Assembly (NCBI RefSeq): GCF_028823635.1 | Contig: NZ_JAPEHU010000004.1 | Span: 1 to 64,000, forward strand | DNA length: 64,000 nt | Direction of reading: 5' to 3' | Source: Demequina sp. B12 | Lineage (GTDB): Bacteria > Actinomycetota > Actinomycetes > Actinomycetales > Demequinaceae | In this document: in pieces, positions 1 through 64,000 of the stretch | How the letters are laid out: each line of letters starts with the position of its first letter | Numbering within the stretch: position 1 is the first letter of the stretch | Made by a program: the position numbers and the translations under genes | Notes under the pieces: generated by a model | The model's database searches: none | Told to the model about the DNA's origin: nothing | What the model saw: only the letters and a program-made list of their open reading frames with translations

Positions 1-56
1 GCGCCCCAACATCTCGTAATGAATAGGTCAAGGGTTCGATTCCCTTAGGCGGCTCA
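1..56 (+). tRNA. 3' part of tRNA-Thr(CGT), probably an attachment-site copy
   Basis: The anticodon loop CTCGTAA (13-19), variable region, T arm (AAGGG/CCCTT around TTCGATT, 30-46) and 3' acceptor strand AGGCGGC (47-53) are clear. The 3' anticodon-stem strand TGAAT (20-24) should face ATTCA, but the bases before the loop are AACAT and give only one pair in five. So the sequence fits a tRNA from the anticodon loop to the 3' end and not before it. That is the usual extent of a tRNA attachment core. The 5' half lies outside the window, so an unusual but intact tRNA cannot be fully excluded. Confidence 0.6.
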
Positions 57-59
57 GAT

Positions 60-95
60 AAAGCCCCCGGTAGCCTCACGGCTCCCGGGGGCTTT
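60..95 (+). terminator. Rho-independent-type terminator after the tRNA
   Basis: An 11-bp stem AAAGCCCCCGG/CCGGGGGCTTT (60-70 and 85-95) closes a 14-nt loop directly after the tRNA 3' end. The downstream arm ends in only three T. Confidence 0.75.
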
Positions 96-112
96 GCTGT
101 GGGTGGGGGCGG

Positions 113-904
113 TCAGGTCGCGGAGCGTTTCTTGTCGCTGGTGCTGGTGAGGCCGCTTCCGGCGAGACGGTCACGGAGCCGGTCGCGCCGCGCCTGCACT
201 CGTTGTCCACGTTCGTTGGCGCGTTCGCGTTTGCGTCCCTTGTAGAACCGGCGTGCCCAGAACGACTCTGGTCGGGCAAGTCGCAGCGTGCCTACGAGCG
301 CGACACCGGGGATGAGCAGTCCGGACAGCCCCATCAGGAGTTTGCCCTTGAGGAGGCACAGGACGACTGTCAAGATGTGGGTTGCGACGATGATGACGAA
401 CGTGGTCCACCCTTGTTCGTTGAGGTCGGTGGAGTCCACTCCCAGCGGGGACGACCCCAGGATCAACACGGTGCCGACCACGAGTGCGACCAGTACCGCA
501 TCGATGGATTTGCGGCCTTCCTCTGACCAGTACACATCTTCCAGGTGGAGCCACAGGGCAAACTCGTCCAGCGCAAGCGCGGTCCCCGCACCGAACAGCA
601 CGGCCAAGATTTCTAGCCACGGTGAGTCTGGTCGATACCGGAAGGACAGCACACCGGTCATGAGGACCAGAAGGATCCCCCAGACTTGGTGATGCACGTG
701 CACGCCGCCGATGTGCACGTTCTTGATCGCCCCGCCCTCGGTGGGTGTGCCGGCGACTTCTCGCCGTCGAATCTTGACGGTGACCCAGCGGGTGACAGCA
801 AACGTGATCGTGAACCCTGCGATGAGCCACAATGCGGCGATGCGCCCGGAATCGAGCAGGGGCTGCTCTGCCGTCGCGGTCGCGACAACGGTGGGGAAGA
901 ACAC
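113..904 (-). CDS. Conserved actinobacterial integral membrane protein with a His-rich motif
   Basis: This 263-aa protein has about five to six predicted membrane segments and a basic C-terminal tail rich in Arg and Lys. Just after the first membrane segment is a His-rich motif (HIGGVHVHHQVWG, about residues 65-77), followed by an acidic stretch LALDEFALWLHLEDVYW. The combination of histidines and acidic residues near the membrane could bind metal, but that is inference. The family is familiar in actinobacterial genomes, though I know no assigned function. The start is GTG at 904. It stands alone, facing away from the tRNA terminator. Confidence 0.8.
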   Translation of the reverse strand: MFFPTVVATATAEQPLLDSGRIAALWLIAGFTITFAVTRWVTVKIRRREVAGTPTEGGAIKNVHIGGVHVHHQVWGILLVLMTGVLSFRYRPDSPWLEILAVLFGAGTALALDEFALWLHLEDVYWSEEGRKSIDAVLVALVVGTVLILGSSPLGVDSTDLNEQGWTTFVIIVATHILTVVLCLLKGKLLMGLSGLLIPGVALVGTLRLARPESFWARRFYKGRKRERANERGQRVQARRDRLRDRLAGSGLTSTSDKKRSAT

Positions 905-986
905 GGGCCCGCCTCCTAGCGATGCAACGGGGGCATCGACTTCAGATTAGCGATGGTTGTCCTGATGCGCCGCGGCGGACGTCAGG

Positions 987-1214
987 CTACTTGCTGACGC
1001 GGGCCTTGCGCCCGTTGAACGTCACGACGTCGCCGTCGTGGAGTTGGCGTCCGCGGCGCTCATCGACCTCATCGTTCACCAGGACAAGGCCCTCGCGGAT
1101 GACTTCCTTGGCCTCACCGCCGGAGTCGACCAGGCCCGCGAGTTGCAGGAACTGGCCAAGCCGGATGCCTTCGCCTCCGGTGGGGATGTCGTCGATCGGA
1201 GCAGATTTCGCCAT
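987..1214 (-). CDS. Small RNA-binding S4 domain protein (YbcJ-like)
   Basis: This 75-aa protein is essentially one S4 RNA-binding domain. It shows IRLGQFLQLAGLVDSGGEAK followed by V..G.V.VN.EV..RRG..L..GD.V, which is the usual S4 fold signature. Free-standing S4 proteins of this size bind structured or ribosomal RNA, but the exact target is unknown. It is transcribed in the same direction as the upstream-numbered membrane protein, with an 82-bp gap, so the two may share a transcript. Confidence 0.88.
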   Translation of the reverse strand: MAKSAPIDDIPTGGEGIRLGQFLQLAGLVDSGGEAKEVIREGLVLVNDEVDERRGRQLHDGDVVTFNGRKARVSK

Positions 1215-1328
1215 GCCCGCATGCTATCCGGCGGACCACCTGTCGCACACCTGGGGCCACTGTGGGGGGTGGGGCTCGTGGGGTTGCCCATCAGTCACAG
1301 CGGCAACTCTCGCCCCAGCCGTGCGATC

Positions 1329-1380
1329 ACCGGTACAGGGAGTGTCATGACCGGCACAGGGAGTGCGCACACCGGCTACC
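1329..1380. repeat. 21-bp tandem repeat (about 2.5 copies) upstream of the tocopherol cyclase-like gene
   Basis: ACCGGYACAGGGAGTG occurs at 1329 and 1350, and a third degenerate copy begins ACCGGCTACC at 1371. The period is exactly 21 bp, two helical turns, so all copies face the same side of the DNA. It lies 80-120 bp before the next start codon and could be an operator. Confidence 0.5.
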
Positions 1381-1452
1381 AGGCAGGAGCACCGATGCCG
1401 GGGATACCCTGGCCTTATGGTCCCAGGCTCCGTACGGAGGGTGTCGCAGACG

Positions 1453-2562
1453 ATGAGGCGAGCGGCGGGAACGTTTGCTGCCACGCGGTATCCGGCTGGG
1501 TATCACGGTGACTATCAGGGGGATGCCGGGTTCTTCGAGGGTTGGTACGTGAAACTCGTGTCCGCTGACCGCAGTGCGCGGCTTGCGTTGATTCCGGGCA
1601 TTTTCAAGGCTAGCGATCGTGGCGCTCGTGGCGAGGAAGCTCAGGACGAAGCCTTCGTTCAAGTCCTTGATGGCATCACGGGCGAGTCTTGGTATGAGAC
1701 GTTCCCGGCCTCTCAGTTCCGTGCGGATCCGCGCGTGTTCGACGTCACGTTGTGGGGGCCTGGCGGTGAGGGTCATGGCACTGGGGATGTGCCGCTCGCT
1801 GGCGCTGCAGTCTCTACCCCGGTGCAGCGCTTCGACGAGCGTGGCCTGTCTGTTGACCTCGCGGGTCCTCAGCTCAGCGGGTCGGTTCGCTATACCAGTC
1901 CACTTGATCCATGGCCGGTGACGATGAGTGAACCCGGTGTGATGGGGCGCTATGCGTGGGTGCCGGTGATGGAGTGCTATCACGGGCTGGTGTCTTTTGG
2001 GCATGGGCTTGAGGGGACGTTGACGCTCGGGGACCAGGAACTGGACTTCACGGGTGGGCGCGGGTACATCGAGAAGGACTGGGGGCGGGCGTTCCCGCAG
2101 GGATATGTGTGGATGCAGACCCATCATTTCGATACGCCGGGTGTGAGCCTGTCTGCTTCGATCGCGACCATTCCGTGGGGCCGGAGTCGTTTCCAGGGCT
2201 TCATTGTGGGACTCCGGATAGCTAACTCCGCCCAGGACACCTTGCACAAGTTCGCGACCTACACGGGCGCCCGCACCACTGTCGTGGAGATTGACGATGC
2301 GTCCGTGCGGTGGGAGATGAAGGCCAAGTCCGGTGACCGGCTCCGACTGTGGGCGGAGCGGCGGCGGGGTGGGTTGTTGCATGCGCCGGTGCGCACGCAG
2401 ATGCACCGGCGGGTGGAGGAGACGCTTGACGCGCGGGTGCATGTGGAACTCGTTGGCGCGGACGGCACGGAGTTGTTCGCCGGCACGGGGGAGGCGGCAG
2501 GTTTGGAGGTCCATGGCGATCTTGCGGAGTTGGTCGCATTGAGTGGGCGTCCTTCCCGGTAG
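1453..2562 (+). CDS. Tocopherol cyclase family protein (VTE1-like fold)
   Basis: This is a soluble protein of 369 aa from the ATG at 1453. Upstream in-frame starts at 1417 (ATG) and 1363 (GTG) are possible, but GGAGG at 1436-1440 favours 1441 or 1453. The family signature IEKDWGRAFP...VWMQTHHF sits near the middle, preceded by GW/Y-containing lipocalin-like strands (N-terminal DAGFFEGWYVKL). Plant VTE1 cyclises tocopherol precursors. Bacterial homologues outside cyanobacteria have no tocopherol pathway that I can see here, so the substrate is unknown and probably a hydrophobic small molecule or lipid. The histidine kinase gene follows after only 10 nt and may be co-transcribed. Confidence 0.8.
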   Translation: MRRAAGTFAATRYPAGYHGDYQGDAGFFEGWYVKLVSADRSARLALIPGIFKASDRGARGEEAQDEAFVQVLDGITGESWYETFPASQFRADPRVFDVTLWGPGGEGHGTGDVPLAGAAVSTPVQRFDERGLSVDLAGPQLSGSVRYTSPLDPWPVTMSEPGVMGRYAWVPVMECYHGLVSFGHGLEGTLTLGDQELDFTGGRGYIEKDWGRAFPQGYVWMQTHHFDTPGVSLSASIATIPWGRSRFQGFIVGLRIANSAQDTLHKFATYTGARTTVVEIDDASVRWEMKAKSGDRLRLWAERRRGGLLHAPVRTQMHRRVEETLDARVHVELVGADGTELFAGTGEAAGLEVHGDLAELVALSGRPSR

Positions 2563-2572
2563 GTTGGCTGCT

Positions 2573-3748
2573 ATGCGAGCCCTGTGGCGGAAGTTGCCGT
2601 TGACGGAGACGGTGCGCGGTCGGGACGCGTGGGGTGCCGTCCTCCTGGTGGTGGCCATCGTCACGGTGGTGTTGTCTACGGACAGTGCTGAGGCGCTCGC
2701 GACCGCGGATTTCGCGGCGGCGGTTCTGGCTAGCGGGGCGCTGGCGTGGCGACGTGACGCTCCAGTGTGGGTGCTGGCGGGCGCTGTGGCGTTGTTCGCG
2801 GTGGCAACGGCGTTAAGCGAGTCGGTGTCGCTGGCGTTTGTGCCGTTGGTGGTTGCGGTGTACTCCGCGGCGGCGTGGACGCGGTCGGTGCGCATCGCTC
2901 TTGAGTCGGTACTGGCGGCGTGGGCGCTGAGCGTGGTGGCAGTGGCCTGGGGGTCGGTGGCCACGAGCGAGTTGGTGATTTCCGCTGGTGCCTGGCTGGG
3001 TGCTGCGGGTGCGATTGGTGTCGCGGCGCAGTTGTACCGGGCTGGGGTGGAGAAGGAACGCGAGCGTGCGCTCCGGGCGGAAGAGGCCCAGGATGCGCTC
3101 GCGCAGCAGCGCGTGGCGCAGGAGCGGTTGCGCATTGCGCGGGATCTTCATGACGCGGTGGGTCACCATGTGGCGGTGATGACGGTGCAGGCGGGGCTTG
3201 CTCAGCATCTGCTCGGTTCCGATCCGGACAAGGCCGGCGAGGCTTTGGAGCGGGTGCATGAGGCGGGCGCGCGGGTGATGGACGAACTTCCGGTGATGTT
3301 GCGCGTTCTGCGTCAGGACGGTGACGAGGACTCCCGCCCCGCCCCCGGGGTGGCGCTGGTGCCTGATCTGGTGGCGGATGCGCGTCAGGCCGGGCTGGAC
3401 GTGACCTACGAGCCCGAGTCTCTGCCTGGTCTCTCGACGGCGACGGATATGGCCGCGTACCGAGTTGTGCAGGAGGCCCTCACGAATGCGCGCAAGTATG
3501 GCGTGGGGGCGGCCGCGTTGAGGGTTGCGATGGAGGACGGGGCTGTGGTGGTGGAGGTGCGTAACCACGTCGCGCAGCGGGCCGATGCTCGCGACGGCTC
3601 GGGTGCAGGTTGGGGCTTGGTGGGGATGCGGGAACGTGTGGGGGCGGCTGATGGCAGCGTAGAGGTGGGGCGTGACGGCGAGGAGTTTGTGGTGAGAGCG
3701 GTGCTGCCGGTGAGGACGGCACCGTTGAGTGAGGGTGAGACAGCGTGA
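2573..3748 (+). CDS. Sensor histidine kinase, NarL/DesK-type
   Basis: The 391-aa protein has an N-terminal block of about five to six membrane segments (residues 15-160), a short coiled linker (EKERERALRAEEAQDALAQQ), then a HisKA_3 dimerisation domain with the phospho-acceptor in RDLHDAVGHH (His about 193). The C-terminal HATPase shows N (EALTNARKYG) and G boxes (GWGLVGMRER). There is no large extracellular sensor, so the stimulus is probably sensed in the membrane. An upstream GTG at 2543 would overlap the preceding gene; ATG 2573 is preferred. The stop overlaps the GTG of the response regulator by four bases (GTGA), which indicates translational coupling. Confidence 0.92.
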   Translation: MRALWRKLPLTETVRGRDAWGAVLLVVAIVTVVLSTDSAEALATADFAAAVLASGALAWRRDAPVWVLAGAVALFAVATALSESVSLAFVPLVVAVYSAAAWTRSVRIALESVLAAWALSVVAVAWGSVATSELVISAGAWLGAAGAIGVAAQLYRAGVEKERERALRAEEAQDALAQQRVAQERLRIARDLHDAVGHHVAVMTVQAGLAQHLLGSDPDKAGEALERVHEAGARVMDELPVMLRVLRQDGDEDSRPAPGVALVPDLVADARQAGLDVTYEPESLPGLSTATDMAAYRVVQEALTNARKYGVGAAALRVAMEDGAVVVEVRNHVAQRADARDGSGAGWGLVGMRERVGAADGSVEVGRDGEEFVVRAVLPVRTAPLSEGETA

Positions 3749-4407
3749 CTGTGCGGGTGGTGGTGGCTGACGACCAGGACCTGATTCGTGGTGGTTTTGT
3801 CGCGATCTTGGACTCCAGCGAAGACATTGACGTGGTGGGGGAGGCGGCTGATGGTCAGGCTGCTGTGGACGCGGCGCGCGAACTGAAGCCCGATGTTGTG
3901 GTGATGGATGTTCGGATGCCTGGCATGGATGGCCTGGAAGCTACTGAGCTCATCGGGAAGGATCCGGACCTTGCTGCGGTACGGGTCCTGGTGTTGACCA
4001 CGTTCGAAGAGGACGCGTACGTGTTGCGTGCTTTGCAGGCGGGGGCCAGTGGTTTCCTAGGCAAGGGCGTGAAGCCTGCGGAGTTGGTTGATGCGGTGCG
4101 GACGGTCGCGGCAGGTGACCAGTTGTTGTCGCCGCGTGCGACGCGCAGCGTGATCGCGCAGGTCACCGCGCCTGGGCGTGCGCCGTCGGTGGCGGGCGAC
4201 GTCTTCAAGGACTTGACGGAGCGCGAACGCGAAGTGGTGTTGCTGGTGGCGCAGGGCCTCAGCAATGACCAGATCGCTGAGCAGCTGTTTGTGAGTCCGC
4301 TCACGGCAAAGACACACGTGAACCGCGCCATGATGAAGGTGGGTGCCAGGGACCGCGCGCAACTCGTCGTGGCCGCGTATCAGGCAGGTGGAGTGAACGC
4401 CGAGTAG
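3745..4407 (+). CDS. Response regulator, NarL/LuxR family
   Basis: This is a 220-aa two-domain regulator. The receiver domain carries the acidic pair (ADDQD), the phosphorylation site in VVVMDVRMPG (Asp about 55), the conserved Thr/Lys region and a LuxR-type HTH at about residues 155-215 (LTEREREVVLLVAQG, then AKTHVNR). It is the cognate partner of the kinase encoded immediately upstream. A perfect palindrome lies right after its stop codon and before the CPBP protease gene, so the protease gene is a plausible target. That link is inference. Confidence 0.94.
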   Translation: MTVRVVVADDQDLIRGGFVAILDSSEDIDVVGEAADGQAAVDAARELKPDVVVMDVRMPGMDGLEATELIGKDPDLAAVRVLVLTTFEEDAYVLRALQAGASGFLGKGVKPAELVDAVRTVAAGDQLLSPRATRSVIAQVTAPGRAPSVAGDVFKDLTEREREVVLLVAQGLSNDQIAEQLFVSPLTAKTHVNRAMMKVGARDRAQLVVAAYQAGGVNAE

Positions 4408-4411
4408 GGCA

Positions 4412-4431
4412 CGTACTGCGAACGCAGTACG
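4412..4431. promoter_or_regulatory. Perfect palindrome between response regulator and CPBP gene
   Basis: CGTACTGC-GAAC-GCAGTACG is an 8-bp inverted repeat with a 4-nt centre that starts 5 nt after the regulator stop. There is no T-run, so it looks more like an operator (dimeric HTH site) than a terminator. Confidence 0.5.
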
Positions 4432-4480
4432 CACAAGTGTCTGCGTCTGGACGATGTGCATCGTGCCTGGAAAGAGAAGA

Positions 4481-4523
4481 CTTGAGTCATCGCCGTACAG
4501 GCGAGTAGTCCAGACTCAAGGAG
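4481..4523 (+). promoter_or_regulatory. Leader hairpin overlapping the Shine-Dalgarno of the CPBP gene
   Basis: CTTGAGTC (4481-4488) pairs with GACTCAAG (4513-4520). Nested inside is TCGCC/GGCGA (4490-4494/4500-4504). The 3' arm runs into the Shine-Dalgarno AAGGAGA (4518-4524), so folding would partly mask the ribosome-binding site of the gene at 4530. Confidence 0.45.
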
Positions 4524-4529
4524 AGAATC

Positions 4530-5303
4530 ATGGGTACCGCACCCGCCGCATCGGCCCCTAAGAATGTGGCCGCAGCCAAGCCTGACCTGCCGTTCTACAA
4601 CGCCAGCCCTGTGGCGATCAGTACGGGCAAGTGGCTCGTGGTGGTGGCGGCATGCGCGCTGTCGTATGTGCAGTTGGTCGCGGTGCCGCTTCCAGGCTCG
4701 GCGGCCTTTCAGAACTGGGCGCACGCGATCCTGTTCCCCGTCATTCCGTTGATCGCGCTGGCCTGGGCGGCGCCCGCGGGGTGGACGGCGATCTTCCGTA
4801 GGGTGCGCCCGCGTGATGTGGGTGCGATGTTCGGCTTCGCGGCGATCAATCTGGTGGCGACGTTGGGCATTGCTGCGGTTCTGGGCCGGTTCATCGAACT
4901 CGAAACTAACCCCATCGGAGACACGCTTGCTGCGCTCACTGCTGGCGAGCGGGTGTCGGCGTATGCCGCGTCCATCCCCCAGCTGATTGGTGAGGAACTG
5001 GTGACGATCCTGCCGCTGTTGGCGATTGTGTCGATCCTGGTGCGCTCCTTCCGCTGGTCGCGGGGTGCCGCTGTGACGGTGGCGTGGCTGGTGACTGCCA
5101 CAACGTTTGCTGCGATGCACCTGCCCACCTATGGCTGGAATGTCATCCAGTGCTTCGCGGTCATCGGAGTGGCCCGCCTGATTTTGTCGCTCGCGTACCT
5201 CAAGACCAAGAACCTGTGGGTCTCCGCCGGCGCACACATCATCAATGACTGGGTGTTGTTCACACTGCCCCTGGTGACAGCAGGCCTGGTGTTCCTCGTC
5301 TAA
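4530..5303 (+). CDS. CPBP family intramembrane glutamic endopeptidase (Abi/CAAX protease-like)
   Basis: This 257-aa polytopic membrane protein carries the family's catalytic motifs: GEELV (Glu 155-156), the FAAMH motif (His about 197) and the third motif HIIND (His 236, Asn 239). The usual Arg of EExxxR is replaced (EELVTIL), a variant seen in some members. CPBP proteases cleave substrates within the membrane and are linked to signalling, bacteriocin immunity or surface protein processing. The substrate cannot be told from sequence. The gene has a strong Shine-Dalgarno within a hairpin leader and ends at a clear terminator, so it is probably monocistronic. Confidence 0.85.
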   Translation: MGTAPAASAPKNVAAAKPDLPFYNASPVAISTGKWLVVVAACALSYVQLVAVPLPGSAAFQNWAHAILFPVIPLIALAWAAPAGWTAIFRRVRPRDVGAMFGFAAINLVATLGIAAVLGRFIELETNPIGDTLAALTAGERVSAYAASIPQLIGEELVTILPLLAIVSILVRSFRWSRGAAVTVAWLVTATTFAAMHLPTYGWNVIQCFAVIGVARLILSLAYLKTKNLWVSAGAHIINDWVLFTLPLVTAGLVFLV

Positions 5304-5345
5304 GACTTCCCCGGATCGGCGCTCGTTCGGGAGGGCAGCGCCACA

Positions 5346-5383
5346 GGCGGCCCCGTTGCGATGGTGACGGGGCCGCCACTTTT
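5346..5383 (+). terminator. Terminator of the CPBP gene
   Basis: An 11-bp stem GGCGGCCCCGT/ACGGGGCCGCC (5346-5356/5367-5377) is followed by ACTTTTG. Confidence 0.8.
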
Positions 5384-5425
5384 GTGCGAAGGGGGTTGCA
5401 CACCGGCCGTGAGCATGTGACGATG

Positions 5426-5437
5426 ACGATATATCGT
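5426..5437. promoter_or_regulatory. Candidate PadR operator
   Basis: The perfect palindrome ACGATATATCGT stands out in GC-rich DNA 66 bp before the padR start. AT-rich palindromes with a TATA core are typical binding sites of PadR-family regulators, which often control their own gene. Confidence 0.55.
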
Positions 5438-5503
5438 TCACAGTCGCTGAGAGGCGAACGTTATGACGTAGACGATGGTCATCACGGACTCCAGGAGGAC
5501 ATC

Positions 5504-6067
5504 ATGAATGACACCCACCGCTCCGCCAGCGGACGCTCCGCCCGCGAAAGCTTCACCCACGCCACCGACGCCATGTGGGACGCCATGGACTCACTCCGTG
5601 CTGGCTTTGACAAGAAAGTGGGCACACGGATGGGGCGCGGAGACGTACGCGCCGCCGTCCTAGCCCTGCTCCTTGAAGAGCCGATGCACGGGTATCAGAT
5701 CATCCGCGAGATCCAGGAGCGCACGGAAGGACGCTGGAAGCCGTCCGCCGGTTCCGTGTACCCCACGCTTCAGCTGCTCGCTGACGAAGGCCTCGTGACC
5801 GCTGAACTCAGCCAGGACCGCAAGACCTACTCCCTTACCGCGGACGCTCAGGATGAGGCGGAAGCCGCTGCAGCATCGGCTCCCTGGATCAAGGATGACG
5901 AGGAAACGGAAGGCCGCCCCTTCGGAGCGCTCTCCAAAGCCGGACTGGACCTGGCCCAGGCCACCGCAGAGGTCGCACGCATCGGGTCCGCGGAGCAGCA
6001 GAAGGCCACTATCGAGGCGCTCGACGAGGCACGACGTAAGATTTACTCCATCCTTGCCCAGGGCTGA
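5504..6067 (+). CDS. PadR family transcriptional regulator
   Basis: This 187-aa protein starts at ATG 5504 behind a strong AGGAGG (5493-5498). The PadR winged-helix lies at about residues 45-105 (AAVLALLLEEPMHGYQII, then GSVYPTLQLLADEGLV), followed by an acidic helical C-terminal dimerisation region. The 40-residue N-terminal extension before the wHTH (HATDAMWDAMDSLRAG) is longer than in minimal PadR proteins and may carry an effector or extra dimer helix. An ATATAT palindrome upstream suggests autoregulation. The AarF-type kinase gene follows after 33 nt and is likely in the same operon. Confidence 0.93.
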   Translation: MNDTHRSASGRSARESFTHATDAMWDAMDSLRAGFDKKVGTRMGRGDVRAAVLALLLEEPMHGYQIIREIQERTEGRWKPSAGSVYPTLQLLADEGLVTAELSQDRKTYSLTADAQDEAEAAAASAPWIKDDEETEGRPFGALSKAGLDLAQATAEVARIGSAEQQKATIEALDEARRKIYSILAQG

Positions 6068-6100
6068 CCGGATGCCCGGCGGCGGGGTTAAGGAGAGTTG

Positions 6101-7771
6101 ATGCCCCACGCCAACAAGGCTCGCTACCGGCGCATTCTGCGGTTCGCCGCCCGTCACCTGGTGGCGACGTGGTGGTTCGACATCATGTTGCCCAGCATCG
6201 GCCTGGGCTCCATTGGCGACCGCAACCGCACCAAGCGCTTCCAGAACTTTGCACGCAAGTTCCGGGCGCTCGCGGTGGACCTGGGCGGCCTGATGATCAA
6301 GGTGGGGCAGTTCATGTCTTCCCGCCTGGACGTCCTGCCGCCAGAGATGACCAAGGAGCTGGAAGGTCTCCAGGACGAGGTTCCGGCGGTGCCTTTTGAA
6401 CAGATGCGCGCCGTCGCGGAGCGGCAACTCGGCATGCCCTTGGAGTCCGTCTTCGCGACCTTTGACCCCGAGCCCGTGGCCGCCGCATCGTTGGGACAGG
6501 CTTACCGTGCACGTCTCACGGACGCCGATGCCGCAGACGCCGGGTTCGCCGGCGTCGTGGTTAAGATTCAACGCCCCGGCATCAGCGAGATCGTCGAGGT
6601 CGACCTCGCTGCCCTCCGTGTCGTGGGCCGGTGGCTGAACCGTGTCCGCGCGGTCTACCGCCGCGTCAATGCGCCGGGGCTAGTGGAAGAGTTCGCCGTC
6701 ACCAGTCTCAAAGAGATCGACTATCTCAACGAGGCTTCCAACGCTGAACGCTTTGCCGACAACTTCGCCAACGATCCGCGTGTGCGAGTGCCCGGCATTG
6801 CGTGGGAACGTTCCACACGCAGCGTGCTCACCCTGGAAGACGTGAGCGCCATCAAAATCACTGACCGTCACGGACTCCGTGCCGCCGGCATCGACCCTTC
6901 ACAGGTGGCGCACGTGTTCGCTGCCGTCATGTTCGACCAGTTCTTCGAGCACGGGTTCTTCCACGCCGACCCCCACCCCGGCAACATGTTCGTGCGGCCC
7001 ACGCCCGGCGAGGGTGAACTGGGGTGGGAACTGACGTTTGTGGACTTCGGGATGATGGGCGAAATCCCCGACCACCTGCGGTCCGCGATGCGCGCCCTCA
7101 TCATCGCTTCGGCGGCGCGTGACGGCCGCGGCATGGTCAAGGCATTTGAGCAGGCCGGAGTGTTGCTACCCAACGCCGATGTCCACGAACTCGAACGTGT
7201 CATGACGCAAGTGTTCGCACGGTTCGGCGGTATGGGGGTCGCCGAACTGAGGGAGCTTGACCCGCGCCAGTTCCGCGACTTCGCGATGGAGTTTGGCGAC
7301 GTCCTTGTCCAGATGCCTTTCCAACTTCCGGAGGACTACCTGCTGTTGATTCGTGCAGTGTCGCTCACGTCCGGCGTGGCCACCGCGCTTGATGCGGTCT
7401 ACAACGCGTGGGACACGCTCGAACCGTACGCCGCGCAACTCCTCCGTGAGGAAAGCGGCAAACTTGCCGGAGACCTGGTGAAGGATGTGGGGGAGATGGC
7501 CAGCATTGCGTGGCGCCTCCCCGGCCGTATCGACGCGGTGCTGCAGACCGTGGAAGACGGCCGCATCGGCGTCGTCGCCCCCAAGGTAGAAAGCGCGATG
7601 AACCGGCTCGAGCACACGGGACGCCGGCTCATTTCGGCCATGATCTTTGGCGCCCTGCTGGTTTCCGGAGCGCTGGTCCATGGCATGAGTCCGGGCCTGG
7701 GGGTCACCCTGATGGTGGGCTCCGTCGTGCCCCTGCTGCATGTGGTGTTTGGGCGCCGCAACTGGCATTGA
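6101..7771 (+). CDS. AarF/ABC1/UbiB family atypical kinase
   Basis: This 556-aa protein has the ABC1 hallmarks: KxGQ (IKVGQFMSSR, about residue 67), the Ala-rich loop replacing a Gly-rich loop (ASLGQAYRARL), the catalytic Lys in VVVKIQRPG, HADPHPGN (about 290) and the metal-binding DFG (VDFGMMG, about 314). Two predicted membrane helices close the C terminus. UbiB-type proteins support isoprenoid quinone or lipid metabolism at the membrane; here the quinone is presumably menaquinone. The start is ATG 6101 behind AAGGAGAG, and a TTG one codon earlier is less likely. It is in tandem with padR and convergent with the next gene (14-nt gap). Confidence 0.92.
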   Translation: MPHANKARYRRILRFAARHLVATWWFDIMLPSIGLGSIGDRNRTKRFQNFARKFRALAVDLGGLMIKVGQFMSSRLDVLPPEMTKELEGLQDEVPAVPFEQMRAVAERQLGMPLESVFATFDPEPVAAASLGQAYRARLTDADAADAGFAGVVVKIQRPGISEIVEVDLAALRVVGRWLNRVRAVYRRVNAPGLVEEFAVTSLKEIDYLNEASNAERFADNFANDPRVRVPGIAWERSTRSVLTLEDVSAIKITDRHGLRAAGIDPSQVAHVFAAVMFDQFFEHGFFHADPHPGNMFVRPTPGEGELGWELTFVDFGMMGEIPDHLRSAMRALIIASAARDGRGMVKAFEQAGVLLPNADVHELERVMTQVFARFGGMGVAELRELDPRQFRDFAMEFGDVLVQMPFQLPEDYLLLIRAVSLTSGVATALDAVYNAWDTLEPYAAQLLREESGKLAGDLVKDVGEMASIAWRLPGRIDAVLQTVEDGRIGVVAPKVESAMNRLEHTGRRLISAMIFGALLVSGALVHGMSPGLGVTLMVGSVVPLLHVVFGRRNWH

Positions 7772-7785
7772 GCCGCGGCAACTTC

Positions 7786-8619
7786 CTATGGGCGCGCGGC
7801 CAGCCAATCCAGCGTGGCGCGCACCCCGCCAAACGTGAACAGGTGCATGGACACGTCGCCGTGAACGCGGGGATCGAGTCCGTCCTGCACCGCGCTGAGG
7901 AACTCGTCGGGTCCAGCCGTGCCCAGCATCGACCCGATGGACGTGCCGTACTTCCGGGCTAGGCCCGCGCTGGAGCCAATCCCCACCCGCTTGGCAAAGC
8001 CCAACAGGCGCGCCACGCCCATAGGGCCGGGCGCTCCTACCCGCACCGGAGCCCAGATGTGGCGTTGGCGCAGCTCTGCCACCCACGCCAGCAGCACGTC
8101 CGCATCGAAACACACCTGGGTGGAGATCGACGGCGAGATTCCCTGAACCTCCAGCGCTGACACCTTGGCCGCCAACTCAGCCCATAGCACCTCGTCCGGA
8201 ATGTCAGGGTGGCCTTCGGGATAGCCGCCCACGCCAGCATCGGCCACATGGTGGCGTGCCAGCACGCCCGATTCGATGAGGTCGCGCGCGCTGCTGTAGG
8301 GCCCGGCGGGACGGCGCGGATCGCCACCGATCACGAACACCGAGCGTTGGGCCGATGCGTGGGCCAGGCCGCTGACGGCGTCTTCCAGTTCCGTGGGGCT
8401 GGTGAAGCGGCGGGCGGCCAGGTGGGGGACCGGCGTGAGGCCGTGTGCAACGAGTTCCGAGGCGGTGGCGCGCCGCGAGTCCGGGGACTCCGTGCCGAGC
8501 GCGGTCACGTGGATACGTGTCCCGGGCTGCACGTGCGCGGCGATGGTGGGCACGAGCGGAAGATCCGTAGCGGAGATCTCGAGTGAGAGGTCCGCGAGGA
8601 CGGCGTCGTGGCCGTTCAT
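7786..8619 (-). CDS. Methylenetetrahydrofolate reductase-like (MetF-fold) protein
   Basis: This 277-aa TIM-barrel protein resembles MTHFR. An early conserved barrel segment (IHVTALGTESPDSR), FVIGGDPRRPAG and the C-terminal HLFTFGG are recognisable family positions. It is slightly shorter than E. coli MetF. The family includes both true reductases that make methyl-THF for methionine synthesis and paralogues of unknown substrate. With no other methionine gene beside it (metX is 36 kb away), I call it MetF-like rather than metF. It is transcribed towards aarF, and no terminator is visible in the 14-nt gap. Confidence 0.75.
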   Translation of the reverse strand: MNGHDAVLADLSLEISATDLPLVPTIAAHVQPGTRIHVTALGTESPDSRRATASELVAHGLTPVPHLAARRFTSPTELEDAVSGLAHASAQRSVFVIGGDPRRPAGPYSSARDLIESGVLARHHVADAGVGGYPEGHPDIPDEVLWAELAAKVSALEVQGISPSISTQVCFDADVLLAWVAELRQRHIWAPVRVGAPGPMGVARLLGFAKRVGIGSSAGLARKYGTSIGSMLGTAGPDEFLSAVQDGLDPRVHGDVSMHLFTFGGVRATLDWLAARP

Positions 8620-8691
8620 CGGGCACCTCCTGTGCAGTCTGTGCGCGGTCCGAGTCCGCGACCAGAAGAGTGTAGCCGCCCGAGTGTGGTG

Positions 8692-10350
8692 CTACTCGCT
8701 GTCTGCAGGGACCGTGACTGTGGTCTCCTCTACGGGGATCACCTGCACGGTGATGGCCACATCCGAGTCAAGCTCCTTCTTGAAGCTCTGCTGCAAACCT
8801 TGGGGTGCGGGCGCAGTGCCGGTGCCGATCAGTGCGACGGTGACGTGGTCGGCTTCCACGGTGATGTTCTGCACCACCAACCCGGAATCCTCGCCAAGCC
8901 ACTCATCGACCACGCGTTGCGACACTGTTTGCAGGGAGGCTGTCTTCAACAGGCCCTGCGACGTGAACATCAGGGGCACCAGAATCACAGCGGCCAGCGC
9001 GACAAACGGAATGACGGTGGTGAGGATGCCCGATGCGCGGTGCTGGAGCGCTGCCGGACGTGCGAACCCCGTCAGCACAAACACGGCACAGGCGGCCAAC
9101 ACGATGGCCACAAAGTTGGTGAGGAACAGCAGGAACGCGCCAGAGGCGTCCTCGATTCGGCCAGCGCCCAGGCAGACACCCACCACAGATAGCGGCGGCA
9201 CCAACGCCACCGCGATCGCGACACCTGCAATGGAGCCAGACACCCGTTTGTCGACGGTGGCGAAGGCGCCTGCTGCGCCCGCTGCCAGCGCGATCAACAT
9301 GTCCACAATGGCCGGGTTCACACGGGACACGATCTGCGTGTTCGTGTCGATCGCCACGGCGACCGGAGCCCACGCCGCAAGCCCATACGAAAGCGCGATC
9401 GAGACCGCCACACCTAGCCCTACGAGGAGCGCAGAATCCAGCGCGCGGCGCTTCCACCCGTTCACAATGGCGCCTGCGAGTCCCAGGATGGGGCTCATCA
9501 GGGGCGCGACCAGCATGGCGCCAATCACCACTGCGGTGGAATCGGCCAAGACCGCGAACGTCGCAATCGCGACGGACAGCACCAACATGACCCACCAGGC
9601 GGACCGCTTGGACAGGCGGCCAGGGGACTCGTAATACAACGTTTGCGCAAGCTCCCGGCGGTGTTCTTGGCCGATGTCCGAGTTCTTGATCCAGTCCCAC
9701 AGCACCGTGGGGATGTCGTCGGTGGACGGGTCCGCGGTGGTGGGAACGTCGCCTTCCGCACGGCGCAAGCCCCGTGTGACGAGCAGTAGCCCCAGCACGA
9801 TTGCCGCGACTGCCACCCCGGAGATCAGCGCATTGGTCACTTGGAACGGGGCCCGTTCCGCAAGGACGCCAATCGCGATGGCGGTGATGCCACCAGTGAT
9901 GCGCACGCCCTTGTGATCGATATCGCGGTTGGTGAGTGCACGGACGACCACTACGGCGCCCCGGATCGCCAAGTAGATGCCCAAGAACCCCACGATGATT
10001 GCCAGGCTGAGTCCTGCGCCCGTGGGTTCCACCAGGGTCACGATCGCCAGAAACGTAGCAAACACAAGGCTGATGAGGCCGCGTAGCAGGGACCAGAACC
10101 GGTTGCGTGACTTGCGTTGCCGCGCTTTCCCGCGCAGCGCGAAGACGATGTCGAGGACTCCATTGAGGGCGATCGCTACGAATGCGATGGTGCTCAGGGC
10201 CAGGGTCGCGAGGTCCGGCAACAGCAGAATGATGGCGCCAGTGATGGTCGCTATCAGGCCCTTGAGGGATGCCGGGTTGGCGATGGCGGCTGAACCTTTG
10301 CGCATGCGCGCGATCAGTGCGTCTTCAGCCTTGCTGCGGTCCGGCGACAT
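8692..10350 (-). CDS. DUF389 domain membrane protein with N-terminal HdeD-like block
   Basis: The 552-aa polytopic protein has two parts. Residues about 25-215 form six or seven hydrophobic segments resembling the DUF308/HdeD family. After a soluble linker (DDIPTVLWDWIKNSDI), residues about 255-470 form the DUF389 core (ADSTAVVIGAMLVAPLMSP, then AGVAIAVALVPPLSVVG). A short extracytoplasmic or cytoplasmic domain closes the protein. DUF389 proteins are widespread with no settled function, and a transport role is often assumed. The fusion with a DUF308-like block is known in actinobacteria. Confidence 0.85.
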   Translation of the reverse strand: MSPDRSKAEDALIARMRKGSAAIANPASLKGLIATITGAIILLLPDLATLALSTIAFVAIALNGVLDIVFALRGKARQRKSRNRFWSLLRGLISLVFATFLAIVTLVEPTGAGLSLAIIVGFLGIYLAIRGAVVVVRALTNRDIDHKGVRITGGITAIAIGVLAERAPFQVTNALISGVAVAAIVLGLLLVTRGLRRAEGDVPTTADPSTDDIPTVLWDWIKNSDIGQEHRRELAQTLYYESPGRLSKRSAWWVMLVLSVAIATFAVLADSTAVVIGAMLVAPLMSPILGLAGAIVNGWKRRALDSALLVGLGVAVSIALSYGLAAWAPVAVAIDTNTQIVSRVNPAIVDMLIALAAGAAGAFATVDKRVSGSIAGVAIAVALVPPLSVVGVCLGAGRIEDASGAFLLFLTNFVAIVLAACAVFVLTGFARPAALQHRASGILTTVIPFVALAAVILVPLMFTSQGLLKTASLQTVSQRVVDEWLGEDSGLVVQNITVEADHVTVALIGTGTAPAPQGLQQSFKKELDSDVAITVQVIPVEETTVTVPADSE

Positions 10351-10418
10351 CTAGTTCTCCCTCTAGCGATGCGCTCATAGTACGGCTGTGGACAACGGCT
10401 GTCTTTTTCTCGCTTTCT

Positions 10419-10432
10419 GTGACATTCGTCAC
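10419..10432. promoter_or_regulatory. GTGA-N6-TCAC palindrome upstream of the L,D-transpeptidase gene
   Basis: GTGACATTCGTCAC matches the core of CRP/FNR-type (GlxR-like) operators exactly. It lies 41 bp before the start codon and belongs to a set of identical-pattern sites before envelope genes in this window. Confidence 0.6.
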
Positions 10433-10472
10433 TAGAATCGAATGACCATTGGCGGAGGGATGAGGGCACACT

Positions 10473-11291
10473 ATGGGGGCTTGGGTTGGGCCTGCGCGGG
10501 CATGCGCGGGCGTGGGAGTGTTGGCACTTGCGTTGGCGGCCTGCACGTCGGATCCGGAGCCTGCGGTGACGTCCAGCGGCGCCACCACGCAAAGCGCGAT
10601 TCCCGCACCAGATGTCAGCATCTCCGCGTCTCCGTTGATCCCCAACGTGGCGACCGCCGCTGACATTGCTACCGCCACGTCGGGCGAGGTCACGGTGTAT
10701 GACTCGCCCGACGGGGAAGAGCAGGAACTGATTGCAGCAGAGGACGTGCTGACGGTGCCTGACGCGACCCCATTGACTTTCTTGGTGAAGCGTTCACAGG
10801 GTGAGTGGCTTGAGGTGTATCTCCCGGTGCGCCCGAATGGGTCAACCGGCTGGATTCAGGCTGCTGACGTGTCTGTGTCGAGCACAGACTTCCGCGTGGA
10901 GATCGGCCTCGAGGACTTCACTCTCACCGTATATCAGGGCTCCGATGCCGTGTTGTCGACGCCGATTGGTGTGGGCACGTCCGATCGGCCTACGCCTGGC
11001 GGTGTCTACTACATTCGCGAGCTCTTGCAGCCCGACACCGACGACGGTCCGTATGGGCCTTATGCGTACGGCTTGTCCGGGTACTCGCCTGTACTCGACT
11101 CTTTCAATGGCGGGGAAGCCATCATCGGCATGCATGGCACTAACGAACCTGACTCGATTGGTGAGTACGTGTCATCCGGCTGCATCCGCATGTCCAATGA
11201 CGCGGTGACGGAGCTCGTGACCGAGGTTGGCCTTCCTCTCGGCACTCCCGTGTACATCTCTGAGGATGCCGCTCCCGTCGAAGACGTCTAG
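10473..11291 (+). CDS. L,D-transpeptidase (YkuD domain) lipoprotein
   Basis: This 272-aa exported protein begins with a lipoprotein signal (lipobox LAAC at about residues 24-27), followed by a linker, an SH3-like segment (about residues 65-130) and the YkuD catalytic domain. The active-site motif HGTNEP...SSGCIRM is intact, with His about 221 and Cys about 237. The enzyme makes 3-3 cross-links in peptidoglycan on the outer face of the membrane. It is monocistronic by position. The upstream CRP-like palindrome suggests co-regulation with the surface proteins that follow. Confidence 0.93.
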   Translation: MGAWVGPARACAGVGVLALALAACTSDPEPAVTSSGATTQSAIPAPDVSISASPLIPNVATAADIATATSGEVTVYDSPDGEEQELIAAEDVLTVPDATPLTFLVKRSQGEWLEVYLPVRPNGSTGWIQAADVSVSSTDFRVEIGLEDFTLTVYQGSDAVLSTPIGVGTSDRPTPGGVYYIRELLQPDTDDGPYGPYAYGLSGYSPVLDSFNGGEAIIGMHGTNEPDSIGEYVSSGCIRMSNDAVTELVTEVGLPLGTPVYISEDAAPVEDV

Positions 11292-11436
11292 AAACGTCGT
11301 ATCTGCGCTGCTGTGAGCGGCCTGGAGTTCTCTGTAAGGCTTTGAGAGCGCATTTCACGTCACGTTGAGGGCTTTTCCGCAGTGACTGTTGCGTGGATGC
11401 CGTGCGATGTGGCGAATCTGTGTGCTCACGTGAGGA

Positions 11437-11473
11437 CGCCCTCCCCGCGAAACTGAGGTTCGCGGGGAGGGCG
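11437..11473. terminator. Long GC-rich stem-loop, probable terminator for the surface protein gene on the minus strand
   Basis: CGCCCTCCCCGCGAA (11437-11451) pairs perfectly with 11459-11473, giving a 15-bp stem and a 7-nt loop. It lies just beyond the stop of the minus-strand gene at 11498. There is no clear U-tract on either strand. It also lies 146 nt after the L,D-transpeptidase stop, so it may serve both genes. Confidence 0.6.
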
Positions 11474-11497
11474 CCTGTGATGCGGCTGAGGGGGGAA

Positions 11498-14400
11498 TCA
11501 GCCGGTGTAGGTGATCACCGTTGCTCCAACGGGCGTGGCCGCGGATGCGACGGCGCTCACGGTCTGTACCGGGTTGGCGTTGCACTCCGGGGTGGCCGGT
11601 GGGTAGTTCGCCTCGATCTCAAGTTCGGGGTTCACTTCGACCTTGATGGTCATTCCCAGTCGGGTCCAACCGAAGTTGTCAGTGCCAACCGTGACCCACT
11701 CGCCGTCCTCGAGTGCCCATCCCGGCCAGCCGGTGGGAACGAACGAGTTCGCGTCATAGGGGTCGACTTCTGTGTAGCCCTCGGCAGGCTCCACGGATGC
11801 TCCTGGCCAGAGGACTCGACCGCTCACGGTTCCGTCTTCGCCAAGCATGATGGGCTCGGGGACCTCGTAGGTTTCTCCGTTGGTGCCGATCAGCGTCACC
11901 TTGACGGTGCCGTCACCTTCGTAGCTTCCAGCGGGGTCTGTCAGCACGATGCTGTAGTCGATCCACGGGGCGTCGGCCACACATTCGGTGCTGATGAACG
12001 AGGCTCCCAGATCGGACTCTGGTCCGTCACAGGCGGGATCTTCTGAGGGGTACGCTGCGACGTCGAACTCCACGGAGGGGTTGATGTCGAGCGTCACCTT
12101 CATGCCGTCGCGGGTCCAACCGAAGTTGTCGTTACCCACGTTGGTGTACTCGCCGGATTCTTCCAGGACGTATCCGGGCCAGTTCTGAGGTGACTCCGAC
12201 GCTCCGGGCCACAGCATCTGACCCTTCCAGGTGTGCGTCTTGGTGTCACTGTCGTAGCTGTACTCGATTCCGTCTTGTGATGCCAGGGCCAGAGCCACGG
12301 GCTCAAGCTCGTGCATCAGCGCCGGGTCGGCATCGTCGATGAACGTGAACCGTGCGCCATCGTTGAAGTCAACTTCATCGAAGTCGTCCTTCACGGAGAT
12401 GGTGTAGTTCAGGTACGGAACACCGTCGACACACACGCCGCTCAGGACGTCGGGGTCAATCTCCGCGCACTCCACGTCGGGGCGTTCAATGGTGAACTCC
12501 TTGTTGTAGATAGCCCGGTGGATTTCGTCGACAGTCTCGAACCCGTAGGTGCCGTGTCCCAAGCCACTCAGGTCCAGATCGTGGAGTCCTCCACCTTCGA
12601 GGACTTCGAGCAGGACCGGGATGACTCCTTCCGCGGCGGGCAGGCCCGATGCGTCGAGGTAGACCTTGTCGAAGCCTTCTCCGTTCTGCACCAACTTGTA
12701 CAGGCGGAGCTTGACGTCGCCTGCTCCTGTGGCTGCCCGGTAGGCGGCGCTGATGGTGCCACCGTCGGGGTCCTCACAGGTCACAGGGGTGGAGGTCACT
12801 TCGATCTCCTGCTCGACCGGGTCACATCCGGTTCCCCAGATGGCTGCGTTGAGCGGTGTCCAGTTCACACCGGGGTGTGCCACTGGCACGCCGTACCACT
12901 CCTCGTCGATCGGCGGAACGATGTAGTTCCAACTCTCGACTGACCATCCGGCGACCAGTTCATCTGCAGCGTTGAAGGGTGCCCAGGGGAACCCGAACAC
13001 TGTCTGCCAGAACTTCCAGTCCTCGCTGTTCCAGTTTGCCTTCCAGTACAGGGTCTCGAGGGACCAACCGTCTTCCTCTTCATTGTTCGGGACGCAGACC
13101 TCGACCTGACCGCCAGGCTTGAAGCAGTCGTTGGGATCGCCGGTCCAGTCGGTGTACTTCACGAACCGCTTCTTCTCCCAGGGGTAGAGGGCCAGGGGCT
13201 CCCAGTCGGAGGCGTTGCCGTCGAGTTCTGTGGGGCAGTACTCGTCGGGGTACTCGCAACCGTTCCTCAGGAAGTCCTTGAACTCCCCGTAGCTCCAGTC
13301 GTCCCAGTTCATTCCGGCGTAGGTGAACTCGTAGTCACCAGAACCGAAGTTGAACGGCGGGATGATGTCCTCGTCGTGGTCACCGTGGTAGAAGTTCAGG
13401 TCGGAGCCGCCCTGGGTGAACCAGGACTTGTTGCCGACCGTCATCCACGCGACCGTTGTCGGGTAGAGCTTGCCATTGTCCTTCGCGTGGCAGATCTTGA
13501 TGTCATCCTTAGTGACCTTGCACTTGCCGTTCACGGGAAGCGGTGCGTCGGAGTAGAAGTCTGCGTACTCCTGCTCGGTGACTGACTTCTTGAACCACCA
13601 GCCGCCTTGTGAGCCGGGTCCGCTGGAGAACGCGGTCTGGGGACCTTCTCCGTTGCTGCCCTTCTCTACGCAGATGTCGACGTTGTTCTGGCACCCGTTC
13701 TTCAAGTACTTGTTGAACTTGTAGTCGTTCCATCCGCCCCAGTTGCTAGCGGAGTAGGACTTGTAGGTGGCATTCAGGTGGTCGAGCACGTCGAATGCCG
13801 GGTGGATGGTCCCTGCGGGGATCGGGTCTGGGGTCACGGTGTGTGACTCTTCGCCCTTGTAGTTCTTCAGGTAGGTCCACTCGATCACTCCGGGAGTGAA
13901 GCCTGATGCTGTCTGATCTGACGGCAAGCAGACCGGAACCTCACCGGAGGCTTCGCAGTCTCCGCTGTAGTAGAACTTCCAGTTCACCACGATCGCAGAG
14001 TCCTCAGGGCCACCGTCCCATTCGAGGGTGTCACCCAGGTTCTCGTACACCTCTTCCTTGGCGTCGGTGTTGATCTTGTACCAGTCCTTCTGGACCCAGA
14101 CGCCACATGGCGGCTCGTACTCGCAGTCCACCCGCTGTTGCGGGAAGGCGTTGGCATTGATGTCGGGCATCTTGTTCAGGCCGGGTGTTCCGAGGTGCCA
14201 GTTCGCCTTGGTGAAGTCCATGCCGGAAGGCATCTCCCAGCAGACCACCTCGGTGTACTCACAGGCTGCGGCACCCAGCTCTTCGTCCCACAACTTGTGG
14301 ATCTCAGGGTTGTAGTCCGCTTCCCGGACTCCCATGGGAGCCCAGGTCCAGCCACCCTTGTCCCAGACCTTCTTGCAGATCTCGAGGTCGTACTCACAGC

Positions 14401-15316
14401 CGTTCGCGAAGAACTCTTCGTTTCCGTCCCAGTTCTTTCCTGGGTAGGCGGTGGTGGTGGACTCGTACGTGGTGCCGTGCTTGACCTCGAACGGCGGAAC
14501 GATGTCGTCCTTGTGCCAGTAGCCGTTGTGGTCCTTGAACTCGAAGTAGTAACCACCGTCGTTCTTCTTCACGGTCACCCAGTCCGAAGTCAGGGTGTAC
14601 TCGTTGGAGTTCTTGTCCTTGTGGCACAGGTCGACTTCGACCTTGCACTTGCTGCGGTCGTAGTCGTCGTTGTCGTCATCGTCGCCGCCGCCGTGGCGGA
14701 AGGTGGTTGCTGACTGGTCGACGTCGACGTTGTCGTTGATCAGTTCGCAGATGTCCTCGGGCAGTTCACAGCCGTTGGCGAAGATCCACTGGCCGTAGTC
14801 GTCCCAGTTCTTTCCTGGGTAGGCGGTGGTGGTGGATTCGTAGGTGGTGCCGTGCTTGACCTCGAATGGAGGAACGATGTCCTTGTCGTGGTCCCCGTGG
14901 TCCTTGAACTCGAAGTAGTAGCCACCGTCGTTCTTCTTGACGGTCACCCAGTCCGAGGTCGACGAGAACTTGTCCTTCCTGTTGTCCCAGTGGCACAGGT
15001 CGACTTCGACCTTGCACTTGCTGCGGTCGTAGTCGTCGTTGTCGTCATCGTCGTCGCCGCCGTGGCGGAAGGTGGTTGCTGACTGGTCGACGTCGACGTT
15101 GTCGTTGATCAGTTCGCAGATGTCCTCGGGCAGTTCACAGCCGTTGGCGAAGATCCACTGGCCGTAGTCGTCCCAGTTCTTTCCTGGGTAGGCGGTGGTG
15201 GTGGATTCGTAGGTGGTGCCGTGCTTGACCTCGAATGGAGGAACGATGTCCTTGTCGTGGTCCCCGTGGTCCTTGAACTCGAAGTAGTAGCCACCGTCGT
15301 TCTTCTTGACGGTCAC
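11498..15316 (-). CDS. Secreted multidomain surface protein, C-terminal part (frame-shifted from the part at 15414-16748)
   Basis: This 1,272-aa frame begins inside a repeat at a GTG that is almost certainly not a true start; the same frame stays open back to the break near 15415. It contains four CH...H..DI(I/V)PPF...G.NWD...GC domains, two of them essentially identical, each with Asp-rich DDDDNDDYD linkers that could bind Ca2+. After them come Trp/Cys-rich modules with EWY/NWxPLN patterns and then two paralogous Ig-like modules (NYTISVKDD and DYSIVLTDP, each with WPGA and NFGWTR). The protein ends ATPVGATVITYTG, with no LPxTG. Restoring 5 nt joins it to the N-terminal part as one protein of about 1,751 aa. 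Confidence 0.75.
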   Translation of the reverse strand: MTVKKNDGGYYFEFKDHGDHDKDIVPPFEVKHGTTYESTTTAYPGKNWDDYGQWIFANGCELPEDICELINDNVDVDQSATTFRHGGDDDDDNDDYDRSKCKVEVDLCHWDNRKDKFSSTSDWVTVKKNDGGYYFEFKDHGDHDKDIVPPFEVKHGTTYESTTTAYPGKNWDDYGQWIFANGCELPEDICELINDNVDVDQSATTFRHGGGDDDDNDDYDRSKCKVEVDLCHKDKNSNEYTLTSDWVTVKKNDGGYYFEFKDHNGYWHKDDIVPPFEVKHGTTYESTTTAYPGKNWDGNEEFFANGCEYDLEICKKVWDKGGWTWAPMGVREADYNPEIHKLWDEELGAAACEYTEVVCWEMPSGMDFTKANWHLGTPGLNKMPDINANAFPQQRVDCEYEPPCGVWVQKDWYKINTDAKEEVYENLGDTLEWDGGPEDSAIVVNWKFYYSGDCEASGEVPVCLPSDQTASGFTPGVIEWTYLKNYKGEESHTVTPDPIPAGTIHPAFDVLDHLNATYKSYSASNWGGWNDYKFNKYLKNGCQNNVDICVEKGSNGEGPQTAFSSGPGSQGGWWFKKSVTEQEYADFYSDAPLPVNGKCKVTKDDIKICHAKDNGKLYPTTVAWMTVGNKSWFTQGGSDLNFYHGDHDEDIIPPFNFGSGDYEFTYAGMNWDDWSYGEFKDFLRNGCEYPDEYCPTELDGNASDWEPLALYPWEKKRFVKYTDWTGDPNDCFKPGGQVEVCVPNNEEEDGWSLETLYWKANWNSEDWKFWQTVFGFPWAPFNAADELVAGWSVESWNYIVPPIDEEWYGVPVAHPGVNWTPLNAAIWGTGCDPVEQEIEVTSTPVTCEDPDGGTISAAYRAATGAGDVKLRLYKLVQNGEGFDKVYLDASGLPAAEGVIPVLLEVLEGGGLHDLDLSGLGHGTYGFETVDEIHRAIYNKEFTIERPDVECAEIDPDVLSGVCVDGVPYLNYTISVKDDFDEVDFNDGARFTFIDDADPALMHELEPVALALASQDGIEYSYDSDTKTHTWKGQMLWPGASESPQNWPGYVLEESGEYTNVGNDNFGWTRDGMKVTLDINPSVEFDVAAYPSEDPACDGPESDLGASFISTECVADAPWIDYSIVLTDPAGSYEGDGTVKVTLIGTNGETYEVPEPIMLGEDGTVSGRVLWPGASVEPAEGYTEVDPYDANSFVPTGWPGWALEDGEWVTVGTDNFGWTRLGMTIKVEVNPELEIEANYPPATPECNANPVQTVSAVASAATPVGATVITYTG

Positions 15317-15480
15317 CCAGTCCGAGGTCGACGAGAACTTGTCCTTCCTGTTGTCCCAGTGGCACAGGTCGACTTCGACCTTGCACTTGCTGCGGTCGTA
15401 GTCGTCGTTGTCGTCATCGTCGTCCGTGGCGGAAGGTGGTTGCTGACTGGTCGACGTCGACGTTGTCGTTGATCAGTTCA
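14641..15480 (-). repeat. 369-bp coding tandem repeat, two near-identical copies plus a third partial copy
   Basis: The copies 14641-15009 and 15010-15378 differ at a single base in the Asp-coding run. A third copy starts at 15379 and continues to about 15480 before diverging. A clearly related but diverged copy precedes them at about 14392-14640. The unit is 123 codons, so copy-number change keeps the frame. Copy three lacks 5 nt (GCCGC) after CATCGTCGTC at about 15424, which breaks the frame. Confidence 0.93.
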
Positions 15481-16748
15481 CACACGTCCTCCGGTGGCTG
15501 ACACCCGCTGTCTAGGATCGCCTGTCCACCGTCTTCCAAGTTGTAACCGGCGAAGTTGTACAGGACTCCTCCGCCTGCGTCGTGAACAGTGAACGCTGGG
15601 ATGATGTCGTCGATGTGGACGCCCTTTTGCGAGCCGTGACCATTCCCAGAGGTTTCGTCGTCGAACTCGATTGGGTCGAGGTTGTCGCCGCCGGTTTGGA
15701 GCTTGTTGCCGATCGCGTGCCACGAGATCGTGATTTCCACATACTCCTTAGCTCCGTTGTTTGCGTGGCAGATCGTGACTTTGCCGGTGGCTTCACCGCA
15801 GGGCTTGTCGCCTGCGACGGGTCGGGGGTTGTCCTTGTACTCGTCGTTGGCTTGTTCTTCCGTGACACTGACGACGGTCCACTTGCCCTGAACCTTCTTG
15901 CAGATGTCGACGTATGTCGGCTCTTCGCATCCGTTCTCGTCGTCACCGCCGTAGTAGAAATACCACTGGCCAGAGGCGACTGTCAGTGCGTCGTCTTCCC
16001 ATGAGTCTCCGCCATTGTGGGTGAGGATCCCGTCCTCGATCACTGCGTCGATCGCTTCACGAGTTCCGAGGTACTTGTCTACCTGATACCAGGTGCATTC
16101 CTCGATCTTGTCCCTGAGGCGGCGATCGGTAGCCTCACCTTTGCCGACGAGTGTCTGGTTGCCGGGGTTGTCGTTGCAGGAGTAGGTGCCGGCGTTCTGG
16201 CCGTAAACACCCGCTGTCGTCGCATTGAACTTGTCGCACTCGCCGTTGATCTTCCAGGTGTACCACTCGTGGTAAACACGGACACGCTCGCTGCTCTCGT
16301 CGTCTGTGCTTTCAGGGGCGAGCGACTTGGCGCTCGGGGCTTCGGGGCTCTTTTCTTCGGTAGCGGGAGGCTCTTCGCTTTCGGTGCTGTCTTCCGTGGC
16401 TGAGTCCTCGGCAGGAGGAGCGCGGTCTTCCTCGGTCGACTCGTCGCTACCAGTCCCGTCCTCTGTGCTTTCGGCGGGTGCCTCTTCTTCCGTACCGGCG
16501 TCATCGCCAGTATCTGTGGACTCTTCAGAGGTGGCAGGAGGCTGTTCAGTGCTGCCACCTCCGCCGTCATCGCCGCCTCCACCGTCATCGGTGGGTGTCG
16601 CTGACGGATCAGCGGTGGCTTCTTTATGGAGTGCTTGGAACACCTTCAGCCCTGTTCCAAGATCTGCCGCGTTGGCGGGAATGGCCCACCCCACGATTGC
16701 TAGCGCTGTCGCAGACAATACTGCTGCGATCTTTACCCTCAGCTTCAT
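15414..16748 (-). CDS. Secreted multidomain surface protein, N-terminal part (ends at a frameshift)
   Basis: This 444-aa frame starts at ATG 16748 (MKLRVKIAAVLSATALAIVG, a Sec signal peptide ending PANA). Next comes a roughly 110-residue Glu/Ser/Thr/Pro stalk, then a module shared with the paralogue at 17058 (W..NGECDKFNA..., CTWYQVDK, QWYFYYGG), a Trp/Cys module, and the first CH...H.DDIIPAF...GC domain. It enters the first tandem repeat (INDNVDVDQSATTFRHG) and stops at once in GRR* because of a 5-nt deletion. It is either a truncated, secreted product or one gene broken by an assembly error. Upstream are three candidate regulatory elements. Confidence 0.78.
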   Translation of the reverse strand: MKLRVKIAAVLSATALAIVGWAIPANAADLGTGLKVFQALHKEATADPSATPTDDGGGGDDGGGGSTEQPPATSEESTDTGDDAGTEEEAPAESTEDGTGSDESTEEDRAPPAEDSATEDSTESEEPPATEEKSPEAPSAKSLAPESTDDESSERVRVYHEWYTWKINGECDKFNATTAGVYGQNAGTYSCNDNPGNQTLVGKGEATDRRLRDKIEECTWYQVDKYLGTREAIDAVIEDGILTHNGGDSWEDDALTVASGQWYFYYGGDDENGCEEPTYVDICKKVQGKWTVVSVTEEQANDEYKDNPRPVAGDKPCGEATGKVTICHANNGAKEYVEITISWHAIGNKLQTGGDNLDPIEFDDETSGNGHGSQKGVHIDDIIPAFTVHDAGGGVLYNFAGYNLEDGGQAILDSGCQPPEDVCELINDNVDVDQSATTFRHGRR

Positions 16749-16825
16749 TATTCTCTTGCCTCCCCGTCGAGGCTGGGTGTCCCCCAAATGGCACCCCAGG
16801 TCACCTCAACATGCCTTCAACGCTA

Positions 16826-16908
16826 GTGAGATTTCTCACATGCGCAACGTGAGCATGTGACGGAAGTGACGCATGTGACAGCAAGTGGCTCGTGTGGCAA
16901 AAATCACA
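16826..16908. promoter_or_regulatory. Regulatory region of the large surface protein: CRP-like palindromes and TGTGAC 9-bp repeats
   Basis: GTGA-GATTTC-TCAC lies at 16826-16839. [TA]GTGAC direct repeats occur at 16856, 16865 and 16874, exactly 9 bp apart. A second CRP-like site TGTGG-CAAAAA-TCACA lies at 16893-16908. All lie upstream of the start at 16748. Confidence 0.6.
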
Positions 16909-16982
16909 CGATTATTTCCACAATCGTGACCTTAGTCCGTGGTAGCGACACTAAAGCGTTACTCAGCCTGCCCGGGAAACAG

Positions 16983-17016
16983 TTCGGGCCCCACTGCCGT
17001 AGCAGTGGGGCCCGAA
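16983..17016 (-). terminator. Terminator of the second surface protein gene
   Basis: TTCGGGCCCCACTGC (16983-16997) pairs perfectly with 17002-17016 around a 4-nt loop. On the minus strand it is followed by CTGTTTCCC, and it lies 41 bp past the stop at 17058. Confidence 0.8.
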
Positions 17017-17057
17017 GGTGCCGGAGTGCTCATTGAGGTGTGATGAGCACCCGCGTA

Positions 17058-18335
17058 TTACCCGGTGTAGGTCACGGTGCCTCGCACAGGGGTGGCGGCA
17101 GGTGCGGCTCCAGTGCTGGTGACGGCGCCGGCACTGAGCACGCCGCTGGCGGTCACGATGGGGTCCTCGTCCTCTGACGCGTTACCGCTGTCTTCCGCAG
17201 GAGCCTCAGGCTGAGGCGATTCCTCGGCCGGGGGCTCTTCCTCCGCGGGAGGTTCTTCACTGGGGGGCTCTTCCTCAGCAGGGGGCTCTTCGCCCGCTGG
17301 CGGTGCGGGAGGGGTCTGGTCGTCCGCGCAACTGCGGTTGGTGTCGTATGCCGTCCACATCGTGACGGCGTCTGCAGGGAACTGGTAGCCCGGCTGGGGG
17401 AATGCCTCGATGACGTACTGGCCGCCGTAGACAGCGGAGAGGGCCCAGTCGATTCCTTCGGCTTCGTCGTCGTAGGTCCACGCGCCGTCCTCGGCTTCGC
17501 AGTCTTCGACCCACACGGGCGTGGGCACCACGACGGTTTCGAGGCAGTCCGCACCGTTGTAGTCCGCTCCGGACTTCGCGGTGTCCTTGCCGCTGGCGAT
17601 GAGGTCGTCTCCACCCCAGATGATCTTTGCTTTGACGTCCTTGCGTTCGGTCTCGACCACGGTTTGACCGTCGGCGGTTGCGGTGTCAGTGAGCACGCGC
17701 TTCCAAGAGCCGCCCTTCTTATAGAAGAGGGTGAACTCCACGTCGCGGGTGCTGGTGTTGGTGACGGTCCACGTGTTGGTGTCGTCGGGCTCGCATGCGG
17801 GCACGTAAGAGAGCGACAGGTCGATCTCGGCAGGCTCGCCGGAGGGGCCGCCGCAGTTGCTGCCACCGGTGTAGTGGAAGTACCACTCCTTGGTGAGGCC
17901 CCAGTCTTCGCCGTGGTCCAGCTGGTTGTCGGCCACGACGGCATTGATCTTGCTCGTCTTGCCGACCATCTTGTCGACCTGGTACCACGTGCACTCTTGG
18001 AGGCCGTCGACCTTGTCGTGAGAGTTCTTGCCTACCAACGTCTGGGGCCACATCGTGGTGGCGGGGGAGTCGTTGCAGGCCGTGGATCCGTAGACGTCCC
18101 AATTGACGTGGTCGGTGGCTTTCCCTGTGGTCCACGCATCATTGCCGCCGTCGGCGTCAAACTTGGGGCATCCGGGCGCTGGGATTTCCCACGTGACCCA
18201 CTGGGTGGTGGTGCCGGACGACTGGTCGTTGTCGCCTCCCTTGGATCCGCCGGCGTGAGCCGCAGGTGCTGCGAGTCCGACCACGGCGAGGGCGATGGCG
18301 CTTGCCAGCGCGATCGCTCGTCTGCGAAGTTTCAT
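17058..18335 (-). CDS. Secreted surface protein, paralogue of the large repeat protein
   Basis: This 425-aa protein starts at ATG 18335 behind GGAGGAATCA, with the signal peptide MKLRRRAIALASAIALAVVG ending AHA. The N-terminal module (VTWEIPAPGCPKFDADGG, CTWYQVDK, KEWYFHYTGG) is shared with the protein at 15414-16748. A central Ig-like domain (WTVTNTSTRDVEFTLFYKKG) follows. Next is a Pro/Glu wall-spanning stalk (PPAEEEPPSEEP). The last residues, ATPVRGTVTYTG, match the C terminus of its larger paralogue; there is no LPxTG or membrane anchor. The role is unknown, perhaps adhesion or a surface coat. Confidence 0.85.
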   Translation of the reverse strand: MKLRRRAIALASAIALAVVGLAAPAAHAGGSKGGDNDQSSGTTTQWVTWEIPAPGCPKFDADGGNDAWTTGKATDHVNWDVYGSTACNDSPATTMWPQTLVGKNSHDKVDGLQECTWYQVDKMVGKTSKINAVVADNQLDHGEDWGLTKEWYFHYTGGSNCGGPSGEPAEIDLSLSYVPACEPDDTNTWTVTNTSTRDVEFTLFYKKGGSWKRVLTDTATADGQTVVETERKDVKAKIIWGGDDLIASGKDTAKSGADYNGADCLETVVVPTPVWVEDCEAEDGAWTYDDEAEGIDWALSAVYGGQYVIEAFPQPGYQFPADAVTMWTAYDTNRSCADDQTPPAPPAGEEPPAEEEPPSEEPPAEEEPPAEESPQPEAPAEDSGNASEDEDPIVTASGVLSAGAVTSTGAAPAATPVRGTVTYTG

Positions 18336-18404
18336 TGATTCCTCCATGCCGTGGCTGGGTGTCCGTGTGACTCCCCCTCAGCGCCAGGGCTGGACCAGAC
18401 AACA

Positions 18405-18487
18405 GTGACATATTTCACAGAATCAACTTGCGGGTGTTGCTGATGTGACTGGAGTGACAACTGAGTGATGATGTGGCAAAAGTCACA
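18405..18487. promoter_or_regulatory. Regulatory region of the second surface protein: CRP-like palindromes and TGTGAC repeats
   Basis: GTGA-CATATT-TCAC lies at 18405-18418. [TA]GTGAC direct repeats occur at 18444 and 18453 (9-bp period), and TGTGG-CAAAAG-TCACA at 18472-18487. The last is nearly identical to the site at 16893-16908. The region is shared with the divergent gene at 18635. Confidence 0.6.
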
Positions 18488-18634
18488 CGAATCGAGCAGG
18501 GTTATCCACATCACTCTCACTATTGGGAACGAGCAAGCAGGGATTCGCGGGCCAGTGCGTCAGTCTCGCAGCCCTCTCCAGGGCCGCCAGCTGCGCCAAA
18601 CCTTGCCGCGGACAACAAGTGGAACAATGACCCC

Positions 18635-21520
18635 GTGACGATCGCACCTGAGCACACGGACTTGACGGCGCTCTTGCGTGCCGCCGTCGACGGAGAAGTC
18701 GACGACTCCGCCCGCAGGCGAGCTGAATACTCCACGGACGCGTCCAACTATCGAGTCCCACCCCAGGTCGTCGTCTTCCCCCGCGATGCCAGCGATCTGT
18801 TGGCCGCGCTTGAAGCTGCCCGCGTTGCCCGCGCCCCCGTCACCATGCGAGGCGGAGGTACCAGCGTTGCTGGCAACAGCATCGGCCCTTCCGTGGTGAT
18901 CGACACCAGCCGCTACATGAACCGTGTCCTCAGCATCGACACGGAAGCGCGCACCGCGCGCGTGCAACCAGGACTGGTGTTGAGCGAACTCCAGAAGGCC
19001 GCCGCGCCCCAGGGTCTGCGCTTTGGGCCGGACCCCTCTACTACCACTAGGGCCACCCTGGGCGGGCTGATCGGCAACAATGCCTGTGGCCCTCACGCCG
19101 TGGCCTACGGCAAGACGTCGGACAACGTCATCGAACTGGACGCGGTGCTCGGAAGCGGCCAACGCATCACCGCACAACGTAAGGGCGTCGACACCGTTCC
19201 GGGGCTGAAAGACCTCGTCAACGCCAACCTGAGCCTCATCCGTACCGAGTTCGGTCGTTTCGACCGCCAAGTCAGCGGCTACTCGCTTCAGCACCTGCTC
19301 CCAGAACTGGGTGGAGATCTCGCCAAGTTCCTCGTGGGAACGGAAGGCACCCTCGCGACGACGCTCGAAGCCACCGTTGCCCTGGTGCCGATCGCTCCCG
19401 TGCGGATCACCGCAGCCTTCGGTTACGACGACATGCCCGCCGCCGCAGACGCCGTCATGCCGATCATGGCCCACAAGCCCCACGCCGTCGAAGGTCTTGA
19501 CGCGCGACTCATCGACCGCATCCGTGCCGCCAAGGGCGACCAAGCAATCCCCGCTCTGCCGCCGGGTGCAGGGTGGTTGTTCGTGGAAGTCGGTGCTGAC
19601 ACAGAAGACCAAGCTCAAGAGATCTTGGCCGCGATTAAGGCCGATGCCGGGACCAGTTCCGTCGCCGTCTTCACCGATGCGGGGGAGGCCGCACGGTTGT
19701 GGGCGATCCGTGCGGACGGCGCCGGACTCGCAGGCCGCAGCGTGGACAACAAGGAATGCTGGCCCGGCTGGGAAGATGCGGCCGTGCCGCCGGAGCGCCT
19801 GGGGCAGTACCTGCGCGACTTCGACGAGCTGATGGCCCGCCACGAGGTCACCGGGCAGCCCTTCGGCCACTTCGGTGACGGCTGCATCCACGTGCGTCTC
19901 GACATTCCCTTGCAGGACAGCGGTCAGCCGTTACGCGCCTTCATGGAGGACGCCGCGGCGCTGGTCACCAGTCACGGTGGTTCCCTGTCCGGAGAACACG
20001 GAGACGGTCGCGCGCGCGGAGAACTCCTCCACCACATGTACTCGCCCGAAGCGCTCGCGTTGTTTGGCCAGGTCAAGGCGTTGTTCGACCCAGCAGGACA
20101 CCTCAATCCCGGCATTATGGTGGACCCGGCTCCGCTCGACCAGGACTTGCGGCGCCCCACGGCACCCCGGACCCCCGCCACGGACGGTTTCGCGTTCGCC
20201 CACGATCACGGCGACCTGTCAGAAGCGCTGCACCGCTGCACCGGCGTGGGCAAGTGCAGGGCCGATGCGATCGGTTCCGGATCAGGCTTCATGTGTCCCT
20301 CGTATCAAGCGACCAAGGATGAGAAGGACGTGACGCGTGGTCGTGCCCGGGTCCTGCAAGAAGCGATCAACGGCCAGCTCATCGGCGGACTCGCGGCACC
20401 CGAGGTCCGCGAGAGCCTCGACCTCTGCCTGTCGTGCAAGGCCTGCTCTTCCGACTGCCCCTCCGGAATCGACATGGCCGCCTACAAGTCGGAGGCGCTC
20501 CACCGCACCTACCAAGGCAAGCTGCGGCCCGTCACCCACTACAGCATCGGCTGGCTTCCCCGGTGGCTCAAGGTCGTTGGCGTCGCCCCGCGACTGATCA
20601 ACGCGATCCTCAAACCGCGCTGGATCCAGAGGCTCGCCGTCTCCACCGCAGGCATGGACAGCCGCCGCCACCTGCCCACGTTCGCCACGACCCCGTTCCG
20701 GAAGAGCGCGGCAGCCAAGGCCCGCCGGGCATCGGCCCGCTCCTCCTCGACACGGGCCGAGTCCGCTACCGAACGCCGCGTAGTGTTGTGGGCAGACTCG
20801 TTCACCGACGGGCTCGACGCCCAAGTGCCGGAAGCGATCGTCACGGTGTTGGAAGACGCGGGCTTCGAAGTCGTGATCCCCGACCAGTCTGCGTGCTGTG
20901 GAGTCACATGGATCTCCACGGGCCAACTCGACGGCGCACGCAAGCAGCTCACCAGGCTCCTCGAAGTCCTGGGCCCGGTGGCGGTGAACTCCATCCCCAT
21001 CATCGGCATCGAACCGTCGTGCACGGCGGTGCTGCGTGGAGACCTGGTCGAGCTCTTGCCCAATGACCCGCGCGCCCACGCCGTCGCCAACGGGATCTAC
21101 ACCCTCGCCGAAGTCCTCACCGGACGCGCCCCCGTCAAGCCGCGCGCCACCTGGGAACTACCGCGACTCGACGACGTCACCGCGGTTGTCCAACCTCACT
21201 GCCACCAATACTCCGTAACCGGATTCACCGCAGACCGGGAACTCCTCAAAGCTGCCGGAGCGACCATCACCGAAACCTCCGGATGCTGCGGACTAGCCGG
21301 TAACTGGGGCACCGAGAAGGGCCACTACGACACCTCCGTGGCGGTCGCAGAGAACTCGCTCCTGCCCGCGCTACGGAGCGCCCCCGAGGACGCGATCTAC
21401 CTGGCAGACGGCGTGAGTTGCCGTACCCAGGCAGAAGACCTGCACGGTACGCGCGGCATGCACGTCGCCGAACTCTTGGCACAGCGCGTCGAGCGCCGCA
21501 CAGCGGGAGCGGGCGAATGA
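18635..21520 (+). CDS. FAD-linked oxidase / Fe-S protein, D-lactate (2-hydroxyacid) dehydrogenase-like
   Basis: The 961-aa protein (GTG 18635; upstream in-frame codons look non-coding) fuses a GlcD-like half to a GlcF-like half. Residues about 45-260 form the FAD-binding PP-loop (RGGGTSVAGNSIG). The FAD-oxidase C domain follows (EHGDGRARGELL at about 455). Next are two 4Fe-4S ligand sets (CTGVGKCRA...C and CLSCKACSSDCPSG) and two CCG motifs (ACCGVTW, GCCGLAG). Such proteins oxidise D-lactate or related 2-hydroxyacids and pass electrons to the quinone pool at the membrane. The precise substrate is uncertain. The stop overlaps the next gene by 4 nt. Confidence 0.88.
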   Translation: MTIAPEHTDLTALLRAAVDGEVDDSARRRAEYSTDASNYRVPPQVVVFPRDASDLLAALEAARVARAPVTMRGGGTSVAGNSIGPSVVIDTSRYMNRVLSIDTEARTARVQPGLVLSELQKAAAPQGLRFGPDPSTTTRATLGGLIGNNACGPHAVAYGKTSDNVIELDAVLGSGQRITAQRKGVDTVPGLKDLVNANLSLIRTEFGRFDRQVSGYSLQHLLPELGGDLAKFLVGTEGTLATTLEATVALVPIAPVRITAAFGYDDMPAAADAVMPIMAHKPHAVEGLDARLIDRIRAAKGDQAIPALPPGAGWLFVEVGADTEDQAQEILAAIKADAGTSSVAVFTDAGEAARLWAIRADGAGLAGRSVDNKECWPGWEDAAVPPERLGQYLRDFDELMARHEVTGQPFGHFGDGCIHVRLDIPLQDSGQPLRAFMEDAAALVTSHGGSLSGEHGDGRARGELLHHMYSPEALALFGQVKALFDPAGHLNPGIMVDPAPLDQDLRRPTAPRTPATDGFAFAHDHGDLSEALHRCTGVGKCRADAIGSGSGFMCPSYQATKDEKDVTRGRARVLQEAINGQLIGGLAAPEVRESLDLCLSCKACSSDCPSGIDMAAYKSEALHRTYQGKLRPVTHYSIGWLPRWLKVVGVAPRLINAILKPRWIQRLAVSTAGMDSRRHLPTFATTPFRKSAAAKARRASARSSSTRAESATERRVVLWADSFTDGLDAQVPEAIVTVLEDAGFEVVIPDQSACCGVTWISTGQLDGARKQLTRLLEVLGPVAVNSIPIIGIEPSCTAVLRGDLVELLPNDPRAHAVANGIYTLAEVLTGRAPVKPRATWELPRLDDVTAVVQPHCHQYSVTGFTADRELLKAAGATITETSGCCGLAGNWGTEKGHYDTSVAVAENSLLPALRSAPEDAIYLADGVSCRTQAEDLHGTRGMHVAELLAQRVERRTAGAGE

Positions 21521-22026
21521 GCGCCGGGCCGATGCGACGGCGCACTGTGGCGCTTGTGGCGGTGGGTGCCCTGTTGCTCGCGGGCTGCACCCAGTCATCG
21601 TCCAGCGTGGACCTGCCTTCCGCTGCCGACTACGAGACGGAACTGTTGGGGGCAGTGAACGCCCTGCGGGTGGAGGAAGGCGTTGCAGTCCTCCAGACAT
21701 CCGAGTGTCTATCCGGCCACGCGCGCGACCGCGCCGCCCAGCTACCCGGTGCCGTCGAGGTGCCGCGCGAAGACCTCCCCGCCGACTGTGGCGACTACGA
21801 CTATGCAGGGGAGAACGTGTCTCGCTCCGACCAGATCCCCGTTGATGTGGTCGACCAATGGGCGTCGAACTCCACGCAGTACCCGAACCTGGTGGACCCC
21901 GCCTTCGAGATCGCAGGGGTAGGTTGCGTGCCGGTATCCGCCGCGGACAATTCCGAGATTGCCACTGGAGACGACTCGGTAGGCGGGATGGCCTGCTCGA
22001 TGATCTTCCAGGGATACACCCCGTGA
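21517..22026 (+). CDS. CAP/SCP-domain lipoprotein with degenerate active site
   Basis: This 169-aa protein starts at ATG 21517 (ATGA overlap with the dehydrogenase stop). A lipoprotein signal with lipobox LLAGC is followed by a compact CAP domain (AVNALRVEEGV, YAGENVS, VVDQWASNSTQYPNLVDP). Where typical CAP proteins have SxGHRxNIL, this has SNSTQYPNLV, so the usual second histidine is missing. Four cysteines could form disulfides. It is translationally coupled to the paralogue that follows. CAP proteins bind lipids or act at the cell wall in bacteria, but the role here is unknown. Confidence 0.82.
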   Translation: MSAGPMRRRTVALVAVGALLLAGCTQSSSSVDLPSAADYETELLGAVNALRVEEGVAVLQTSECLSGHARDRAAQLPGAVEVPREDLPADCGDYDYAGENVSRSDQIPVDVVDQWASNSTQYPNLVDPAFEIAGVGCVPVSAADNSEIATGDDSVGGMACSMIFQGYTP

Positions 22027-22499
22027 GCCGCCCAGGCCGTATCGCCGTGACGGGGGTCATCGGTGTCACGCTCATACTCGCCGCGTGCCAAAGCGGCGGT
22101 ACCCCGAGGCCGGCGACGACGCCCGCAGAATCCCGCGACACCGCGGCGTACGCACTGGAGGTGTTCGATGCCGTCAACACCGAGCGGAAAGCGGGCTCCC
22201 TCGAGGCGCTTACCTGGGACGAATGCTTGAAAGACGCGGCAGCACCCCGAGCCGCAACCGCTGCAGGCGCAGACGACCTGCAACACGAAGCGCTCCTGGT
22301 GGGATGTGGGGACGGCGCGCGGACCGGCGAAAACCTCAGCCGACTCGACGCCACCCCCGCGGAAGTCGTGGAGCGTTGGATGGAGTCCGCGGGCCACCGT
22401 GCCAACATCCTTGACGAAGGGTTCACCGTCGGCGCCGTGTCCTGCGTGGCAGCAACGGCGATCGTCACCTGCTCATTCTTGGCGCAAGAACCCCGGTAG
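22023..22499 (+). CDS. CAP/SCP-domain lipoprotein with canonical GHRANIL motif
   Basis: This 158-aa paralogue of the upstream gene starts at GTG 22023 (GTGA overlap). It has a lipobox (LILAAC), DAVNTERKAGSLEALTWDECL, TGENLS and the canonical SAGHRANILDEGFTVGAVSC signature, unlike its degenerate neighbour. Tandem duplication followed by loss of the motif in one copy is the simplest reading. It is convergent with the phosphatase gene (3-nt gap). Confidence 0.87.
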   Translation: MSRPGRIAVTGVIGVTLILAACQSGGTPRPATTPAESRDTAAYALEVFDAVNTERKAGSLEALTWDECLKDAAAPRAATAAGADDLQHEALLVGCGDGARTGENLSRLDATPAEVVERWMESAGHRANILDEGFTVGAVSCVAATAIVTCSFLAQEPR

Positions 22500-22502
22500 C
22501 CG

Positions 22503-23051
22503 TCAGCGCGGCTCAGTCATGAGCCACCGTGCGATGGTCTGGCAGTCCTCATCGATCATGGAATAGGCCTTCGCGTAGGCGGCCGCATTCTTGCGGTACG
22601 GATCTGGAATGTCGCGAATCCCCGCAGCCGTCAGATGGCCCCGGAGAGGCTGTAATGCCGCCGGCAATGCGCTGATCCGGGCCTTCACATCGGCCCCCTC
22701 AAGCGGAACTCCTAGGCGTGCCGCCGTCGCCAACTCTCCCAAGGCAAACGTCTTCTTCATCGCCGTTGGCGCCATCTTGACGACCTCCGTGCGGTGCGCC
22801 ACCGTCATCGTCGCAATGACCTCGGCTTCCCTGACCGTGGCGGGCGTCAACTGGTGAGCGCGGTGGCAGCGTGCGTCGAAGCCGCTGGCATCAAGGTGAG
22901 CAAGCATCGGCTCTGGGACTTGCCCGTCTGGCACGGCATGGGTGCCTGCGCTCGCCGGACGCACCACATCCCCCAGGTACGCTCGTAGCAGGACCGCAGC
23001 CGCAGGCGACCGGCAGATGTTGCCCGTGCATACGGTCAGGATCTTGGTCAC
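22503..23051 (-). CDS. Low-molecular-weight protein-tyrosine phosphatase (Wzb/PtpA-like)
   Basis: This 182-aa protein starts at GTG 23051 (VTKILTVCTGNICRS) behind ACGGAG. The catalytic P-loop CTGNICRS and the general-acid motif IPDPYRKN are both intact. LMW-PTPs of this type remove phosphate from the tyrosine cluster of BY-kinases that control capsule assembly; a BY-kinase is encoded at 38334. The insertion between the P-loop and the DP motif (KMAPTAMKKTFALGELATAA) is somewhat long, as in actinobacterial members. It is divergent from the DUF4012 gene, with 38 bp between starts. Confidence 0.9.
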   Translation of the reverse strand: MTKILTVCTGNICRSPAAAVLLRAYLGDVVRPASAGTHAVPDGQVPEPMLAHLDASGFDARCHRAHQLTPATVREAEVIATMTVAHRTEVVKMAPTAMKKTFALGELATAARLGVPLEGADVKARISALPAALQPLRGHLTAAGIRDIPDPYRKNAAAYAKAYSMIDEDCQTIARWLMTEPR

Positions 23052-23089
23052 AGTGACTCCGTCTCTCGTCGCAAAGGAGACCCCTCCGA

Positions 23090-24907
23090 ATGTCCGGACA
23101 CCAGGGAAGTCCCACGGTACCGTCGCCGCCCCCAGGCGCACAGGAGTCCACCCCTCCAACGAACAAGCGCCGCCGTGTGTGGCCGTGGGTGACCATGGGG
23201 TTCGTCACACTCGTGCTGGTGTGGGTGGGGCTCCTGGGGTGGGATGCCTGGAAACTCCAAGGCGCGGCCACCGACCTCGAAGCACACGCTTCCGCCGCGC
23301 AAGAAGCGGTTCGCAACAGAGACGCCGATGCGTTGAGCGCCCACGTTCTTGACGTCCAGCACGCTGCCGACGACTTCGCTGCCCACGCCTCCGGGCCGCA
23401 CTGGGCAGTGGCGTCCTGGATTCCATGGGTCAAAGATCAGACGGTGCCGGTGCAGCAAGCGGGCGCATCCGTGGGGGCGCTCGCTGACGGTGCGCTCGAA
23501 CCGCTGGCCCAGATCGATGACCTGTCCGTCCTGGAAGTCCCGCCCATCGACAACGGCCGGATCGACCCATACGTGCTAGAGCCCTACCGGGAGACGTTGG
23601 CGGGCGCGGCAACCACCATCGAGACGGAGCTGGCGGCCCTGGACGGTCTAGACACCTCCCGCACCATCGGCTTGGTCGCCGACCAAGTCACACGCCTCAC
23701 GAGCGAGATGGAGCAGGTGGGCTACCTGATCCAAGGCGCCCACGTGGCCGCGGAACTGCTGCCCGCAATGCTCGGTGCCGACGGCGAGCGAACCTACGCA
23801 GTCATGGTGCAGAACAATGCCGAGCCCCGAACCTCCGGCGGCATCCCCGGCGCCATCCTGGAGATGTCCATCGACGACGGACTGATGACGTTGGTGCAGT
23901 ACGAGTCTGCTGCCGCCATGGCTACCCCGCAGGATGCTGTCGCGGAACTAACGGAGGACGAACAGCGCATCTTCACCGAACGTATGGCCTGGTATCCGCA
24001 GGACGTGAACTTCACTCCCGAGTTCCCCCGCGCGGCCGAGTTGATGAGCGCGTTTTGGGAACGCGAGTTCGGCGACGCGCCCGATGGTGTGCTGTCCGTG
24101 GACCCGGTGGCGCTGCAATACATGCTGGCCGGCATGGAGCCAACTGATGTTGCGGGCGTCACCATTACAGGCGACAACGTGGCTCAGATCATGCTCAACC
24201 AGGTGTATTTCGAGTTCGAGGACCCCGACCAGTCGGATGCGTTTTTCGCGCTCGCCGCCAGCACCTTGTTTGGAGACCTGTTGTCGTCCCAGAACTCGGC
24301 ACTGGCGCCTGGGCTTGAGCGGGCTGCTGCCGAAGGGCGTCTGGCGCTGTGGTCCGCAGACGCCGACGAACAAGCGCTGCTTGCGACCACAGGAATCGAC
24401 GGCGACTTCATGAAGCGTGACGATGCCCTGGGTGTGTTCCTCAATGACGGTTCGGGGTCGAAGATCGGCTACTACATCGACGATGAAGTGGAGACCGTGG
24501 TGGAACAGTGCTCCAACGGGGATGTGGTGCGGGCCTCGGTGAGCATCGAGTTGAGACACGGACTCGATGCAGAATCGAGTTCCGATCTTCCCTGGTATAT
24601 CTCGGGAGGCGGGGTGTACGTCCCAGAGTCGGAGTTCCACGCCAATGTCCTGGTCTACCCGCCGGTGGGCATGGGGATCGACGGCGTCACTGTCGATGGC
24701 GAAACCGCCACCTTCCATCCTGAACATCACCATGGGCGAGCGTTGGGCGCATCGCGCGTGGTGCTGTCACCGGGGGATTCGACTGTCGTGACTTACGAGC
24801 TGTCCTCCACTGCATGGGGTGTTGCCGTGCCCCCTACTGTCATCACCCCTGGTCCCACGAGTGGGATGTTCGTCACACAGGAGCTTGTCAGCGCGCCGGA
24901 TTGTTAG
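23090..24907 (+). CDS. DUF4012 domain cell-envelope protein
   Basis: The 605-aa protein has a short cytoplasmic Lys/Arg segment, one N-terminal membrane helix (about residues 28-48), an Ala/Glu-rich helical stalk, and a large extracytoplasmic DUF4012 region (VMVQNNAEPRTSGGIPGA at about 240). Proteins of this family are regularly found in actinobacterial and Gram-positive polysaccharide loci, but their biochemical role is not established. Its position next to a phosphatase and just upstream of the exopolysaccharide genes supports a role in capsule assembly or anchoring. Confidence 0.85.
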   Translation: MSGHQGSPTVPSPPPGAQESTPPTNKRRRVWPWVTMGFVTLVLVWVGLLGWDAWKLQGAATDLEAHASAAQEAVRNRDADALSAHVLDVQHAADDFAAHASGPHWAVASWIPWVKDQTVPVQQAGASVGALADGALEPLAQIDDLSVLEVPPIDNGRIDPYVLEPYRETLAGAATTIETELAALDGLDTSRTIGLVADQVTRLTSEMEQVGYLIQGAHVAAELLPAMLGADGERTYAVMVQNNAEPRTSGGIPGAILEMSIDDGLMTLVQYESAAAMATPQDAVAELTEDEQRIFTERMAWYPQDVNFTPEFPRAAELMSAFWEREFGDAPDGVLSVDPVALQYMLAGMEPTDVAGVTITGDNVAQIMLNQVYFEFEDPDQSDAFFALAASTLFGDLLSSQNSALAPGLERAAAEGRLALWSADADEQALLATTGIDGDFMKRDDALGVFLNDGSGSKIGYYIDDEVETVVEQCSNGDVVRASVSIELRHGLDAESSSDLPWYISGGGVYVPESEFHANVLVYPPVGMGIDGVTVDGETATFHPEHHHGRALGASRVVLSPGDSTVVTYELSSTAWGVAVPPTVITPGPTSGMFVTQELVSAPDC

Positions 24908-24963
24908 AATTGTGTGCGGTGGAGACCATTCCGCGCACAGTAGTTCAAGCAGGTTGAGGAAAC

Positions 24964-25506
24964 ATGATCCGTCGTATTGCAGCTCTTGGTGCCGCCGTGG
25001 CATTGACTCTGGGTGTCCCCGTAGCCGCGGTTGCTGACGAGTACCCCGCTCCCGAAGCAGACCTCGAGTGCTCGACGCAGCAGACGCCTGTCGTCACCGA
25101 CTTCACCTGCACGGTGTTCGGCGAAGAGGGCGACGACGCACAGATCCAGACAGAGTTTGATGGTGCCGATGCCACGATCGCTGGCGCGCAGGTCTCCGAG
25201 GTCAAAACCATCGTGGATGGTAAGGCCACCTGGACGGTGCACGCCCCTGACGTCACCGGCCCCATCACGATTGTGGGCTACACCGCTGAGGTTGCTATCG
25301 ACACCACGGCGACCGTGATGGTGATTGACGCTGGCGTTGACAGCGGCGCAGAAGACGGAACCGGGTCGGAGGCGAGCAACAACCTGCCCGCGACCGGTGC
25401 GTCCAACAGTGCCCCGCTGATCGTCGGATCCGTGGTGCTGGTTGCGGCAGGAACGTTCGTCGTGATCATCGCGGTGCGCCGCCGCCGGCGCGAACAAGAG
25501 GCCTGA
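24964..25506 (+). CDS. LPATG-anchored secreted protein (sortase substrate)
   Basis: This 180-aa protein has a signal peptide (MIRRIAALGAAVALTLGVPVAAVA), a single Ig-like domain with a likely disulfide (ECSTQQTP...FTCTVFG) and a textbook sortase signal: LPATG at about residues 145-149, a hydrophobic helix and the tail RRRRREQEA. The sorting motif predicts covalent attachment to peptidoglycan, yet no sortase gene lies in this window. A TAGAAT -10-like hexamer sits about 55 bp upstream. It lies 17 nt before the priming transferase gene, so the two may be co-transcribed. Confidence 0.9.
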   Translation: MIRRIAALGAAVALTLGVPVAAVADEYPAPEADLECSTQQTPVVTDFTCTVFGEEGDDAQIQTEFDGADATIAGAQVSEVKTIVDGKATWTVHAPDVTGPITIVGYTAEVAIDTTATVMVIDAGVDSGAEDGTGSEASNNLPATGASNSAPLIVGSVVLVAAGTFVVIIAVRRRRREQEA

Positions 25507-25523
25507 ACTTCCGGGGGGTATCC

Positions 25524-27005
25524 GTGACTGACGCAGGCAACACCCCCGGGGCTGCGTCGACGGAGCGCATGGGCGGGGGGCACGGCTGGGCCCGCAAGTA
25601 CCGCCGCCGCCTACTAGTGACGGACGTCATCGTCATCGCTGCCATCATGCTTGTGGCTCACCTGGTGCGTTTTGGTCCAGATTTCTTTGAGCCAGTCGCG
25701 GGCCCGTCCGCGCCCGCCTACTGGTTTGTCACCTTGGCGATCTCTGTGCTGTGGGCAGTCCAGATGGTGGGAGCCAAAGCGTACGAGGTCCGCGTGCTGG
25801 GCCATGGTCCACAAGAGTTTCAACGCATTCTGCGTGCTGCCTTCCGGACCTTCGCTGCTATCGCGATTGTGGGCTTTCTGACGCAGTGGGAAATCAGTCG
25901 CGGGTACCTGCTGTTCGCGCTACCACTAGGAACTCTCGCCTTGATGGGTGGACGGGCCTTGTGGCGTCTCAAGGTCCACCACCAGCGGGACCGTGGCTAT
26001 CTGCTGGCGCAGGCGATCGTGGTTGGCCCGCTCAAGCAGTCTGAAGAAATGATTCGACGCCTCAGGCGCGCGCGACGTGCGGGATACAACGTCATCGGCG
26101 TGTGTCTGCCTCCCACCAGCCGGGGTGAACTTGCCGACGATGTTGCTGACGTGCCGGTTCTCGGTTCGATCCTGGATGCTCCGGAGATTGCCAAACAGGT
26201 GGACGCGGAGTTTCTGATCTTGTCGGGCACGGACGAGATGTCGACCACGGAAGCGCGCCGGTTGGGGTGGGCGCTCGAAGGCAGCGGTGTGGGGCTCATC
26301 ATCGCGCCCGCGATGGCCGAGGTCACGGGTCCCCGTGTCGTTGTCAGTCCCGTCGAGGGTTTGCCGCTGCTTCACGTGGATGAGCCTCAGTTCCGTGGCG
26401 GCAAGTTTGTCCTGAAGTACACCGTGGACCGCGTGTGGGGGGTCTTGGGACTGATCCTTGCTGCAGTGCCGATGCTTGTGATCGCCATAGCGGTGAAGGC
26501 CACGAGTCCGGGACCGGTGTTCTTTAGACAAACCAGGGTGGGTCTCAACCACCGTGAGTTCACCATGCTGAAGTTCCGTTCCATGTACACGGATGCGGAC
26601 CAGCGCGCGGCCGAGCTGGAACGCCGTGAGGACGATCCTGGGAACGAAGTGCTGTTCAAGATGCGTGACGATCCGCGGGTGACCTCTGTGGGGAGGTTCC
26701 TGCGGCGTTTCTCGCTTGATGAGCTGCCCCAACTGATCAACGTGGTTCGGGGAGACATGGCGATCGTGGGGCCGCGTCCGCCTCTGCCGAGTGAGGTGGA
26801 GCAGTGGGGCCACGATGTGGCGCGGCGTCAGTTGGTGAAGCCGGGACTTACTGGTCTGTGGCAGGTGTCGGGACGGTCTGACCTGGACTGGGAGCAGAGT
26901 GTCCGGCTTGACCTGTACTACGCGGAGAACTGGTCGATCGGTGGGGACACCGTGATTGTGTTGCGTACCGTCTGGGCCGTGATCGCAGGCAAGGGCGCGT
27001 ACTAG
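25524..27005 (+). CDS. Exopolysaccharide polyprenyl glycosylphosphotransferase (WbaP/CpsE-like priming enzyme)
   Basis: The 493-aa protein has four or five N-terminal membrane helices, a Rossmann-like CoA-binding segment (VVGPLKQSEEMIRRLRRARR), one further helix and the C-terminal bacterial sugar-transferase domain. The catalytic signatures KFRSMYTDA, LRRFSLDELPQL, PRPPLPSEV and PGLTGLWQVSGRS are all present. It transfers a sugar-1-phosphate to undecaprenyl phosphate, the first step of repeat-unit synthesis. This is the first enzyme of the polysaccharide locus and the strongest evidence for a Wzx/Wzy-type pathway here. Confidence 0.94.
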   Translation: MTDAGNTPGAASTERMGGGHGWARKYRRRLLVTDVIVIAAIMLVAHLVRFGPDFFEPVAGPSAPAYWFVTLAISVLWAVQMVGAKAYEVRVLGHGPQEFQRILRAAFRTFAAIAIVGFLTQWEISRGYLLFALPLGTLALMGGRALWRLKVHHQRDRGYLLAQAIVVGPLKQSEEMIRRLRRARRAGYNVIGVCLPPTSRGELADDVADVPVLGSILDAPEIAKQVDAEFLILSGTDEMSTTEARRLGWALEGSGVGLIIAPAMAEVTGPRVVVSPVEGLPLLHVDEPQFRGGKFVLKYTVDRVWGVLGLILAAVPMLVIAIAVKATSPGPVFFRQTRVGLNHREFTMLKFRSMYTDADQRAAELERREDDPGNEVLFKMRDDPRVTSVGRFLRRFSLDELPQLINVVRGDMAIVGPRPPLPSEVEQWGHDVARRQLVKPGLTGLWQVSGRSDLDWEQSVRLDLYYAENWSIGGDTVIVLRTVWAVIAGKGAY

Positions 27006-27014
27006 CGCTGCTGT

Positions 27015-27986
27015 CTATCCGCGCAAACTGTCGCGGTGTTTGCGGTACCACGCAACGGTGCGTTCCATGCCTTCGGTGAGGCCGATGCCGGCTTCCCACC
27101 CGCTGTCACGCAGCGTGGAGATGTCCAAGAGCTTTTGGGGGGTTCCGTCGGGTTTGGAGGTGTCCCATGCGGTGGTGCCGTTGAAGCCCGTCACTTCCGC
27201 GATGGTGTGGGCGATCTCCTTGATGGTGACGTCTGTGCCCGTGCCGACATTCACTTGGGTGGGGCCGTCATAGTGTTCCAGGAGGTGCAGGCACGCGGCG
27301 GCCATGTCGTCCGCGTGCATGAACTCGCGCCGGGGCGAGCCGGTGCCCCAGTTGGTGACGGTGCTTGCCCCAGCCCTGACGGCTTCGTCGTAGCGGCGGA
27401 TGAGCGCGGGGAGTACGTGGGAACCTTGCGGGGAGAAATTGTCGTTCGGCCCGTACAGGTTGGTGGGCATCGCGGAGATCCACGGCACGCCGTACTGACG
27501 CCGCGCTGCCTGAACGTGCAGGATTCCTGCAATCTTCGCGATGGCGTAGGCGTCGTTGGTGGGTTCCAGGTGTCCCGTCAGGAGCGAGTCTTCCCGTATG
27601 GGTTGTGCTGCAAGTTTGGGGTAGATGCAGCTCGATCCAAGGAACAGGAGGCGTTCCACGCCCACGTCGAGCGCGGCGTCAATCACGTTGGTCTGGATCC
27701 TGATGTTGTCTGACAGGAAGTCCACCGGGTACGTGTTGTTGGCAAGGATGCCGCCCACTTTCGCGGCGGCCAGCATCACGTAGCGGGGCTGGGCGCTTCG
27801 CATGTACGCAAAGGTCGCGTCACGGTCTTTGAGGTCAAGCTCGGTGGAAGCCGCGCCGCGCAGGTGGGTGAAGCCTTGGGTTTCAAGGTGACGCCAGACC
27901 GCCGAGCCCACGAGACCTCGATGCCCCGCGACGTAGAACGTGGAGTCCCGGTCAAGCGGGCCGGGGGTGAACGCGGTCGAGCCCAC
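27015..27986 (-). CDS. fcl: GDP-L-fucose synthase
   Basis: This 323-aa NAD(P)-dependent epimerase/reductase has the cofactor loop (VAGHRGLVGSAVWR), the active-site GSSCIYP and the YxxxK dyad in YAIAKIAG. Together with gmd it converts GDP-mannose to GDP-L-fucose. The start is taken as GTG 27986, 2 nt after the gmd stop; a TTG at 28001 overlapping gmd is possible. It is the last gene of the minus-strand operon that begins at 31424. Confidence 0.95.
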   Translation of the reverse strand: MGSTAFTPGPLDRDSTFYVAGHRGLVGSAVWRHLETQGFTHLRGAASTELDLKDRDATFAYMRSAQPRYVMLAAAKVGGILANNTYPVDFLSDNIRIQTNVIDAALDVGVERLLFLGSSCIYPKLAAQPIREDSLLTGHLEPTNDAYAIAKIAGILHVQAARRQYGVPWISAMPTNLYGPNDNFSPQGSHVLPALIRRYDEAVRAGASTVTNWGTGSPRREFMHADDMAAACLHLLEHYDGPTQVNVGTGTDVTIKEIAHTIAEVTGFNGTTAWDTSKPDGTPQKLLDISTLRDSGWEAGIGLTEGMERTVAWYRKHRDSLRG

Positions 27987-27988
27987 GG

Positions 27989-29017
27989 TTACGCATCCCA
28001 ACTGGGGAGGTCAACACGGTCGATCCAGGGAGTTCCTTGGTGGGCAAGTTCCTGCATGTCCGCTTCCACCATGAGCCGCGCGAGTTCGGGCCCATGCACG
28101 GTCGCCTTCCAGCCCAGTTCGCGCTCGGCTTTGCTGGCGTCTCCGATGAGCGCATCGACCTCGGTGGGGCGTAGGTAGCGTTCGTCGAACTTCACGTGGT
28201 CGCGCCACTGCAGGCCGGCAGCGTCAAACGCGCCTTCCAAGAACTGTTCCACGGTGATACCCACGCCCGTCGCGAGTACATAGTCCGTAGGAGCATCGGC
28301 CTGCAAAGTGCGCCACATTCCCTCGACGTACTCGGGTGCGTAGCCCCAGTCTCTGATCGCGTCCAAGTTGCCCAGATACAGGCTCTCTTGCAGGCCGGCC
28401 TGAATGCGCGCCACCGCGCGGGTGATCTTGCGTGTCACAAAGGTCTCGCCGCGGCGCGGAGACTCGTGATTGAACAGGATCCCGTTCACGGCGTACATGT
28501 CGTAAGCCTCGCGGTAGTTCCGGGTCATCCAGTACGAGTAGACCTTGGCTGCACCGTACGGGCTGCGTGGATAAAACGGGGTGTCCTCACCCTGGGGCGG
28601 GGGCGTTGCACCAAACATTTCCGACGTCGAGGCTTGATAGATCCTGGTGTCGATTCCCGCTTTGCGCACCGCCTCCAACATGCGGGTAGTGCCCAAGCCG
28701 GTGACGTCGCCAGTGTGCTGCGGCTCATCGAAGCTGACGCGCACATGCGATTGGGCAGCAAGGTTGTAGACCTCGTCAGGGTTGATGTCCGACAACAAAC
28801 TCACCAAGCGGGAGCCATCGGACAAGTCGCCGTAGTGCAAATGCAGGCGCACGCCCTTGTCGTGCGGGTCTTCATAGAGGTGGTCGATGCGGCTGGTGTT
28901 GAAGGTGGAGGCGCGCCGAATCAGCCCGTGGACCTCGTAGCCTTTGCGAAGCAACAACTCAGCAAGGTAGGAGCCATCCTGGCCGGTAATTCCGGTGATG
29001 AATGCGGTTTTGCTCAT
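27989..29017 (-). CDS. gmd: GDP-mannose 4,6-dehydratase
   Basis: The 342-aa short-chain dehydrogenase family enzyme carries [16 protein letters not shown] (NADP binding), the catalytic Ser/Thr region STSEMFG, and YGAAKVY (YxxxK). The family-specific [16 protein letters not shown], which is diagnostic for GMD, is also present. It makes GDP-4-keto-6-deoxymannose for the fucose synthase encoded next. The start ATG overlaps the preceding stop by 4 nt. Confidence 0.97.
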
Positions 29018-30189
29018 TCGCCTGCCCTCCTCAAGATCGCAGGAGTACGACGCTCGGTTGCAAGTGTTGCAACTGCATCGCCGAACTCTTTAAGAATGCT
29101 GTCATAAGTGCGGAGCCCGAGCACCTCTCGAGGACCGTCGTAGGTGACAGTGTCGCCATCGCGGCACTGTTGCATGAATCGCGCAACTTGGTCATGTGAG
29201 GCCGCAATCCAAGGCTGCATGAAGTCGGCGAAGTTTGGCTGGTTGAGGCCCCGAGTGGACTTGAAGGCAGCAAGATCCGGCAGAACAAGCAGGATCGGCT
29301 TGTTGAGGTGCATAAATTCAACCCAAACACTCGAGTAGTCGCTCACCATTCCATTCGCAGCGCCGATGAGTCCGTAGAAGGGGACACGAGCTGCAGCCAG
29401 CTCGGCATCAGTGATGATGCGCATGCCCATCTGGCTCCAGTCGAACGAATCCAGTGGGTGCGGCTTGACGACGATGGTGACTCCGTTGTCTTCGGCAGCC
29501 CGTCGCAACGTCTCCATCACTTCACTATGTGTGACGGCTGAGAACGGGGTGCCATCGTGGAGGGCCGCGTGATGGGTAGCCGTGGACTCCCTGTAGGTCG
29601 GAAGCCATAGGACGTAGGGGGCAGAAATGTTGAGTCGTTCTGCGGCAAGTCCGGTCTGCTCAGGGCTCATGAGGGCCTCACGAGGATTCCCTGGGATAAC
29701 ACGTGGATCCCGCATCGATAGGTCCTCGATGATCTGCGGAATCCATGAGGTGGCGTTCGAAGCGATCGCGTTCGCCCCGATGCGGTTGCGAAACTCCTGG
29801 TTTGCGGTTCGCTTGGGCCCGTAGCCATGCCAGAGGTTGACATGCATGCGTCTGCCAGCCGGGCGCGGTGATGTCGCAAATCCGTGTGTGTAGAGGACAA
29901 GGCTGTCCTGGATCACGTGACGAAGGTCGCTTCTCCGCTGCCTCCGTTCCACTGTGATGTTCTCCGGGAGGATCGCGTGTCCCAGCCACGAGTTGACTGT
30001 CTCAAGATGGCGCCCGGTCAGCGCGGTGTCGGAGGTCAACAGGTCGACAGGCGATTCCGTCCGCCTCGCAACAGCTATGGCTGCGACAATCGCATTCTCA
30101 TCTGTTGCTGGGTGCCCCACAACACACACGCGTGGCCTTGCCGGAGTCAGCCTCATCGCAGTCCGAACTGCGTGTGTCAAGAACTCCAT
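29014..30189 (-). CDS. CDP-glycerol glycerophosphotransferase family protein (TagB/TagF-like)
   Basis: This 391-aa protein starts at ATG 30189 behind AGGGAG. It has the conserved LWHGYGPKR motif, [14 protein letters not shown] and [11 protein letters not shown], which line the catalytic site in the teichoic-acid glycerophosphotransferase fold. The family transfers glycerol-3-phosphate, ribitol phosphate or related groups. The presence of one such gene in a fucose-containing polysaccharide locus suggests phosphoglycerol decoration of the repeat unit. No CDP-glycerol synthase is visible here. Confidence 0.85.
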
Positions 30190-30206
30190 TGAGCGCTCCC
30201 TGGATC

Positions 30207-31424
30207 TCAGACTCTCGTGACGTCGCGCTTGAGCGCCTCCGACCATTGCGCAAGCGCGTCACGGGCACCGAACTTGTGTTGTGCATAGCGTGCAGCGTTC
30301 AAGCCGAGTGCCTTGGCGCGGTCTGGATCTCGCCGCAGATCGTCGAGAGCGGACGCCAACGCTGCGCCATCGCCAGAGGGAACGACGAGTCCCGCGCGTG
30401 ACTCTCCAATGATGCGTGCAACGATCCCGTTGGGGTCCACGCAAGCCACTACAGGGCGTCCGGCCACCAGGTAACTGGTGAGTTTGCTGGGCGTGGCCAT
30501 CTCACGTACTCCTGGAAGTTCGTTCACGAGTAGGGCATCGGCGGCGACAAGGGCCAGGGGAAAAGTGTCCTCCGGCAGCGGGTCCACGAACGAAACGTTC
30601 GTCGCGTCGTGTGCTTGCTCTTCTAGCGAGTGCCGCTCAGCACCATCGCCTACGAAGTAAAACGCCAGCGAAGGAGCGGACTGAGCCGCGATCTCGGCAG
30701 AATCGAGGACAGTCCGAAGGCCTTGCTTGACGCCCATGTTGCCTGCGTGCAAACCGATAAAAGCGTTGGTTGGCCAGCCCAAAGTGCGGCGGGCTTCCTC
30801 TTGGCTCGTCGATCTCGTCGTGATGTGCGTCCAGTTCTTGATGACTTGGACACGTGATTCAGGCATGCGCAGCTGCGCGACGATCTGTCTCGACATTGCC
30901 TCATCTATCGTGACGACCGTGTGGCACCTGCGCAGGGTCCATCCCTCGATGAAAGCCATGATGCGTATCGTTCGCCGACTGGCTCCGGATGTCTCGGCAA
31001 GGCCGACGGTGTAGAGGTCTTGGACCCATGCGACGCGATGAGCGCGGCGATACAACAAGGCACGAAGAGCCACGATGGCGCTCGCGAAAAGGGCCGGCGA
31101 CACAATGAGGATCGTGTCGGGGCGGTGCCACCCGGACAACACGGCTCGCAGTCCGTACGAGACCTCGGACAGCACCCGGCGGAGGCCGCGGGGAGGGTTG
31201 GGAACGTAATGGGCGCAACGCTTGACCGAGAGGCGCGGGTTCTGCGGTGTTCCCGCATGGAGGTCTGCCTGCTTGTCGCGGCGCCATGCTGGATAGTGTG
31301 GGTACGTGGTGACAACCCTGACGTCATTTTCTGTGCGCGCTAGATCGGACGCGAGAGCGGACGTATACGGGGCGATCCCCGTCGTTTCCGGCGCAAAGTT
31401 GAGACCTAAAATAGTGACTCGCAC
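30207..31424 (-). CDS. Glycosyltransferase family 4 (WcaI-like)
   Basis: This 405-aa GT-B enzyme begins MRVTILGLNFAPETTGIAPY, the typical start of WcaI-like colanic acid fucosyltransferases. It has the nucleotide-sugar binding C-terminal half with LHAGNMGVKQGL, FYFVGDG, and a variant E-x7-E region (NELPGVREMATPSKLTSYLVAGRPVV, in pieces). The start shown has ample upstream space for a promoter (40 bp to the divergent acetyltransferase). The adjacent gmd-fcl pair suggests it could use GDP-fucose; this is inference. Confidence 0.88.
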   Translation of the reverse strand: MRVTILGLNFAPETTGIAPYTSALASDLARTENDVRVVTTYPHYPAWRRDKQADLHAGTPQNPRLSVKRCAHYVPNPPRGLRRVLSEVSYGLRAVLSGWHRPDTILIVSPALFASAIVALRALLYRRAHRVAWVQDLYTVGLAETSGASRRTIRIMAFIEGWTLRRCHTVVTIDEAMSRQIVAQLRMPESRVQVIKNWTHITTRSTSQEEARRTLGWPTNAFIGLHAGNMGVKQGLRTVLDSAEIAAQSAPSLAFYFVGDGAERHSLEEQAHDATNVSFVDPLPEDTFPLALVAADALLVNELPGVREMATPSKLTSYLVAGRPVVACVDPNGIVARIIGESRAGLVVPSGDGAALASALDDLRRDPDRAKALGLNAARYAQHKFGARDALAQWSEALKRDVTRV

Positions 31425-31464
31425 ACCCTCACACTACTTCCCAATCTGTTTGGAGAGGTGACGC

Positions 31465-32049
31465 ATGTCAGAGCGTGACGTACCGTCAGATATACCTGTT
31501 GTGCCTTTAGGGCGCGCACCGGGGTCACGCGAGTCTTGGGGCAGGTCTACCGCAGTGATGATTCTGTGGGGGATCGCTGAGCTTCTGTTCGTCACAAATC
31601 CAATGCAAGTGTCATCTCGGATTCGTGTGAGTGTGCTGAGGATGTTTGGTGCGTCCATTGGGACGGGGGTGGTTTTTCGCCCGCGGACCCGAGTTCACTC
31701 GCCGTGGAACCTTGAGATAGGAAACGACTGCTGGATCGGGGACGGAGTGTGGTTCCACAACCAGGGCAACATACGCATCGGTCGTGATGTCGTGATCTCC
31801 CAGGGTTCATTCCTCACCACAGGTTCTCATCGTCACGCTACGGATATGGGGCTTGTGGTCAAACCTATTACGGTCGACGACGGGGTTTGGGTGACGAGCC
31901 GGTGCATGATCTTGGGTGGTGCTCAGGTCGGACGTTCAGTTCTAGTCCGTCCCATGACGGTGGTGCATGGCAACGTCGCTGATGGACTGGTGGTTCAGGG
32001 GAATCCAATGAAGGTAGTGGGCAAGCGCTTCCCGACGGAGAGGCCTTGA
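31465..32049 (+). CDS. WcaF/hexapeptide-repeat acetyltransferase
   Basis: The 194-aa protein is a left-handed parallel beta-helix acyltransferase. Repeats such as IGNDCWIGDGVWFHNQGNI and IGRDVVISQGSF carry the hexapeptide pattern, and the catalytic His lies in TTGSHRHA. This matches WcaF-like O-acetyltransferases of exopolysaccharide loci. It is the first gene of a plus-strand three-gene run. Confidence 0.88.
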   Translation: MSERDVPSDIPVVPLGRAPGSRESWGRSTAVMILWGIAELLFVTNPMQVSSRIRVSVLRMFGASIGTGVVFRPRTRVHSPWNLEIGNDCWIGDGVWFHNQGNIRIGRDVVISQGSFLTTGSHRHATDMGLVVKPITVDDGVWVTSRCMILGGAQVGRSVLVRPMTVVHGNVADGLVVQGNPMKVVGKRFPTERP

Positions 32050-32051
32050 GC

Positions 32052-33164
32052 ATGAGAATCCTGCAAGTCGTGACGCTTGTCTCACCCGACTCCGCGTACG
32101 GCGGACCGTTGCGTGTAGCGGTCAACCAGGTACGGGAGCTCAGGGCCAGAGGTCATGAGGTTGAACTAGTCGCGAGTTACCGAGGTTACGAGAATCCGCC
32201 GCATGAGGTCGACGACGTCACCATCACGGCCTTCCCCGCGCGGCAGGTGTTGCCAGGGTTGGGCTTCGCCGGAGTAGCGTCCCCCTCGATGATGAAGTGG
32301 CTTCGACGGCACCGTCGTGACTTCGACGTCGTTCACATTCACTACGCTCGCGACCTGGTTGCTGTGCCTGCAGCTACGGTGTTTCGCGGGGTAGACGTGA
32401 AGGTGGTCCTTCAATGTCACGGCATGGTTGACCCCACGACTCGGGTTTTGGGCAAGCTTCTTGATGCAGGGTTCACTCGGCGTCACCTGCGGCGTGCCGC
32501 TGCAGTTTGCTATCTCACGGATCGCGAAGCACAGGAGCTCGTTGAGGTGGCCGGTTCGGGAGTTCAACTTCAGCGGCTTACCAACGGCGTGCCTCGCGTA
32601 GCCAGCCAAAAGCAGTGGTCTGACGTTGCGTCAACGGAGTTCATCTTCATCAGTCGACTCCATCACCGGAAGCGGCCTACAGCGTTGCTCGAAGGCGTGG
32701 TCGCACTACGGAAGCAGGGCCACTCGGTCGTCGGCGTGGTTGCTGGGCCGGACGAGGGTGAAGGACCGCGCGTTCAGCGTTTGGTTGACGAGTACCCCAT
32801 GTGGTTGAGCCGAGAGCCGGCACTGGCGAGCGACGAGGTCAGCCAGCGACTCCTGAATGCAGACGTCTTTGTGCTGCCGTCGAGGGACGAACCCTTCCCC
32901 ATGGCGGTCTTGGAAGCGATGTCGGTCGGGTTGCCGGTCATCGTCGCAGAGTCGTGCGGGTTGTCCACAGCGGTCCGCAGCGCCGACGCTGGGATCGTGG
33001 TACGCGACGATCTGTCTGATCTTCCAGAAGCGATGGAGACACTCGCTGACAGCCTGCGTGCGCGAGTGCAGCGCGGGGCGAACGCGACAGCACTGGTGGC
33101 ACGAGAGTTCTCGATGGGGCACATTGTGGACCGACTGGAGTCCGTGTATGGGAAGTGGGGCTAA
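32052..33164 (+). CDS. Glycosyltransferase family 4
   Basis: This 370-aa GT-B glycosyltransferase starts at ATG 32052 (a TTG at 32046 overlaps the previous stop). The N-terminal acceptor domain has YGGPLRVAVNQVREL. The C-terminal donor domain has FISRLHHRKRPTALLEG and the E-x7-E motif in PSRDEPFPMAVLEAMSVGLP. The stop overlaps the next start (TAATG). The sugar donor is not identifiable. Confidence 0.9.
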   Translation: MRILQVVTLVSPDSAYGGPLRVAVNQVRELRARGHEVELVASYRGYENPPHEVDDVTITAFPARQVLPGLGFAGVASPSMMKWLRRHRRDFDVVHIHYARDLVAVPAATVFRGVDVKVVLQCHGMVDPTTRVLGKLLDAGFTRRHLRRAAAVCYLTDREAQELVEVAGSGVQLQRLTNGVPRVASQKQWSDVASTEFIFISRLHHRKRPTALLEGVVALRKQGHSVVGVVAGPDEGEGPRVQRLVDEYPMWLSREPALASDEVSQRLLNADVFVLPSRDEPFPMAVLEAMSVGLPVIVAESCGLSTAVRSADAGIVVRDDLSDLPEAMETLADSLRARVQRGANATALVAREFSMGHIVDRLESVYGKWG

Positions 33165-34255
33165 TGAAGGTAGTCCTGACGCAGTCGTATGTCCCCGAGT
33201 ACAGGATCCCGCTGTTCAATGCCATCGCTACGCGTCTCTCGGATGCAGGGGCAGAGTTCGTTGTTGCCGCGGGGAAGCCTTCGCGACTTCAAGCGCAGCG
33301 AGGTGACGAATCTAGGGGTGGCCCCTGGCACCGGGACGTTCCTTCCCGGGCCCTGAACCTAGGCGGCAGGCTTGTGCGATGCCGCACGTTGCCTCGCGAC
33401 CTCAAGGGAGCGGACGTCCTCGTCACCGAGTTTGATGCAAAGAACATGCTTGCGTGGGGCGTTCCTCCTCATGGTGCGCGCAAAGTCGTGCTGTGGGGGC
33501 ACGGCAAGCCGTACGTGACGCGCACCAATCGTGTGAACGAACAGCTGAAGCGACTACTCGTATCGCGCGTGGCCGGCGTGATGACGTACACGGAGGGCGG
33601 CCGTGACCATGTGGTCAGATCCTTGGGTGGCGATCCCGATTCTGTTGTCGCAATCGGAAATGCTGTGGATACCCACGTGGCGCGTCGCGCGCGGATGGAA
33701 GCGGCTAGTAGCGGTGAAGGCGACGACTTGCGTCAACGCTTGGGCGGCGGACCCCACGCGCTTTACGTGGGTGGCCTTGACGCCTCGAAGCGCATTGACT
33801 TCTTGATCGCGGCAGCACAAGCCCTACGAGGACTTAATGATGGCTCTCGATTGATCGTGTGTGGGGACGGAGTCGAACGTGCGCGTGTGGAAGAAGCCGC
33901 CGCGGCCGGCGACGTGCATTTCGTTGGACGCGTTGGCAGGAGTCAACTCGGTGCCGTGTCTGCGAGCGCGTCCGCCATCTGGGTTCCTGGACGCGTGGGA
34001 CTCGTAGCGGTCGATGCGGTTGCTTTGGGTTTGCCGCTCTACACGACAGACTACGCATTCCACGCTCCAGAGATTGAGTTTCTCCGAGAGCCGTGGCTAC
34101 AGAAACTTCCCGATGACCCTCAGGCCTTTGCCTCCGCGGCGCTGACACTCATGGAGAGTCCGCTTCGGGGCGAGCCTGAGCTGCTTTACGACGTTGATGA
34201 CGTAGCGCAGAACTTCGTGAACTGTGTGCTGAGAGTTGGGTCGTTGCGCCCGTAG
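33164..34255 (+). CDS. Glycosyltransferase (GT4-like)
   Basis: The 363-aa protein begins MKVVLTQSYVPEYRIPLFNA, typical of GT4 members in capsule loci. The donor domain has ALYVGGLDASKRIDFL and LIVCGDGVERARVEE. The usual E-x7-E is weak (WVPGRVGLVAVDAVALGLP), so family assignment within GT4 is loose. Its 3' end overlaps, tail to tail, the polymerase gene on the other strand by 107 nt. Confidence 0.85.
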   Translation: MKVVLTQSYVPEYRIPLFNAIATRLSDAGAEFVVAAGKPSRLQAQRGDESRGGPWHRDVPSRALNLGGRLVRCRTLPRDLKGADVLVTEFDAKNMLAWGVPPHGARKVVLWGHGKPYVTRTNRVNEQLKRLLVSRVAGVMTYTEGGRDHVVRSLGGDPDSVVAIGNAVDTHVARRARMEAASSGEGDDLRQRLGGGPHALYVGGLDASKRIDFLIAAAQALRGLNDGSRLIVCGDGVERARVEEAAAAGDVHFVGRVGRSQLGAVSASASAIWVPGRVGLVAVDAVALGLPLYTTDYAFHAPEIEFLREPWLQKLPDDPQAFASAALTLMESPLRGEPELLYDVDDVAQNFVNCVLRVGSLRP

Positions 34256-35723
34256 TGACTACCCGGTTGGAGTGCGCCCGCGCGTAGCTCGATGCACGCT
34301 GAACGGGAGGTTTGTGATTTCCGGGCAGGGAGCGAGTGCTGCTCCACCAAACGACGGCGACAATGACGGCGAAACCTGCCATTGCTTGAAGTAGCGATCC
34401 ACGCATGAGAATGATCGTGTAGAAGGGCAGCACGCAGGCGAGTGGAGTCGGCAGTCCGCCTATCGCAATACTGGCGTGAGATGCACGATCGAGCTTCTCA
34501 AACACGTAGCCAAGTACTCCGAAGGTGCAGGCTACGCCAGCGATCCCGAAGTTGATGTAGGCCTCGGCCTGCAGGGGGGCTGAGAGGTTGGTGAAGTTAT
34601 ACCCCTCGTGTTCGGCGAGCAAGACTCCTGTGTCGAGCGGCTTGCTCGGCCACAAGGCTCGAGGCACGAAGAACATGACGCTTCCAAGAAGTTGATAGCC
34701 CCAGGTGAGGCCCTCCGAACTGACATACCCGACTGTGTTCGCCAGCTGTGCAAACGCGTCAAAGTCGCCAGACGTGAGTGCGTCCGAAACGCCTTCGCGT
34801 TCGACCGAAGTGTCGAGAGTGTGCCGGAACGTATCGAGGATCGGGAAAAGTACCACCATGGCGATGGGAGCCGTGAATGCGGCCAGGCGAAACCGGTGGA
34901 CTGTGCTGAAAGCACCCACGGCAGCAAGTAGTGCCAAGGCCGCCGTGCCGAAGGAGTAACGGGACGAACTGATCGGGTTGATAACGAAGAGCACCGCTGC
35001 TACACCAGTCCACAAAAGCAGGGGATTGACCGCAGAGCCCTGCCGCAGTGCTGCCCTCCGCGCAACCAGGCCACACACCACCGCGGCCATGAGCCCTAGC
35101 GTCGCAACGTCAGCGAAGATGACATTGACCGCGGAGTCGCCAAGCGCCTCGGACTTGAGGTCGCCCGAGTCCTCTCGAGATTGCAGGAATGCCCTTGGCG
35201 AAACAATGGCGACGTAAGCTGCCGCAACTGCGAGACAAGCAACTACTGCGACCGTGGTCCGGCGCCCAGATATCGCTCGGACTCGCTGTGCAGGCCCGGC
35301 GACTGCACCGGCGGGATTGTCTCGCACAAGGCGGGAACCCACGAGCAGGCCGAGCATTGAGAGCAATACGAGCGCAGCCGCTTCATCGAAGTACTGCACG
35401 GGCAGGGTAGGGATGTTGCCGACGTGCCCGACTCGCAGCTGGACGAGTGGTGCGACGCCTAGGAACAGGTAGATGAACATCCATGTCGTCATCTGATACA
35501 GCCGCACCTTGCGCGCCGACAGGAGCCGCGCGTACTCGACACTCGAGACGATGATTACGAGTGACAGGAGCAGTTCCGCAATCGAGTTCGCGCTTGCTGG
35601 TGTGAAACGGAAAATGGCGGCTAGTGTCATCGCACCAAATAGCGTCACGACCGCCATGCCCCACCAAGGGTCTACGAGCGTAGCCTTCGCGCGGTGAGGG
35701 GCTACGCGTTTGTAGTGCGACAC
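34149..35723 (-). CDS. Wzy-like oligosaccharide repeat-unit polymerase
   Basis: This protein of about 524 aa starts at GTG 35723 behind GGAGAGG; a TTG at 35747 is possible. It has about 11-12 predicted membrane helices and a large periplasmic-type loop (FDTGVL-like region around LLAEHEGYNFTNLSAPLQAEAY). It fits the oligosaccharide repeat-unit polymerase class by topology and position rather than by sequence motif. The roughly 55-residue C-terminal tail is Arg/Ser/His-rich and lies largely within the antisense overlap with the glycosyltransferase gene, so it may be a recent extension. Confidence 0.78.
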   Translation of the reverse strand: MSHYKRVAPHRAKATLVDPWWGMAVVTLFGAMTLAAIFRFTPASANSIAELLLSLVIIVSSVEYARLLSARKVRLYQMTTWMFIYLFLGVAPLVQLRVGHVGNIPTLPVQYFDEAAALVLLSMLGLLVGSRLVRDNPAGAVAGPAQRVRAISGRRTTVAVVACLAVAAAYVAIVSPRAFLQSREDSGDLKSEALGDSAVNVIFADVATLGLMAAVVCGLVARRAALRQGSAVNPLLLWTGVAAVLFVINPISSSRYSFGTAALALLAAVGAFSTVHRFRLAAFTAPIAMVVLFPILDTFRHTLDTSVEREGVSDALTSGDFDAFAQLANTVGYVSSEGLTWGYQLLGSVMFFVPRALWPSKPLDTGVLLAEHEGYNFTNLSAPLQAEAYINFGIAGVACTFGVLGYVFEKLDRASHASIAIGGLPTPLACVLPFYTIILMRGSLLQAMAGFAVIVAVVWWSSTRSLPGNHKPPVQRASSYARAHSNRVVTTGATTQLSAHSSRSSALRHQRRKAAQARPEADSP

Positions 35724-35834
35724 GTTGCCCACCTCTCCGCTTCGCAAAGGACCGCACGAGCGTGCTCTCGTGTCTGGTCGTGTCCAGGCTTTCCCAGACT
35801 ATCTGTTGTGCCGGTGGCGACGCTGAACGGTGCG

Positions 35835-37037
35835 CTAACGCGTGATGCGGGTCCGACGAATGCTGGCAAGGAGGAGTGCTGCTTGGACTGCGTAGGAGGC
35901 GCCGAGCGCTACAGCTGCTGCGGGTGCGCCGCCTAGTGCGGTTCCTGCGGCTACGCCGATCACGCATGTCATCGATCCCACCAACGCCGCGGTTGCAACT
36001 GCGCGCGGGTGTCCGGCGCCCTGGAGGATCGCGCCACACAACTGTGAACAGGTGGCCAGAGGCAGTCCCAGCATCGCGATTTGGATGGTGAGGACTGCGG
36101 GTTCATACTGGGCCCCCAGCAGCCATGGCACCACCCAGGGCGTGACGAGTGCGGCGGCGCCGTAGCCCGCCACGCTTACCGCTGAGACGAGCCACATGAT
36201 GCGCACTGCCCGGCGTGGTGAGGTGCCCTCAGGACGCGCGACGGCGGGCATGAGTACGCCGGCCAGCGCGTCGGGCAGGAGGCGTAGGGGGCCGATGAGT
36301 CGGCTGGTGAGTCCGTAGTAGGCCCCTGCGGTCGCGCCACCAACGGTGGATGCGATGGCAGCGTCAAGGTTGCGAACTTGGGCGGAGAGGGTGTTCACCC
36401 AGAAGGGGCGCCCAGAAACCACGGCTACGGTCAGCGACTCTCGGGTGGGACGGGCTCGGGGGCTGAGGTGAGTGCCGGAGAGATGATGTGCGACTCCAAG
36501 ACCGACGGAGACTGCCACGAGGTCGGCGAGGACATATGCCGCCATGCTGCCCGCGCTGAACAGAATGGCGATGCCGAAGCCAGCAAACGTTGTCACTCGG
36601 CGCAGGAGGTACACCCGTGCAGCCTGGTCCGCACGGCCATGCGCCGTCGACACCCCCAACCGCACAATCATGTTCTTTTCCGCCCCTGCCATTACGGCAA
36701 GCACCACCGCCCACGCGGGAACAGCGGTCGTTGCGGCCAGGACAGCCATGACGGCGCCGTAGACGACAGCGATGAGGACTGAACTGAGATCAGCCGCGGT
36801 CGCCACGGCACGCGCGAGTGTGGGGTTGGTGGTCGTGGCTGACGTGCGAATCAGCAAGCCGCCAAGTCCAAAGTCGCCCGCAGCTTGCACCACCATCGTG
36901 ATGCCCAACAGCGAAGTGAGTAGCGCCATCTCCGCCAAGCTCGAGTGGCGTGCCACGAGCGCGATAGTGACAGCTTGCACTCCGGCAGTCAGCACCCGGC
37001 CGGTGCTGAGCCAGGCAAACTGCCACCTTAGACGCAT
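35835..37037 (-). CDS. Wzx-like flippase (MATE/MOP superfamily polysaccharide transporter)
   Basis: This 400-aa protein has about 12 predicted membrane helices and the N-terminal pattern of polysaccharide transporters (FAWLSTGRVLTAGVQAVTIALVARHSS, in pieces; GDFGLGGLLIR). With the polymerase next to it on the same strand, it would move lipid-linked repeat units across the membrane. Its ATG is only 15 bp from the divergent nucleotidyltransferase start at 37053. Confidence 0.85.
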   Translation of the reverse strand: MRLRWQFAWLSTGRVLTAGVQAVTIALVARHSSLAEMALLTSLLGITMVVQAAGDFGLGGLLIRTSATTTNPTLARAVATAADLSSVLIAVVYGAVMAVLAATTAVPAWAVVLAVMAGAEKNMIVRLGVSTAHGRADQAARVYLLRRVTTFAGFGIAILFSAGSMAAYVLADLVAVSVGLGVAHHLSGTHLSPRARPTRESLTVAVVSGRPFWVNTLSAQVRNLDAAIASTVGGATAGAYYGLTSRLIGPLRLLPDALAGVLMPAVARPEGTSPRRAVRIMWLVSAVSVAGYGAAALVTPWVVPWLLGAQYEPAVLTIQIAMLGLPLATCSQLCGAILQGAGHPRAVATAALVGSMTCVIGVAAGTALGGAPAAAVALGASYAVQAALLLASIRRTRITR

Positions 37038-37052
37038 ACTCGTACACTAGCC

Positions 37053-38018
37053 GTGCAAGTCGGCGGTGCCGCCGACGGAAGGGTGGACTCGCTCGTGTCG
37101 GGACCAGTAGGTGACGCGCTCCCGTTGCGCGCTGCGGTGCCGCTCGCGACTGCGTTAGTGATGCATCGGGCCGAATCCGTGGGCGTGCGTGCCCTCGTCA
37201 TCAAAGGAATCTCCGCAGAAGTCCATGGCCTTCGTCAACCCCGCGTGAGCGCTGACGTTGACGTCTTAGTTGACCCCGCCGGTTACGACACTCTCCTTGA
37301 GTCCCTCGCCCAGGCGGGGTGGGCGCCTCGCCCCATGTATGCGGTGTCGGCCAACCTTGACCCGCATTCGGAGTCATTGATCCATGCACAGTGGCCGTGT
37401 GACATTGACTTGCACCGACGCTTTCCGGGTTTCTTGGAGGATCCTCAGGCGACCTTTGAAGCGCTGTGGGCACTCAGGGAACATGTCGAAGTCGCGGGCC
37501 GTGATGTCTGGATCCCCAACCGTGCCGGAGCCATCCAAGTGGGAGCCTTGCATGCCCTACGCACTGTCGACGCCGGCCCCCGCATGGACACTGAACTCGA
37601 CATGATTGTTGACGTCATCGCGGAGTTGGAGCCTGACGAGCGCGACGCACTGGTTGACTTGGCATTCCAGACGGGAGCGGTAGGCCCGCTGGTGGAGACG
37701 TTCTCGCGCGCGGGGGTAGCGGTCGACGTGCCTGACAGTCCGCAGTTGCGCGCGTGGAATGCGCGCAGACTCGCAGGCCCCGTGTTCGCAGGAAACCTAG
37801 TGTCAGGCATGCGCGGGAAGCCGTGGTCTGAACGCTGCCGTCTGTGGCGGTTGGCTTTGTGGCCCAGCGCTGCGGAGTTGCGGGCTGTGGACCCCGGATT
37901 GGGTGACTCCAGCCGTGCGCTCGTGGCTGCACGGGTCCGTCGGTGGGGCCGTGGGGTGTGGCAGCTTCCGCGTGCGCTCAAGGCGGCGTGGGCGGCACGG
38001 TCAGGGCGTCGTTCATGA
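37053..38018 (+). CDS. Nucleotidyltransferase family protein of the HprK-like/PqqD operon
   Basis: This protein of up to 321 aa (GTG 37053; a GTG near 37095 behind GGAAGGG is an alternative) belongs to the uncharacterised nucleotidyltransferase family. The polymerase-beta-like motif is visible as LVIKGISAEVHG...RVSADVDVLV (D-x-D) with a later DIDLHRRFPG. Related genes are commonly found beside HprK-like kinases and PqqD-like proteins. The substrate, whether protein or small molecule, is unknown. The stop overlaps the next gene (ATGA), so it heads a coupled operon. Confidence 0.83.
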   Translation: MQVGGAADGRVDSLVSGPVGDALPLRAAVPLATALVMHRAESVGVRALVIKGISAEVHGLRQPRVSADVDVLVDPAGYDTLLESLAQAGWAPRPMYAVSANLDPHSESLIHAQWPCDIDLHRRFPGFLEDPQATFEALWALREHVEVAGRDVWIPNRAGAIQVGALHALRTVDAGPRMDTELDMIVDVIAELEPDERDALVDLAFQTGAVGPLVETFSRAGVAVDVPDSPQLRAWNARRLAGPVFAGNLVSGMRGKPWSERCRLWRLALWPSAAELRAVDPGLGDSSRALVAARVRRWGRGVWQLPRALKAAWAARSGRRS

Positions 38019-38284
38019 GTGCCCTGCGCAAGGCTCCGGACCTAGCCGAGGTCTCGCTAGGTGGCGCTGTGTACCTGCTGGCACTGAGCAGGCTCGATGA
38101 TGACCAGACACCGACCGTGTTGGAGGGCAGCGCTCAGGACATCTGGGCCAGAGTTGACGGCGTCCGATCGGTGACGGAGATTGGGGAGTCGTTGCTGACG
38201 GGAAATGCGGACCTTGACGCGAGAATCCGGACCGATGTGCTGGCCTTTGTTGAAGGGCTGCGTCAGCGCGGTTTCCTGGAATAG
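38015..38284 (+). CDS. PqqD-like (RRE-fold) protein 1
   Basis: This 89-aa protein shows the PqqD pattern: LGGAVYLLAL, then LEGSAQDIWARVDGVRSVTEI, and a C-terminal helix VLAFVEGLRQRGFL. PqqD domains bind leader peptides in RiPP pathways (RRE), but PqqD-like proteins also occur in polysaccharide loci with HprK-like kinases. No precursor peptide is obvious next to it. It overlaps the upstream nucleotidyltransferase gene by 4 nt, and the BY-kinase gene follows after 49 nt. Confidence 0.85.
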   Translation: MSALRKAPDLAEVSLGGAVYLLALSRLDDDQTPTVLEGSAQDIWARVDGVRSVTEIGESLLTGNADLDARIRTDVLAFVEGLRQRGFLE

Positions 38285-38333
38285 GCGCACTCTCAAGTAG
38301 CCTGGCAAGTAGCAGGTTGCGATTGGAGTGGCC

Positions 38334-39764
38334 ATGGAACTGAGTGACTTTGGCAAGGTGTTCCGCGCCTATTGGGTCGCGATCGTACTTGCCACGCTGT
38401 TGGGCGGGGCACTCGCATATGGCTACACGCTCACGCAGCCGAAGGTTTACACCGCGAACGCTTCCGCCATCATCACTACAGGTGTCAGTGAGGACATCAA
38501 CCAAGCGCTGATTGGTGACAACTACGCAAAGTCGCGAGTGCAGTCGTACCTCGACATTGGTCAATCGCGAGCTGTGGCGGAGTACGTCATCGACGATTTG
38601 GGGCTGACGTCATCTTCGGATTCGCTTGTGGGCCGGGTGTCAGTCAGCAATCCGGATGACTCTGCTGTTCTTCAAGTCAGTGCGACTGGGGCCTCGCCGG
38701 AAGAAGCGCAAGAGTTGGCCGAGTCGTGGGTGGCGGGGATGAGTCAGGCCGTGGCCATGTTGGAGAACGGCGTGACCGACCCCGCCGATCTTCCAGCAAA
38801 CGACGCGAGCGTGGTGCGTCTGCAGACTTTGGATTCGGCGACACTGCCCGGATCTCCGAGTTCGCCAAACGTCCGCTTTGCCGTGGCGTTGGGACTGGTG
38901 CTGGGATTCGCGGCGGGTGTGACCTACGCCTTGATCCGTGCGGCGCTGGACCGCAGACTGCGCACTCCTGAGTCGGTGACCAAGGAGTTCACGCTGCCGG
39001 TGCTTGGCGCGGTGCCGTTTGATGCGGACATCGCGAAGAACGGCATTGTGAAGGCGAGCCCGGACTTTGCGACGGAGGAGTCGATCCGCGAACTGCGGAC
39101 CAACTTGCAGTTCATGGATGTGGACAATCCGCCGCGCCTCATTGTGGTGACGAGCCCGCTTCCCGGAGACGGCAAGTCCACGATCACCATCAAGCTCGCT
39201 CAGGCGATCTCAGAGTCGGGGCAGAAGGTGATCATCGTGGATGGTGATCTGCGGCGCTCGCGAGTGGTGGACTATTTGGGCTTGGTGAAGGGGGCTGGCC
39301 TCACGGATGTGTTGGTTGGCCGCGCCACGCTCGATGATGTGTTGCAGCCTTACGGCACGTCCGGAGACTTGTGGGTCCTCGGCTCCGGTTCTACGCCGCC
39401 GAACCCGTCTGAGCTGCTGGGGTCAACCCTCATGCAGGACACGTTGCGGAGCCTGGACTCGAGCGCCATCATCCTGATCGACGCCCCGCCTCTGATCCCC
39501 GTCACCGACGCGGCGATCCTGACGGCACGTACCGATGGCGCTTTGGTGGTGGCGCGGGCAGGCAAGACCACCGTTGACATCCTCGATAGGTCGCTCCAGA
39601 GCATCGACAAGGTGAAGGGTCGCGCCCTGGGCGTCATCCTCACCGGGATGTCTCGCAAGGGGCCTGATTCGCACTATTACGGCTACTCCTATGAGTATGC
39701 CGACGCGGGAAAGCCGGGCAGGCCGCGAGTCAAGCGGTCTAAGGCGCCGGGCGCGGGACGGTAG
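38334..39764 (+). CDS. Wzz/BY-kinase (polysaccharide chain-length and tyrosine autokinase)
   Basis: The 476-aa protein starts at ATG 38334 behind GGAG. An N-terminal Wzz domain lies between two membrane helices (about residues 15-35 and 178-198). The cytoplasmic kinase has Walker A (SPLPGDGKSTITIK), A' (KVIIVDGDLRR) and B (ILIDAPP). The Tyr-rich tail HYYGYSYEY at about 450 is the autophosphorylation cluster. Fusion of both halves in one chain is normal for actinobacteria. The enzyme sets chain length and responds to a tyrosine phosphatase, here probably the one at 22503. Confidence 0.93.
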   Translation: MELSDFGKVFRAYWVAIVLATLLGGALAYGYTLTQPKVYTANASAIITTGVSEDINQALIGDNYAKSRVQSYLDIGQSRAVAEYVIDDLGLTSSSDSLVGRVSVSNPDDSAVLQVSATGASPEEAQELAESWVAGMSQAVAMLENGVTDPADLPANDASVVRLQTLDSATLPGSPSSPNVRFAVALGLVLGFAAGVTYALIRAALDRRLRTPESVTKEFTLPVLGAVPFDADIAKNGIVKASPDFATEESIRELRTNLQFMDVDNPPRLIVVTSPLPGDGKSTITIKLAQAISESGQKVIIVDGDLRRSRVVDYLGLVKGAGLTDVLVGRATLDDVLQPYGTSGDLWVLGSGSTPPNPSELLGSTLMQDTLRSLDSSAIILIDAPPLIPVTDAAILTARTDGALVVARAGKTTVDILDRSLQSIDKVKGRALGVILTGMSRKGPDSHYYGYSYEYADAGKPGRPRVKRSKAPGAGR

Positions 39765-39766
39765 CC

Positions 39767-41182
39767 ATGTCCACCGCTGCGCATGCCCCGTTTCGTGTGC
39801 TGATGGTGGGTCGCACGGGTGTGTTCATGGCTCCCGTCGCTGAACGGTTGATGCGACTTCAGCTCGCTGAACGTGCCATTCCCCTGAACGCCATCCGCGT
39901 TGTCAGTGCTGGTGTGGAGGTGTGTGATGGAAAACCCATGGAGGTGCGGAGCGCCGAGGCAATTACGCGTCACGGCGGCAACCCTGATGGCTATGTGGCG
40001 CGCACACTGAACCGCGCGTTGGTTGATCGTGCGGACATGATCATCACTGCCCGTATGGACGTTCACGACGATGTGGTCGAGCAGTTCCCCAGTGCGGAGT
40101 CCCGCACTTTCACCATTTCGGAGATTGGGCATCTCTACAGCGAGGTCGCAGAGATGGCGCCGCTCGCAGAACACCCTGGGTTGTTGAGTCGGAGGCGTTC
40201 TGCTGTGGCCGTGGACCCGGACTTCGACCTTGATGACGAGGCCTACGACGACGAGCAGGAGCGCCGGCTCTTCGAACGCATTGCCTTCGCGTGCGACTGG
40301 CTGGCCGATGTGTGGGCCGCGATCGTCCCCGGAGCCGGTGCGGCATCGGGGACGGGCTCTGCGCGGTCCACGACGGTCGACATCGATGCCTTTGGTGTGG
40401 CGGTGCGGCTGGTGTGTGACGGGGACGATCCTGAGCGCCTAGCGCGGGCGGTGGGTCTGGTGTGGAGCCGGCTGGTCCGCCAGGACCCTCGTGAGCCTGA
40501 GGTCACGGTTCATGTGTCGGTTCTTGACCGCCATGAGGACCGTGTGGGGGCACGTCGTGCGGGGCATCTGGCGTACGCGACGATAGACGAGGCTCTCCAC
40601 CATCTGACGTCGACTGTGACGGTGCGGGCGATTGATGCGCGGGCGGGGCAACTGGTGATGCTGCATGCGGCGGCCGTGGCATTGCCGGATGGGCGTGCGG
40701 TGGGGTTCGTGGCGCCGTCGGGGACTGGCAAGACCACCCTGGCTCGTGTCTTGGGCGCACACTTTGGTTATGTCACGGATGAAACCTTGGCTGTTGACTT
40801 CCGGCAGCGGGTGTTCCCGTACCCCAAGCCGTTGTCGATCATTACGGACCCGGAGTTGGGGATGAAGGAGCAGTGGTCGGCGGACTCGTTGGATCTTCTG
40901 CCTGCTCCTGCGCAGGTCCGGTTGACGCGGTTGGTGTTGTTGGAACGCATCCCTGGCCGGGTGGGGCCGCCGCGGTTTGAAGGCATTCCGTTGCTTCGGG
41001 GCCTCGCAGAGGTTGCGTCTCAGGTGTCGTATTTGCCGCGTCTACCCGGGAAGTTGCATGATCTCGCGGATCTTGCCGAGGCGGTGGGGGGTCTGGTGCG
41101 GCTGACTTACGCCGATGCTGCCGATGTGGTGGGCGTGGTTCCTGCGCTTGTGGCGGGCGAGCAGGGAGGTGGGGGGCGATGA
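39767..41182 (+). CDS. Fusion of an inactive LMW-PTP-like domain with an HprK-like kinase
   Basis: The 471-aa protein has two parts. Residues about 5-140 follow an LMW-PTP from end to end. The P-loop, however, reads VGRTGVFMAPVAERL where an active enzyme has V-C-T-G-N-I-C-R-S-P-M-A-E, so both the nucleophile Cys and the Arg are lost. Residues about 285-460 are an HPr kinase-like ATPase: HAAAVALPDGRAVGFVAPSG-TGKTTLA (Walker A), YVTDETLAVD and FPYPKPLSII. The gene sits 2 nt after the BY-kinase gene and overlaps the second PqqD-like gene by 4 nt. The PTP-like half could bind the BY-kinase tail. The kinase substrate is unknown. Confidence 0.85.
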   Translation: MSTAAHAPFRVLMVGRTGVFMAPVAERLMRLQLAERAIPLNAIRVVSAGVEVCDGKPMEVRSAEAITRHGGNPDGYVARTLNRALVDRADMIITARMDVHDDVVEQFPSAESRTFTISEIGHLYSEVAEMAPLAEHPGLLSRRRSAVAVDPDFDLDDEAYDDEQERRLFERIAFACDWLADVWAAIVPGAGAASGTGSARSTTVDIDAFGVAVRLVCDGDDPERLARAVGLVWSRLVRQDPREPEVTVHVSVLDRHEDRVGARRAGHLAYATIDEALHHLTSTVTVRAIDARAGQLVMLHAAAVALPDGRAVGFVAPSGTGKTTLARVLGAHFGYVTDETLAVDFRQRVFPYPKPLSIITDPELGMKEQWSADSLDLLPAPAQVRLTRLVLLERIPGRVGPPRFEGIPLLRGLAEVASQVSYLPRLPGKLHDLADLAEAVGGLVRLTYADAADVVGVVPALVAGEQGGGGR

Positions 41183-41487
41183 AGCCACCTCCTCCGCAGC
41201 CCCCGTTGTCCTTGCCGGCCGATGCCGTGGTGACGTCGCGGGCTGACGACTTCTTGGAACGGGACGGCGAGATGCTGGTGTTGGCGGGTTCTCATGTGTA
41301 CCTGCTGTCGCCGGTGGCGGCGGAAGCGATGCGTGTGGCGTGGGGTGGGGTGCCCGTTGCAGAGCTTCAGGTGGCGTTGGTGGAAGTTTTTGGTAAGCCC
41401 AGTACGGGCAATATTCATGAGGTGCTGATGGCGATTCTTGCGCCGTTGGTCGACCAGGGGTTGATGGTGCATTCATCCGGTCGATGA
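41179..41487 (+). CDS. PqqD-like (RRE-fold) protein 2
   Basis: This 102-aa protein has a Pro-rich N terminus (MKPPPPQPPLSLP) followed by a PqqD-like domain: VTSRADDFLERDGEMLVL, GSHVYLLSPVAAEAMRVAWGG and a C-terminal LAPLVDQGLMV. It is the second PqqD-like protein of the operon and is translationally coupled to the HprK-like fusion gene (ATGA). Having two different RRE-like proteins suggests two binding partners or a heteromeric complex. Confidence 0.8.
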   Translation: MKPPPPQPPLSLPADAVVTSRADDFLERDGEMLVLAGSHVYLLSPVAAEAMRVAWGGVPVAELQVALVEVFGKPSTGNIHEVLMAILAPLVDQGLMVHSSGR

Positions 41488-41539
41488 GTGGTGCCCGTTT
41501 TATCCGTTCTCACGATTGGAAACGCCGAATCGCGTCATA

Positions 41540-41553
41540 GTGAGTTTTCTCAC
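41540..41553. promoter_or_regulatory. GTGA-N6-TCAC palindrome upstream of Tat-exported protein 1
   Basis: GTGA-GTTTTC-TCAC lies 114 bp before the start at 41667. The core differs at only two spacer bases from the site at 16826 (GATTTC). Confidence 0.6.
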
Positions 41554-41666
41554 ACCTCTCATTGCTTAAGATGAGCAACCGCGAGAACTTTTCGCACCAG
41601 CGTGCGCCTGTCCGTCGCACGCTGTGACCCGGTCGCAAGGCCGGATATGAGGGAACGCTGAGGACG

Positions 41667-42272
41667 ATGGCAACCGCACTTGATTTTGATGCGCCTGCGC
41701 CCGCACACGCAGGTGGACTTTCTCGACGCCGTGTTTTGGTGGGAGCGGCCTGGCTGGCCCCCACTATCGTGGCGGCGTCTGCTGCGCCGGCGTTCGCCGC
41801 CTCAGAAGCGCCTTCGCCACAAGGCACGCTGGTGAACAATGTGCGCGGTCATGACCGCAAGAGCTACAGCGTCGATGGCGTGGGGTCTGTCAGGGCTCAA
41901 ACGCTCAGTACATATCTGCAGTACAAGCCGCTCCAGGAAAACCCCCCCGCCGCGAGTCTGGTGGACGTGTGGGTGACGATCGAGGTCAACAACGTCACCA
42001 GTCCGCTGATGTGGGGCATCAACAATGCTGTAGGGATCCCGTCCACCTACGCCTGGCAGGTTCGGGGGACTCCTCAGCTGGTGAATGGCGTGTTTACTGC
42101 CACCTTGGGCTTTGTGGGCGGCACCGTGACGTATCCCATCCCGCCGTGGTCGGGTGGGAACCTTGACAACTTGTGGGTGCGGGTGTCGAGTGCGGCAACT
42201 CGTGTGCGCCTCAATGCGTATGCCATTGATGCGAATGGTGCCACGTTGGTGACGCCCGGGGTGATTGCCTAG
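41667..42272 (+). CDS. Tat-exported small protein 1
   Basis: This 201-aa protein has a twin-arginine signal (SRRRVLVGAAWLAPTIV, cleavage after PAFAA) preceded by a 24-residue n-region. The mature part of about 150 aa looks all-beta (VDVWVTIEVNNV, LGFVGGTVTYPI, LWVRVSSAATRVRL) and has no cysteines. It is the first of three consecutive genes with the same signal pattern RRxVxxG..W..P.IV. The function is unknown. It lies 179 bp after the PqqD-like gene, with its own regulatory site. Confidence 0.85.
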   Translation: MATALDFDAPAPAHAGGLSRRRVLVGAAWLAPTIVAASAAPAFAASEAPSPQGTLVNNVRGHDRKSYSVDGVGSVRAQTLSTYLQYKPLQENPPAASLVDVWVTIEVNNVTSPLMWGINNAVGIPSTYAWQVRGTPQLVNGVFTATLGFVGGTVTYPIPPWSGGNLDNLWVRVSSAATRVRLNAYAIDANGATLVTPGVIA

Positions 42273-42313
42273 CGGGGTGTGCTCTGACCGCATGTCGGAC
42301 TCTGTTTCCTACC

Positions 42314-42403
42314 TCAACATTCCGGGTTAAAATGGACTGACTCAAGCAAGGGGGCGCGGCCTCCTGTGGGGCTGCGCCAACAACTCATGTCAGGGAATGT
42401 TGA
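42314..42403. promoter_or_regulatory. Inverted repeat spanning promoter and start region of Tat-exported protein 2
   Basis: TCAACATTCC (42314-42323) and GGAATGTTGA (42394-42403) are perfect inverted repeats 70 bp apart. One arm abuts a TAAAAT -10-like box (42328-42333) and the other covers the start region. A small hairpin GGCGC/GCGCC lies between them (42353-42357/42374-42378). Confidence 0.4.
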
Positions 42404-42405
42404 CC

Positions 42406-43014
42406 ATGTCTGCCTCGCCGAACGCTTCTTCTTTTCAGGTGTCACGCCGCAACGTCGTTCGCGGCATCGCTTGGGCTACACCCGCGATTGTCTTCGCATC
42501 GGCCGCGCCTGCAGCAGCAGCGTCCCTCACTGGCGGTAGTGGCGTCGAGTTCTTGAGCGCCTCAGCGGTATACGTGGACGCGTTCAGCAACTCCACCTCT
42601 GGCGAGACCATCCACGCGGTGTCCGCCCAGGTCAACATCCAGAATCAGCAGGTCTACCCCGTGGACGCGTCGCCCGTGAACTCCATGGTGCTCACGGTAT
42701 CGATGCCCGTTGGCACGCTGACGGATCCCGCGTGGGGCTTGAACTCGGATCGGCATGAAGGCGTCGACCAAACCGGTTGGAGTCTTCCAGCGGGTGTCAG
42801 TGGGCCCACGATCTCTGGTGGATACGCCCATTTCACTTTCCACTGGACGGGATCACTGGCGGCGTATCAAGGTGATCAGCCCACGGTGTGGGTGCAGGTG
42901 TCGGGCCCTGAAGTCGTGGGCGAGAACGTCTCCGGTAACGTCAGCGCCATTCACGAAAGCGGGGACACCAGCAGTGATGCGGGCCTCGTCGCGGTTTCGC
43001 CCGACAACACCTGA
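42406..43014 (+). CDS. Tat-exported small protein 2
   Basis: This 202-aa protein (ATG 42406; ATG 42397 is possible but lacks spacing for the AGGGA) has the twin-arginine signal SRRNVVRGIAWATPAIV ending AAPAAAA. The mature domain is beta-rich (VSAQVNIQNQQVYPV, MVLTVSMPVGTL, YAHFTFHWTG). Its last third (QPTVWVQVSG) aligns loosely with the LDNLWVRVSS segment of protein 1, which suggests common ancestry. No catalytic residues are evident. Confidence 0.83.
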   Translation: MSASPNASSFQVSRRNVVRGIAWATPAIVFASAAPAAAASLTGGSGVEFLSASAVYVDAFSNSTSGETIHAVSAQVNIQNQQVYPVDASPVNSMVLTVSMPVGTLTDPAWGLNSDRHEGVDQTGWSLPAGVSGPTISGGYAHFTFHWTGSLAAYQGDQPTVWVQVSGPEVVGENVSGNVSAIHESGDTSSDAGLVAVSPDNT

Positions 43015-43019
43015 CCGTG

Positions 43020-43033
43020 GTGAGAATGCTCAC
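43020..43033. promoter_or_regulatory. GTGA-N6-TCAC palindrome upstream of Tat-exported protein 3
   Basis: GTGA-GAATGC-TCAC lies 84 bp before the start at 43117, directly after the previous stop codon. Confidence 0.6.
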
Positions 43034-43116
43034 ACCGGGCGTGGGACTCACGTCTGGGGGACTTTCCAGGGTGCTCGTCGTAACCTGAAGGGTACCTGCC
43101 AGTTGAGGAGGCCCCT

Positions 43117-43602
43117 GTGAGTCACGACGAACCGATGCGCATGTCGCGCCGTTCGGTGCTGGGTGCTGCCCTGTGGGCCGCGCCGGCCATCGTGGTGGCG
43201 ACGGGCGTGCCCGCGCGTGCAGCGTCTGGCGACAACGTGTATGTCGACGACGTCCTGATCTTCAACAATGTGACGCTTTACCCGGAGAACAATGGCGCTA
43301 TTGGCGGCAACTTTTCCTACCGTGTGGACTGGACGGATGGCTTCCCCGAAGGTGAACTGGCGCAGTGCACGTGGAATGTCACGGCAACCAAGAATGACGA
43401 CCCTGACGTTTCTCTCTCCGCGGGAGGCACTGAGTACCTCCCCAACGCGGGCACGAGCGCGAACCACGAGTTTGAACTCACTGACGTGCCGCCGGGGGAC
43501 TACACGTTTGTGGTCACGGTGACGGCCACTGTCACGGACCCGGAGACGGGTACCACCTACTACACCACCACCGAGGAAGTGCAGACGGTCACGGTCGTCT
43601 AG
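43117..43602 (+). CDS. Tat-exported small protein 3
   Basis: This 161-aa protein starts at GTG 43117 behind GAGGAGG. The twin-arginine signal is SRRSVLGAALWAAPAIVV ending ARA. The mature part is one predicted immunoglobulin-like beta domain of about 120 aa (NFSYRVDWTDGFPEG, then PPGDYTFVVTVTATVTDPE) with a single Cys. It is convergent with metX (12-nt gap). The function is unknown; export in folded form together with the two preceding proteins suggests a shared surface role. Confidence 0.84.
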   Translation: MSHDEPMRMSRRSVLGAALWAAPAIVVATGVPARAASGDNVYVDDVLIFNNVTLYPENNGAIGGNFSYRVDWTDGFPEGELAQCTWNVTATKNDDPDVSLSAGGTEYLPNAGTSANHEFELTDVPPGDYTFVVTVTATVTDPETGTTYYTTTEEVQTVTVV

Positions 43603-43614
43603 CCGCGGCGGAAC

Positions 43615-44811
43615 CTACAGTCCGCGCTCGAACTCTTCCATGAACGCGTTGAGTTGCCCGGATTCCACCAGGAACCCGTCGTGGCCCACAGGGGAGTGCA
43701 CGACCTTCACGCCCAGCGATCCTGACATTGCGGCGTCGAGGCGCTGGGAGTTCTTGAGCGGGTACAGGCGGTCGGAGTCCACCGCGATGACGAGTGCGGG
43801 ATCTGTGTACCGCGCGAGCGCGGTCTCGACGCCGCCGCGGTCGCGGCCCACGTCGTGGGACTGAATTGACTGTGCCAACCGCACATAGGTGTTGGCGTCG
43901 AAGCGCCGCGCGAGCTTTCTGGCGTGGTGCTGCAAGTAGCTTTGGATGGCGAACAGTCCACCCTTGCCCAGGGGGTCGCCGCCTTCTTGGTAGTTGCGCC
44001 CAAACCGCTCCTGGAGTTCGCTTTCGGAACGGTAGGTGGTGTGCGCGATCATGCGCGCAATGCCGATTCCCACGTGTGGTCCGTCGCCGTCAGCGGCTCC
44101 GTAGTAGTCGCCGCTGCGGAACTTCGGGTCGGCCATGATGGCTGCCACCTGCGCTGTGGACCATGCGATTTGGTCGGCGCTCGTGGCAGCGGTGGAGCCC
44201 ACAGGTGCGATGGCACCCACGCGGCCGGGAGCCATCACAGTCCATTCGATGGCGCGCATGCCACCCATGGAGGGGCCGGCGATGAGGCGCCAGCGGTCAA
44301 TGCCGAGGTGGTCTGCGAGGCGGATCTCTGCGGAGACCATGTCGCGCATGGTGACGTAGGGGAAGCGGGAGCCCCACGGCTTGCCGTCTTCGGGGTGTGC
44401 GGAAGCGGGGCCGGTGGTGCCCTGGCAGCCGCCAACGACGTTGGCGGACACGATGAAGTGGCGTGCGGGGTCGATGGGCTTGCCTGGCCCCACCATGGCG
44501 TTCCACCAGCCGCCGGTGTGGTGGCCGGGTTCCGCGGGTCCCCACACATGGCTGTCGCCGGTCAGTGCGTGTGCAATGTAGACGGCGTTGTCTTTGGCGG
44601 CGTTGAGTTCGCCCCACGTCTCGTATGCCACGGTGACGTTGGGAAGGACGCCCATGGGGTCTGCCTCAAGCGGGAGGTCGCCTAGTGCGAAGAACTGTCG
44701 GCGGCCTGGATGGTCGCCTTCGCGCCATGCTGCCGATGCGGGAATGGGCGCGCCGGGGCCGGGCCCCTGATCCGCCGCCCATGCGTCTGATTCGATGCCG
44801 TCGTCATCCAT
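43615..44811 (-). CDS. metXA: Homoserine O-acetyltransferase
   Basis: This is a 398-aa alpha/beta-hydrolase fold enzyme (ATG 44811; an in-frame GTG at 44823 is possible). MetX signatures are clear: VTVAYETWGELNAAKDNAV, HALTGDSHVWG, the nucleophile elbow AGPSMGGMRAIEW (Ser) and, near the C terminus, HSPVGHDGFLVE with the catalytic His. It acetylates homoserine in methionine biosynthesis. A cystathionine or O-acetylhomoserine sulfhydrylase gene, usually adjacent, is absent here. Confidence 0.95.
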   Translation of the reverse strand: MDDDGIESDAWAADQGPGPGAPIPASAAWREGDHPGRRQFFALGDLPLEADPMGVLPNVTVAYETWGELNAAKDNAVYIAHALTGDSHVWGPAEPGHHTGGWWNAMVGPGKPIDPARHFIVSANVVGGCQGTTGPASAHPEDGKPWGSRFPYVTMRDMVSAEIRLADHLGIDRWRLIAGPSMGGMRAIEWTVMAPGRVGAIAPVGSTAATSADQIAWSTAQVAAIMADPKFRSGDYYGAADGDGPHVGIGIARMIAHTTYRSESELQERFGRNYQEGGDPLGKGGLFAIQSYLQHHARKLARRFDANTYVRLAQSIQSHDVGRDRGGVETALARYTDPALVIAVDSDRLYPLKNSQRLDAAMSGSLGVKVVHSPVGHDGFLVESGQLNAFMEEFERGL

Positions 44812-44849
44812 ACCGGAAACCACACTAGGGCACGTGGGCCGGTGTCCGT

Positions 44850-44919
44850 AGCCTTCCTGGTTGCGGGTAAGTGACGGAGGCGGCCCGATGCTGGGTCAGG
44901 CTTGGCCTGTGCGAAGGCT
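44850..44919. ncRNA. Structured intergenic segment, possible leader RNA or riboswitch
   Basis: AGCCTTC (44850-44856) can pair with GAAGGCT (44913-44919), enclosing CAGGC-TTG-GCCTG (44897-44909) and GCCC/GGGT pairings. The segment lies between divergent metXA and the NlpC/P60 gene, both of which are riboswitch-controlled in some actinobacteria. I cannot match it to a known class by eye. Confidence 0.25.
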
Positions 44920-44976
44920 CACAGAGGGGTAGCGAATCCGGCCCTGTCGTGTTTATCATTTGACAGATGAGTCGCA

Positions 44977-45000
44977 TGTGACAGGTGTGACAACTGTGAC
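44977..45000 (+). promoter_or_regulatory. Three TGTGAC direct repeats (9-bp period) upstream of the NlpC/P60 gene
   Basis: TGTGAC occurs at 44977, 44986 and 44995, each separated by 3 bp. On the other strand this reads as tandem GTCACAnnn 9-mers, the arrangement described for mycobacterial MtrA sites. A TTGACA hexamer lies just before it (44960-44965). Confidence 0.55.
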
Positions 45001-45033
45001 GACTGGGCTGAGGGGCCCCTGAAGGCGAGCAAT

Positions 45034-46527
45034 ATGGCATTTCGAGACCGCACCCACCGCATGATCGCGCGCGTTGCCGTGCCCACTCTCGTCACCGCCT
45101 TTGCCGTTGGCACACTCACAGCCATCCCCAGCACCCCGGCCCTGGCCTCGGACTACCCAGGTGAAGACGACATCGCCGCGGCACGCGCCGCAGCATCGGA
45201 CGCCGCCGCCACCGTCGCCGACCTCGACGCAGCGGTCGCCGGCCTCGAAGCCGCACTAGCGGACGCGCAAGTCGCGGCCCTCATTGCCCAAGAAGACTTC
45301 ATCGTCGCCCAAGAAGCCTCCACAGTCGCCCAAGAAGAACTCGCTGCCGCACAAAAAGCCGCAGACGACGCCGATGCTGCCCTCGCACTCGCACGGCAAG
45401 GCCTCGCCGGCGCAGCGATGGCGTCCTACCGCAACGCAGGTTCGATGAACCAACTCGAAGCCATCACCCAAGCAAACGGCTTTGACGAGGTCATCACCCG
45501 CCACGAAGCAATCGACCGCGCAAGCGCCGAAGCCGACGTCACGGTCCAAGAAGTACGTGCCGCAGAGCTCGTCTCCGAAACAATGCGCAAGCGCGCCGAG
45601 TCCGCAGCCACCAAAGCCAAGGACGCTGAAGAAGCTGCCGCAACTGCCGCACAGGACGCCGAAGCCACCCGCTCCGCAGCCGACCAAGCCGTCTCCGATG
45701 CCGCTGCGGCACAATCCGCCGCAATCACCCGCCTTGCGCAACTCCGTGGTGTCACCGAGGAACTGGAACAAGAACGCCAAGACGGACTGGCAGCAGAGCG
45801 GGCCGCACGGGCTCAAGCCGAGTTCGAAGCCGAGCAAGAGCGGTTGGAAAAAGAGGCCGAAAACAACGCCTCCGAAACGTCAAACAATGCAGGTGGGTCG
45901 AACAACTCAGGCAACACAGGGTCCACGTCGACTCCCAAGCCGACCGCAACATCGACCCCCAAGCCCACCGCCACCTCCACGTCGAAACCGGAACCTACGG
46001 AGACCAAGACCCCCGAACCGGAGCCCACTGAAACTCAAACTCCGGACCCGCAGCCCACGGAGACCAAGACTCCCGAACCCAAGCCCACCGCGACCAAAAC
46101 TCCGGACCCGGAACCCACCACTGACCCCGAACCTGCACCCGGCTGGTCGTCCTCCGCCTCGCAAGGCGCATCGGCCGCGGCCTGGGCGCAAACCAAGGTG
46201 GGTGCGCCCTACCAACTGGGCGGCAACGGCCCTGCATACGACTGTTCAGGTCTGACCATGGCCGCGTGGAGCCAAGCCGGGCACTACATCACCCGGTCAT
46301 CGCGTTCGCAGTACCAAGCCGTGAACCACGTGTCGTACTCCCAAATCCGTCCCGGAGACCTCGTGTTCTGGGGATCAGGAAAGAATGCGTCCCGGATCTA
46401 CCACGTCGCGATCTACATCGGTGGTGGCAAGGTCATGGAAGCAACCACACCAGGCAACACCGCCAAGGTTCGTTCCATGTACAACTGGGCTGTGGGCGAC
46501 ATGATGCCGTACGTGGGCCGGCCCTAA
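45034..46527 (+). CDS. NlpC/P60 peptidoglycan endopeptidase (RipA-like) with coiled coil and Pro/Thr linker
   Basis: The 497-aa secreted protein has a signal peptide (ending PALAS), an Ala/Glu-rich coiled coil at about residues 45-275, and a long Pro/Thr/Glu linker of TPKPTAT and TPEPEPTET repeats (about 295-370). The C-terminal NlpC/P60 domain carries catalytic Cys in YDCSGLTMAAW and His in YHVAIYIGGG. The coiled coil may hold the enzyme inactive until a partner such as FtsEX or MtrAB-related signals releases it, as in RipA/CwlO-type enzymes. That part is by analogy. The TGTGAC repeats just upstream support regulation by an MtrA-like regulator. Confidence 0.93.
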   Translation: MAFRDRTHRMIARVAVPTLVTAFAVGTLTAIPSTPALASDYPGEDDIAAARAAASDAAATVADLDAAVAGLEAALADAQVAALIAQEDFIVAQEASTVAQEELAAAQKAADDADAALALARQGLAGAAMASYRNAGSMNQLEAITQANGFDEVITRHEAIDRASAEADVTVQEVRAAELVSETMRKRAESAATKAKDAEEAAATAAQDAEATRSAADQAVSDAAAAQSAAITRLAQLRGVTEELEQERQDGLAAERAARAQAEFEAEQERLEKEAENNASETSNNAGGSNNSGNTGSTSTPKPTATSTPKPTATSTSKPEPTETKTPEPEPTETQTPDPQPTETKTPEPKPTATKTPDPEPTTDPEPAPGWSSSASQGASAAAWAQTKVGAPYQLGGNGPAYDCSGLTMAAWSQAGHYITRSSRSQYQAVNHVSYSQIRPGDLVFWGSGKNASRIYHVAIYIGGGKVMEATTPGNTAKVRSMYNWAVGDMMPYVGRP

Positions 46528-46555
46528 GCGCACGGGTCACCACCCCGCCCCCGCA

Positions 46556-46619
46556 ACGCGAAATGGCACCATTTCGCTGTTATCGCTCTACGTAACAGCG
46601 AGATGGTGCCATTTGGCGT
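46556..46619. repeat. Long imperfect palindrome between convergent genes (REP-like or bidirectional terminator)
   Basis: AAATGGCACCAT-T-TCGCTGTTA (46561-46582) pairs with TAACAGCGA-G-ATGGTGCCATTT (46593-46614), 21 bp plus one wobble around a 10-nt loop. It extends by four more pairs beyond one mismatch (46556-46559/46616-46619). Neither side has a U-tract. It resembles a dispersed palindromic element. Confidence 0.6.
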
Positions 46620-46646
46620 GAAAAAGATGCTCGGGGAGTGGGGTCC

Positions 46647-47168
46647 CTAGTGCTGCGGCGGGTACAGCGGGTTCATGTGCGCAAACTCGGTGCCAGCGGC
46701 ACGTTCGAATGAGCCGCGGATCTCCTGCTCGGCCTCCTCGCGGGACACCCAGTGTGCGCCCTCCACGGACTTGCCGGGCTCCAGGTCCTTGTAGACCTCG
46801 AAGAAGTGCTGCACTTCCAGGCGGTGGAAGTCCGACACATCGTCCAGCTCGCGACGCCACGTCTGGCGCTGGTCACCCACCGGCACGCACAGCACCTTGT
46901 CGTCACCGCCGGCCTCGTCGCGCATGCGGAACATACCTAACGCGCGGCACCGAATCTGGCAGCCGGGGAAGGTGGGCTCTTCAAGAAGTACCAGGGCGTC
47001 CAAGGGGTCGCCGTCTTCACCGAGGGTGCCGTCAATGAACCCATAGTCGTCGGGGTAACGAGTCGAGGTGAAGAGCATGCGATCAAGTCGGATTCGACCG
47101 GTGTGGTGGTCAACCTCGTACTTGTTTCGCGATCCCTTAGGGATCTCGATAGTGACATCGAATTCCAT
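46647..47168 (-). CDS. ppa: Inorganic pyrophosphatase (family I)
   Basis: The 173-aa enzyme has the family I active-site signatures [35 protein letters not shown] (metal-binding Asp cluster, in pieces) and a KDLEPGK motif. It hydrolyses pyrophosphate in the cytoplasm. It is divergent from dacB (65 bp between starts), an arrangement common in Micrococcales. Confidence 0.97.
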
Positions 47169-47233
47169 AGCATTCCTAAGCGTCGTCGATGAGTGTGCTG
47201 GGTACTAGTGTGGCCCATGAAGAAGGGTGATGT

Positions 47234-48655
47234 GTGCGCACAAAGGTGACAGTTGGGATCTTGGTCCCGGCTTTAGTGGTCGTTGGTGTTGGAGGCTATG
47301 CGGTTGCGGACGCCTACGACATCGTGCCCGGATGGGTCACCGCGGCACCCATTCCGCCGTCTCCCGCGCCTTTCCTGAGCGCCCAACCCGTCACCGCCGC
47401 ATCGCCGCAAGCGTCTGCCGTGACAGAGGTCAGCGACACCGCTCCGATGCCTGACGCATCGGCCGTCCAAGAACTTGCTCAAGCGTTGCGCGACGACGCC
47501 CGCACCGGAGAATCGACGAACGTCTCCGTCATCGACCTCCTCACCGGCGAAACCATCGTGGACCTGGACGCCACCGACACCCAAGTCCCGGCCTCCACCA
47601 CCAAACTGCTCACCGCAGTCGCCGCCGTCGCGGAACTTGGGCCCGACTACACGATGACCACCTCCGTCGCCTGGGACGCCACCACCCGCACCCTCACCCT
47701 CATCGCCGGCGGCGACATGATGCTGGCGGCCGATGCCGGGCACGGGGGAGCGGAAGCGTCACCCAACGGATGGGCCGGCATGGGCGACCTCACCGACGCA
47801 GTCGTGAGCGCTGTGGGCGAGGACGTCCTCACGTCAGGCGCCATCCGTGTTGAGGTCGACGACTCCGTGTTCGAAGCGCCCGCCATCAACCCCGAATGGC
47901 CCCAGTACGCACTCGACGTGGGCTACGTCGCTCCCGCCTCCGGGCTCGCCGTCAACGTGGCACGCAAGACCGACGAACACTACGCACCACGCTTCGAAGA
48001 CCCCTCACTGGCCGCCGGAGACGTGTTCGTCGGACGCCTCACGGAACGTGGCATTGACGCAGGTGCTGCTTCTCGGGCCGAAGAGCCCACCACCGCATCG
48101 GCCATCGCAAGTGTCGAAGGTGCACCCCTGTGGCTCGTCTCCCAACTACTGCTCGAAGAATCCGACAACACCGTGTCCGAGATCGTCTCACTCGTCCACG
48201 CGCTTGAAGTGGGCAAACCCACCACCGCCGAAGGTGCGGCAGCCGCCACCATCGCCGCGCTCAAGAACATGGGCGTCAACGTCAGCGGACTCAAGCTCTA
48301 CGACGGCGCCGGGTTCTCCGAAAACAACCGCATCTCACCCCTGCATTTAGCCGACACCGTCCGCCTGGCGTACGCGCACGACGCGACCGCCGACATCCTG
48401 GACTGGCTACCCATCTCCGCCCTCACCGGCACCCTCGACGCCCGCATGATCGACACTTCCGCCGCCGGCCAAGTCCGCGCCAAGACCGGCTCACTGACCG
48501 GGGTCACCACCCTCGCCGGCGCCATCCAAACAGCAGACGGTCGCTGGCTCGCCTTCGCCACCCTCATGGACGGAATGCCTTACGGACAGGACCGGCCCAA
48601 GGCTGCTTTGGACGAGTTCCTAGTGGCTTTGGCACAATGTGGGTGTGAAGGTTAA
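47234..48655 (+). CDS. dacB: D-alanyl-D-alanine carboxypeptidase/endopeptidase (PBP4, class C)
   Basis: This 473-aa exported penicillin-binding protein starts at GTG 47234 with one N-terminal membrane helix. All three active-site motifs are present: SxxK in PASTTKLLT (about residue 121), SxN in ESDNTVSEI and KTG in RAKTGSLTG. The insert between motifs 1 and 2 is typical of PBP4 enzymes. It trims peptidoglycan stem peptides. It is followed by tilS after 27 nt. Confidence 0.94.
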   Translation: MRTKVTVGILVPALVVVGVGGYAVADAYDIVPGWVTAAPIPPSPAPFLSAQPVTAASPQASAVTEVSDTAPMPDASAVQELAQALRDDARTGESTNVSVIDLLTGETIVDLDATDTQVPASTTKLLTAVAAVAELGPDYTMTTSVAWDATTRTLTLIAGGDMMLAADAGHGGAEASPNGWAGMGDLTDAVVSAVGEDVLTSGAIRVEVDDSVFEAPAINPEWPQYALDVGYVAPASGLAVNVARKTDEHYAPRFEDPSLAAGDVFVGRLTERGIDAGAASRAEEPTTASAIASVEGAPLWLVSQLLLEESDNTVSEIVSLVHALEVGKPTTAEGAAAATIAALKNMGVNVSGLKLYDGAGFSENNRISPLHLADTVRLAYAHDATADILDWLPISALTGTLDARMIDTSAAGQVRAKTGSLTGVTTLAGAIQTADGRWLAFATLMDGMPYGQDRPKAALDEFLVALAQCGCEG

Positions 48656-48682
48656 GGGGGCGCTCAACGCTCGAGGCGACGC

Positions 48683-49684
48683 ATGACGGGACCACACCCC
48701 TCAGTCGCCGCTATTCGCAACGCCGTACGCGAATCACTCGACGTGTGCGACATCGGCACCCGCATCTGGGTGGCATGCTCCGGTGGGCCTGACTCGCTCG
48801 CCCTCGCTGCCGCCGCAGGCTTCGCGGGACGCAAAGATGGCTACCTCACTGGAGCCATCATCGTCGACCACGGGCTCCAGCCGGACTCCGCTCAAGTCGC
48901 CGAGCGTGCCGCCGCCCAAGTCCGCCGCGCAGGGGTCCACACCGTGTTCATCGAACGCGTCACAGTCGGACGCGAAGGCGGGCTCGAATCCGCAGCACGC
49001 AACGCGCGGTATCAGGCGCTTAACGACCGGATCGACGCCGAAGGTGGACTCAACCCACAACTCCTCACCGGTCACACCATGGACGACCAAGCCGAAACGG
49101 TGCTGCTTGCCCTTGCCCGTGGTTCCGGAGCACGCGCCCTCGCCGGCATCCCCGCCCGCCGTGGCCGCATCGTCCGTCCGTTTTTGTCGCTGCGCCGCAA
49201 AGACACCATCGCCGCCTGCCAGGCGCTCGGGCTCGACCCCTGGCATGACCCCACGAACGTCGCCACCGACGGGCCCCGCCGGTCCGCGTTGCGCACCAAA
49301 GTCATGCCCGCCCTCGTAGACGTGCTCGGCCCCGGAGTCGTGTCTGGACTCGCACGCTCCGCAGCGTTGCTTCAAGCCGACGCCGACGAACTCGACCGGC
49401 AAACCCGGTCCGCGCTCGGCGCCGGCAGCACCGGTCCAGACGAATGGACCTGCGACTCCCTCGCGGCCCTACCCGACGCGATCCGCTCCCGCATGATCAA
49501 GATGATGGTGGAAGGACGCGGCGTCGGGCCGCTCACCGCCGCCCACGTGGGAGCCATCGACCAACTCGTCATCGGATACCGCGGCCAAGGCGCCGTTTCC
49601 CTCCCCGGAGGATTCGAAGCGCGGCGCGAGTATGGCAGGCTTGTCATCTCCCACCCGTCGCGGCGCTCAAACGACCGCCCGTAA
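48683..49684 (+). CDS. tilS: tRNA(Ile)-lysidine synthase
   Basis: The 333-aa protein has the PP-loop SGGPDSLALAAAA at about residue 34 and the HTMDDQAETVLL motif. It adds lysine to C34 of the tRNA-Ile with CAU anticodon, allowing AUA reading. It lacks the long C-terminal domain of E. coli TilS, as is usual in actinobacteria. It is an essential housekeeping gene in the conserved dacB-tilS-hpt order. Confidence 0.94.
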   Translation: MTGPHPSVAAIRNAVRESLDVCDIGTRIWVACSGGPDSLALAAAAGFAGRKDGYLTGAIIVDHGLQPDSAQVAERAAAQVRRAGVHTVFIERVTVGREGGLESAARNARYQALNDRIDAEGGLNPQLLTGHTMDDQAETVLLALARGSGARALAGIPARRGRIVRPFLSLRRKDTIAACQALGLDPWHDPTNVATDGPRRSALRTKVMPALVDVLGPGVVSGLARSAALLQADADELDRQTRSALGAGSTGPDEWTCDSLAALPDAIRSRMIKMMVEGRGVGPLTAAHVGAIDQLVIGYRGQGAVSLPGGFEARREYGRLVISHPSRRSNDRP

Positions 49685-49731
49685 CCGCATCGGCCCGTGT
49701 AGCCCACCCTCACCGCATGGAGGAAAACCCC

Positions 49732-50289
49732 GTGGATGCCCACTACGACATGGACGACTTCACCAAGGTGATCGTCAGCGAAAACGAGATCTCCCGCAAA
49801 CTCGACGAACTCGGTGAGCAGATCCGTGCTGACTACGAAGGCCGTGACGTCCTGCTCGTAGGTGTCCTGAAGGGCGCCGTCATGGTGATGGCGGACCTTG
49901 CTCGCCGTATGCCCCCGTCGTTCCAGATGGACTGGATGGCGGTGTCTTCCTATGGCTCGGGCACCAAGTCCTCTGGCGTGGTCCGTATCCTCAAGGACCT
50001 CGACACGGACCTCACCGGCCGTGACGTCTTGATCGTGGAAGACGTGATCGACTCCGGCATCACTCTGCATTGGTTGTTGGGCAACCTGCGGTCACGCGGA
50101 GCTGCGTCCGTTGAGGTGATGTCGCTGCTGCGCAAGCCGGATGCCGTCCAGGTCGAGCTCGACGTCAAATACGTGGGCTTCGACATCCCATCCGACTTCG
50201 TGGTCGGTTATGGCTTGGACTTTGCGGAGAAGTACCGCACGCTGCCGTTCGTCGCCATCCTCAAGCCCGAGGTCTACCAGGGCGACTAA
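49732..50289 (+). CDS. hpt: Hypoxanthine phosphoribosyltransferase
   Basis: The 185-aa enzyme is taken from GTG 49732, which has GGAGG at the right distance (49719-49723); the ATG inside that GGAGG is not used. The PRPP-binding loop VLIVEDVIDSGITL is complete and the flexible-loop region (LKGAVMVMADLARRM) is recognisable. It salvages hypoxanthine and guanine. In most relatives ftsH follows directly; here a repeat-flanked DUF559 gene intervenes. Confidence 0.95.
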   Translation: MDAHYDMDDFTKVIVSENEISRKLDELGEQIRADYEGRDVLLVGVLKGAVMVMADLARRMPPSFQMDWMAVSSYGSGTKSSGVVRILKDLDTDLTGRDVLIVEDVIDSGITLHWLLGNLRSRGAASVEVMSLLRKPDAVQVELDVKYVGFDIPSDFVVGYGLDFAEKYRTLPFVAILKPEVYQGD

Positions 50290-50317
50290 CTGCCTGGTGT
50301 AGTGCTACTTGCCGTCA

Positions 50318-50422
50318 AGTCGGTTTGGCACACGACTGTGACTGGTGTGAGCCGAGTGCCGGGTGTGCAAGGCACACCACGCACACGTGCCACACCCGCC
50401 ACACGTATGTGTCAAACCGACT
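50318..50422. repeat. 105-nt palindromic element, left copy flanking the DUF559 gene
   Basis: Terminal inverted repeats AGTCGGTTTGGCACA (50318-50332) and TGTGTCAAACCGACT (50408-50422) pair over 15 positions with one G-T wobble. The centre is rich in CACAC/GTGTG. Its total length equals that of the right copy at 51411-51515. Confidence 0.8.
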
Positions 50423-50570
50423 CTGTGGGCACGTGAGATCGCTGGAAGTTGAGTCCAGGTATCGCCCCGCCGCAGGCCCCGTTGTGCACAGGCGCAAGCC
50501 CGGTACCGGCCTGTCCACGAATCGGCGGGATTGTGCCGCCGCGGCTAGCGGCGTGATCCAGCCTTGCCGG

Positions 50571-51434
50571 GTGAAGATCGTGAGCGTGCTTCAATCCTTC
50601 GGGGGAGTTGCGCATCGGGCGACGCTGGAAAGGCGTGGTGTGGCCGCTGATGCTATTGCCGATGCGATGCAGTGCGGAGCCGTGGTCCGCCCGCATCGCG
50701 GCGTTTTCATGCTCCCGGGAACGCCGTCAGACCGTGTGCTCGCCTGCTATTTCCGTGCTCGTATGACGTGCGTATCGGCGGCCCTACGTCATGAACTTCC
50801 CCTGGTAAGCGTGCCGTCTCACGTGCATCTTGAAGTGAACTCGGACCGGGGAGGACGTTATGCCCCATCCGCGGCGCGGGATGCGACCACAATGCACAGG
50901 CTTGCGAGTCACACGCCGGGTCCGTGGTTGGTGTCGCCACTGCGTGCGCTCGACGTTGCGGGCCGATGCGCGGGCACAGTGGAACACTTGGCGATGGTTG
51001 ACGCGGCCTTGCGTTTGAACAAGATCGCGCCAAGCGATCTGGAGGCGATGGAGGTCTCTGACGCCGGCAGAGTCGCGTATCTCAGGGAGCATTCGACGCC
51101 CACGGCAGGGTCGCTACCGGAGACTTTCATGAGGGTCGGGATGCGGGCGGCAGGGCTGCATGTGGAGCCGCAGGTGAGCTTTCGCGGTGTTGGCCGTGTC
51201 GATTTCCTTGTGAACCGCAGACTGATTGTTGAGTGTGACGGACGCCGCTATCACTCCGACGAGCGTCAGTTCAGCCTGGACCGCCGTCGGGACCGGGCGC
51301 TGTCGGCACTCGGATATCGCGTGCTGCGCTTCACGTACGCCGATGCTGTCCACCACACGCGTGCATCGGTCCACGAGGTGCAATCCGTCTTGTGTGTAGA
51401 GGCGATCTCAAGTCGCTTTGGCACACGCCTGTGA
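50571..51434 (+). CDS. DUF559 domain protein (Vsr/PD-(D/E)xK-like nuclease) with N-terminal AbiEi-like region
   Basis: This protein of about 287 aa is taken from GTG 50571. The N-terminal part (VLQSFGGVAHRATLERRGV, then VVRPHRGVFMLPG) resembles the AbiEi-type winged-helix found in this family. The C-terminal DUF559 domain has the nuclease-like core GRVDFLVNRRLIVECDGRRYH followed by RDRALSALGYRVLRFTY, with Asp and Glu placed as in Vsr endonucleases. The stop codon lies inside the right-hand palindromic repeat. The function is unproven; mobile-element or DNA-repair roles are possible. It interrupts the hpt-ftsH neighbourhood. Confidence 0.8.
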   Translation: MKIVSVLQSFGGVAHRATLERRGVAADAIADAMQCGAVVRPHRGVFMLPGTPSDRVLACYFRARMTCVSAALRHELPLVSVPSHVHLEVNSDRGGRYAPSAARDATTMHRLASHTPGPWLVSPLRALDVAGRCAGTVEHLAMVDAALRLNKIAPSDLEAMEVSDAGRVAYLREHSTPTAGSLPETFMRVGMRAAGLHVEPQVSFRGVGRVDFLVNRRLIVECDGRRYHSDERQFSLDRRRDRALSALGYRVLRFTYADAVHHTRASVHEVQSVLCVEAISSRFGTRL

Positions 51435-51515
51435 CTGATGGTTCAGGTGTGCCGCATGGGGGAGTCTCGATTGCCACATGCGTCACCTGCGCATCACCTC
51501 TGTGTCAAACCGACT
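51411..51515. repeat. 105-nt palindromic element, right copy flanking the DUF559 gene
   Basis: AGTCGCTTTGGCACA (51411-51425) faces TGTGTCAAACCGACT (51501-51515), with one mismatch and one wobble. It shares both ends and the next bases (CACACGNCTGTGACTG) with the left copy in direct orientation, while the middle has diverged. It contains the last 24 nt of the DUF559 gene. Confidence 0.8.
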
Positions 51516-51593
51516 CTCACTCGGGGCTGACACGAACGCCCTGAGCGAAACGTTGGACAGCGCCCCGTCACACTCGCGTAGGCTCGGACCACC

Positions 51594-53741
51594 ATGAAGA
51601 ATGCCTTCAGTCTGCGTCGTCTCATTCCGCTGATCCTGCTTGCTGTCCTCTTGGGTTGGCTGATTTCTGGCCTCTTTGCGCCCCAAGTGCAGCGCATCGA
51701 CACGTCTCAGGGCCTCGCGGTCCTGGAGACGGGCTTGGTGGACCAAGCCAAGATTGTCGATCGCGATCAGCGCGTTGAACTGGTCCTGAGCGAGTCGTGG
51801 GCGGACAACTTGCCCGAGGACGCGCCCGAGGAGTGGGCTGACTACCCGGCCAAGGTTGAGTTCTTTTATGTGGCGCCGCAGGGTGAGCAGATTGTTGACA
51901 CGGTCGCGTCTGCTGATCCGCCGCAGGGGTATGACTCGGAGGTGCCGCAGACCTCGATCTGGAGCACGCTGCTGTTCACGTTCCTGCCGATCTTGCTGCT
52001 GGTGGGTCTGTTCTGGTTCTTGATGTCGTCGATGCAGGGTGGCGGCGGAAAGATCATGCAGTTCGGTAAGTCGAAGGCTTCCATGGTGAGCCCCGACACC
52101 CCGACTGTGAAGTTTGATGACGTGGCTGGTGTTGACGAGGCTGTCGACGAGCTGCGTGAGATTCAGGAGTTCTTGGAAAGCCCCGCGAAGTTCCAGGCGG
52201 TGGGCGCCAAGATCCCCAAGGGTGTGCTGCTGTATGGCCCGCCCGGAACGGGTAAGACTCTGCTGGCCCGCGCTGTTGCGGGTGAGGCGGGCGTGCCGTT
52301 CTTCCACATTTCTGGTTCTGACTTTGTCGAGATGTTTGTGGGTGTGGGCGCGAGCCGCGTTCGCGACCTGTTTGAGCAGGCCAAGAAGAACGCTCCGGCG
52401 ATCATCTTTGTCGATGAGATCGACGCGGTGGGTCGTCATCGAGGCGCGGGCATGGGCGGTGGCCACGATGAGCGTGAGCAGACCCTGAACCAGATGCTGG
52501 TGGAGATGGATGGCTTCGACTCCACGACGAACGTCATCATCATTGCGGCAACGAACCGTCCCGACATTCTGGACCCGGCGTTGCTGCGTCCCGGTCGTTT
52601 TGACCGTCAGGTGGGCGTTGATGGCCCTGACTTGAAGGGTCGTTTGAAGGTCTTGGAGGTGCACTCCAAGGGCAAGCCGATGTCCCCAGAGGTGGACTTG
52701 GACGCGATTGCGCGCCGTACGCCTGGGTTCACGGGTGCGGACTTGGCGAACGTGCTGAACGAGGCGGCGCTGTTGACGGCCCGTAAGGATGCGCAGCTGA
52801 TTGGGCCTCACGAGTTGGATGAGGCCATTGACCGTGTCATCGCTGGGCCGCAGAAGCGGACCCGTGTGATGAACGATCATGACAAGACGGTGACGGCGTA
52901 TCACGAGGGCGGTCACGCGTTGGTGGCGGCAGCCATGAACTTCACGGATCCGGTCACGAAGGTGACGATTCTGCCGCGTGGTCGTGCTTTGGGCTACACG
53001 ATGGTGATGCCGCAGGAGGACCGCTATTCCAAGACGCGTAACCAGTTGCTCGATAACTTGGCGTACGCGATGGGTGGCCGTGTCGCGGAGGAACTCGTGT
53101 TTGGCGACCCGAGCACCGGTGCGAGCAACGACATTTCTCAGGCGACGGACACTGCACGTCAGATGGTGACGGAGTACGGCATGTCGACTGACATTGGTTC
53201 GGTGCGTCTGGCGGGAAGCTCTGGCGAGGTGTTCTTGGGTCGTGACATGGGTCATGGCCGGGACTACTCGGAGTCGAGCGCGGCGATCGTGGACCGCGAG
53301 GTTCGCACCTTGATGGACAACGCGATGGCTGAGGCCACGAAGGCGTTGCAGGCCAACCGTGGCATTTTGGACGTGCTTGCCAAGGAACTCCTGGAGAAGG
53401 AGACCTTGAATGAGAAGGAGCTTGCGGAGCTCTTCAAGGACGTCAAGAAGATCGCGAAGCGTAAGCACTGGGTGTCGGGTGACTGGGCCCCCAAGACGGC
53501 GCCGCGCAAGAGGCCGGTGACTGCTCCCGCACCGCCCAAGGAAGAGCCGAAGGACACGGTGGGCACGGAGGAGCCGGTGGACGCTGTTGAGGCCTCGGCA
53601 GTACGGGCCGATGCTGGGGATGCGTCTGCGACGTCCGTGGCGGACGATGCCAGCCAGGACCGCCCGGTGCAGGACCGCCCGGTGCAGGATGGCGCGGCTC
53701 AGGATGGTGGCGAAGCGTCGGGCAAGGACGCGACGTCATGA
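51594..53741 (+). CDS. ftsH: ATP-dependent zinc metalloprotease FtsH
   Basis: The 715-aa membrane AAA+ protease has two N-terminal helices (about residues 9-27 and 120-142) around a small extracytoplasmic domain. Next are Walker A GPPGTGKT (about 214), Walker [12 protein letters not shown], the SRH (RPGRFDRQV) and the zinc site HEGGH (about 437). The last roughly 90 residues form an acidic, Ala/Pro/Asp-rich tail ([15 protein letters not shown]) typical of actinobacterial FtsH. It degrades membrane and regulatory proteins. The stop overlaps folE by 4 nt. Confidence 0.97.
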
Positions 53742-54391
53742 CGGAGCCGACGACGGCGAACGGTGGTGCCGCTAGTGGTGAGTCCCGGGTGCCGGTGGAT
53801 GCTGATCCGGTGGTCTCGTCTGCGCATGGTGTGGATCATGCGCGTGCCCAGGCTGCGGTGCGCGAGTTGCTGCTCGCGATTGGGGAGGACCCTGAGCGTG
53901 ACGGTTTGAAGGACACTCCTGCGCGCGTGGCACGGGCGTATGAGGAGTTCTTCGCGGGCTTGCATCAGGATCCGGGTGAGGTCTTGAGCACGGTGTTTGA
54001 GCTGGGTCATGAAGAGATGATCTTGGTGAAGGACATTGAGTTGTACTCGATGTGTGAGCATCATTTGGTGCCTTTCCACGGGGTCGCGCATGTCGCGTAC
54101 ATTCCGGGCGATGACGGTCGCATCACTGGTTTGAGTAAGTTGGCTCGCTTGGTTGAGTTGTATGCGCGCCGCCCCCAAGTCCAGGAACGTCTCACCACGC
54201 AGGTGGCGGATGCGCTGGTCAAGCACCTTGGTGCCCGCGGCGTGATTGTGGTCGTGGAGGCCGAGCACCTGTGCATGTCGATGCGTGGGATCCGCAAGCC
54301 GGGTTCGCGCACGGTGACCAGTGCGGTGCGCGGCATTATGCGAGACGCCGCCACCCGTGCGGAGGCCATGAGTCTCATCGTCGGAAAGTAG
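53738..54391 (+). CDS. folE: GTP cyclohydrolase I
   Basis: This 217-aa protein has the zinc and active-site motif [16 protein letters not shown] and [19 protein letters not shown]. The first roughly 35 residues are a variable Ala/Ser-rich extension. It makes dihydroneopterin triphosphate from GTP, the first step of folate synthesis. It is coupled to ftsH (ATGA) and followed by folP after 6 nt. Confidence 0.97.
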
Positions 54392-54397
54392 GCGGTC

Positions 54398-55216
54398 GTG
54401 ACGCTCGTCATGGGCATCGTCAACGTCACCCCGGATAGTTTCAGCGATGGGGGACGGTGGGCGTCGGCCGATGCCGCGATTGAGCAGGGCCTTCGGCTCG
54501 CCCGGCAGGGTGCGGACATCATCGATGTGGGCGGCGAGTCAACCCGTCCGGGCGCGGCGCCGGTAGACCGTGCCGAGGAACACGCGCGGGTCGTGCCGGT
54601 CGTTGAGGCTCTGACGGCTGAAGGTCTGACGGTGTCGATCGACACCATGTGGGCGTCAACTGCTCAGGCTGCCGTGGCTGCTGGCGCTTCGCTCGTCAAC
54701 GATGTGTCGGGGGGTCTAGCCGATCCGGTGATGGCGTCCACGGTCGCGGATGCGGGCTGTGACTTTGTGGCGATGCATTGGCGGGCCCCGTCAGCCCTCA
54801 TGGATGCGCGCGACTCGTATGTCGATGTCGTGGCGGAGGTCCGTGATGAACTGGCCGCGCGGCTTGACGCGCTGACCGCGGCGGGTATTGACGCGCAGCG
54901 GATCATTCTTGATCCCGGTCTTGGTTTCTCCAAGGTCGGTGAGTCGAACTGGCCGCTGTTGGCGAACATCGGCGCGTGGGCGGGGGATGCCAGGGTGCTG
55001 ATCGGTGCGTCGCGCAAGCGGTTTCTGGGGGCCGCGATTGCGGTGCCGGGTTTGGCACACCCGGAGCCGGAGGGTCGCGATCATGCGACGACTGCGGTGA
55101 CGACTTTGTGTGCGGACCGTGGTGTGTGGGGGGTTCGAGTTCACGATGCTCAGGCGGCGGCTGACGCAATTGCGGTCGTGTCTGCTTGGCAGAACGCCTT
55201 TGACACGGAAGAGTAA
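54398..55216 (+). CDS. folP: Dihydropteroate synthase
   Basis: The 272-aa TIM barrel (GTG 54398) has MGIVNVTPDSFSDGG, the pterin-binding GGESTRPGA, IDTMWA, NDVSGG and DPGLGFSK. It joins pterin pyrophosphate with p-aminobenzoate and is the sulfonamide target in bacteria. It is the second enzyme gene of the folE-folP-folBK operon. Confidence 0.96.
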   Translation: MTLVMGIVNVTPDSFSDGGRWASADAAIEQGLRLARQGADIIDVGGESTRPGAAPVDRAEEHARVVPVVEALTAEGLTVSIDTMWASTAQAAVAAGASLVNDVSGGLADPVMASTVADAGCDFVAMHWRAPSALMDARDSYVDVVAEVRDELAARLDALTAAGIDAQRIILDPGLGFSKVGESNWPLLANIGAWAGDARVLIGASRKRFLGAAIAVPGLAHPEPEGRDHATTAVTTLCADRGVWGVRVHDAQAAADAIAVVSAWQNAFDTEE

Positions 55217-55221
55217 CGACC

Positions 55222-56280
55222 ATGACAGTGCAAGTGCGCCCGTATGTGAAAGACGGCATCGAGCTGGACCAGATCGCGGTGGAGGGGATCCGCGTCACCG
55301 GTCATCACGGAGTGTTTGACGCGGAACGTGAGACTGGTCAGGTGTTTATGGCCGATGTCGTGGTGCATGTGAATGCCCGCACGGCTGGCGCCAACGATGA
55401 CTTGACGGCCACGGTGAACTACTCGGATTTGGCCGATGCCGTGGCTGAGGTTTTGGCGGGGCAGCCGGCGCTGTTGATTGAGTCGGTGGCGGAGCGGATT
55501 GCGCGCGTGGCTCTGGAGTTTGATGGCGTGTATTGCGCTGATGTGACGGTCCACAAGCCGCAGGCGCCGTTGCATGTGGAGTTTAAGGATGTGGCCGTCA
55601 CGATCCGTCGTGATCTGCGTGATGGCGGGTTGTGGGCGGACAAGCGCATTGGTTCGTCGGCGGGTGCTTCGGATGATCCGTTCGATCCGGGTGCGGGTCC
55701 TGTGCGTGATGAGTTGGATCGCCGTCCGCTTCAGCCCGCGAAGGTGCTGCTCGCGTTGGGCGGCAACTTGGGGGATGTGGAGCCGACGCTGCGTCAGGCT
55801 GTCAGCGATTTGCATCGGGTGACTGGTGTTGAGGTCAAGTCCGCGTCTCCGTTGGTGCGGTCGACTCCTGAGGGTGGGGCTGATCAGCCGGATTATTTGA
55901 ACGCGGTGGTGCGCATTGAGACGTCGATGTCTCCGCGCGAACTGTTGGCCGCATGCCAGGGCATTGAGATGGTGCATGGTCGGGACCGCACGGACCCTAC
56001 GGGTAACCGCACTCTTGATATCGACATCGTGGCGTATGGGGATCTTGTGGCGACTACGTGGGATTTGGTGTTGCCCCATCCGCGTGCCCATCAGCGCCCG
56101 TTTGTGTTGTTGCCATGGTCGGCGATGGAGCCCGATGCTGTGTTGACTCCGCACGGTCGTGTGGCGGATCTGGCGCGGACGGCCGGTACGGAGGGTGTGG
56201 CGTTGGTCGATGACCGGTGGCCGCGCCCGCAGGCCGACCCGACCGCCCCGTCGGCCGCATCGGCTCCTCCTGCGCAGTAG
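55222..56280 (+). CDS. folBK: Bifunctional dihydroneopterin aldolase / HPPK
   Basis: The 352-aa protein fuses FolB (residues about 1-130; GIRVTGHHGVFDAERETGQ, TVNYSDLAD) to FolK (about 170-335; LALGGNLGD, RDRTDPTGNRTLDIDIVAYGD, LPHPRAHQRPFVL, in pieces). A linker rich in Asp/Gly/Pro joins them. The fusion performs two consecutive steps of folate synthesis; such fusions occur in several actinobacteria. The C-terminal 20 residues are Ala/Pro-rich and probably disordered. Confidence 0.95.
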   Translation: MTVQVRPYVKDGIELDQIAVEGIRVTGHHGVFDAERETGQVFMADVVVHVNARTAGANDDLTATVNYSDLADAVAEVLAGQPALLIESVAERIARVALEFDGVYCADVTVHKPQAPLHVEFKDVAVTIRRDLRDGGLWADKRIGSSAGASDDPFDPGAGPVRDELDRRPLQPAKVLLALGGNLGDVEPTLRQAVSDLHRVTGVEVKSASPLVRSTPEGGADQPDYLNAVVRIETSMSPRELLAACQGIEMVHGRDRTDPTGNRTLDIDIVAYGDLVATTWDLVLPHPRAHQRPFVLLPWSAMEPDAVLTPHGRVADLARTAGTEGVALVDDRWPRPQADPTAPSAASAPPAQ

Positions 56281-56289
56281 GACTGCGGC

Positions 56290-56757
56290 ATGCAGGTGTT
56301 GACGTGGCAGCGCCTCACGTTGGTGGGGTTGGTGTCGCTTGCGCTGGTGTGGCTGGGGATCCGTTTGTGGGATTCTTCAGGTAGCACGCCGCCTCATGTG
56401 CCGTGGAGTGCGTCGGTGATCGCGTTGGTTGCTGGCGGTGTCGCTTTGTGGTTGGGGTGGCAGGTGCGACGTTTCTTGAAGGGTAAGCGCCCGGATCTGT
56501 CGCCGTTGAGGGCTGCCCGGACTGCGGTGTATGCGCAAGCGTGTGCCCTGGTGGGTGTGGTGTTGGCCGGTGGCTATGGCGGTTTTGCGTTGGGCTTGTT
56601 GGACGGCTGGTCGCATACTCCTCGCCGCGAGGTGATTGTGTCAGCGTTGATTGCGGCGGGGTCCGCGTTGGTGTTGATGGCTGCCGGGGTGGTGGCGGAG
56701 CGGTGGTGCCGTCATAGCGACGAGGACGATGACCGCAAGGAAGCAAGTCCCGCCTAG
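56290..56757 (+). CDS. DUF3180 family membrane protein
   Basis: This 155-aa protein has four predicted membrane helices, with a basic loop between helices 2 and 3 (RRFLKGKRPDLSPLRAARTA). DUF3180 genes follow folK in many actinobacteria, which is the main basis of this call. The function is unknown. It starts 9 nt after the folBK stop and is likely in the same operon. Confidence 0.85.
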   Translation: MQVLTWQRLTLVGLVSLALVWLGIRLWDSSGSTPPHVPWSASVIALVAGGVALWLGWQVRRFLKGKRPDLSPLRAARTAVYAQACALVGVVLAGGYGGFALGLLDGWSHTPRREVIVSALIAAGSALVLMAAGVVAERWCRHSDEDDDRKEASPA

Positions 56758-56796
56758 CGCGCCTGCGGCGTCGGCGCCACCTGGCAGACTTGTGCC

Positions 56797-57276
56797 ATGA
56801 CCTGGTATCACCCTGACAGCACTGACTGGACGTATGTGTCGCGTTCGTTGATTCCGGCGCGCATCATCACGTTGTGGATCTGGATTGCGGTTCCTGCGAT
56901 TGCGCTTGTGGTCGTGGGTGCGTTGACGTCTCCGTGGGTGTTTGCGGGGTTGGCGGTGTTGCTGCTCGTGGGGTTGTGGGGCTCGTGGGTGGTGGTGCGT
57001 CAGGTGACGGCGCATGCGTGGATGGAGCGCGAAGACGACCTGGTAGTGAAGAAGGGTCGCTTGTGGCGGTCGGTCACGGTGGTGCCTTATGGGCGCATGC
57101 AGTATGTGGAGGTGTCGGCGGGCCCGTTGGCGCGTGCGTTTGGCATTGCGACGGTCCAGCTGCACACGGCGTCGCCGGGTACTGATGCGGCTATTGCGGG
57201 GGTTCCGGCGGAGGAAGCGGCGCGTTTGCGTGACCGGTTGTCGAGCCGTGGCGAAGCGCAGTTGGCTGGACTATGA
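56797..57276 (+). CDS. Bacterial PH (bPH2) domain membrane protein, small subunit-like
   Basis: The 159-aa protein has two close membrane helices at about residues 25-65, followed by one bPH2 domain (REDDLVVKKGRLWRSVTVVPYGRMQYVEVSAGPLAR, in pieces). It resembles YdbS, which works together with a larger multi-PH partner encoded next. The stop overlaps the start of that gene by 4 nt. The role in the envelope is unknown; in Bacillus the YdbST pair affects resistance to certain bacteriocins. Confidence 0.86.
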   Translation: MTWYHPDSTDWTYVSRSLIPARIITLWIWIAVPAIALVVVGALTSPWVFAGLAVLLLVGLWGSWVVVRQVTAHAWMEREDDLVVKKGRLWRSVTVVPYGRMQYVEVSAGPLARAFGIATVQLHTASPGTDAAIAGVPAEEAARLRDRLSSRGEAQLAGL

Positions 57277-58961
57277 ACGATCCTTTTGTGGTGAATCCGC
57301 AGCCGGGGTTGGTGTTCCGGGCCCCTCGGGAGTGGACGCGTTTGCATCCTGTGTCGCCGTTGCTGGGTGGCTGGGCTGTGATGGGTGCCGTGGTGGCGAT
57401 TGCTGCGTACAACATCTTGCCGGAGTGGCTGGGTGGCTCGGATGCGGTGAAGGACACGGTGTCCTATATCTGGGGCTCGATCCTGTGGGTTGCGGTGGGG
57501 GTGTTGCTCCTCATTGGCATCGTGATTGCGATGGGGTACGCGCAGTGGCGGGTGAATGAGTATCGGTTGTCGGATACTGCGGTGGAGGAGCGCAAGGGCA
57601 TCCTCATGAAGCAGCATCGGCAGGCCCGTCTGGACCGCCTGCAGGCGGTCGATGTGGTGCAGCCGCTGCTGGCGAGGATCTTTGGTTTCGCTTCCCTCAA
57701 GATTGAGGTTGCGGGTGGCGCAGAGTCCGGCATCGAGTTGCAGTTCATGCGGCTGGGGGATGCGGAGGCAATGCGCAATGAGTTGTTGGCGCTCGCGGCG
57801 GGCGTGAAGCGCGCGAAAGCGCAGGGCCTGGACGCGTCTGTGGACGCGGTGGTCGCGGGTGCGGGGGTGGCGCCTGGGGCGCCGTTCCCGGGGGCCGATG
57901 CCATGGGCACGCAGGCCCCGGTCGTTCAGACACCGGATGGTCACGTGCCGCGCGACGACAGCAGCGGTGCTGCGACGTACGCTGCCGCGGGATCGCTGCG
58001 TGATGTGGCGCGTCCGTTTGAGCGTGGGGTAGCAGAGGTTGCGGAGACCCCGGAGCGCGAGATCTATCACGTGGAGGTCAAGCGCCTCCTGATGTCGATT
58101 GTGTTGTCTGCCGGCTTCTGGTGGATGTTGTCGATTCCAGTGATCGTGATCATCTCGATCATTGTTGCTGGGGGAGGGTCGCTCACAGCGCTGCTGGCCG
58201 CGACCGGTGGTGGCTTGGTGGCCATTCTTCCTGCGGTGCTTGCGGTGGGTGGTTACGCGTGGAACGAGTTGAACTCTGGCTTCAACTTCCGCGCTGCGTT
58301 GTCGGAGGACGGCATTCGTCTGCGTCATGGGTTGACGGAGACTCGCCGTCAGACGTTGCCCCCCGGCCGTATCCAGGCGGTGAAGTTTAAGCAGGGCTTG
58401 TTGTGGCGTAAGCGTGATTGGTGGAAGGTCACCATCAATGTTGCGGGGTACCAGGATGAGGCCGAAAAGGTCTCAACGTTGCTTCCGGTGGGCGACCGTC
58501 AAGACGCGTTGACGGCATTGTGGATGGTGTTGCCGGACTTGGGCGATCCTGATCCTGCGGGCACGGTGTCGCTGGCGTTGTCCGGCACGGGTGAGGATGG
58601 CGGTTTCACGGGAGTTCCGCAGCGTGCGCGCTTGTTTGACCCGCTGCAGTGGCGCAACCGTGGGGTGCGTGCCACGGACCGGGCGTTGTTCATTCGTCGT
58701 GGATGGCTCACTCGTGAAGTGTGTGTGGTGCCGCACGAGCGCACGCAGTCCTTGGGAATCTCGCAGGGCCCGTTACAGCGTGCCCGGCATGTCGCTGATG
58801 TCCAGGTTCACTCCACGAATGGTCCGGTGAGGCCGGTAGCGCGGCACCTCGATGTGGAGGACGCTGTCGCGTTGCTGGATGCTCAGGCTGCGCGGGCTGC
58901 GGAAGGACGTAAGCATCAGACCCCGGAGCAGTGGATGTCTGCGGTGGGTCTCCGTGACTAG
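57273..58961 (+). CDS. Multi-PH (bPH2) domain membrane protein, YdbT-like
   Basis: The 562-aa protein has two pairs of membrane helices (about residues 35-90 and 270-330) and three bPH2-type segments, with cores such as LMKQHRQARLDRLQAVDVVQP and GLTETRRQTLPPGRIQAVKF in short form. The loop between the first PH segment and the second helix pair is Ala/Asp-rich and about 90 residues long. It forms a coupled pair with the gene upstream. Its end overlaps the next gene by 8 nt. Confidence 0.87.
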   Translation: MNDPFVVNPQPGLVFRAPREWTRLHPVSPLLGGWAVMGAVVAIAAYNILPEWLGGSDAVKDTVSYIWGSILWVAVGVLLLIGIVIAMGYAQWRVNEYRLSDTAVEERKGILMKQHRQARLDRLQAVDVVQPLLARIFGFASLKIEVAGGAESGIELQFMRLGDAEAMRNELLALAAGVKRAKAQGLDASVDAVVAGAGVAPGAPFPGADAMGTQAPVVQTPDGHVPRDDSSGAATYAAAGSLRDVARPFERGVAEVAETPEREIYHVEVKRLLMSIVLSAGFWWMLSIPVIVIISIIVAGGGSLTALLAATGGGLVAILPAVLAVGGYAWNELNSGFNFRAALSEDGIRLRHGLTETRRQTLPPGRIQAVKFKQGLLWRKRDWWKVTINVAGYQDEAEKVSTLLPVGDRQDALTALWMVLPDLGDPDPAGTVSLALSGTGEDGGFTGVPQRARLFDPLQWRNRGVRATDRALFIRRGWLTREVCVVPHERTQSLGISQGPLQRARHVADVQVHSTNGPVRPVARHLDVEDAVALLDAQAARAAEGRKHQTPEQWMSAVGLRD

Positions 58962-59838
58962 GCCGGGCAGGCTCAAGGTTGGCGTTGTTGGCGCCGGCCG
59001 GGTGGGCGCGGTTCTGGCGGCGGCGCTTCGGGCCGCTCAGCACCAGGTGGTGGGCGCCACGGGTGTGTCGGAGGAATCGTTGTCGCGCATCGACGCCTTG
59101 CTGCCTGGCGTGCCTGTGATGGAGCCCCAGGACGTCGTGCGGGAAGCGGATGTGGTGTTGCTGACCGTGCCGGATGACTCGATTGCTGCTGTTGCCGCAG
59201 GTTTGGCTCACCTGGACGTGTGGCGTGCGGGCCAGATCGTGATTCATGCGTCGGGGCGCTGGGGTGTGGGTGCGCTCGCGGATGCCGCCGCGAAGGGTGT
59301 GATGCCGCTGGCGATCCATCCTGCGATGACGTTCACTGGTACCTCTTTGGACCTGAGCCGGATGACGGGGGCGGCGTTTGCGGTGACGGCAGCCGCTCCG
59401 TTGTTGCCCATTGCGCAAGCCTTGGTGGTGGAGATGGGAGGCGAGCCGGTCGTGGTTGAGGAGGAGGACCGGCCGGCCTATCACGCGGCATTGGTCCATG
59501 GGGCGAACCACGTCGTGACGGCGTTGTCGCAATCTGCGAGCGTGCTGTCGCGCATCGGGGTCGACGATCCCGCACGGGTGTTGGGCCCGTTGGCGCATGC
59601 GTCGGTTGACAACGCGTTGGGTGAGGCACCGGGGGCGGTGGCGACGTTGACGGGTCCAGTGGTGCGCGGGGACGCGGGGACCGTGGCGGCGCATATCGCT
59701 GCCCTGGGATCTCAGCCAGAGGCACGGCAGGCGTACCGGGCGATGGCGCGCGCCACCGCTGATCTTGCGTTGAGCGGGGGCCGGATCAGTCCCGCGGCGT
59801 ATGCCGATGTGATTGCGGCGTTGGGAGTGGAACCGTGA
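58954..59838 (+). CDS. Rossmann-like DUF2520 oxidoreductase, candidate alternative ketopantoate reductase
   Basis: This 294-aa protein (GTG 58954) has an N-terminal NADP-binding loop VGVVGAGRVGAVLAAALR and LLTVPDDSIAAVAAGL, then HASGRWGVGAL, HPAMTFTGTS and a helical C-terminal DUF2520 domain (HAALVHGANHVVTALSQSA). Proteins of this type are encoded beside panC/panD in many bacteria, and one (PanG) was reported as a ketopantoate reductase. The stop overlaps panC by 4 nt, supporting that role. I do not assign a gene symbol because the reaction is inferred from context. Confidence 0.82.
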   Translation: MTRPGRLKVGVVGAGRVGAVLAAALRAAQHQVVGATGVSEESLSRIDALLPGVPVMEPQDVVREADVVLLTVPDDSIAAVAAGLAHLDVWRAGQIVIHASGRWGVGALADAAAKGVMPLAIHPAMTFTGTSLDLSRMTGAAFAVTAAAPLLPIAQALVVEMGGEPVVVEEEDRPAYHAALVHGANHVVTALSQSASVLSRIGVDDPARVLGPLAHASVDNALGEAPGAVATLTGPVVRGDAGTVAAHIAALGSQPEARQAYRAMARATADLALSGGRISPAAYADVIAALGVEP

Positions 59839-60710
59839 TTGTTGCTCGGACTGCGGAGGAGCTGGCGGCGGTGCCGCACCATGGCACGCGAGTGGTCGTG
59901 ATGACGATGGGTGCGTTGCATGACGGACACCTGGCGTTGGTGCGGCGTGCGCAAGAGCTGGGCGATCAGGTGGTGGTCACCATCTTTGTGAACCCCTTGC
60001 AGTTCAATGAGGCCGCTGATTACGAACGGTATCCACGCACGCTTGAGGCGGACTGTGCGTTGCTTGAGTCCCTGGGTGTCGACGCGGTGTTCGCCCCCGG
60101 TGACGAGGTCATGTACCCCGCTGGTGTTCCTGTGGTGTCGGTGAGTGCTGGCGTCATTGGCACGGTGTTGGAGGGTGCGGCGCGTCCGGGTCATTTCGAC
60201 GGTGTGGTGACGGTGGTGGCGAAGCTGCTGAACCTGACGCAACCGCAGGTGGCGGTCTTTGGTGCGAAGGACGCGCAACAGGTCATTGCTGTGCGGGCTT
60301 TGGTGCGCGACTTGAACTTCCCGGTTGCTATCGCGACTGCGTCCACGGTGAGGGATCCGGACGGGCTTGCCCAGTCCAGCCGCAACGTGTTTCTGTCACC
60401 CTCGGAGCGGGAATCTGCCCTGGCATTGTCGCGTTCTTTGCAGGAGGCCGATGCTGCTGCTCAGGCGGGGCGGAGCCTCGCGGACGTCGTGGCGGCGGGG
60501 CGTGAGGTCCTGTCGCGGGCGGCGGGCGTGGAGGTGGATTACTTCTCCGCGTTGAACCCCGCGGACGCAAGCGAAGTTCAGGGCGACTACCGTGGAGAGG
60601 TAGTGATCGCTGTGGCGGCCCATGTGGGAGCCACGCGTCTGATTGATAACGTCACCACGCGCATCGGCCCTCCAGAGGGTGCGGTAGGCGCGGAAGGAGA
60701 ACTGCAGTGA
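59835..60710 (+). CDS. panC: Pantothenate synthetase
   Basis: The 291-aa enzyme (GTG 59835, coupled start) has the nucleotidyl-transferase motif [17 protein letters not shown], the FVNPLQFN pantoate-binding segment, [19 protein letters not shown] and the KMSKS-like region ([11 protein letters not shown]). It joins pantoate and beta-alanine. It is the first biosynthetic partner of panD, which overlaps its end by 4 nt. Confidence 0.96.
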
Positions 60711-61174
60711 CTTCCCTGCAACGGCCCATGATGATCGCGAAGATCCACCGGGCCACCGTCACCCAGGCGGACCTTCACTATGTGGGGTCCATCACGATCG
60801 ACGCCACGCTCATGGAGCATGCCGATCTCTTGCCGGGCCAGCAAGTGGATGTTGTTGACGTCACGAATGGTGCCCGACTGACGACGTATGCGATTCCTGG
60901 AGAGCCCGGCAGCGGCCAGATCTGTATCAACGGGGCTGCGGCCCATTTGGTGGATCCGGGCGATGTCATCATCATCATCGCTTACGGCATGCTCGCTGAT
61001 GCTGAGGCTCGGACGTTTGAGCCGCATGTGGTGTTTGTTGATGCGGAGAACCGCATCATCCAGGAATGTGACGATCCGGGTTCCGTTCCTGACGGTTATG
61101 GCTTGGAACGGTCCGGTGTGCCGGTGCACGATTTCCATCAGCGTGGCTGGGATGCGTACAAGACCGACCAGTAG
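60707..61174 (+). CDS. panD: Aspartate 1-decarboxylase (proenzyme)
   Basis: This 155-aa pyruvoyl enzyme has the self-cleavage site Gly-Ser in HYVGSITID, with the following conserved NGAR and GMLADAEA regions. It makes beta-alanine for PanC. The C-terminal 25 residues after DAENRIIQ extend beyond the shortest homologues, as in other actinobacteria. Confidence 0.96.
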
Positions 61175-61229
61175 CGGGCCAGGGACCATCGGGTGTCTGT
61201 CCCGGGTGGGGCGGCACTAGGTTGTCTTC

Positions 61230-62924
61230 ATGACTTCGTTCGTGCGGCGTTTGGCTGCCCCAGAACCGGGCTGGACTATCAATGCAGATGTCATTGTGGT
61301 GGGCTCGGGCATCGCGGGCCTCACAGCAGCTTTGGAGCTGCGCACCAAGGTGGATCGCGTTTTGGTGGTCACGAAGGGTGTGCTGAGTTCGGGTTCGACA
61401 GTGTGGGCACAGGGCGGTATTGCGGCGGCGCTGCACCCTGAGGACACTCCTGAGGAGCACTTCGAGGACACCCTCACGGCGGGCGTGGGGCTGTGTTCTG
61501 AAGAGTCGGTGCGTGCGCTGGTCACCGAGGGGCCTGACCGGGTGCGTGAACTCGTGGGTCGCGGCGCGAACTTCGACACGGGCCCCGATGGTGGGATCAC
61601 GTTGACACGTGAGGGTGGCCATCATCGGGATCGCATCGCCCATGCAGGCGGCGACGCCACGGGGGCGGAGATTTCCCGGGCGCTCATTTCTCATCTGGAT
61701 ACGGTGCGCAACGATCCGGGCATCGAGGTCATCGAGCATGCGATGGTCGTCGACCTCCTCACGGCTGCTCCGGATGCTGATGGTCGCCCTGGCCCGGTTT
61801 GTGGGGTGACGTTGCACATCATTGGTGAGGGTTCCCGTGATGGCGTCGGTGCCGCATTGGCGAAGTCAGTGATTATTGCCACCGGTGGCATTGGCCAGGT
61901 GTTCCGTGCCTCGACGAATCCGACCTCGTCGACGGGTGATGGTTTGGCTGCGGCGCTGCGTGCGGGTGCTGCGGTGGCGGACTTGGAGTTTGTGCAGTTC
62001 CATCCCACGGTGTTGTGGCAGGGGGCCGCGGCGCGTGGTCAGCAAGCGTTGATCTCTGAGGCGGTTCGCGGCGAGGGGGCTTACCTGCTGAATGCCGATG
62101 GTGAGCGGTTCATGGTGGGGCGTCATCCGATGGCCGAGTTGGCTCCGCGCGATGTGGTGAGCCGGGGCATCGTGGCCATGATGGAAGAGGAGGACTCGGA
62201 GAACGTGTTCCTCGACTGTCGTCATCTGGGCGGCGCCTTCCTGCAGGACCGTTTCCCGACCATCTTTGAGCGACTTGCGGAGCAGGGCGTCGATATGGCG
62301 CATGACCTGATCCCGGTGGCTCCGGCCCAGCACTATCACTCGGGCGGCATTCTCACGGATTTGCGGGGGCGCTCAACGCAGGCGGGCTTGTATGCGATTG
62401 GTGAGGCGGCGTGCACGGGCGTGCACGGGGCGAACCGGTTGGCGTCGAACTCATTGCTGGAGGGGTTGGTGTTTGGCAAGCGTGCGGCGGCCGATGCTGC
62501 GGCGACAGTTGCCAGTGGCACGGTACGGCAGCACGAACCTGTCGACAGGCCTGGTCCTACGGCGTTGGTGCCAGCAGCGACGAGGACTCAGATTCAGACG
62601 ATTACCCAGCGCGGAGCGGGCCCGTTGCGTGATGCGGAGGGCTTGACTCGGGCAGGGGAGAAGCTAGCGAGGATCCGCCAGCGCTATCAGACGGAACCGG
62701 CGGCGTCGGGTGCTCCGCAGATCGCTGAGTGGGAGTCGTCGAACGTCTTGGCGACAGCATCGTCCCTGGTGGCGGTGGCTTTGGAGCGGCAGGAGACCCG
62801 CGGCGGTCACGTGCGTGAGGACTTTCCGGAGACGGACAACCTGCACTGGCGGGTGCGGGTGGCGGCTCACCTGAATGCGGATGGCGATCTGAACGTGGTG
62901 CATGCGCCGCTTGAGTTGGGCTAG
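61230..62924 (+). CDS. nadB: L-aspartate oxidase
   Basis: The 564-aa flavoprotein has the FAD dinucleotide loop VVGSGIAGLTAALEL, the substrate-site GGHHRDRIAHAGGDATG, the ATGGIGQVF region and the C-terminal FAD motif GVHGANRLASNSLLEGLVFG (20 residues). It makes iminoaspartate for NAD synthesis. nadA and nadC, often adjacent, are not seen here; the downstream gene is an unrelated ABC component. Confidence 0.95.
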   Translation: MTSFVRRLAAPEPGWTINADVIVVGSGIAGLTAALELRTKVDRVLVVTKGVLSSGSTVWAQGGIAAALHPEDTPEEHFEDTLTAGVGLCSEESVRALVTEGPDRVRELVGRGANFDTGPDGGITLTREGGHHRDRIAHAGGDATGAEISRALISHLDTVRNDPGIEVIEHAMVVDLLTAAPDADGRPGPVCGVTLHIIGEGSRDGVGAALAKSVIIATGGIGQVFRASTNPTSSTGDGLAAALRAGAAVADLEFVQFHPTVLWQGAAARGQQALISEAVRGEGAYLLNADGERFMVGRHPMAELAPRDVVSRGIVAMMEEEDSENVFLDCRHLGGAFLQDRFPTIFERLAEQGVDMAHDLIPVAPAQHYHSGGILTDLRGRSTQAGLYAIGEAACTGVHGANRLASNSLLEGLVFGKRAAADAAATVASGTVRQHEPVDRPGPTALVPAATRTQIQTITQRGAGPLRDAEGLTRAGEKLARIRQRYQTEPAASGAPQIAEWESSNVLATASSLVAVALERQETRGGHVREDFPETDNLHWRVRVAAHLNADGDLNVVHAPLELG

Positions 62925-62934
62925 TCGCGTCGTT

Positions 62935-62971
62935 ACATAGTTGAGACTTGTTTAGTCAACATTGACTATGT
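62935..62971. promoter_or_regulatory. Nested inverted repeats upstream of the ABC substrate-binding gene
   Basis: TAGTCAA-CA-TTGACTA (62953-62968) is a perfect 7-bp inverted repeat. A wider pair ACATAGT (62935-62941) / ACTATGT (62965-62971) overlaps it. The spacing fits a dimeric regulator such as a TetR- or GntR-type protein. The AT content is far above the surroundings, so the promoter is probably here too. Confidence 0.5.
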
Positions 62972-63020
62972 TACCTTCGCTCCACCAGTCAACGGTGATT
63001 GGTAGACGAAGGGAATACCC

Positions 63021-64000
63021 ATGGCTCACACGTCCCCGGGAAGCCATCGCTTCCGTGGTGCCAGCACGGTTTCCACCGCTCTCGCCGCCGCAGTGCTGCT
63101 CACTGCATGCGGCTCGAACGTGGAAGCAACGTCATCTGCGCAAGGCGCAGCTGACGTCTCCGACGCCTGCACTCGCAACCAAGAGGCCGGCACCATCACC
63201 TACATCTCCGGCTACGGATACTCTGCCTCCGCCGGCCAGCTCGACGTGTTCCTCGCGGAGGAACTCGGTTACTTCGACGACCTATGCCTTGACGTCGAGA
63301 TCAACGCCTCAGGTGCCAACGGCCAGCAGCTCGTGTCCTCCGGCCAAGCCCAGTTCACTGCACTCGGATCTGCCTCTGACGTGATGCTGGCTGCCGCCAA
63401 CAGCGACAACCTCACAGCCGTCGCCACGTACGGCACCACCCCGCCCTTCTCCATCTTTGGCAACGAGAAGCTGGACAGCCTCACCGACCTCGAAGGTGGG
63501 TCACTGGGCTACTTCATCAACCTCACGCCCATCGCGATCGGCATGCTCGATGCTGCCGGCGTCGACATGGACCAGGTCGAGCAGATCAAGATGACCAACT
63601 ACGACCCCACGGTGGTGGTGCGCGAACAGGTCGACGCGATCGTCGGCTACGCCTCGAACCAGCCGGAAGCGTTGCGCGCAGCGGAACTCCCGTTCAGCGA
63701 GTTCTTGCCCTCCGACCTGGGCGTGGAAGGCACCTACAACGTGATGGAAGTCAACACTGCCTTCCTCGAGGAGAACCGCGAGGTCGCTGCCGACTTCATG
63801 CGCGCCTCCCTCAAAGCGCTGCAGTACTGCCTCGACGAAACCGACGCCTGCATCGACACCATCGCCCGGCTCGCCGAGGAAGGCGACCAAGGTGCAGCCT
63901 TCCCGCGCGAACAGTTGGCACGTACCTGGGCAGTCGAGTCCGCATGGGTCCGCACCTCCGAAGGTGGCGCTCCCGGAGTGCAGCAGGCAGCCCTGTGGGA
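63021..64000 (+). CDS. ABC transporter substrate-binding lipoprotein (NMT1/THI5-like), partial at the window end
   Basis: At least 326 codons are open from ATG 63021 (GAAGGGA upstream) to the end of the window. The lipoprotein signal has lipobox LLTACG. The mature protein shows the type of binding fold used for pyrimidine-thiamine precursors, sulfonates or nitrate (DVFLAEELGYFDDLCLDVEI, SGQAQFTALGSASDVMLA, LEGGSLGYF in pieces). Several extra Cys (DACTRN, FDDLCLDV, QYCLDETDACID) could form disulfides. The ligand cannot be named. No TPP riboswitch signature is visible in the 96-nt leader. Confidence 0.88.
   Translation, partial: MAHTSPGSHRFRGASTVSTALAAAVLLTACGSNVEATSSAQGAADVSDACTRNQEAGTITYISGYGYSASAGQLDVFLAEELGYFDDLCLDVEINASGANGQQLVSSGQAQFTALGSASDVMLAAANSDNLTAVATYGTTPPFSIFGNEKLDSLTDLEGGSLGYFINLTPIAIGMLDAAGVDMDQVEQIKMTNYDPTVVVREQVDAIVGYASNQPEALRAAELPFSEFLPSDLGVEGTYNVMEVNTAFLEENREVAADFMRASLKALQYCLDETDACIDTIARLAEEGDQGAAFPREQLARTWAVESAWVRTSEGGAPGVQQAALW

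Follow-up and report, generated by a model that had tools for sequence, protein, structure and literature searches.

The proposed modification operon and its setting

Which molecule might be modified by an operon that combines a nucleotidyltransferase, an HprK-like kinase and two PqqD-like proteins with a BY-kinase of the capsule type? The question is raised by a locus of Demequina sp. B12 that lies in a window of 64,000 nucleotides (NZ_JAPEHU010000004.1, positions 1 to 64,000), i.e. the whole stretch of DNA that was analysed. The five plus-strand open reading frames named in the original prediction are present at their coordinates and are separated by gaps of -4, 49, 2 and -4 nt. The operon and the nearby capsule-related genes are as follows.

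37053..38018, plus strand: nucleotidyltransferase, NTP_transf_5 (PF14907), from family match and invariant residues
38015..38284, plus strand: PqqD1, a discrete RRE, from PF05402, a match to LppB and pocket residues D74/F78
38334..39764, plus strand: BY-kinase, capsule co-polymerase type, with Wzz/GNVR, Walker kinase and Tyr-rich tail YYGYSYEY
39767..41182, plus strand: fusion of a dead LMW-phosphatase and an HprK-like kinase, from the LMWPc match and the PEPCK/HprK fold
about 39791-40306, plus strand: N-terminal LMW-phosphatase domain of the fusion, catalytically dead (Cys replaced)
about 40364-41161, plus strand: C-terminal HprK-like kinase domain of the fusion, from motifs and fold
41179..41487, plus strand: PqqD2, a divergent RRE-fold protein, from the AlphaFold2 fold and fusion to the kinase in homologues
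35835..37037, minus strand: Wzx-like flippase (Polysacc_synt, weak), capsule-locus context
25524..27005, plus strand: bacterial sugar transferase of the capsule initiating enzyme type, capsule-locus context
22503..23159, minus strand: stand-alone LMW phosphatase with an intact CTGNICRS motif

The nucleotidyltransferase matches PF14907 with 32.9 bits (cut-off 31.2), and residues K51-G52, D68/D70, D119 and H121 are invariant in 19 homologues; a sequence search of solved structures gave no match for this protein. The BY-kinase contains Wzz and AAA_31 domains (TIGR01007, 129.9 vs 108.05 bits), the Walker A, A' and B motifs and a Tyr cluster, and its active partner is likely the stand-alone LMW phosphatase. 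Promoter and terminator scans found no more than in shuffled sequences, and the plasmid search returned one phosphatase match only.

The gene order is not unique to this strain, so the refutation that the original prediction had offered on this point did not come about. The genes for the BY-kinase, the fusion and PqqD2 are adjacent in 17 other Demequina genomes (17/17 further loci, with 44-52% identity of the fusion), which is conservation far beyond chance, and in the same 17 genomes the nucleotidyltransferase and PqqD1 are found near this core. The Demequina loci always adjoin genes for small Tat-exported proteins.

The fused kinase and the two PqqD-like proteins

The predicted combination of a dead phosphatase with an HprK-like kinase was borne out. 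The fusion matches LMWPc with 33.1 bits (cut-off 23.2), and its phosphatase half is catalytically dead, with the nucleophilic Cys of the CX5R[ST] motif replaced by G, D or S in 18 of 18 Demequina fusions; the stand-alone LMW phosphatases that neighbour the homologous genes in other genera keep this Cys (23/23). The GKTT, Y-x-x-DE and PKPLS motifs of the kinase half are conserved. When the HprK profile was searched by sequence against solved structures, mostly generic P-loop matches were obtained, therefore the kinase half was assigned by fold comparison (Z 15.7 over 264 aa with PEPCK). It is an intact member of the HprK/PEPCK superfamily.

Both members of the predicted PqqD-like pair were recovered, PqqD1 by PF05402 (34.2 bits, cut-off 23.4) and PqqD2 by its AlphaFold2 fold only. 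Judged from its sequence PqqD1 is homologous to LppB (9x8z, E 7e-4), including the Asp and Phe of the leader pocket (D74, F78), which are present in 20/32 and 28/32 PqqD1 homologues, respectively. PqqD2 has no family match by sequence and is devoid of the pocket Asp and Phe, but its model has a confident PqqD/RRE fold (pLDDT 92.8; Z 8.3 with the lasso B1 protein TbiB1 and 8.0 with PqqD). In 19 of 41 homologues, from other genera, PqqD2 is fused to the HprK-like kinase, i.e. it is dedicated to this kinase.

A common signal peptide on diverse exported proteins

Three neighbouring genes encode proteins of the Tat class, which we propose as substrates.

41667..42272, plus strand: Tat-class protein 1, proposed substrate; signal 41718-41810, candidate Ser46 codon 41802-41804
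42397..43014, plus strand: Tat-class protein 2, proposed substrate; signal 42439-42531, candidate Ser43 codon 42523-42525
43117..43602, plus strand: Tat-class protein 3, proposed substrate; signal 43141-43236, candidate Ser37 codon 43225-43227

These proteins share the signal peptide SRRxVxxGAAWxxPxI…PAxAxS, whose hydrophobic h-region carries WxxPx[I/V/L]. The proteins of the class are about 140-600 aa long and their mature domains are diverse (DUF5122, NHL and RCC1 propellers, Big_1, or no family). With the cleavage site read from the AxA pattern, W, P and the following hydrophobic residue (Phi) are positioned at -16, -13 and -11, and a Ser is at +2. In signal lists that had been pre-filtered for W..P, Phi is I, V or L in 62/62 Demequina signals and I, V, A, L or F in 31/31 others; in an unfiltered list W occurs in 23/26 and P in 26/26 signals. 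One genome (G194) has three signals with L or I in place of W. The conservation of W and P had been recorded before the leader motif [Y/W]xxPx[LVIAFY] (PMC13381572), to which the RREs of lasso and LPP systems bind, was read. PqqD1 is predicted as a candidate binder of the WxxPx-Phi motif of the Tat signal.

The Ser at +2 is the last conserved residue, found in 84 of 93 signals (55/62 in Demequina, 29/31 elsewhere) with a model that excludes the Ser column. A Ser near the cleavage site could be partly ordinary, and a crude control of Ser frequency at signal-peptide cleavage sites was unusable as it picked transmembrane helices.

Co-occurrence across genomes

A three-way phyletic coupling is observed in 297 genomes of the order: HprK was detected in 58, the Tat class in 57 and the nucleotidyltransferase in 51 genomes, all three in 51 and none in 234, and the nucleotidyltransferase never occurs alone; the Tat and nucleotidyltransferase models were seeded from HprK neighbourhoods, so detection is favoured near the seeds. 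Fisher tests gave values of 1e-45 to 1e-51, uncorrected for phylogeny, and at the genus level the co-occurrence is 20/2/0/72 (p 1.7e-18). Within Demequina, 18 of 18 genomes that have the fusion carry 2-8 Tat-class signals, and 17 of the 19 that lack it carry none. The exceptions are five genomes with Tat-class signals that have no HprK or nucleotidyltransferase, and six genomes with HprK that have no Tat class. The nucleotidyltransferase is also missing from the five HprK-positive genomes without the Tat class that were included in the test for this gene. An apparent decayed HprK next to a lone Tat gene (genome G022) turned out to be a siderophore ABC ATPase. The Tat class is scattered over the chromosome, yet it tracks HprK in many genera.

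The original prediction had named an envelope peptide, the BY-kinase and the Tat-exported neighbours as possible targets. Both the co-occurrence in the 297 genomes and the RRE motif favour the Tat-exported neighbours. The BY-kinase was rejected as the main substrate: HprK-PqqD2 is often apart from it while the Tat class still follows HprK-PqqD2. Orthologues of the BY-kinase were found in 50/50 HprK-positive genomes tested, and since they also occur without the modification set (6/16 HprK-negative genomes), its role as a substrate is unsupported. The BY-kinase is a linked capsule partner. The original interpretation is supported in part: its core, the tie between an HprK/PqqD/nucleotidyltransferase modification set and capsule control, holds.

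Proposed function and alternative explanations

We propose, with a probability of roughly 0.65, that the operon is a RiPP-type modification machine for Tat-exported proteins, and that the Tat signal doubles as the RiPP leader. The Tat proteins were chosen as the substrate because their signal class tracks HprK and the nucleotidyltransferase and carries the RRE-binding motif. PqqD1, as the canonical RRE, and PqqD2, as the RRE of the kinase itself, would present the precursor in the cytoplasm. The HprK-like domain would then phosphorylate the conserved Ser, a site suggested by its position at mature +2, and the nucleotidyltransferase would add a further group, perhaps a hexose by analogy with pseudomycoidin. 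Tat export and removal of the signal peptide would follow, and the decorated protein may join the capsule or envelope under assembly control of the BY-kinase. The dead LMW-phosphatase domain of the Demequina fusion is probably a docking module that holds the kinase to the BY-kinase. We further speculate, much more tentatively, that with Tat signals acting as RiPP leaders a phosphoglycan on the N-terminal Ser might anchor surface proteins to the capsule, a means of attachment that would differ from those based on sortases, lipoproteins and exosortases.

The operon might instead be a capsule-regulation module only, in which the BY-kinase is the target of regulation by the fusion and the PqqD proteins, whereas the Tat proteins are capsule-associated neighbours inherited together with the module. 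The BY-kinase gene is indeed adjacent in all Demequina loci and present in all HprK-positive genomes tested, and LMW phosphatases are the family that partners BY-kinases. We nevertheless find this unlikely: many genera have HprK-PqqD2 away from the BY-kinase and the scattered Tat class still tracks it, BY-kinase orthologues exist without the set, and the presence of an RRE motif within the signal is left unexplained. To a similar degree we doubt that the kinase and nucleotidyltransferase modify another target, for instance a component of the capsule or a short peptide that escaped annotation, with the Tat class as a parallel client, e.g. an attachment partner. Small precursor genes are easily missed, and LPP and lasso systems use short peptides (PMC13381572, PMC8498205); however, the Tat signal is the only conserved leader-like sequence found to track the enzymes, and its motif and spacing match those of LPP leaders.

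Slightly less credible still is that the RRE recognises the Tat signal while the Ser is cleavage-site context, with the modification lying elsewhere or acting as an export checkpoint. Ser is generally not rare near AxA sites and the phosphosite is deduced from position only, but the conserved stretch ends with the Ser, which is retained in most signals under a model that ignores it, and Ser3 of LPP, at nearly the same place, is a proven site (PMC13381572). A lasso-peptide or other classical RiPP cluster is highly improbable: although clusters of the paeninodin type typically combine a kinase, an NTP-transferase and a PqqD protein, no macrolactam synthetase (cyclase), B2 peptidase or short precursor was found among the scanned neighbours of the operon, and a lasso cluster was rejected on this ground.

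Comparison with known systems

The locus had been put forward as an undescribed system. It is not wholly so, because the LPP systems of Bacillota and the paeninodin systems use the same trio of RRE, HprK-like kinase and NTP-transferase within capsule loci (PMC13381572). On the other hand, our literature search, in which this set was paired with Tat, PqqD or HprK, found no description of it, and a RiPP-type route for full-length exported proteins appears to have no earlier description. RRE/HprK/NTP-transferase sets near capsule genes were previously known only for small peptides. Here candidate substrates can be named, as a signal-peptide class on diverse exported proteins, down to the predicted modified Ser. 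If our reading is true, RiPP chemistry extends to full-length exported proteins, one peptide serves as both Tat signal and RRE leader, and there is a testable idea why such sets occupy capsule loci.

The likeness to LPP, described in 2026 and stated to be restricted to Bacillota (PMC13381572), includes a discrete RRE, an HprK-like kinase and an NTP transferase in one locus, the capsule-locus setting, and precursors with a conserved N-terminus and a variable C-terminus. W-16/P-13/Phi-11 of the Tat signal corresponds to Y-16/P-13/V-11 of LppA, and a Ser lies just past the cleavage site, at +2 here and as Ser3 in LPP, where LppK phosphorylates only this residue; the LPP NTP-transferase had no activity in a heterologous host (PMC13381572). 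The differences are that the leader here would be the Tat signal peptide of a full-length exported protein, with W in place of Y, that two RRE-type proteins are present, of which one is either fused to the kinase or paired with it, and that the system is found in Actinobacteria with a BY-kinase and a pseudo-phosphatase fusion. The HQxIxFET part of the LPP consensus YxxPxVLxHQxIxFETxxS is absent from the Tat signals, which have a hydrophobic h-region instead; the correspondence is limited to Y/WxxPx-Phi, position -1 and the Ser. Neither a SipW-like signal peptidase nor an MsbA-like transporter was found among the window genes scanned (23-50 kb). An S26 peptidase is encoded near some homologues (e.g. 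locus L061).

Paeninodin and pseudomycoidin clusters are similar in having a PqqD-like RRE (B1), an HprK-like kinase (K) that acts on Ser, a nucleotidyltransferase (N) and a WxxP leader. The kinase and the NTP-transferase of pseudomycoidin act in series on a Ser, and N of this type adds hexoses to the phosphate (PMC8498205). Here, in contrast, the proposed substrate is Tat-exported, lasso cyclase and B2 peptidase were not found among the scanned neighbours, and the candidate Ser is N-terminal rather than C-terminal. The HPr-rel-A system (TIGR04352/TIGR04353) also combines an HprK-related kinase with a PqqD-like protein, and BY-kinase, PqqD, HprK and NTP-transferase genes are found together in Mesorhizobium (loci L072-L074 and L078). 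Membership in HPr-rel-A was rejected, as the fusion scores 23.5 bits against HprK_rel_A, far below the cut-off of 200, and TIGR04353 was not listed for PqqD1 of the window in the profile search.

The PEP-CTERM/exosortase system likewise links one processing enzyme, through genomes, to a short conserved sorting signal that occurs on many unrelated exported proteins. The Tat signal, too, is carried by many unrelated exported proteins and follows its enzymes, but it is N-terminal, as opposed to the C-terminal tail of PEP-CTERM proteins, and the proposed chemistry is that of a kinase and a nucleotidyltransferase and not of a transpeptidase.

Operon genes and predicted folds

The five open reading frames of the operon were confirmed in the window with the coordinates and spacing of the original prediction. 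The phosphatase half of the fusion protein is indeed dead as had been proposed, i.e. the LMW-phosphatase fold is kept (Z ~20 in a predicted-structure comparison) and the nucleophile Cys is replaced: by Gly in two Demequina fusions, that of the window among them, by Ser in one and by Asp in the remaining 15. The HprK-like half (hereafter the kinase) keeps all invariant HprK-type residues and the PEPCK/HprK fold. PqqD2 has no family match in sequence and a confidently predicted RiPP recognition element (RRE) fold, the nearest stand-alone domains being lasso B1 proteins and PqqD. PqqD1 is homologous to LppB (9x8z, E 7e-4), the RRE protein of the linear polyphosphorylated peptides (LPP) of Bacillota, and to two lasso B1 proteins, TbiB1 and PbaB1. 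Since the leader-holding Asp and Phe are retained in PqqD1 and absent from PqqD2, PqqD1 is, judging from sequence, more likely to bind the leader, and PqqD2 is a putative kinase-specific variant.

The operon lies in a locus of capsule type, which also encodes a sugar transferase, glycosyltransferases, Wzx/Wzy-like proteins and a GDP-mannose dehydratase and epimerase. Other features of the window are:

11498-18347, minus strand: 1272-aa ORF whose only match, to GH3_M, is marginal, then two exported proteins without Pfam family
23090-24907, plus strand: DUF4012 protein, border of the capsule locus
24964-25506, plus strand: small LPXTG-anchored protein adjoining the capsule sugar transferase

Conservation of the gene set

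The gene set is not unique to the strain. The fusion was found in 17 further Demequina genomes, and in all 17 the BY-kinase, fusion and PqqD2 genes are adjacent and co-directional, the nucleotidyltransferase and PqqD1 genes are near the module (mostly as a pair, on either side of it, in some cases a few kb off), and small Tat-exported proteins adjoin module genes. In one homologous locus (L037) a nucleotidyltransferase remnant lies between the BY-kinase and the fusion, and the BY-kinase and nucleotidyltransferase frames are broken, possibly by sequence errors.

Elsewhere in the order, outside Demequina, no phosphatase is fused to the kinase, and the stand-alone LMW phosphatases near it keep CX5R (23/23). 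PqqD2 is the most constant companion of the kinase there, and 19 of 41 kinase genes encode both; BY-kinase, nucleotidyltransferase and PqqD1 are near the kinase in many loci, not in all. In four Mesorhizobium loci (L072, L073, L074, L078) BY-kinase, PqqD-like, HprK-like and nucleotidyltransferase genes occur together without the Tat class. A MauE/DoxX-like membrane protein family also recurs near HprK genes, in 11 loci (including L058:5000-6157, L061:6612-8069 and L146:7697-8740), and in L061 it directly adjoins a Tat-class gene.

The Tat-class signal peptide

The three Tat proteins that follow the window operon and the Tat proteins adjoining each homologous Demequina module have one signal peptide in common. 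The consensus is xSRRRVLxGAAWAxPAIxxATAxPAAAAS, with R, R, W and P invariant in the seed alignments, and the mature parts are diverse (no family, DUF5122, NHL propellers, RCC1 propellers, Big_1). In an unfiltered list of Tat signals W is found in 23/26 and P in 26/26; three signals of genome G194 (L164:2507-6454) have L or I replacing W and keep P, Phi and Ser.

If the signal is cut after the conserved Ala (predicted site, AxA rule), the motif becomes W-16, P-13, I/V-11 with Ser at +2; the corresponding leader positions of the LPP precursor LppA are Y-16, P-13 and V-11 (PMC13381572). The conservation of W and P was recorded before the literature on the RRE-binding motif, [Y/W]xxPx[LVIAFY] (PMC13381572), was read. 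The Ser is retained in 55/62 Demequina signals and 29/31 others of a list pre-filtered for W..P. The model behind this count stops nine residues short of the Ser, and the residues beyond the Ser are not conserved. The Tat-class signal is thus probably a RiPP leader.

Phyletic coupling

A profile of the signal peptide was run over whole genomes. Demequina genomes with the fusion have 2-8 Tat-class matches each (18/18), nearly all within ~10 kb of the module, and 17 of the 19 without it have none. As to the two exceptions, G019 has an HprK-PqqD gene; G022 has a single Tat-class protein, encoded in a siderophore-uptake locus (L099:9780-10260), and lacks the kinase and nucleotidyltransferase. The Tat genes of other genera are dispersed across the chromosome, therefore proximity by itself does not establish the link to the kinase.

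The order was surveyed in 297 genomes: the kinase is present in 58, the Tat class in 57 and the nucleotidyltransferase in 51; all three occur in 51 and none in 234, while kinase and Tat class only occur in one (G304), kinase alone in 6, Tat class alone in 5 and nucleotidyltransferase alone in 0, with the caveats that the co-occurrence p-values ignore phylogeny and that genes around the kinase supplied the seeds of the profiles. By genus, 20 have kinase and Tat class, 2 kinase only, 0 Tat class only and 72 neither. Presence is patchy, yet in step, within several genera including g1: the set is absent from G041 and complete in G117, G210 and G232 (genus g6), and absent from G042 and complete in G274 (g7). 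Among 396 genomes of the phylum only 3 have the Tat class, all with the kinase. Three genomes of genus g11 (G245, G108, G046; loci L174, L175, L103) have Tat-class proteins and no detectable kinase, nucleotidyltransferase or BY-kinase orthologue; these proteins may be remnants or an unrecognised variant. A BY-kinase orthologue is present in 50/50 kinase genomes and 6/16 others, and the nucleotidyltransferase is within 10 kb of a BY-kinase in 21/44.

Proposed mechanism

On the observed genes, their conservation and co-occurrence, the motif with its geometry, and the folds, we build a mechanism whose steps we infer. In the cytoplasm PqqD1 and PqqD2 would present the Tat precursor. The kinase would phosphorylate the +2 Ser, and the nucleotidyltransferase may extend the phosphate, by analogy with pseudomycoidin, whose nucleotidyltransferase is described as adding hexoses to the kinase-made phosphate (PMC8498205). 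The folded, decorated protein would then be exported by Tat and its leader cut off by signal peptidase. In Demequina, docking of the kinase to the BY-kinase may be the task of the dead phosphatase domain. Least certain of all these steps is a role in the capsule or envelope.

Two loci of f11 genomes, L156:7971-10746 and L157:8008-10732, each contain an operon in which a phosphomannose isomerase gene overlaps the PqqD-like and HprK-like genes, with the nucleotidyltransferase opposite. GDP-mannose enzymes are encoded close to the module in the window as well as in L032 and L047; a mannose-type donor is therefore a reasonable first guess. The mechanism names candidate substrates and predicts a single testable residue, the +2 Ser.

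Comparison with known systems

A lasso cluster was rejected as the identity of the operon, no macrolactam synthetase or B2 peptidase occurring among the genes scanned around it, and the NCBIfam HPr-rel-A system was rejected by score. No published description was found in the literature searched, which was mostly open-access. The Demequina system would work like the LPP and paeninodin pathways, with which it has three enzymes and the leader logic in common. However, its signals do not match the complete LPP consensus, no SipW peptidase or MsbA-like transporter turned up among the window genes scanned at 23-50 kb and, unlike in LPP, the proposed substrates are full-length Tat proteins, so it is not classed as LPP. 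In genomic behaviour, the Tat class and its enzymes are similar to the PEP-CTERM/exosortase couple.
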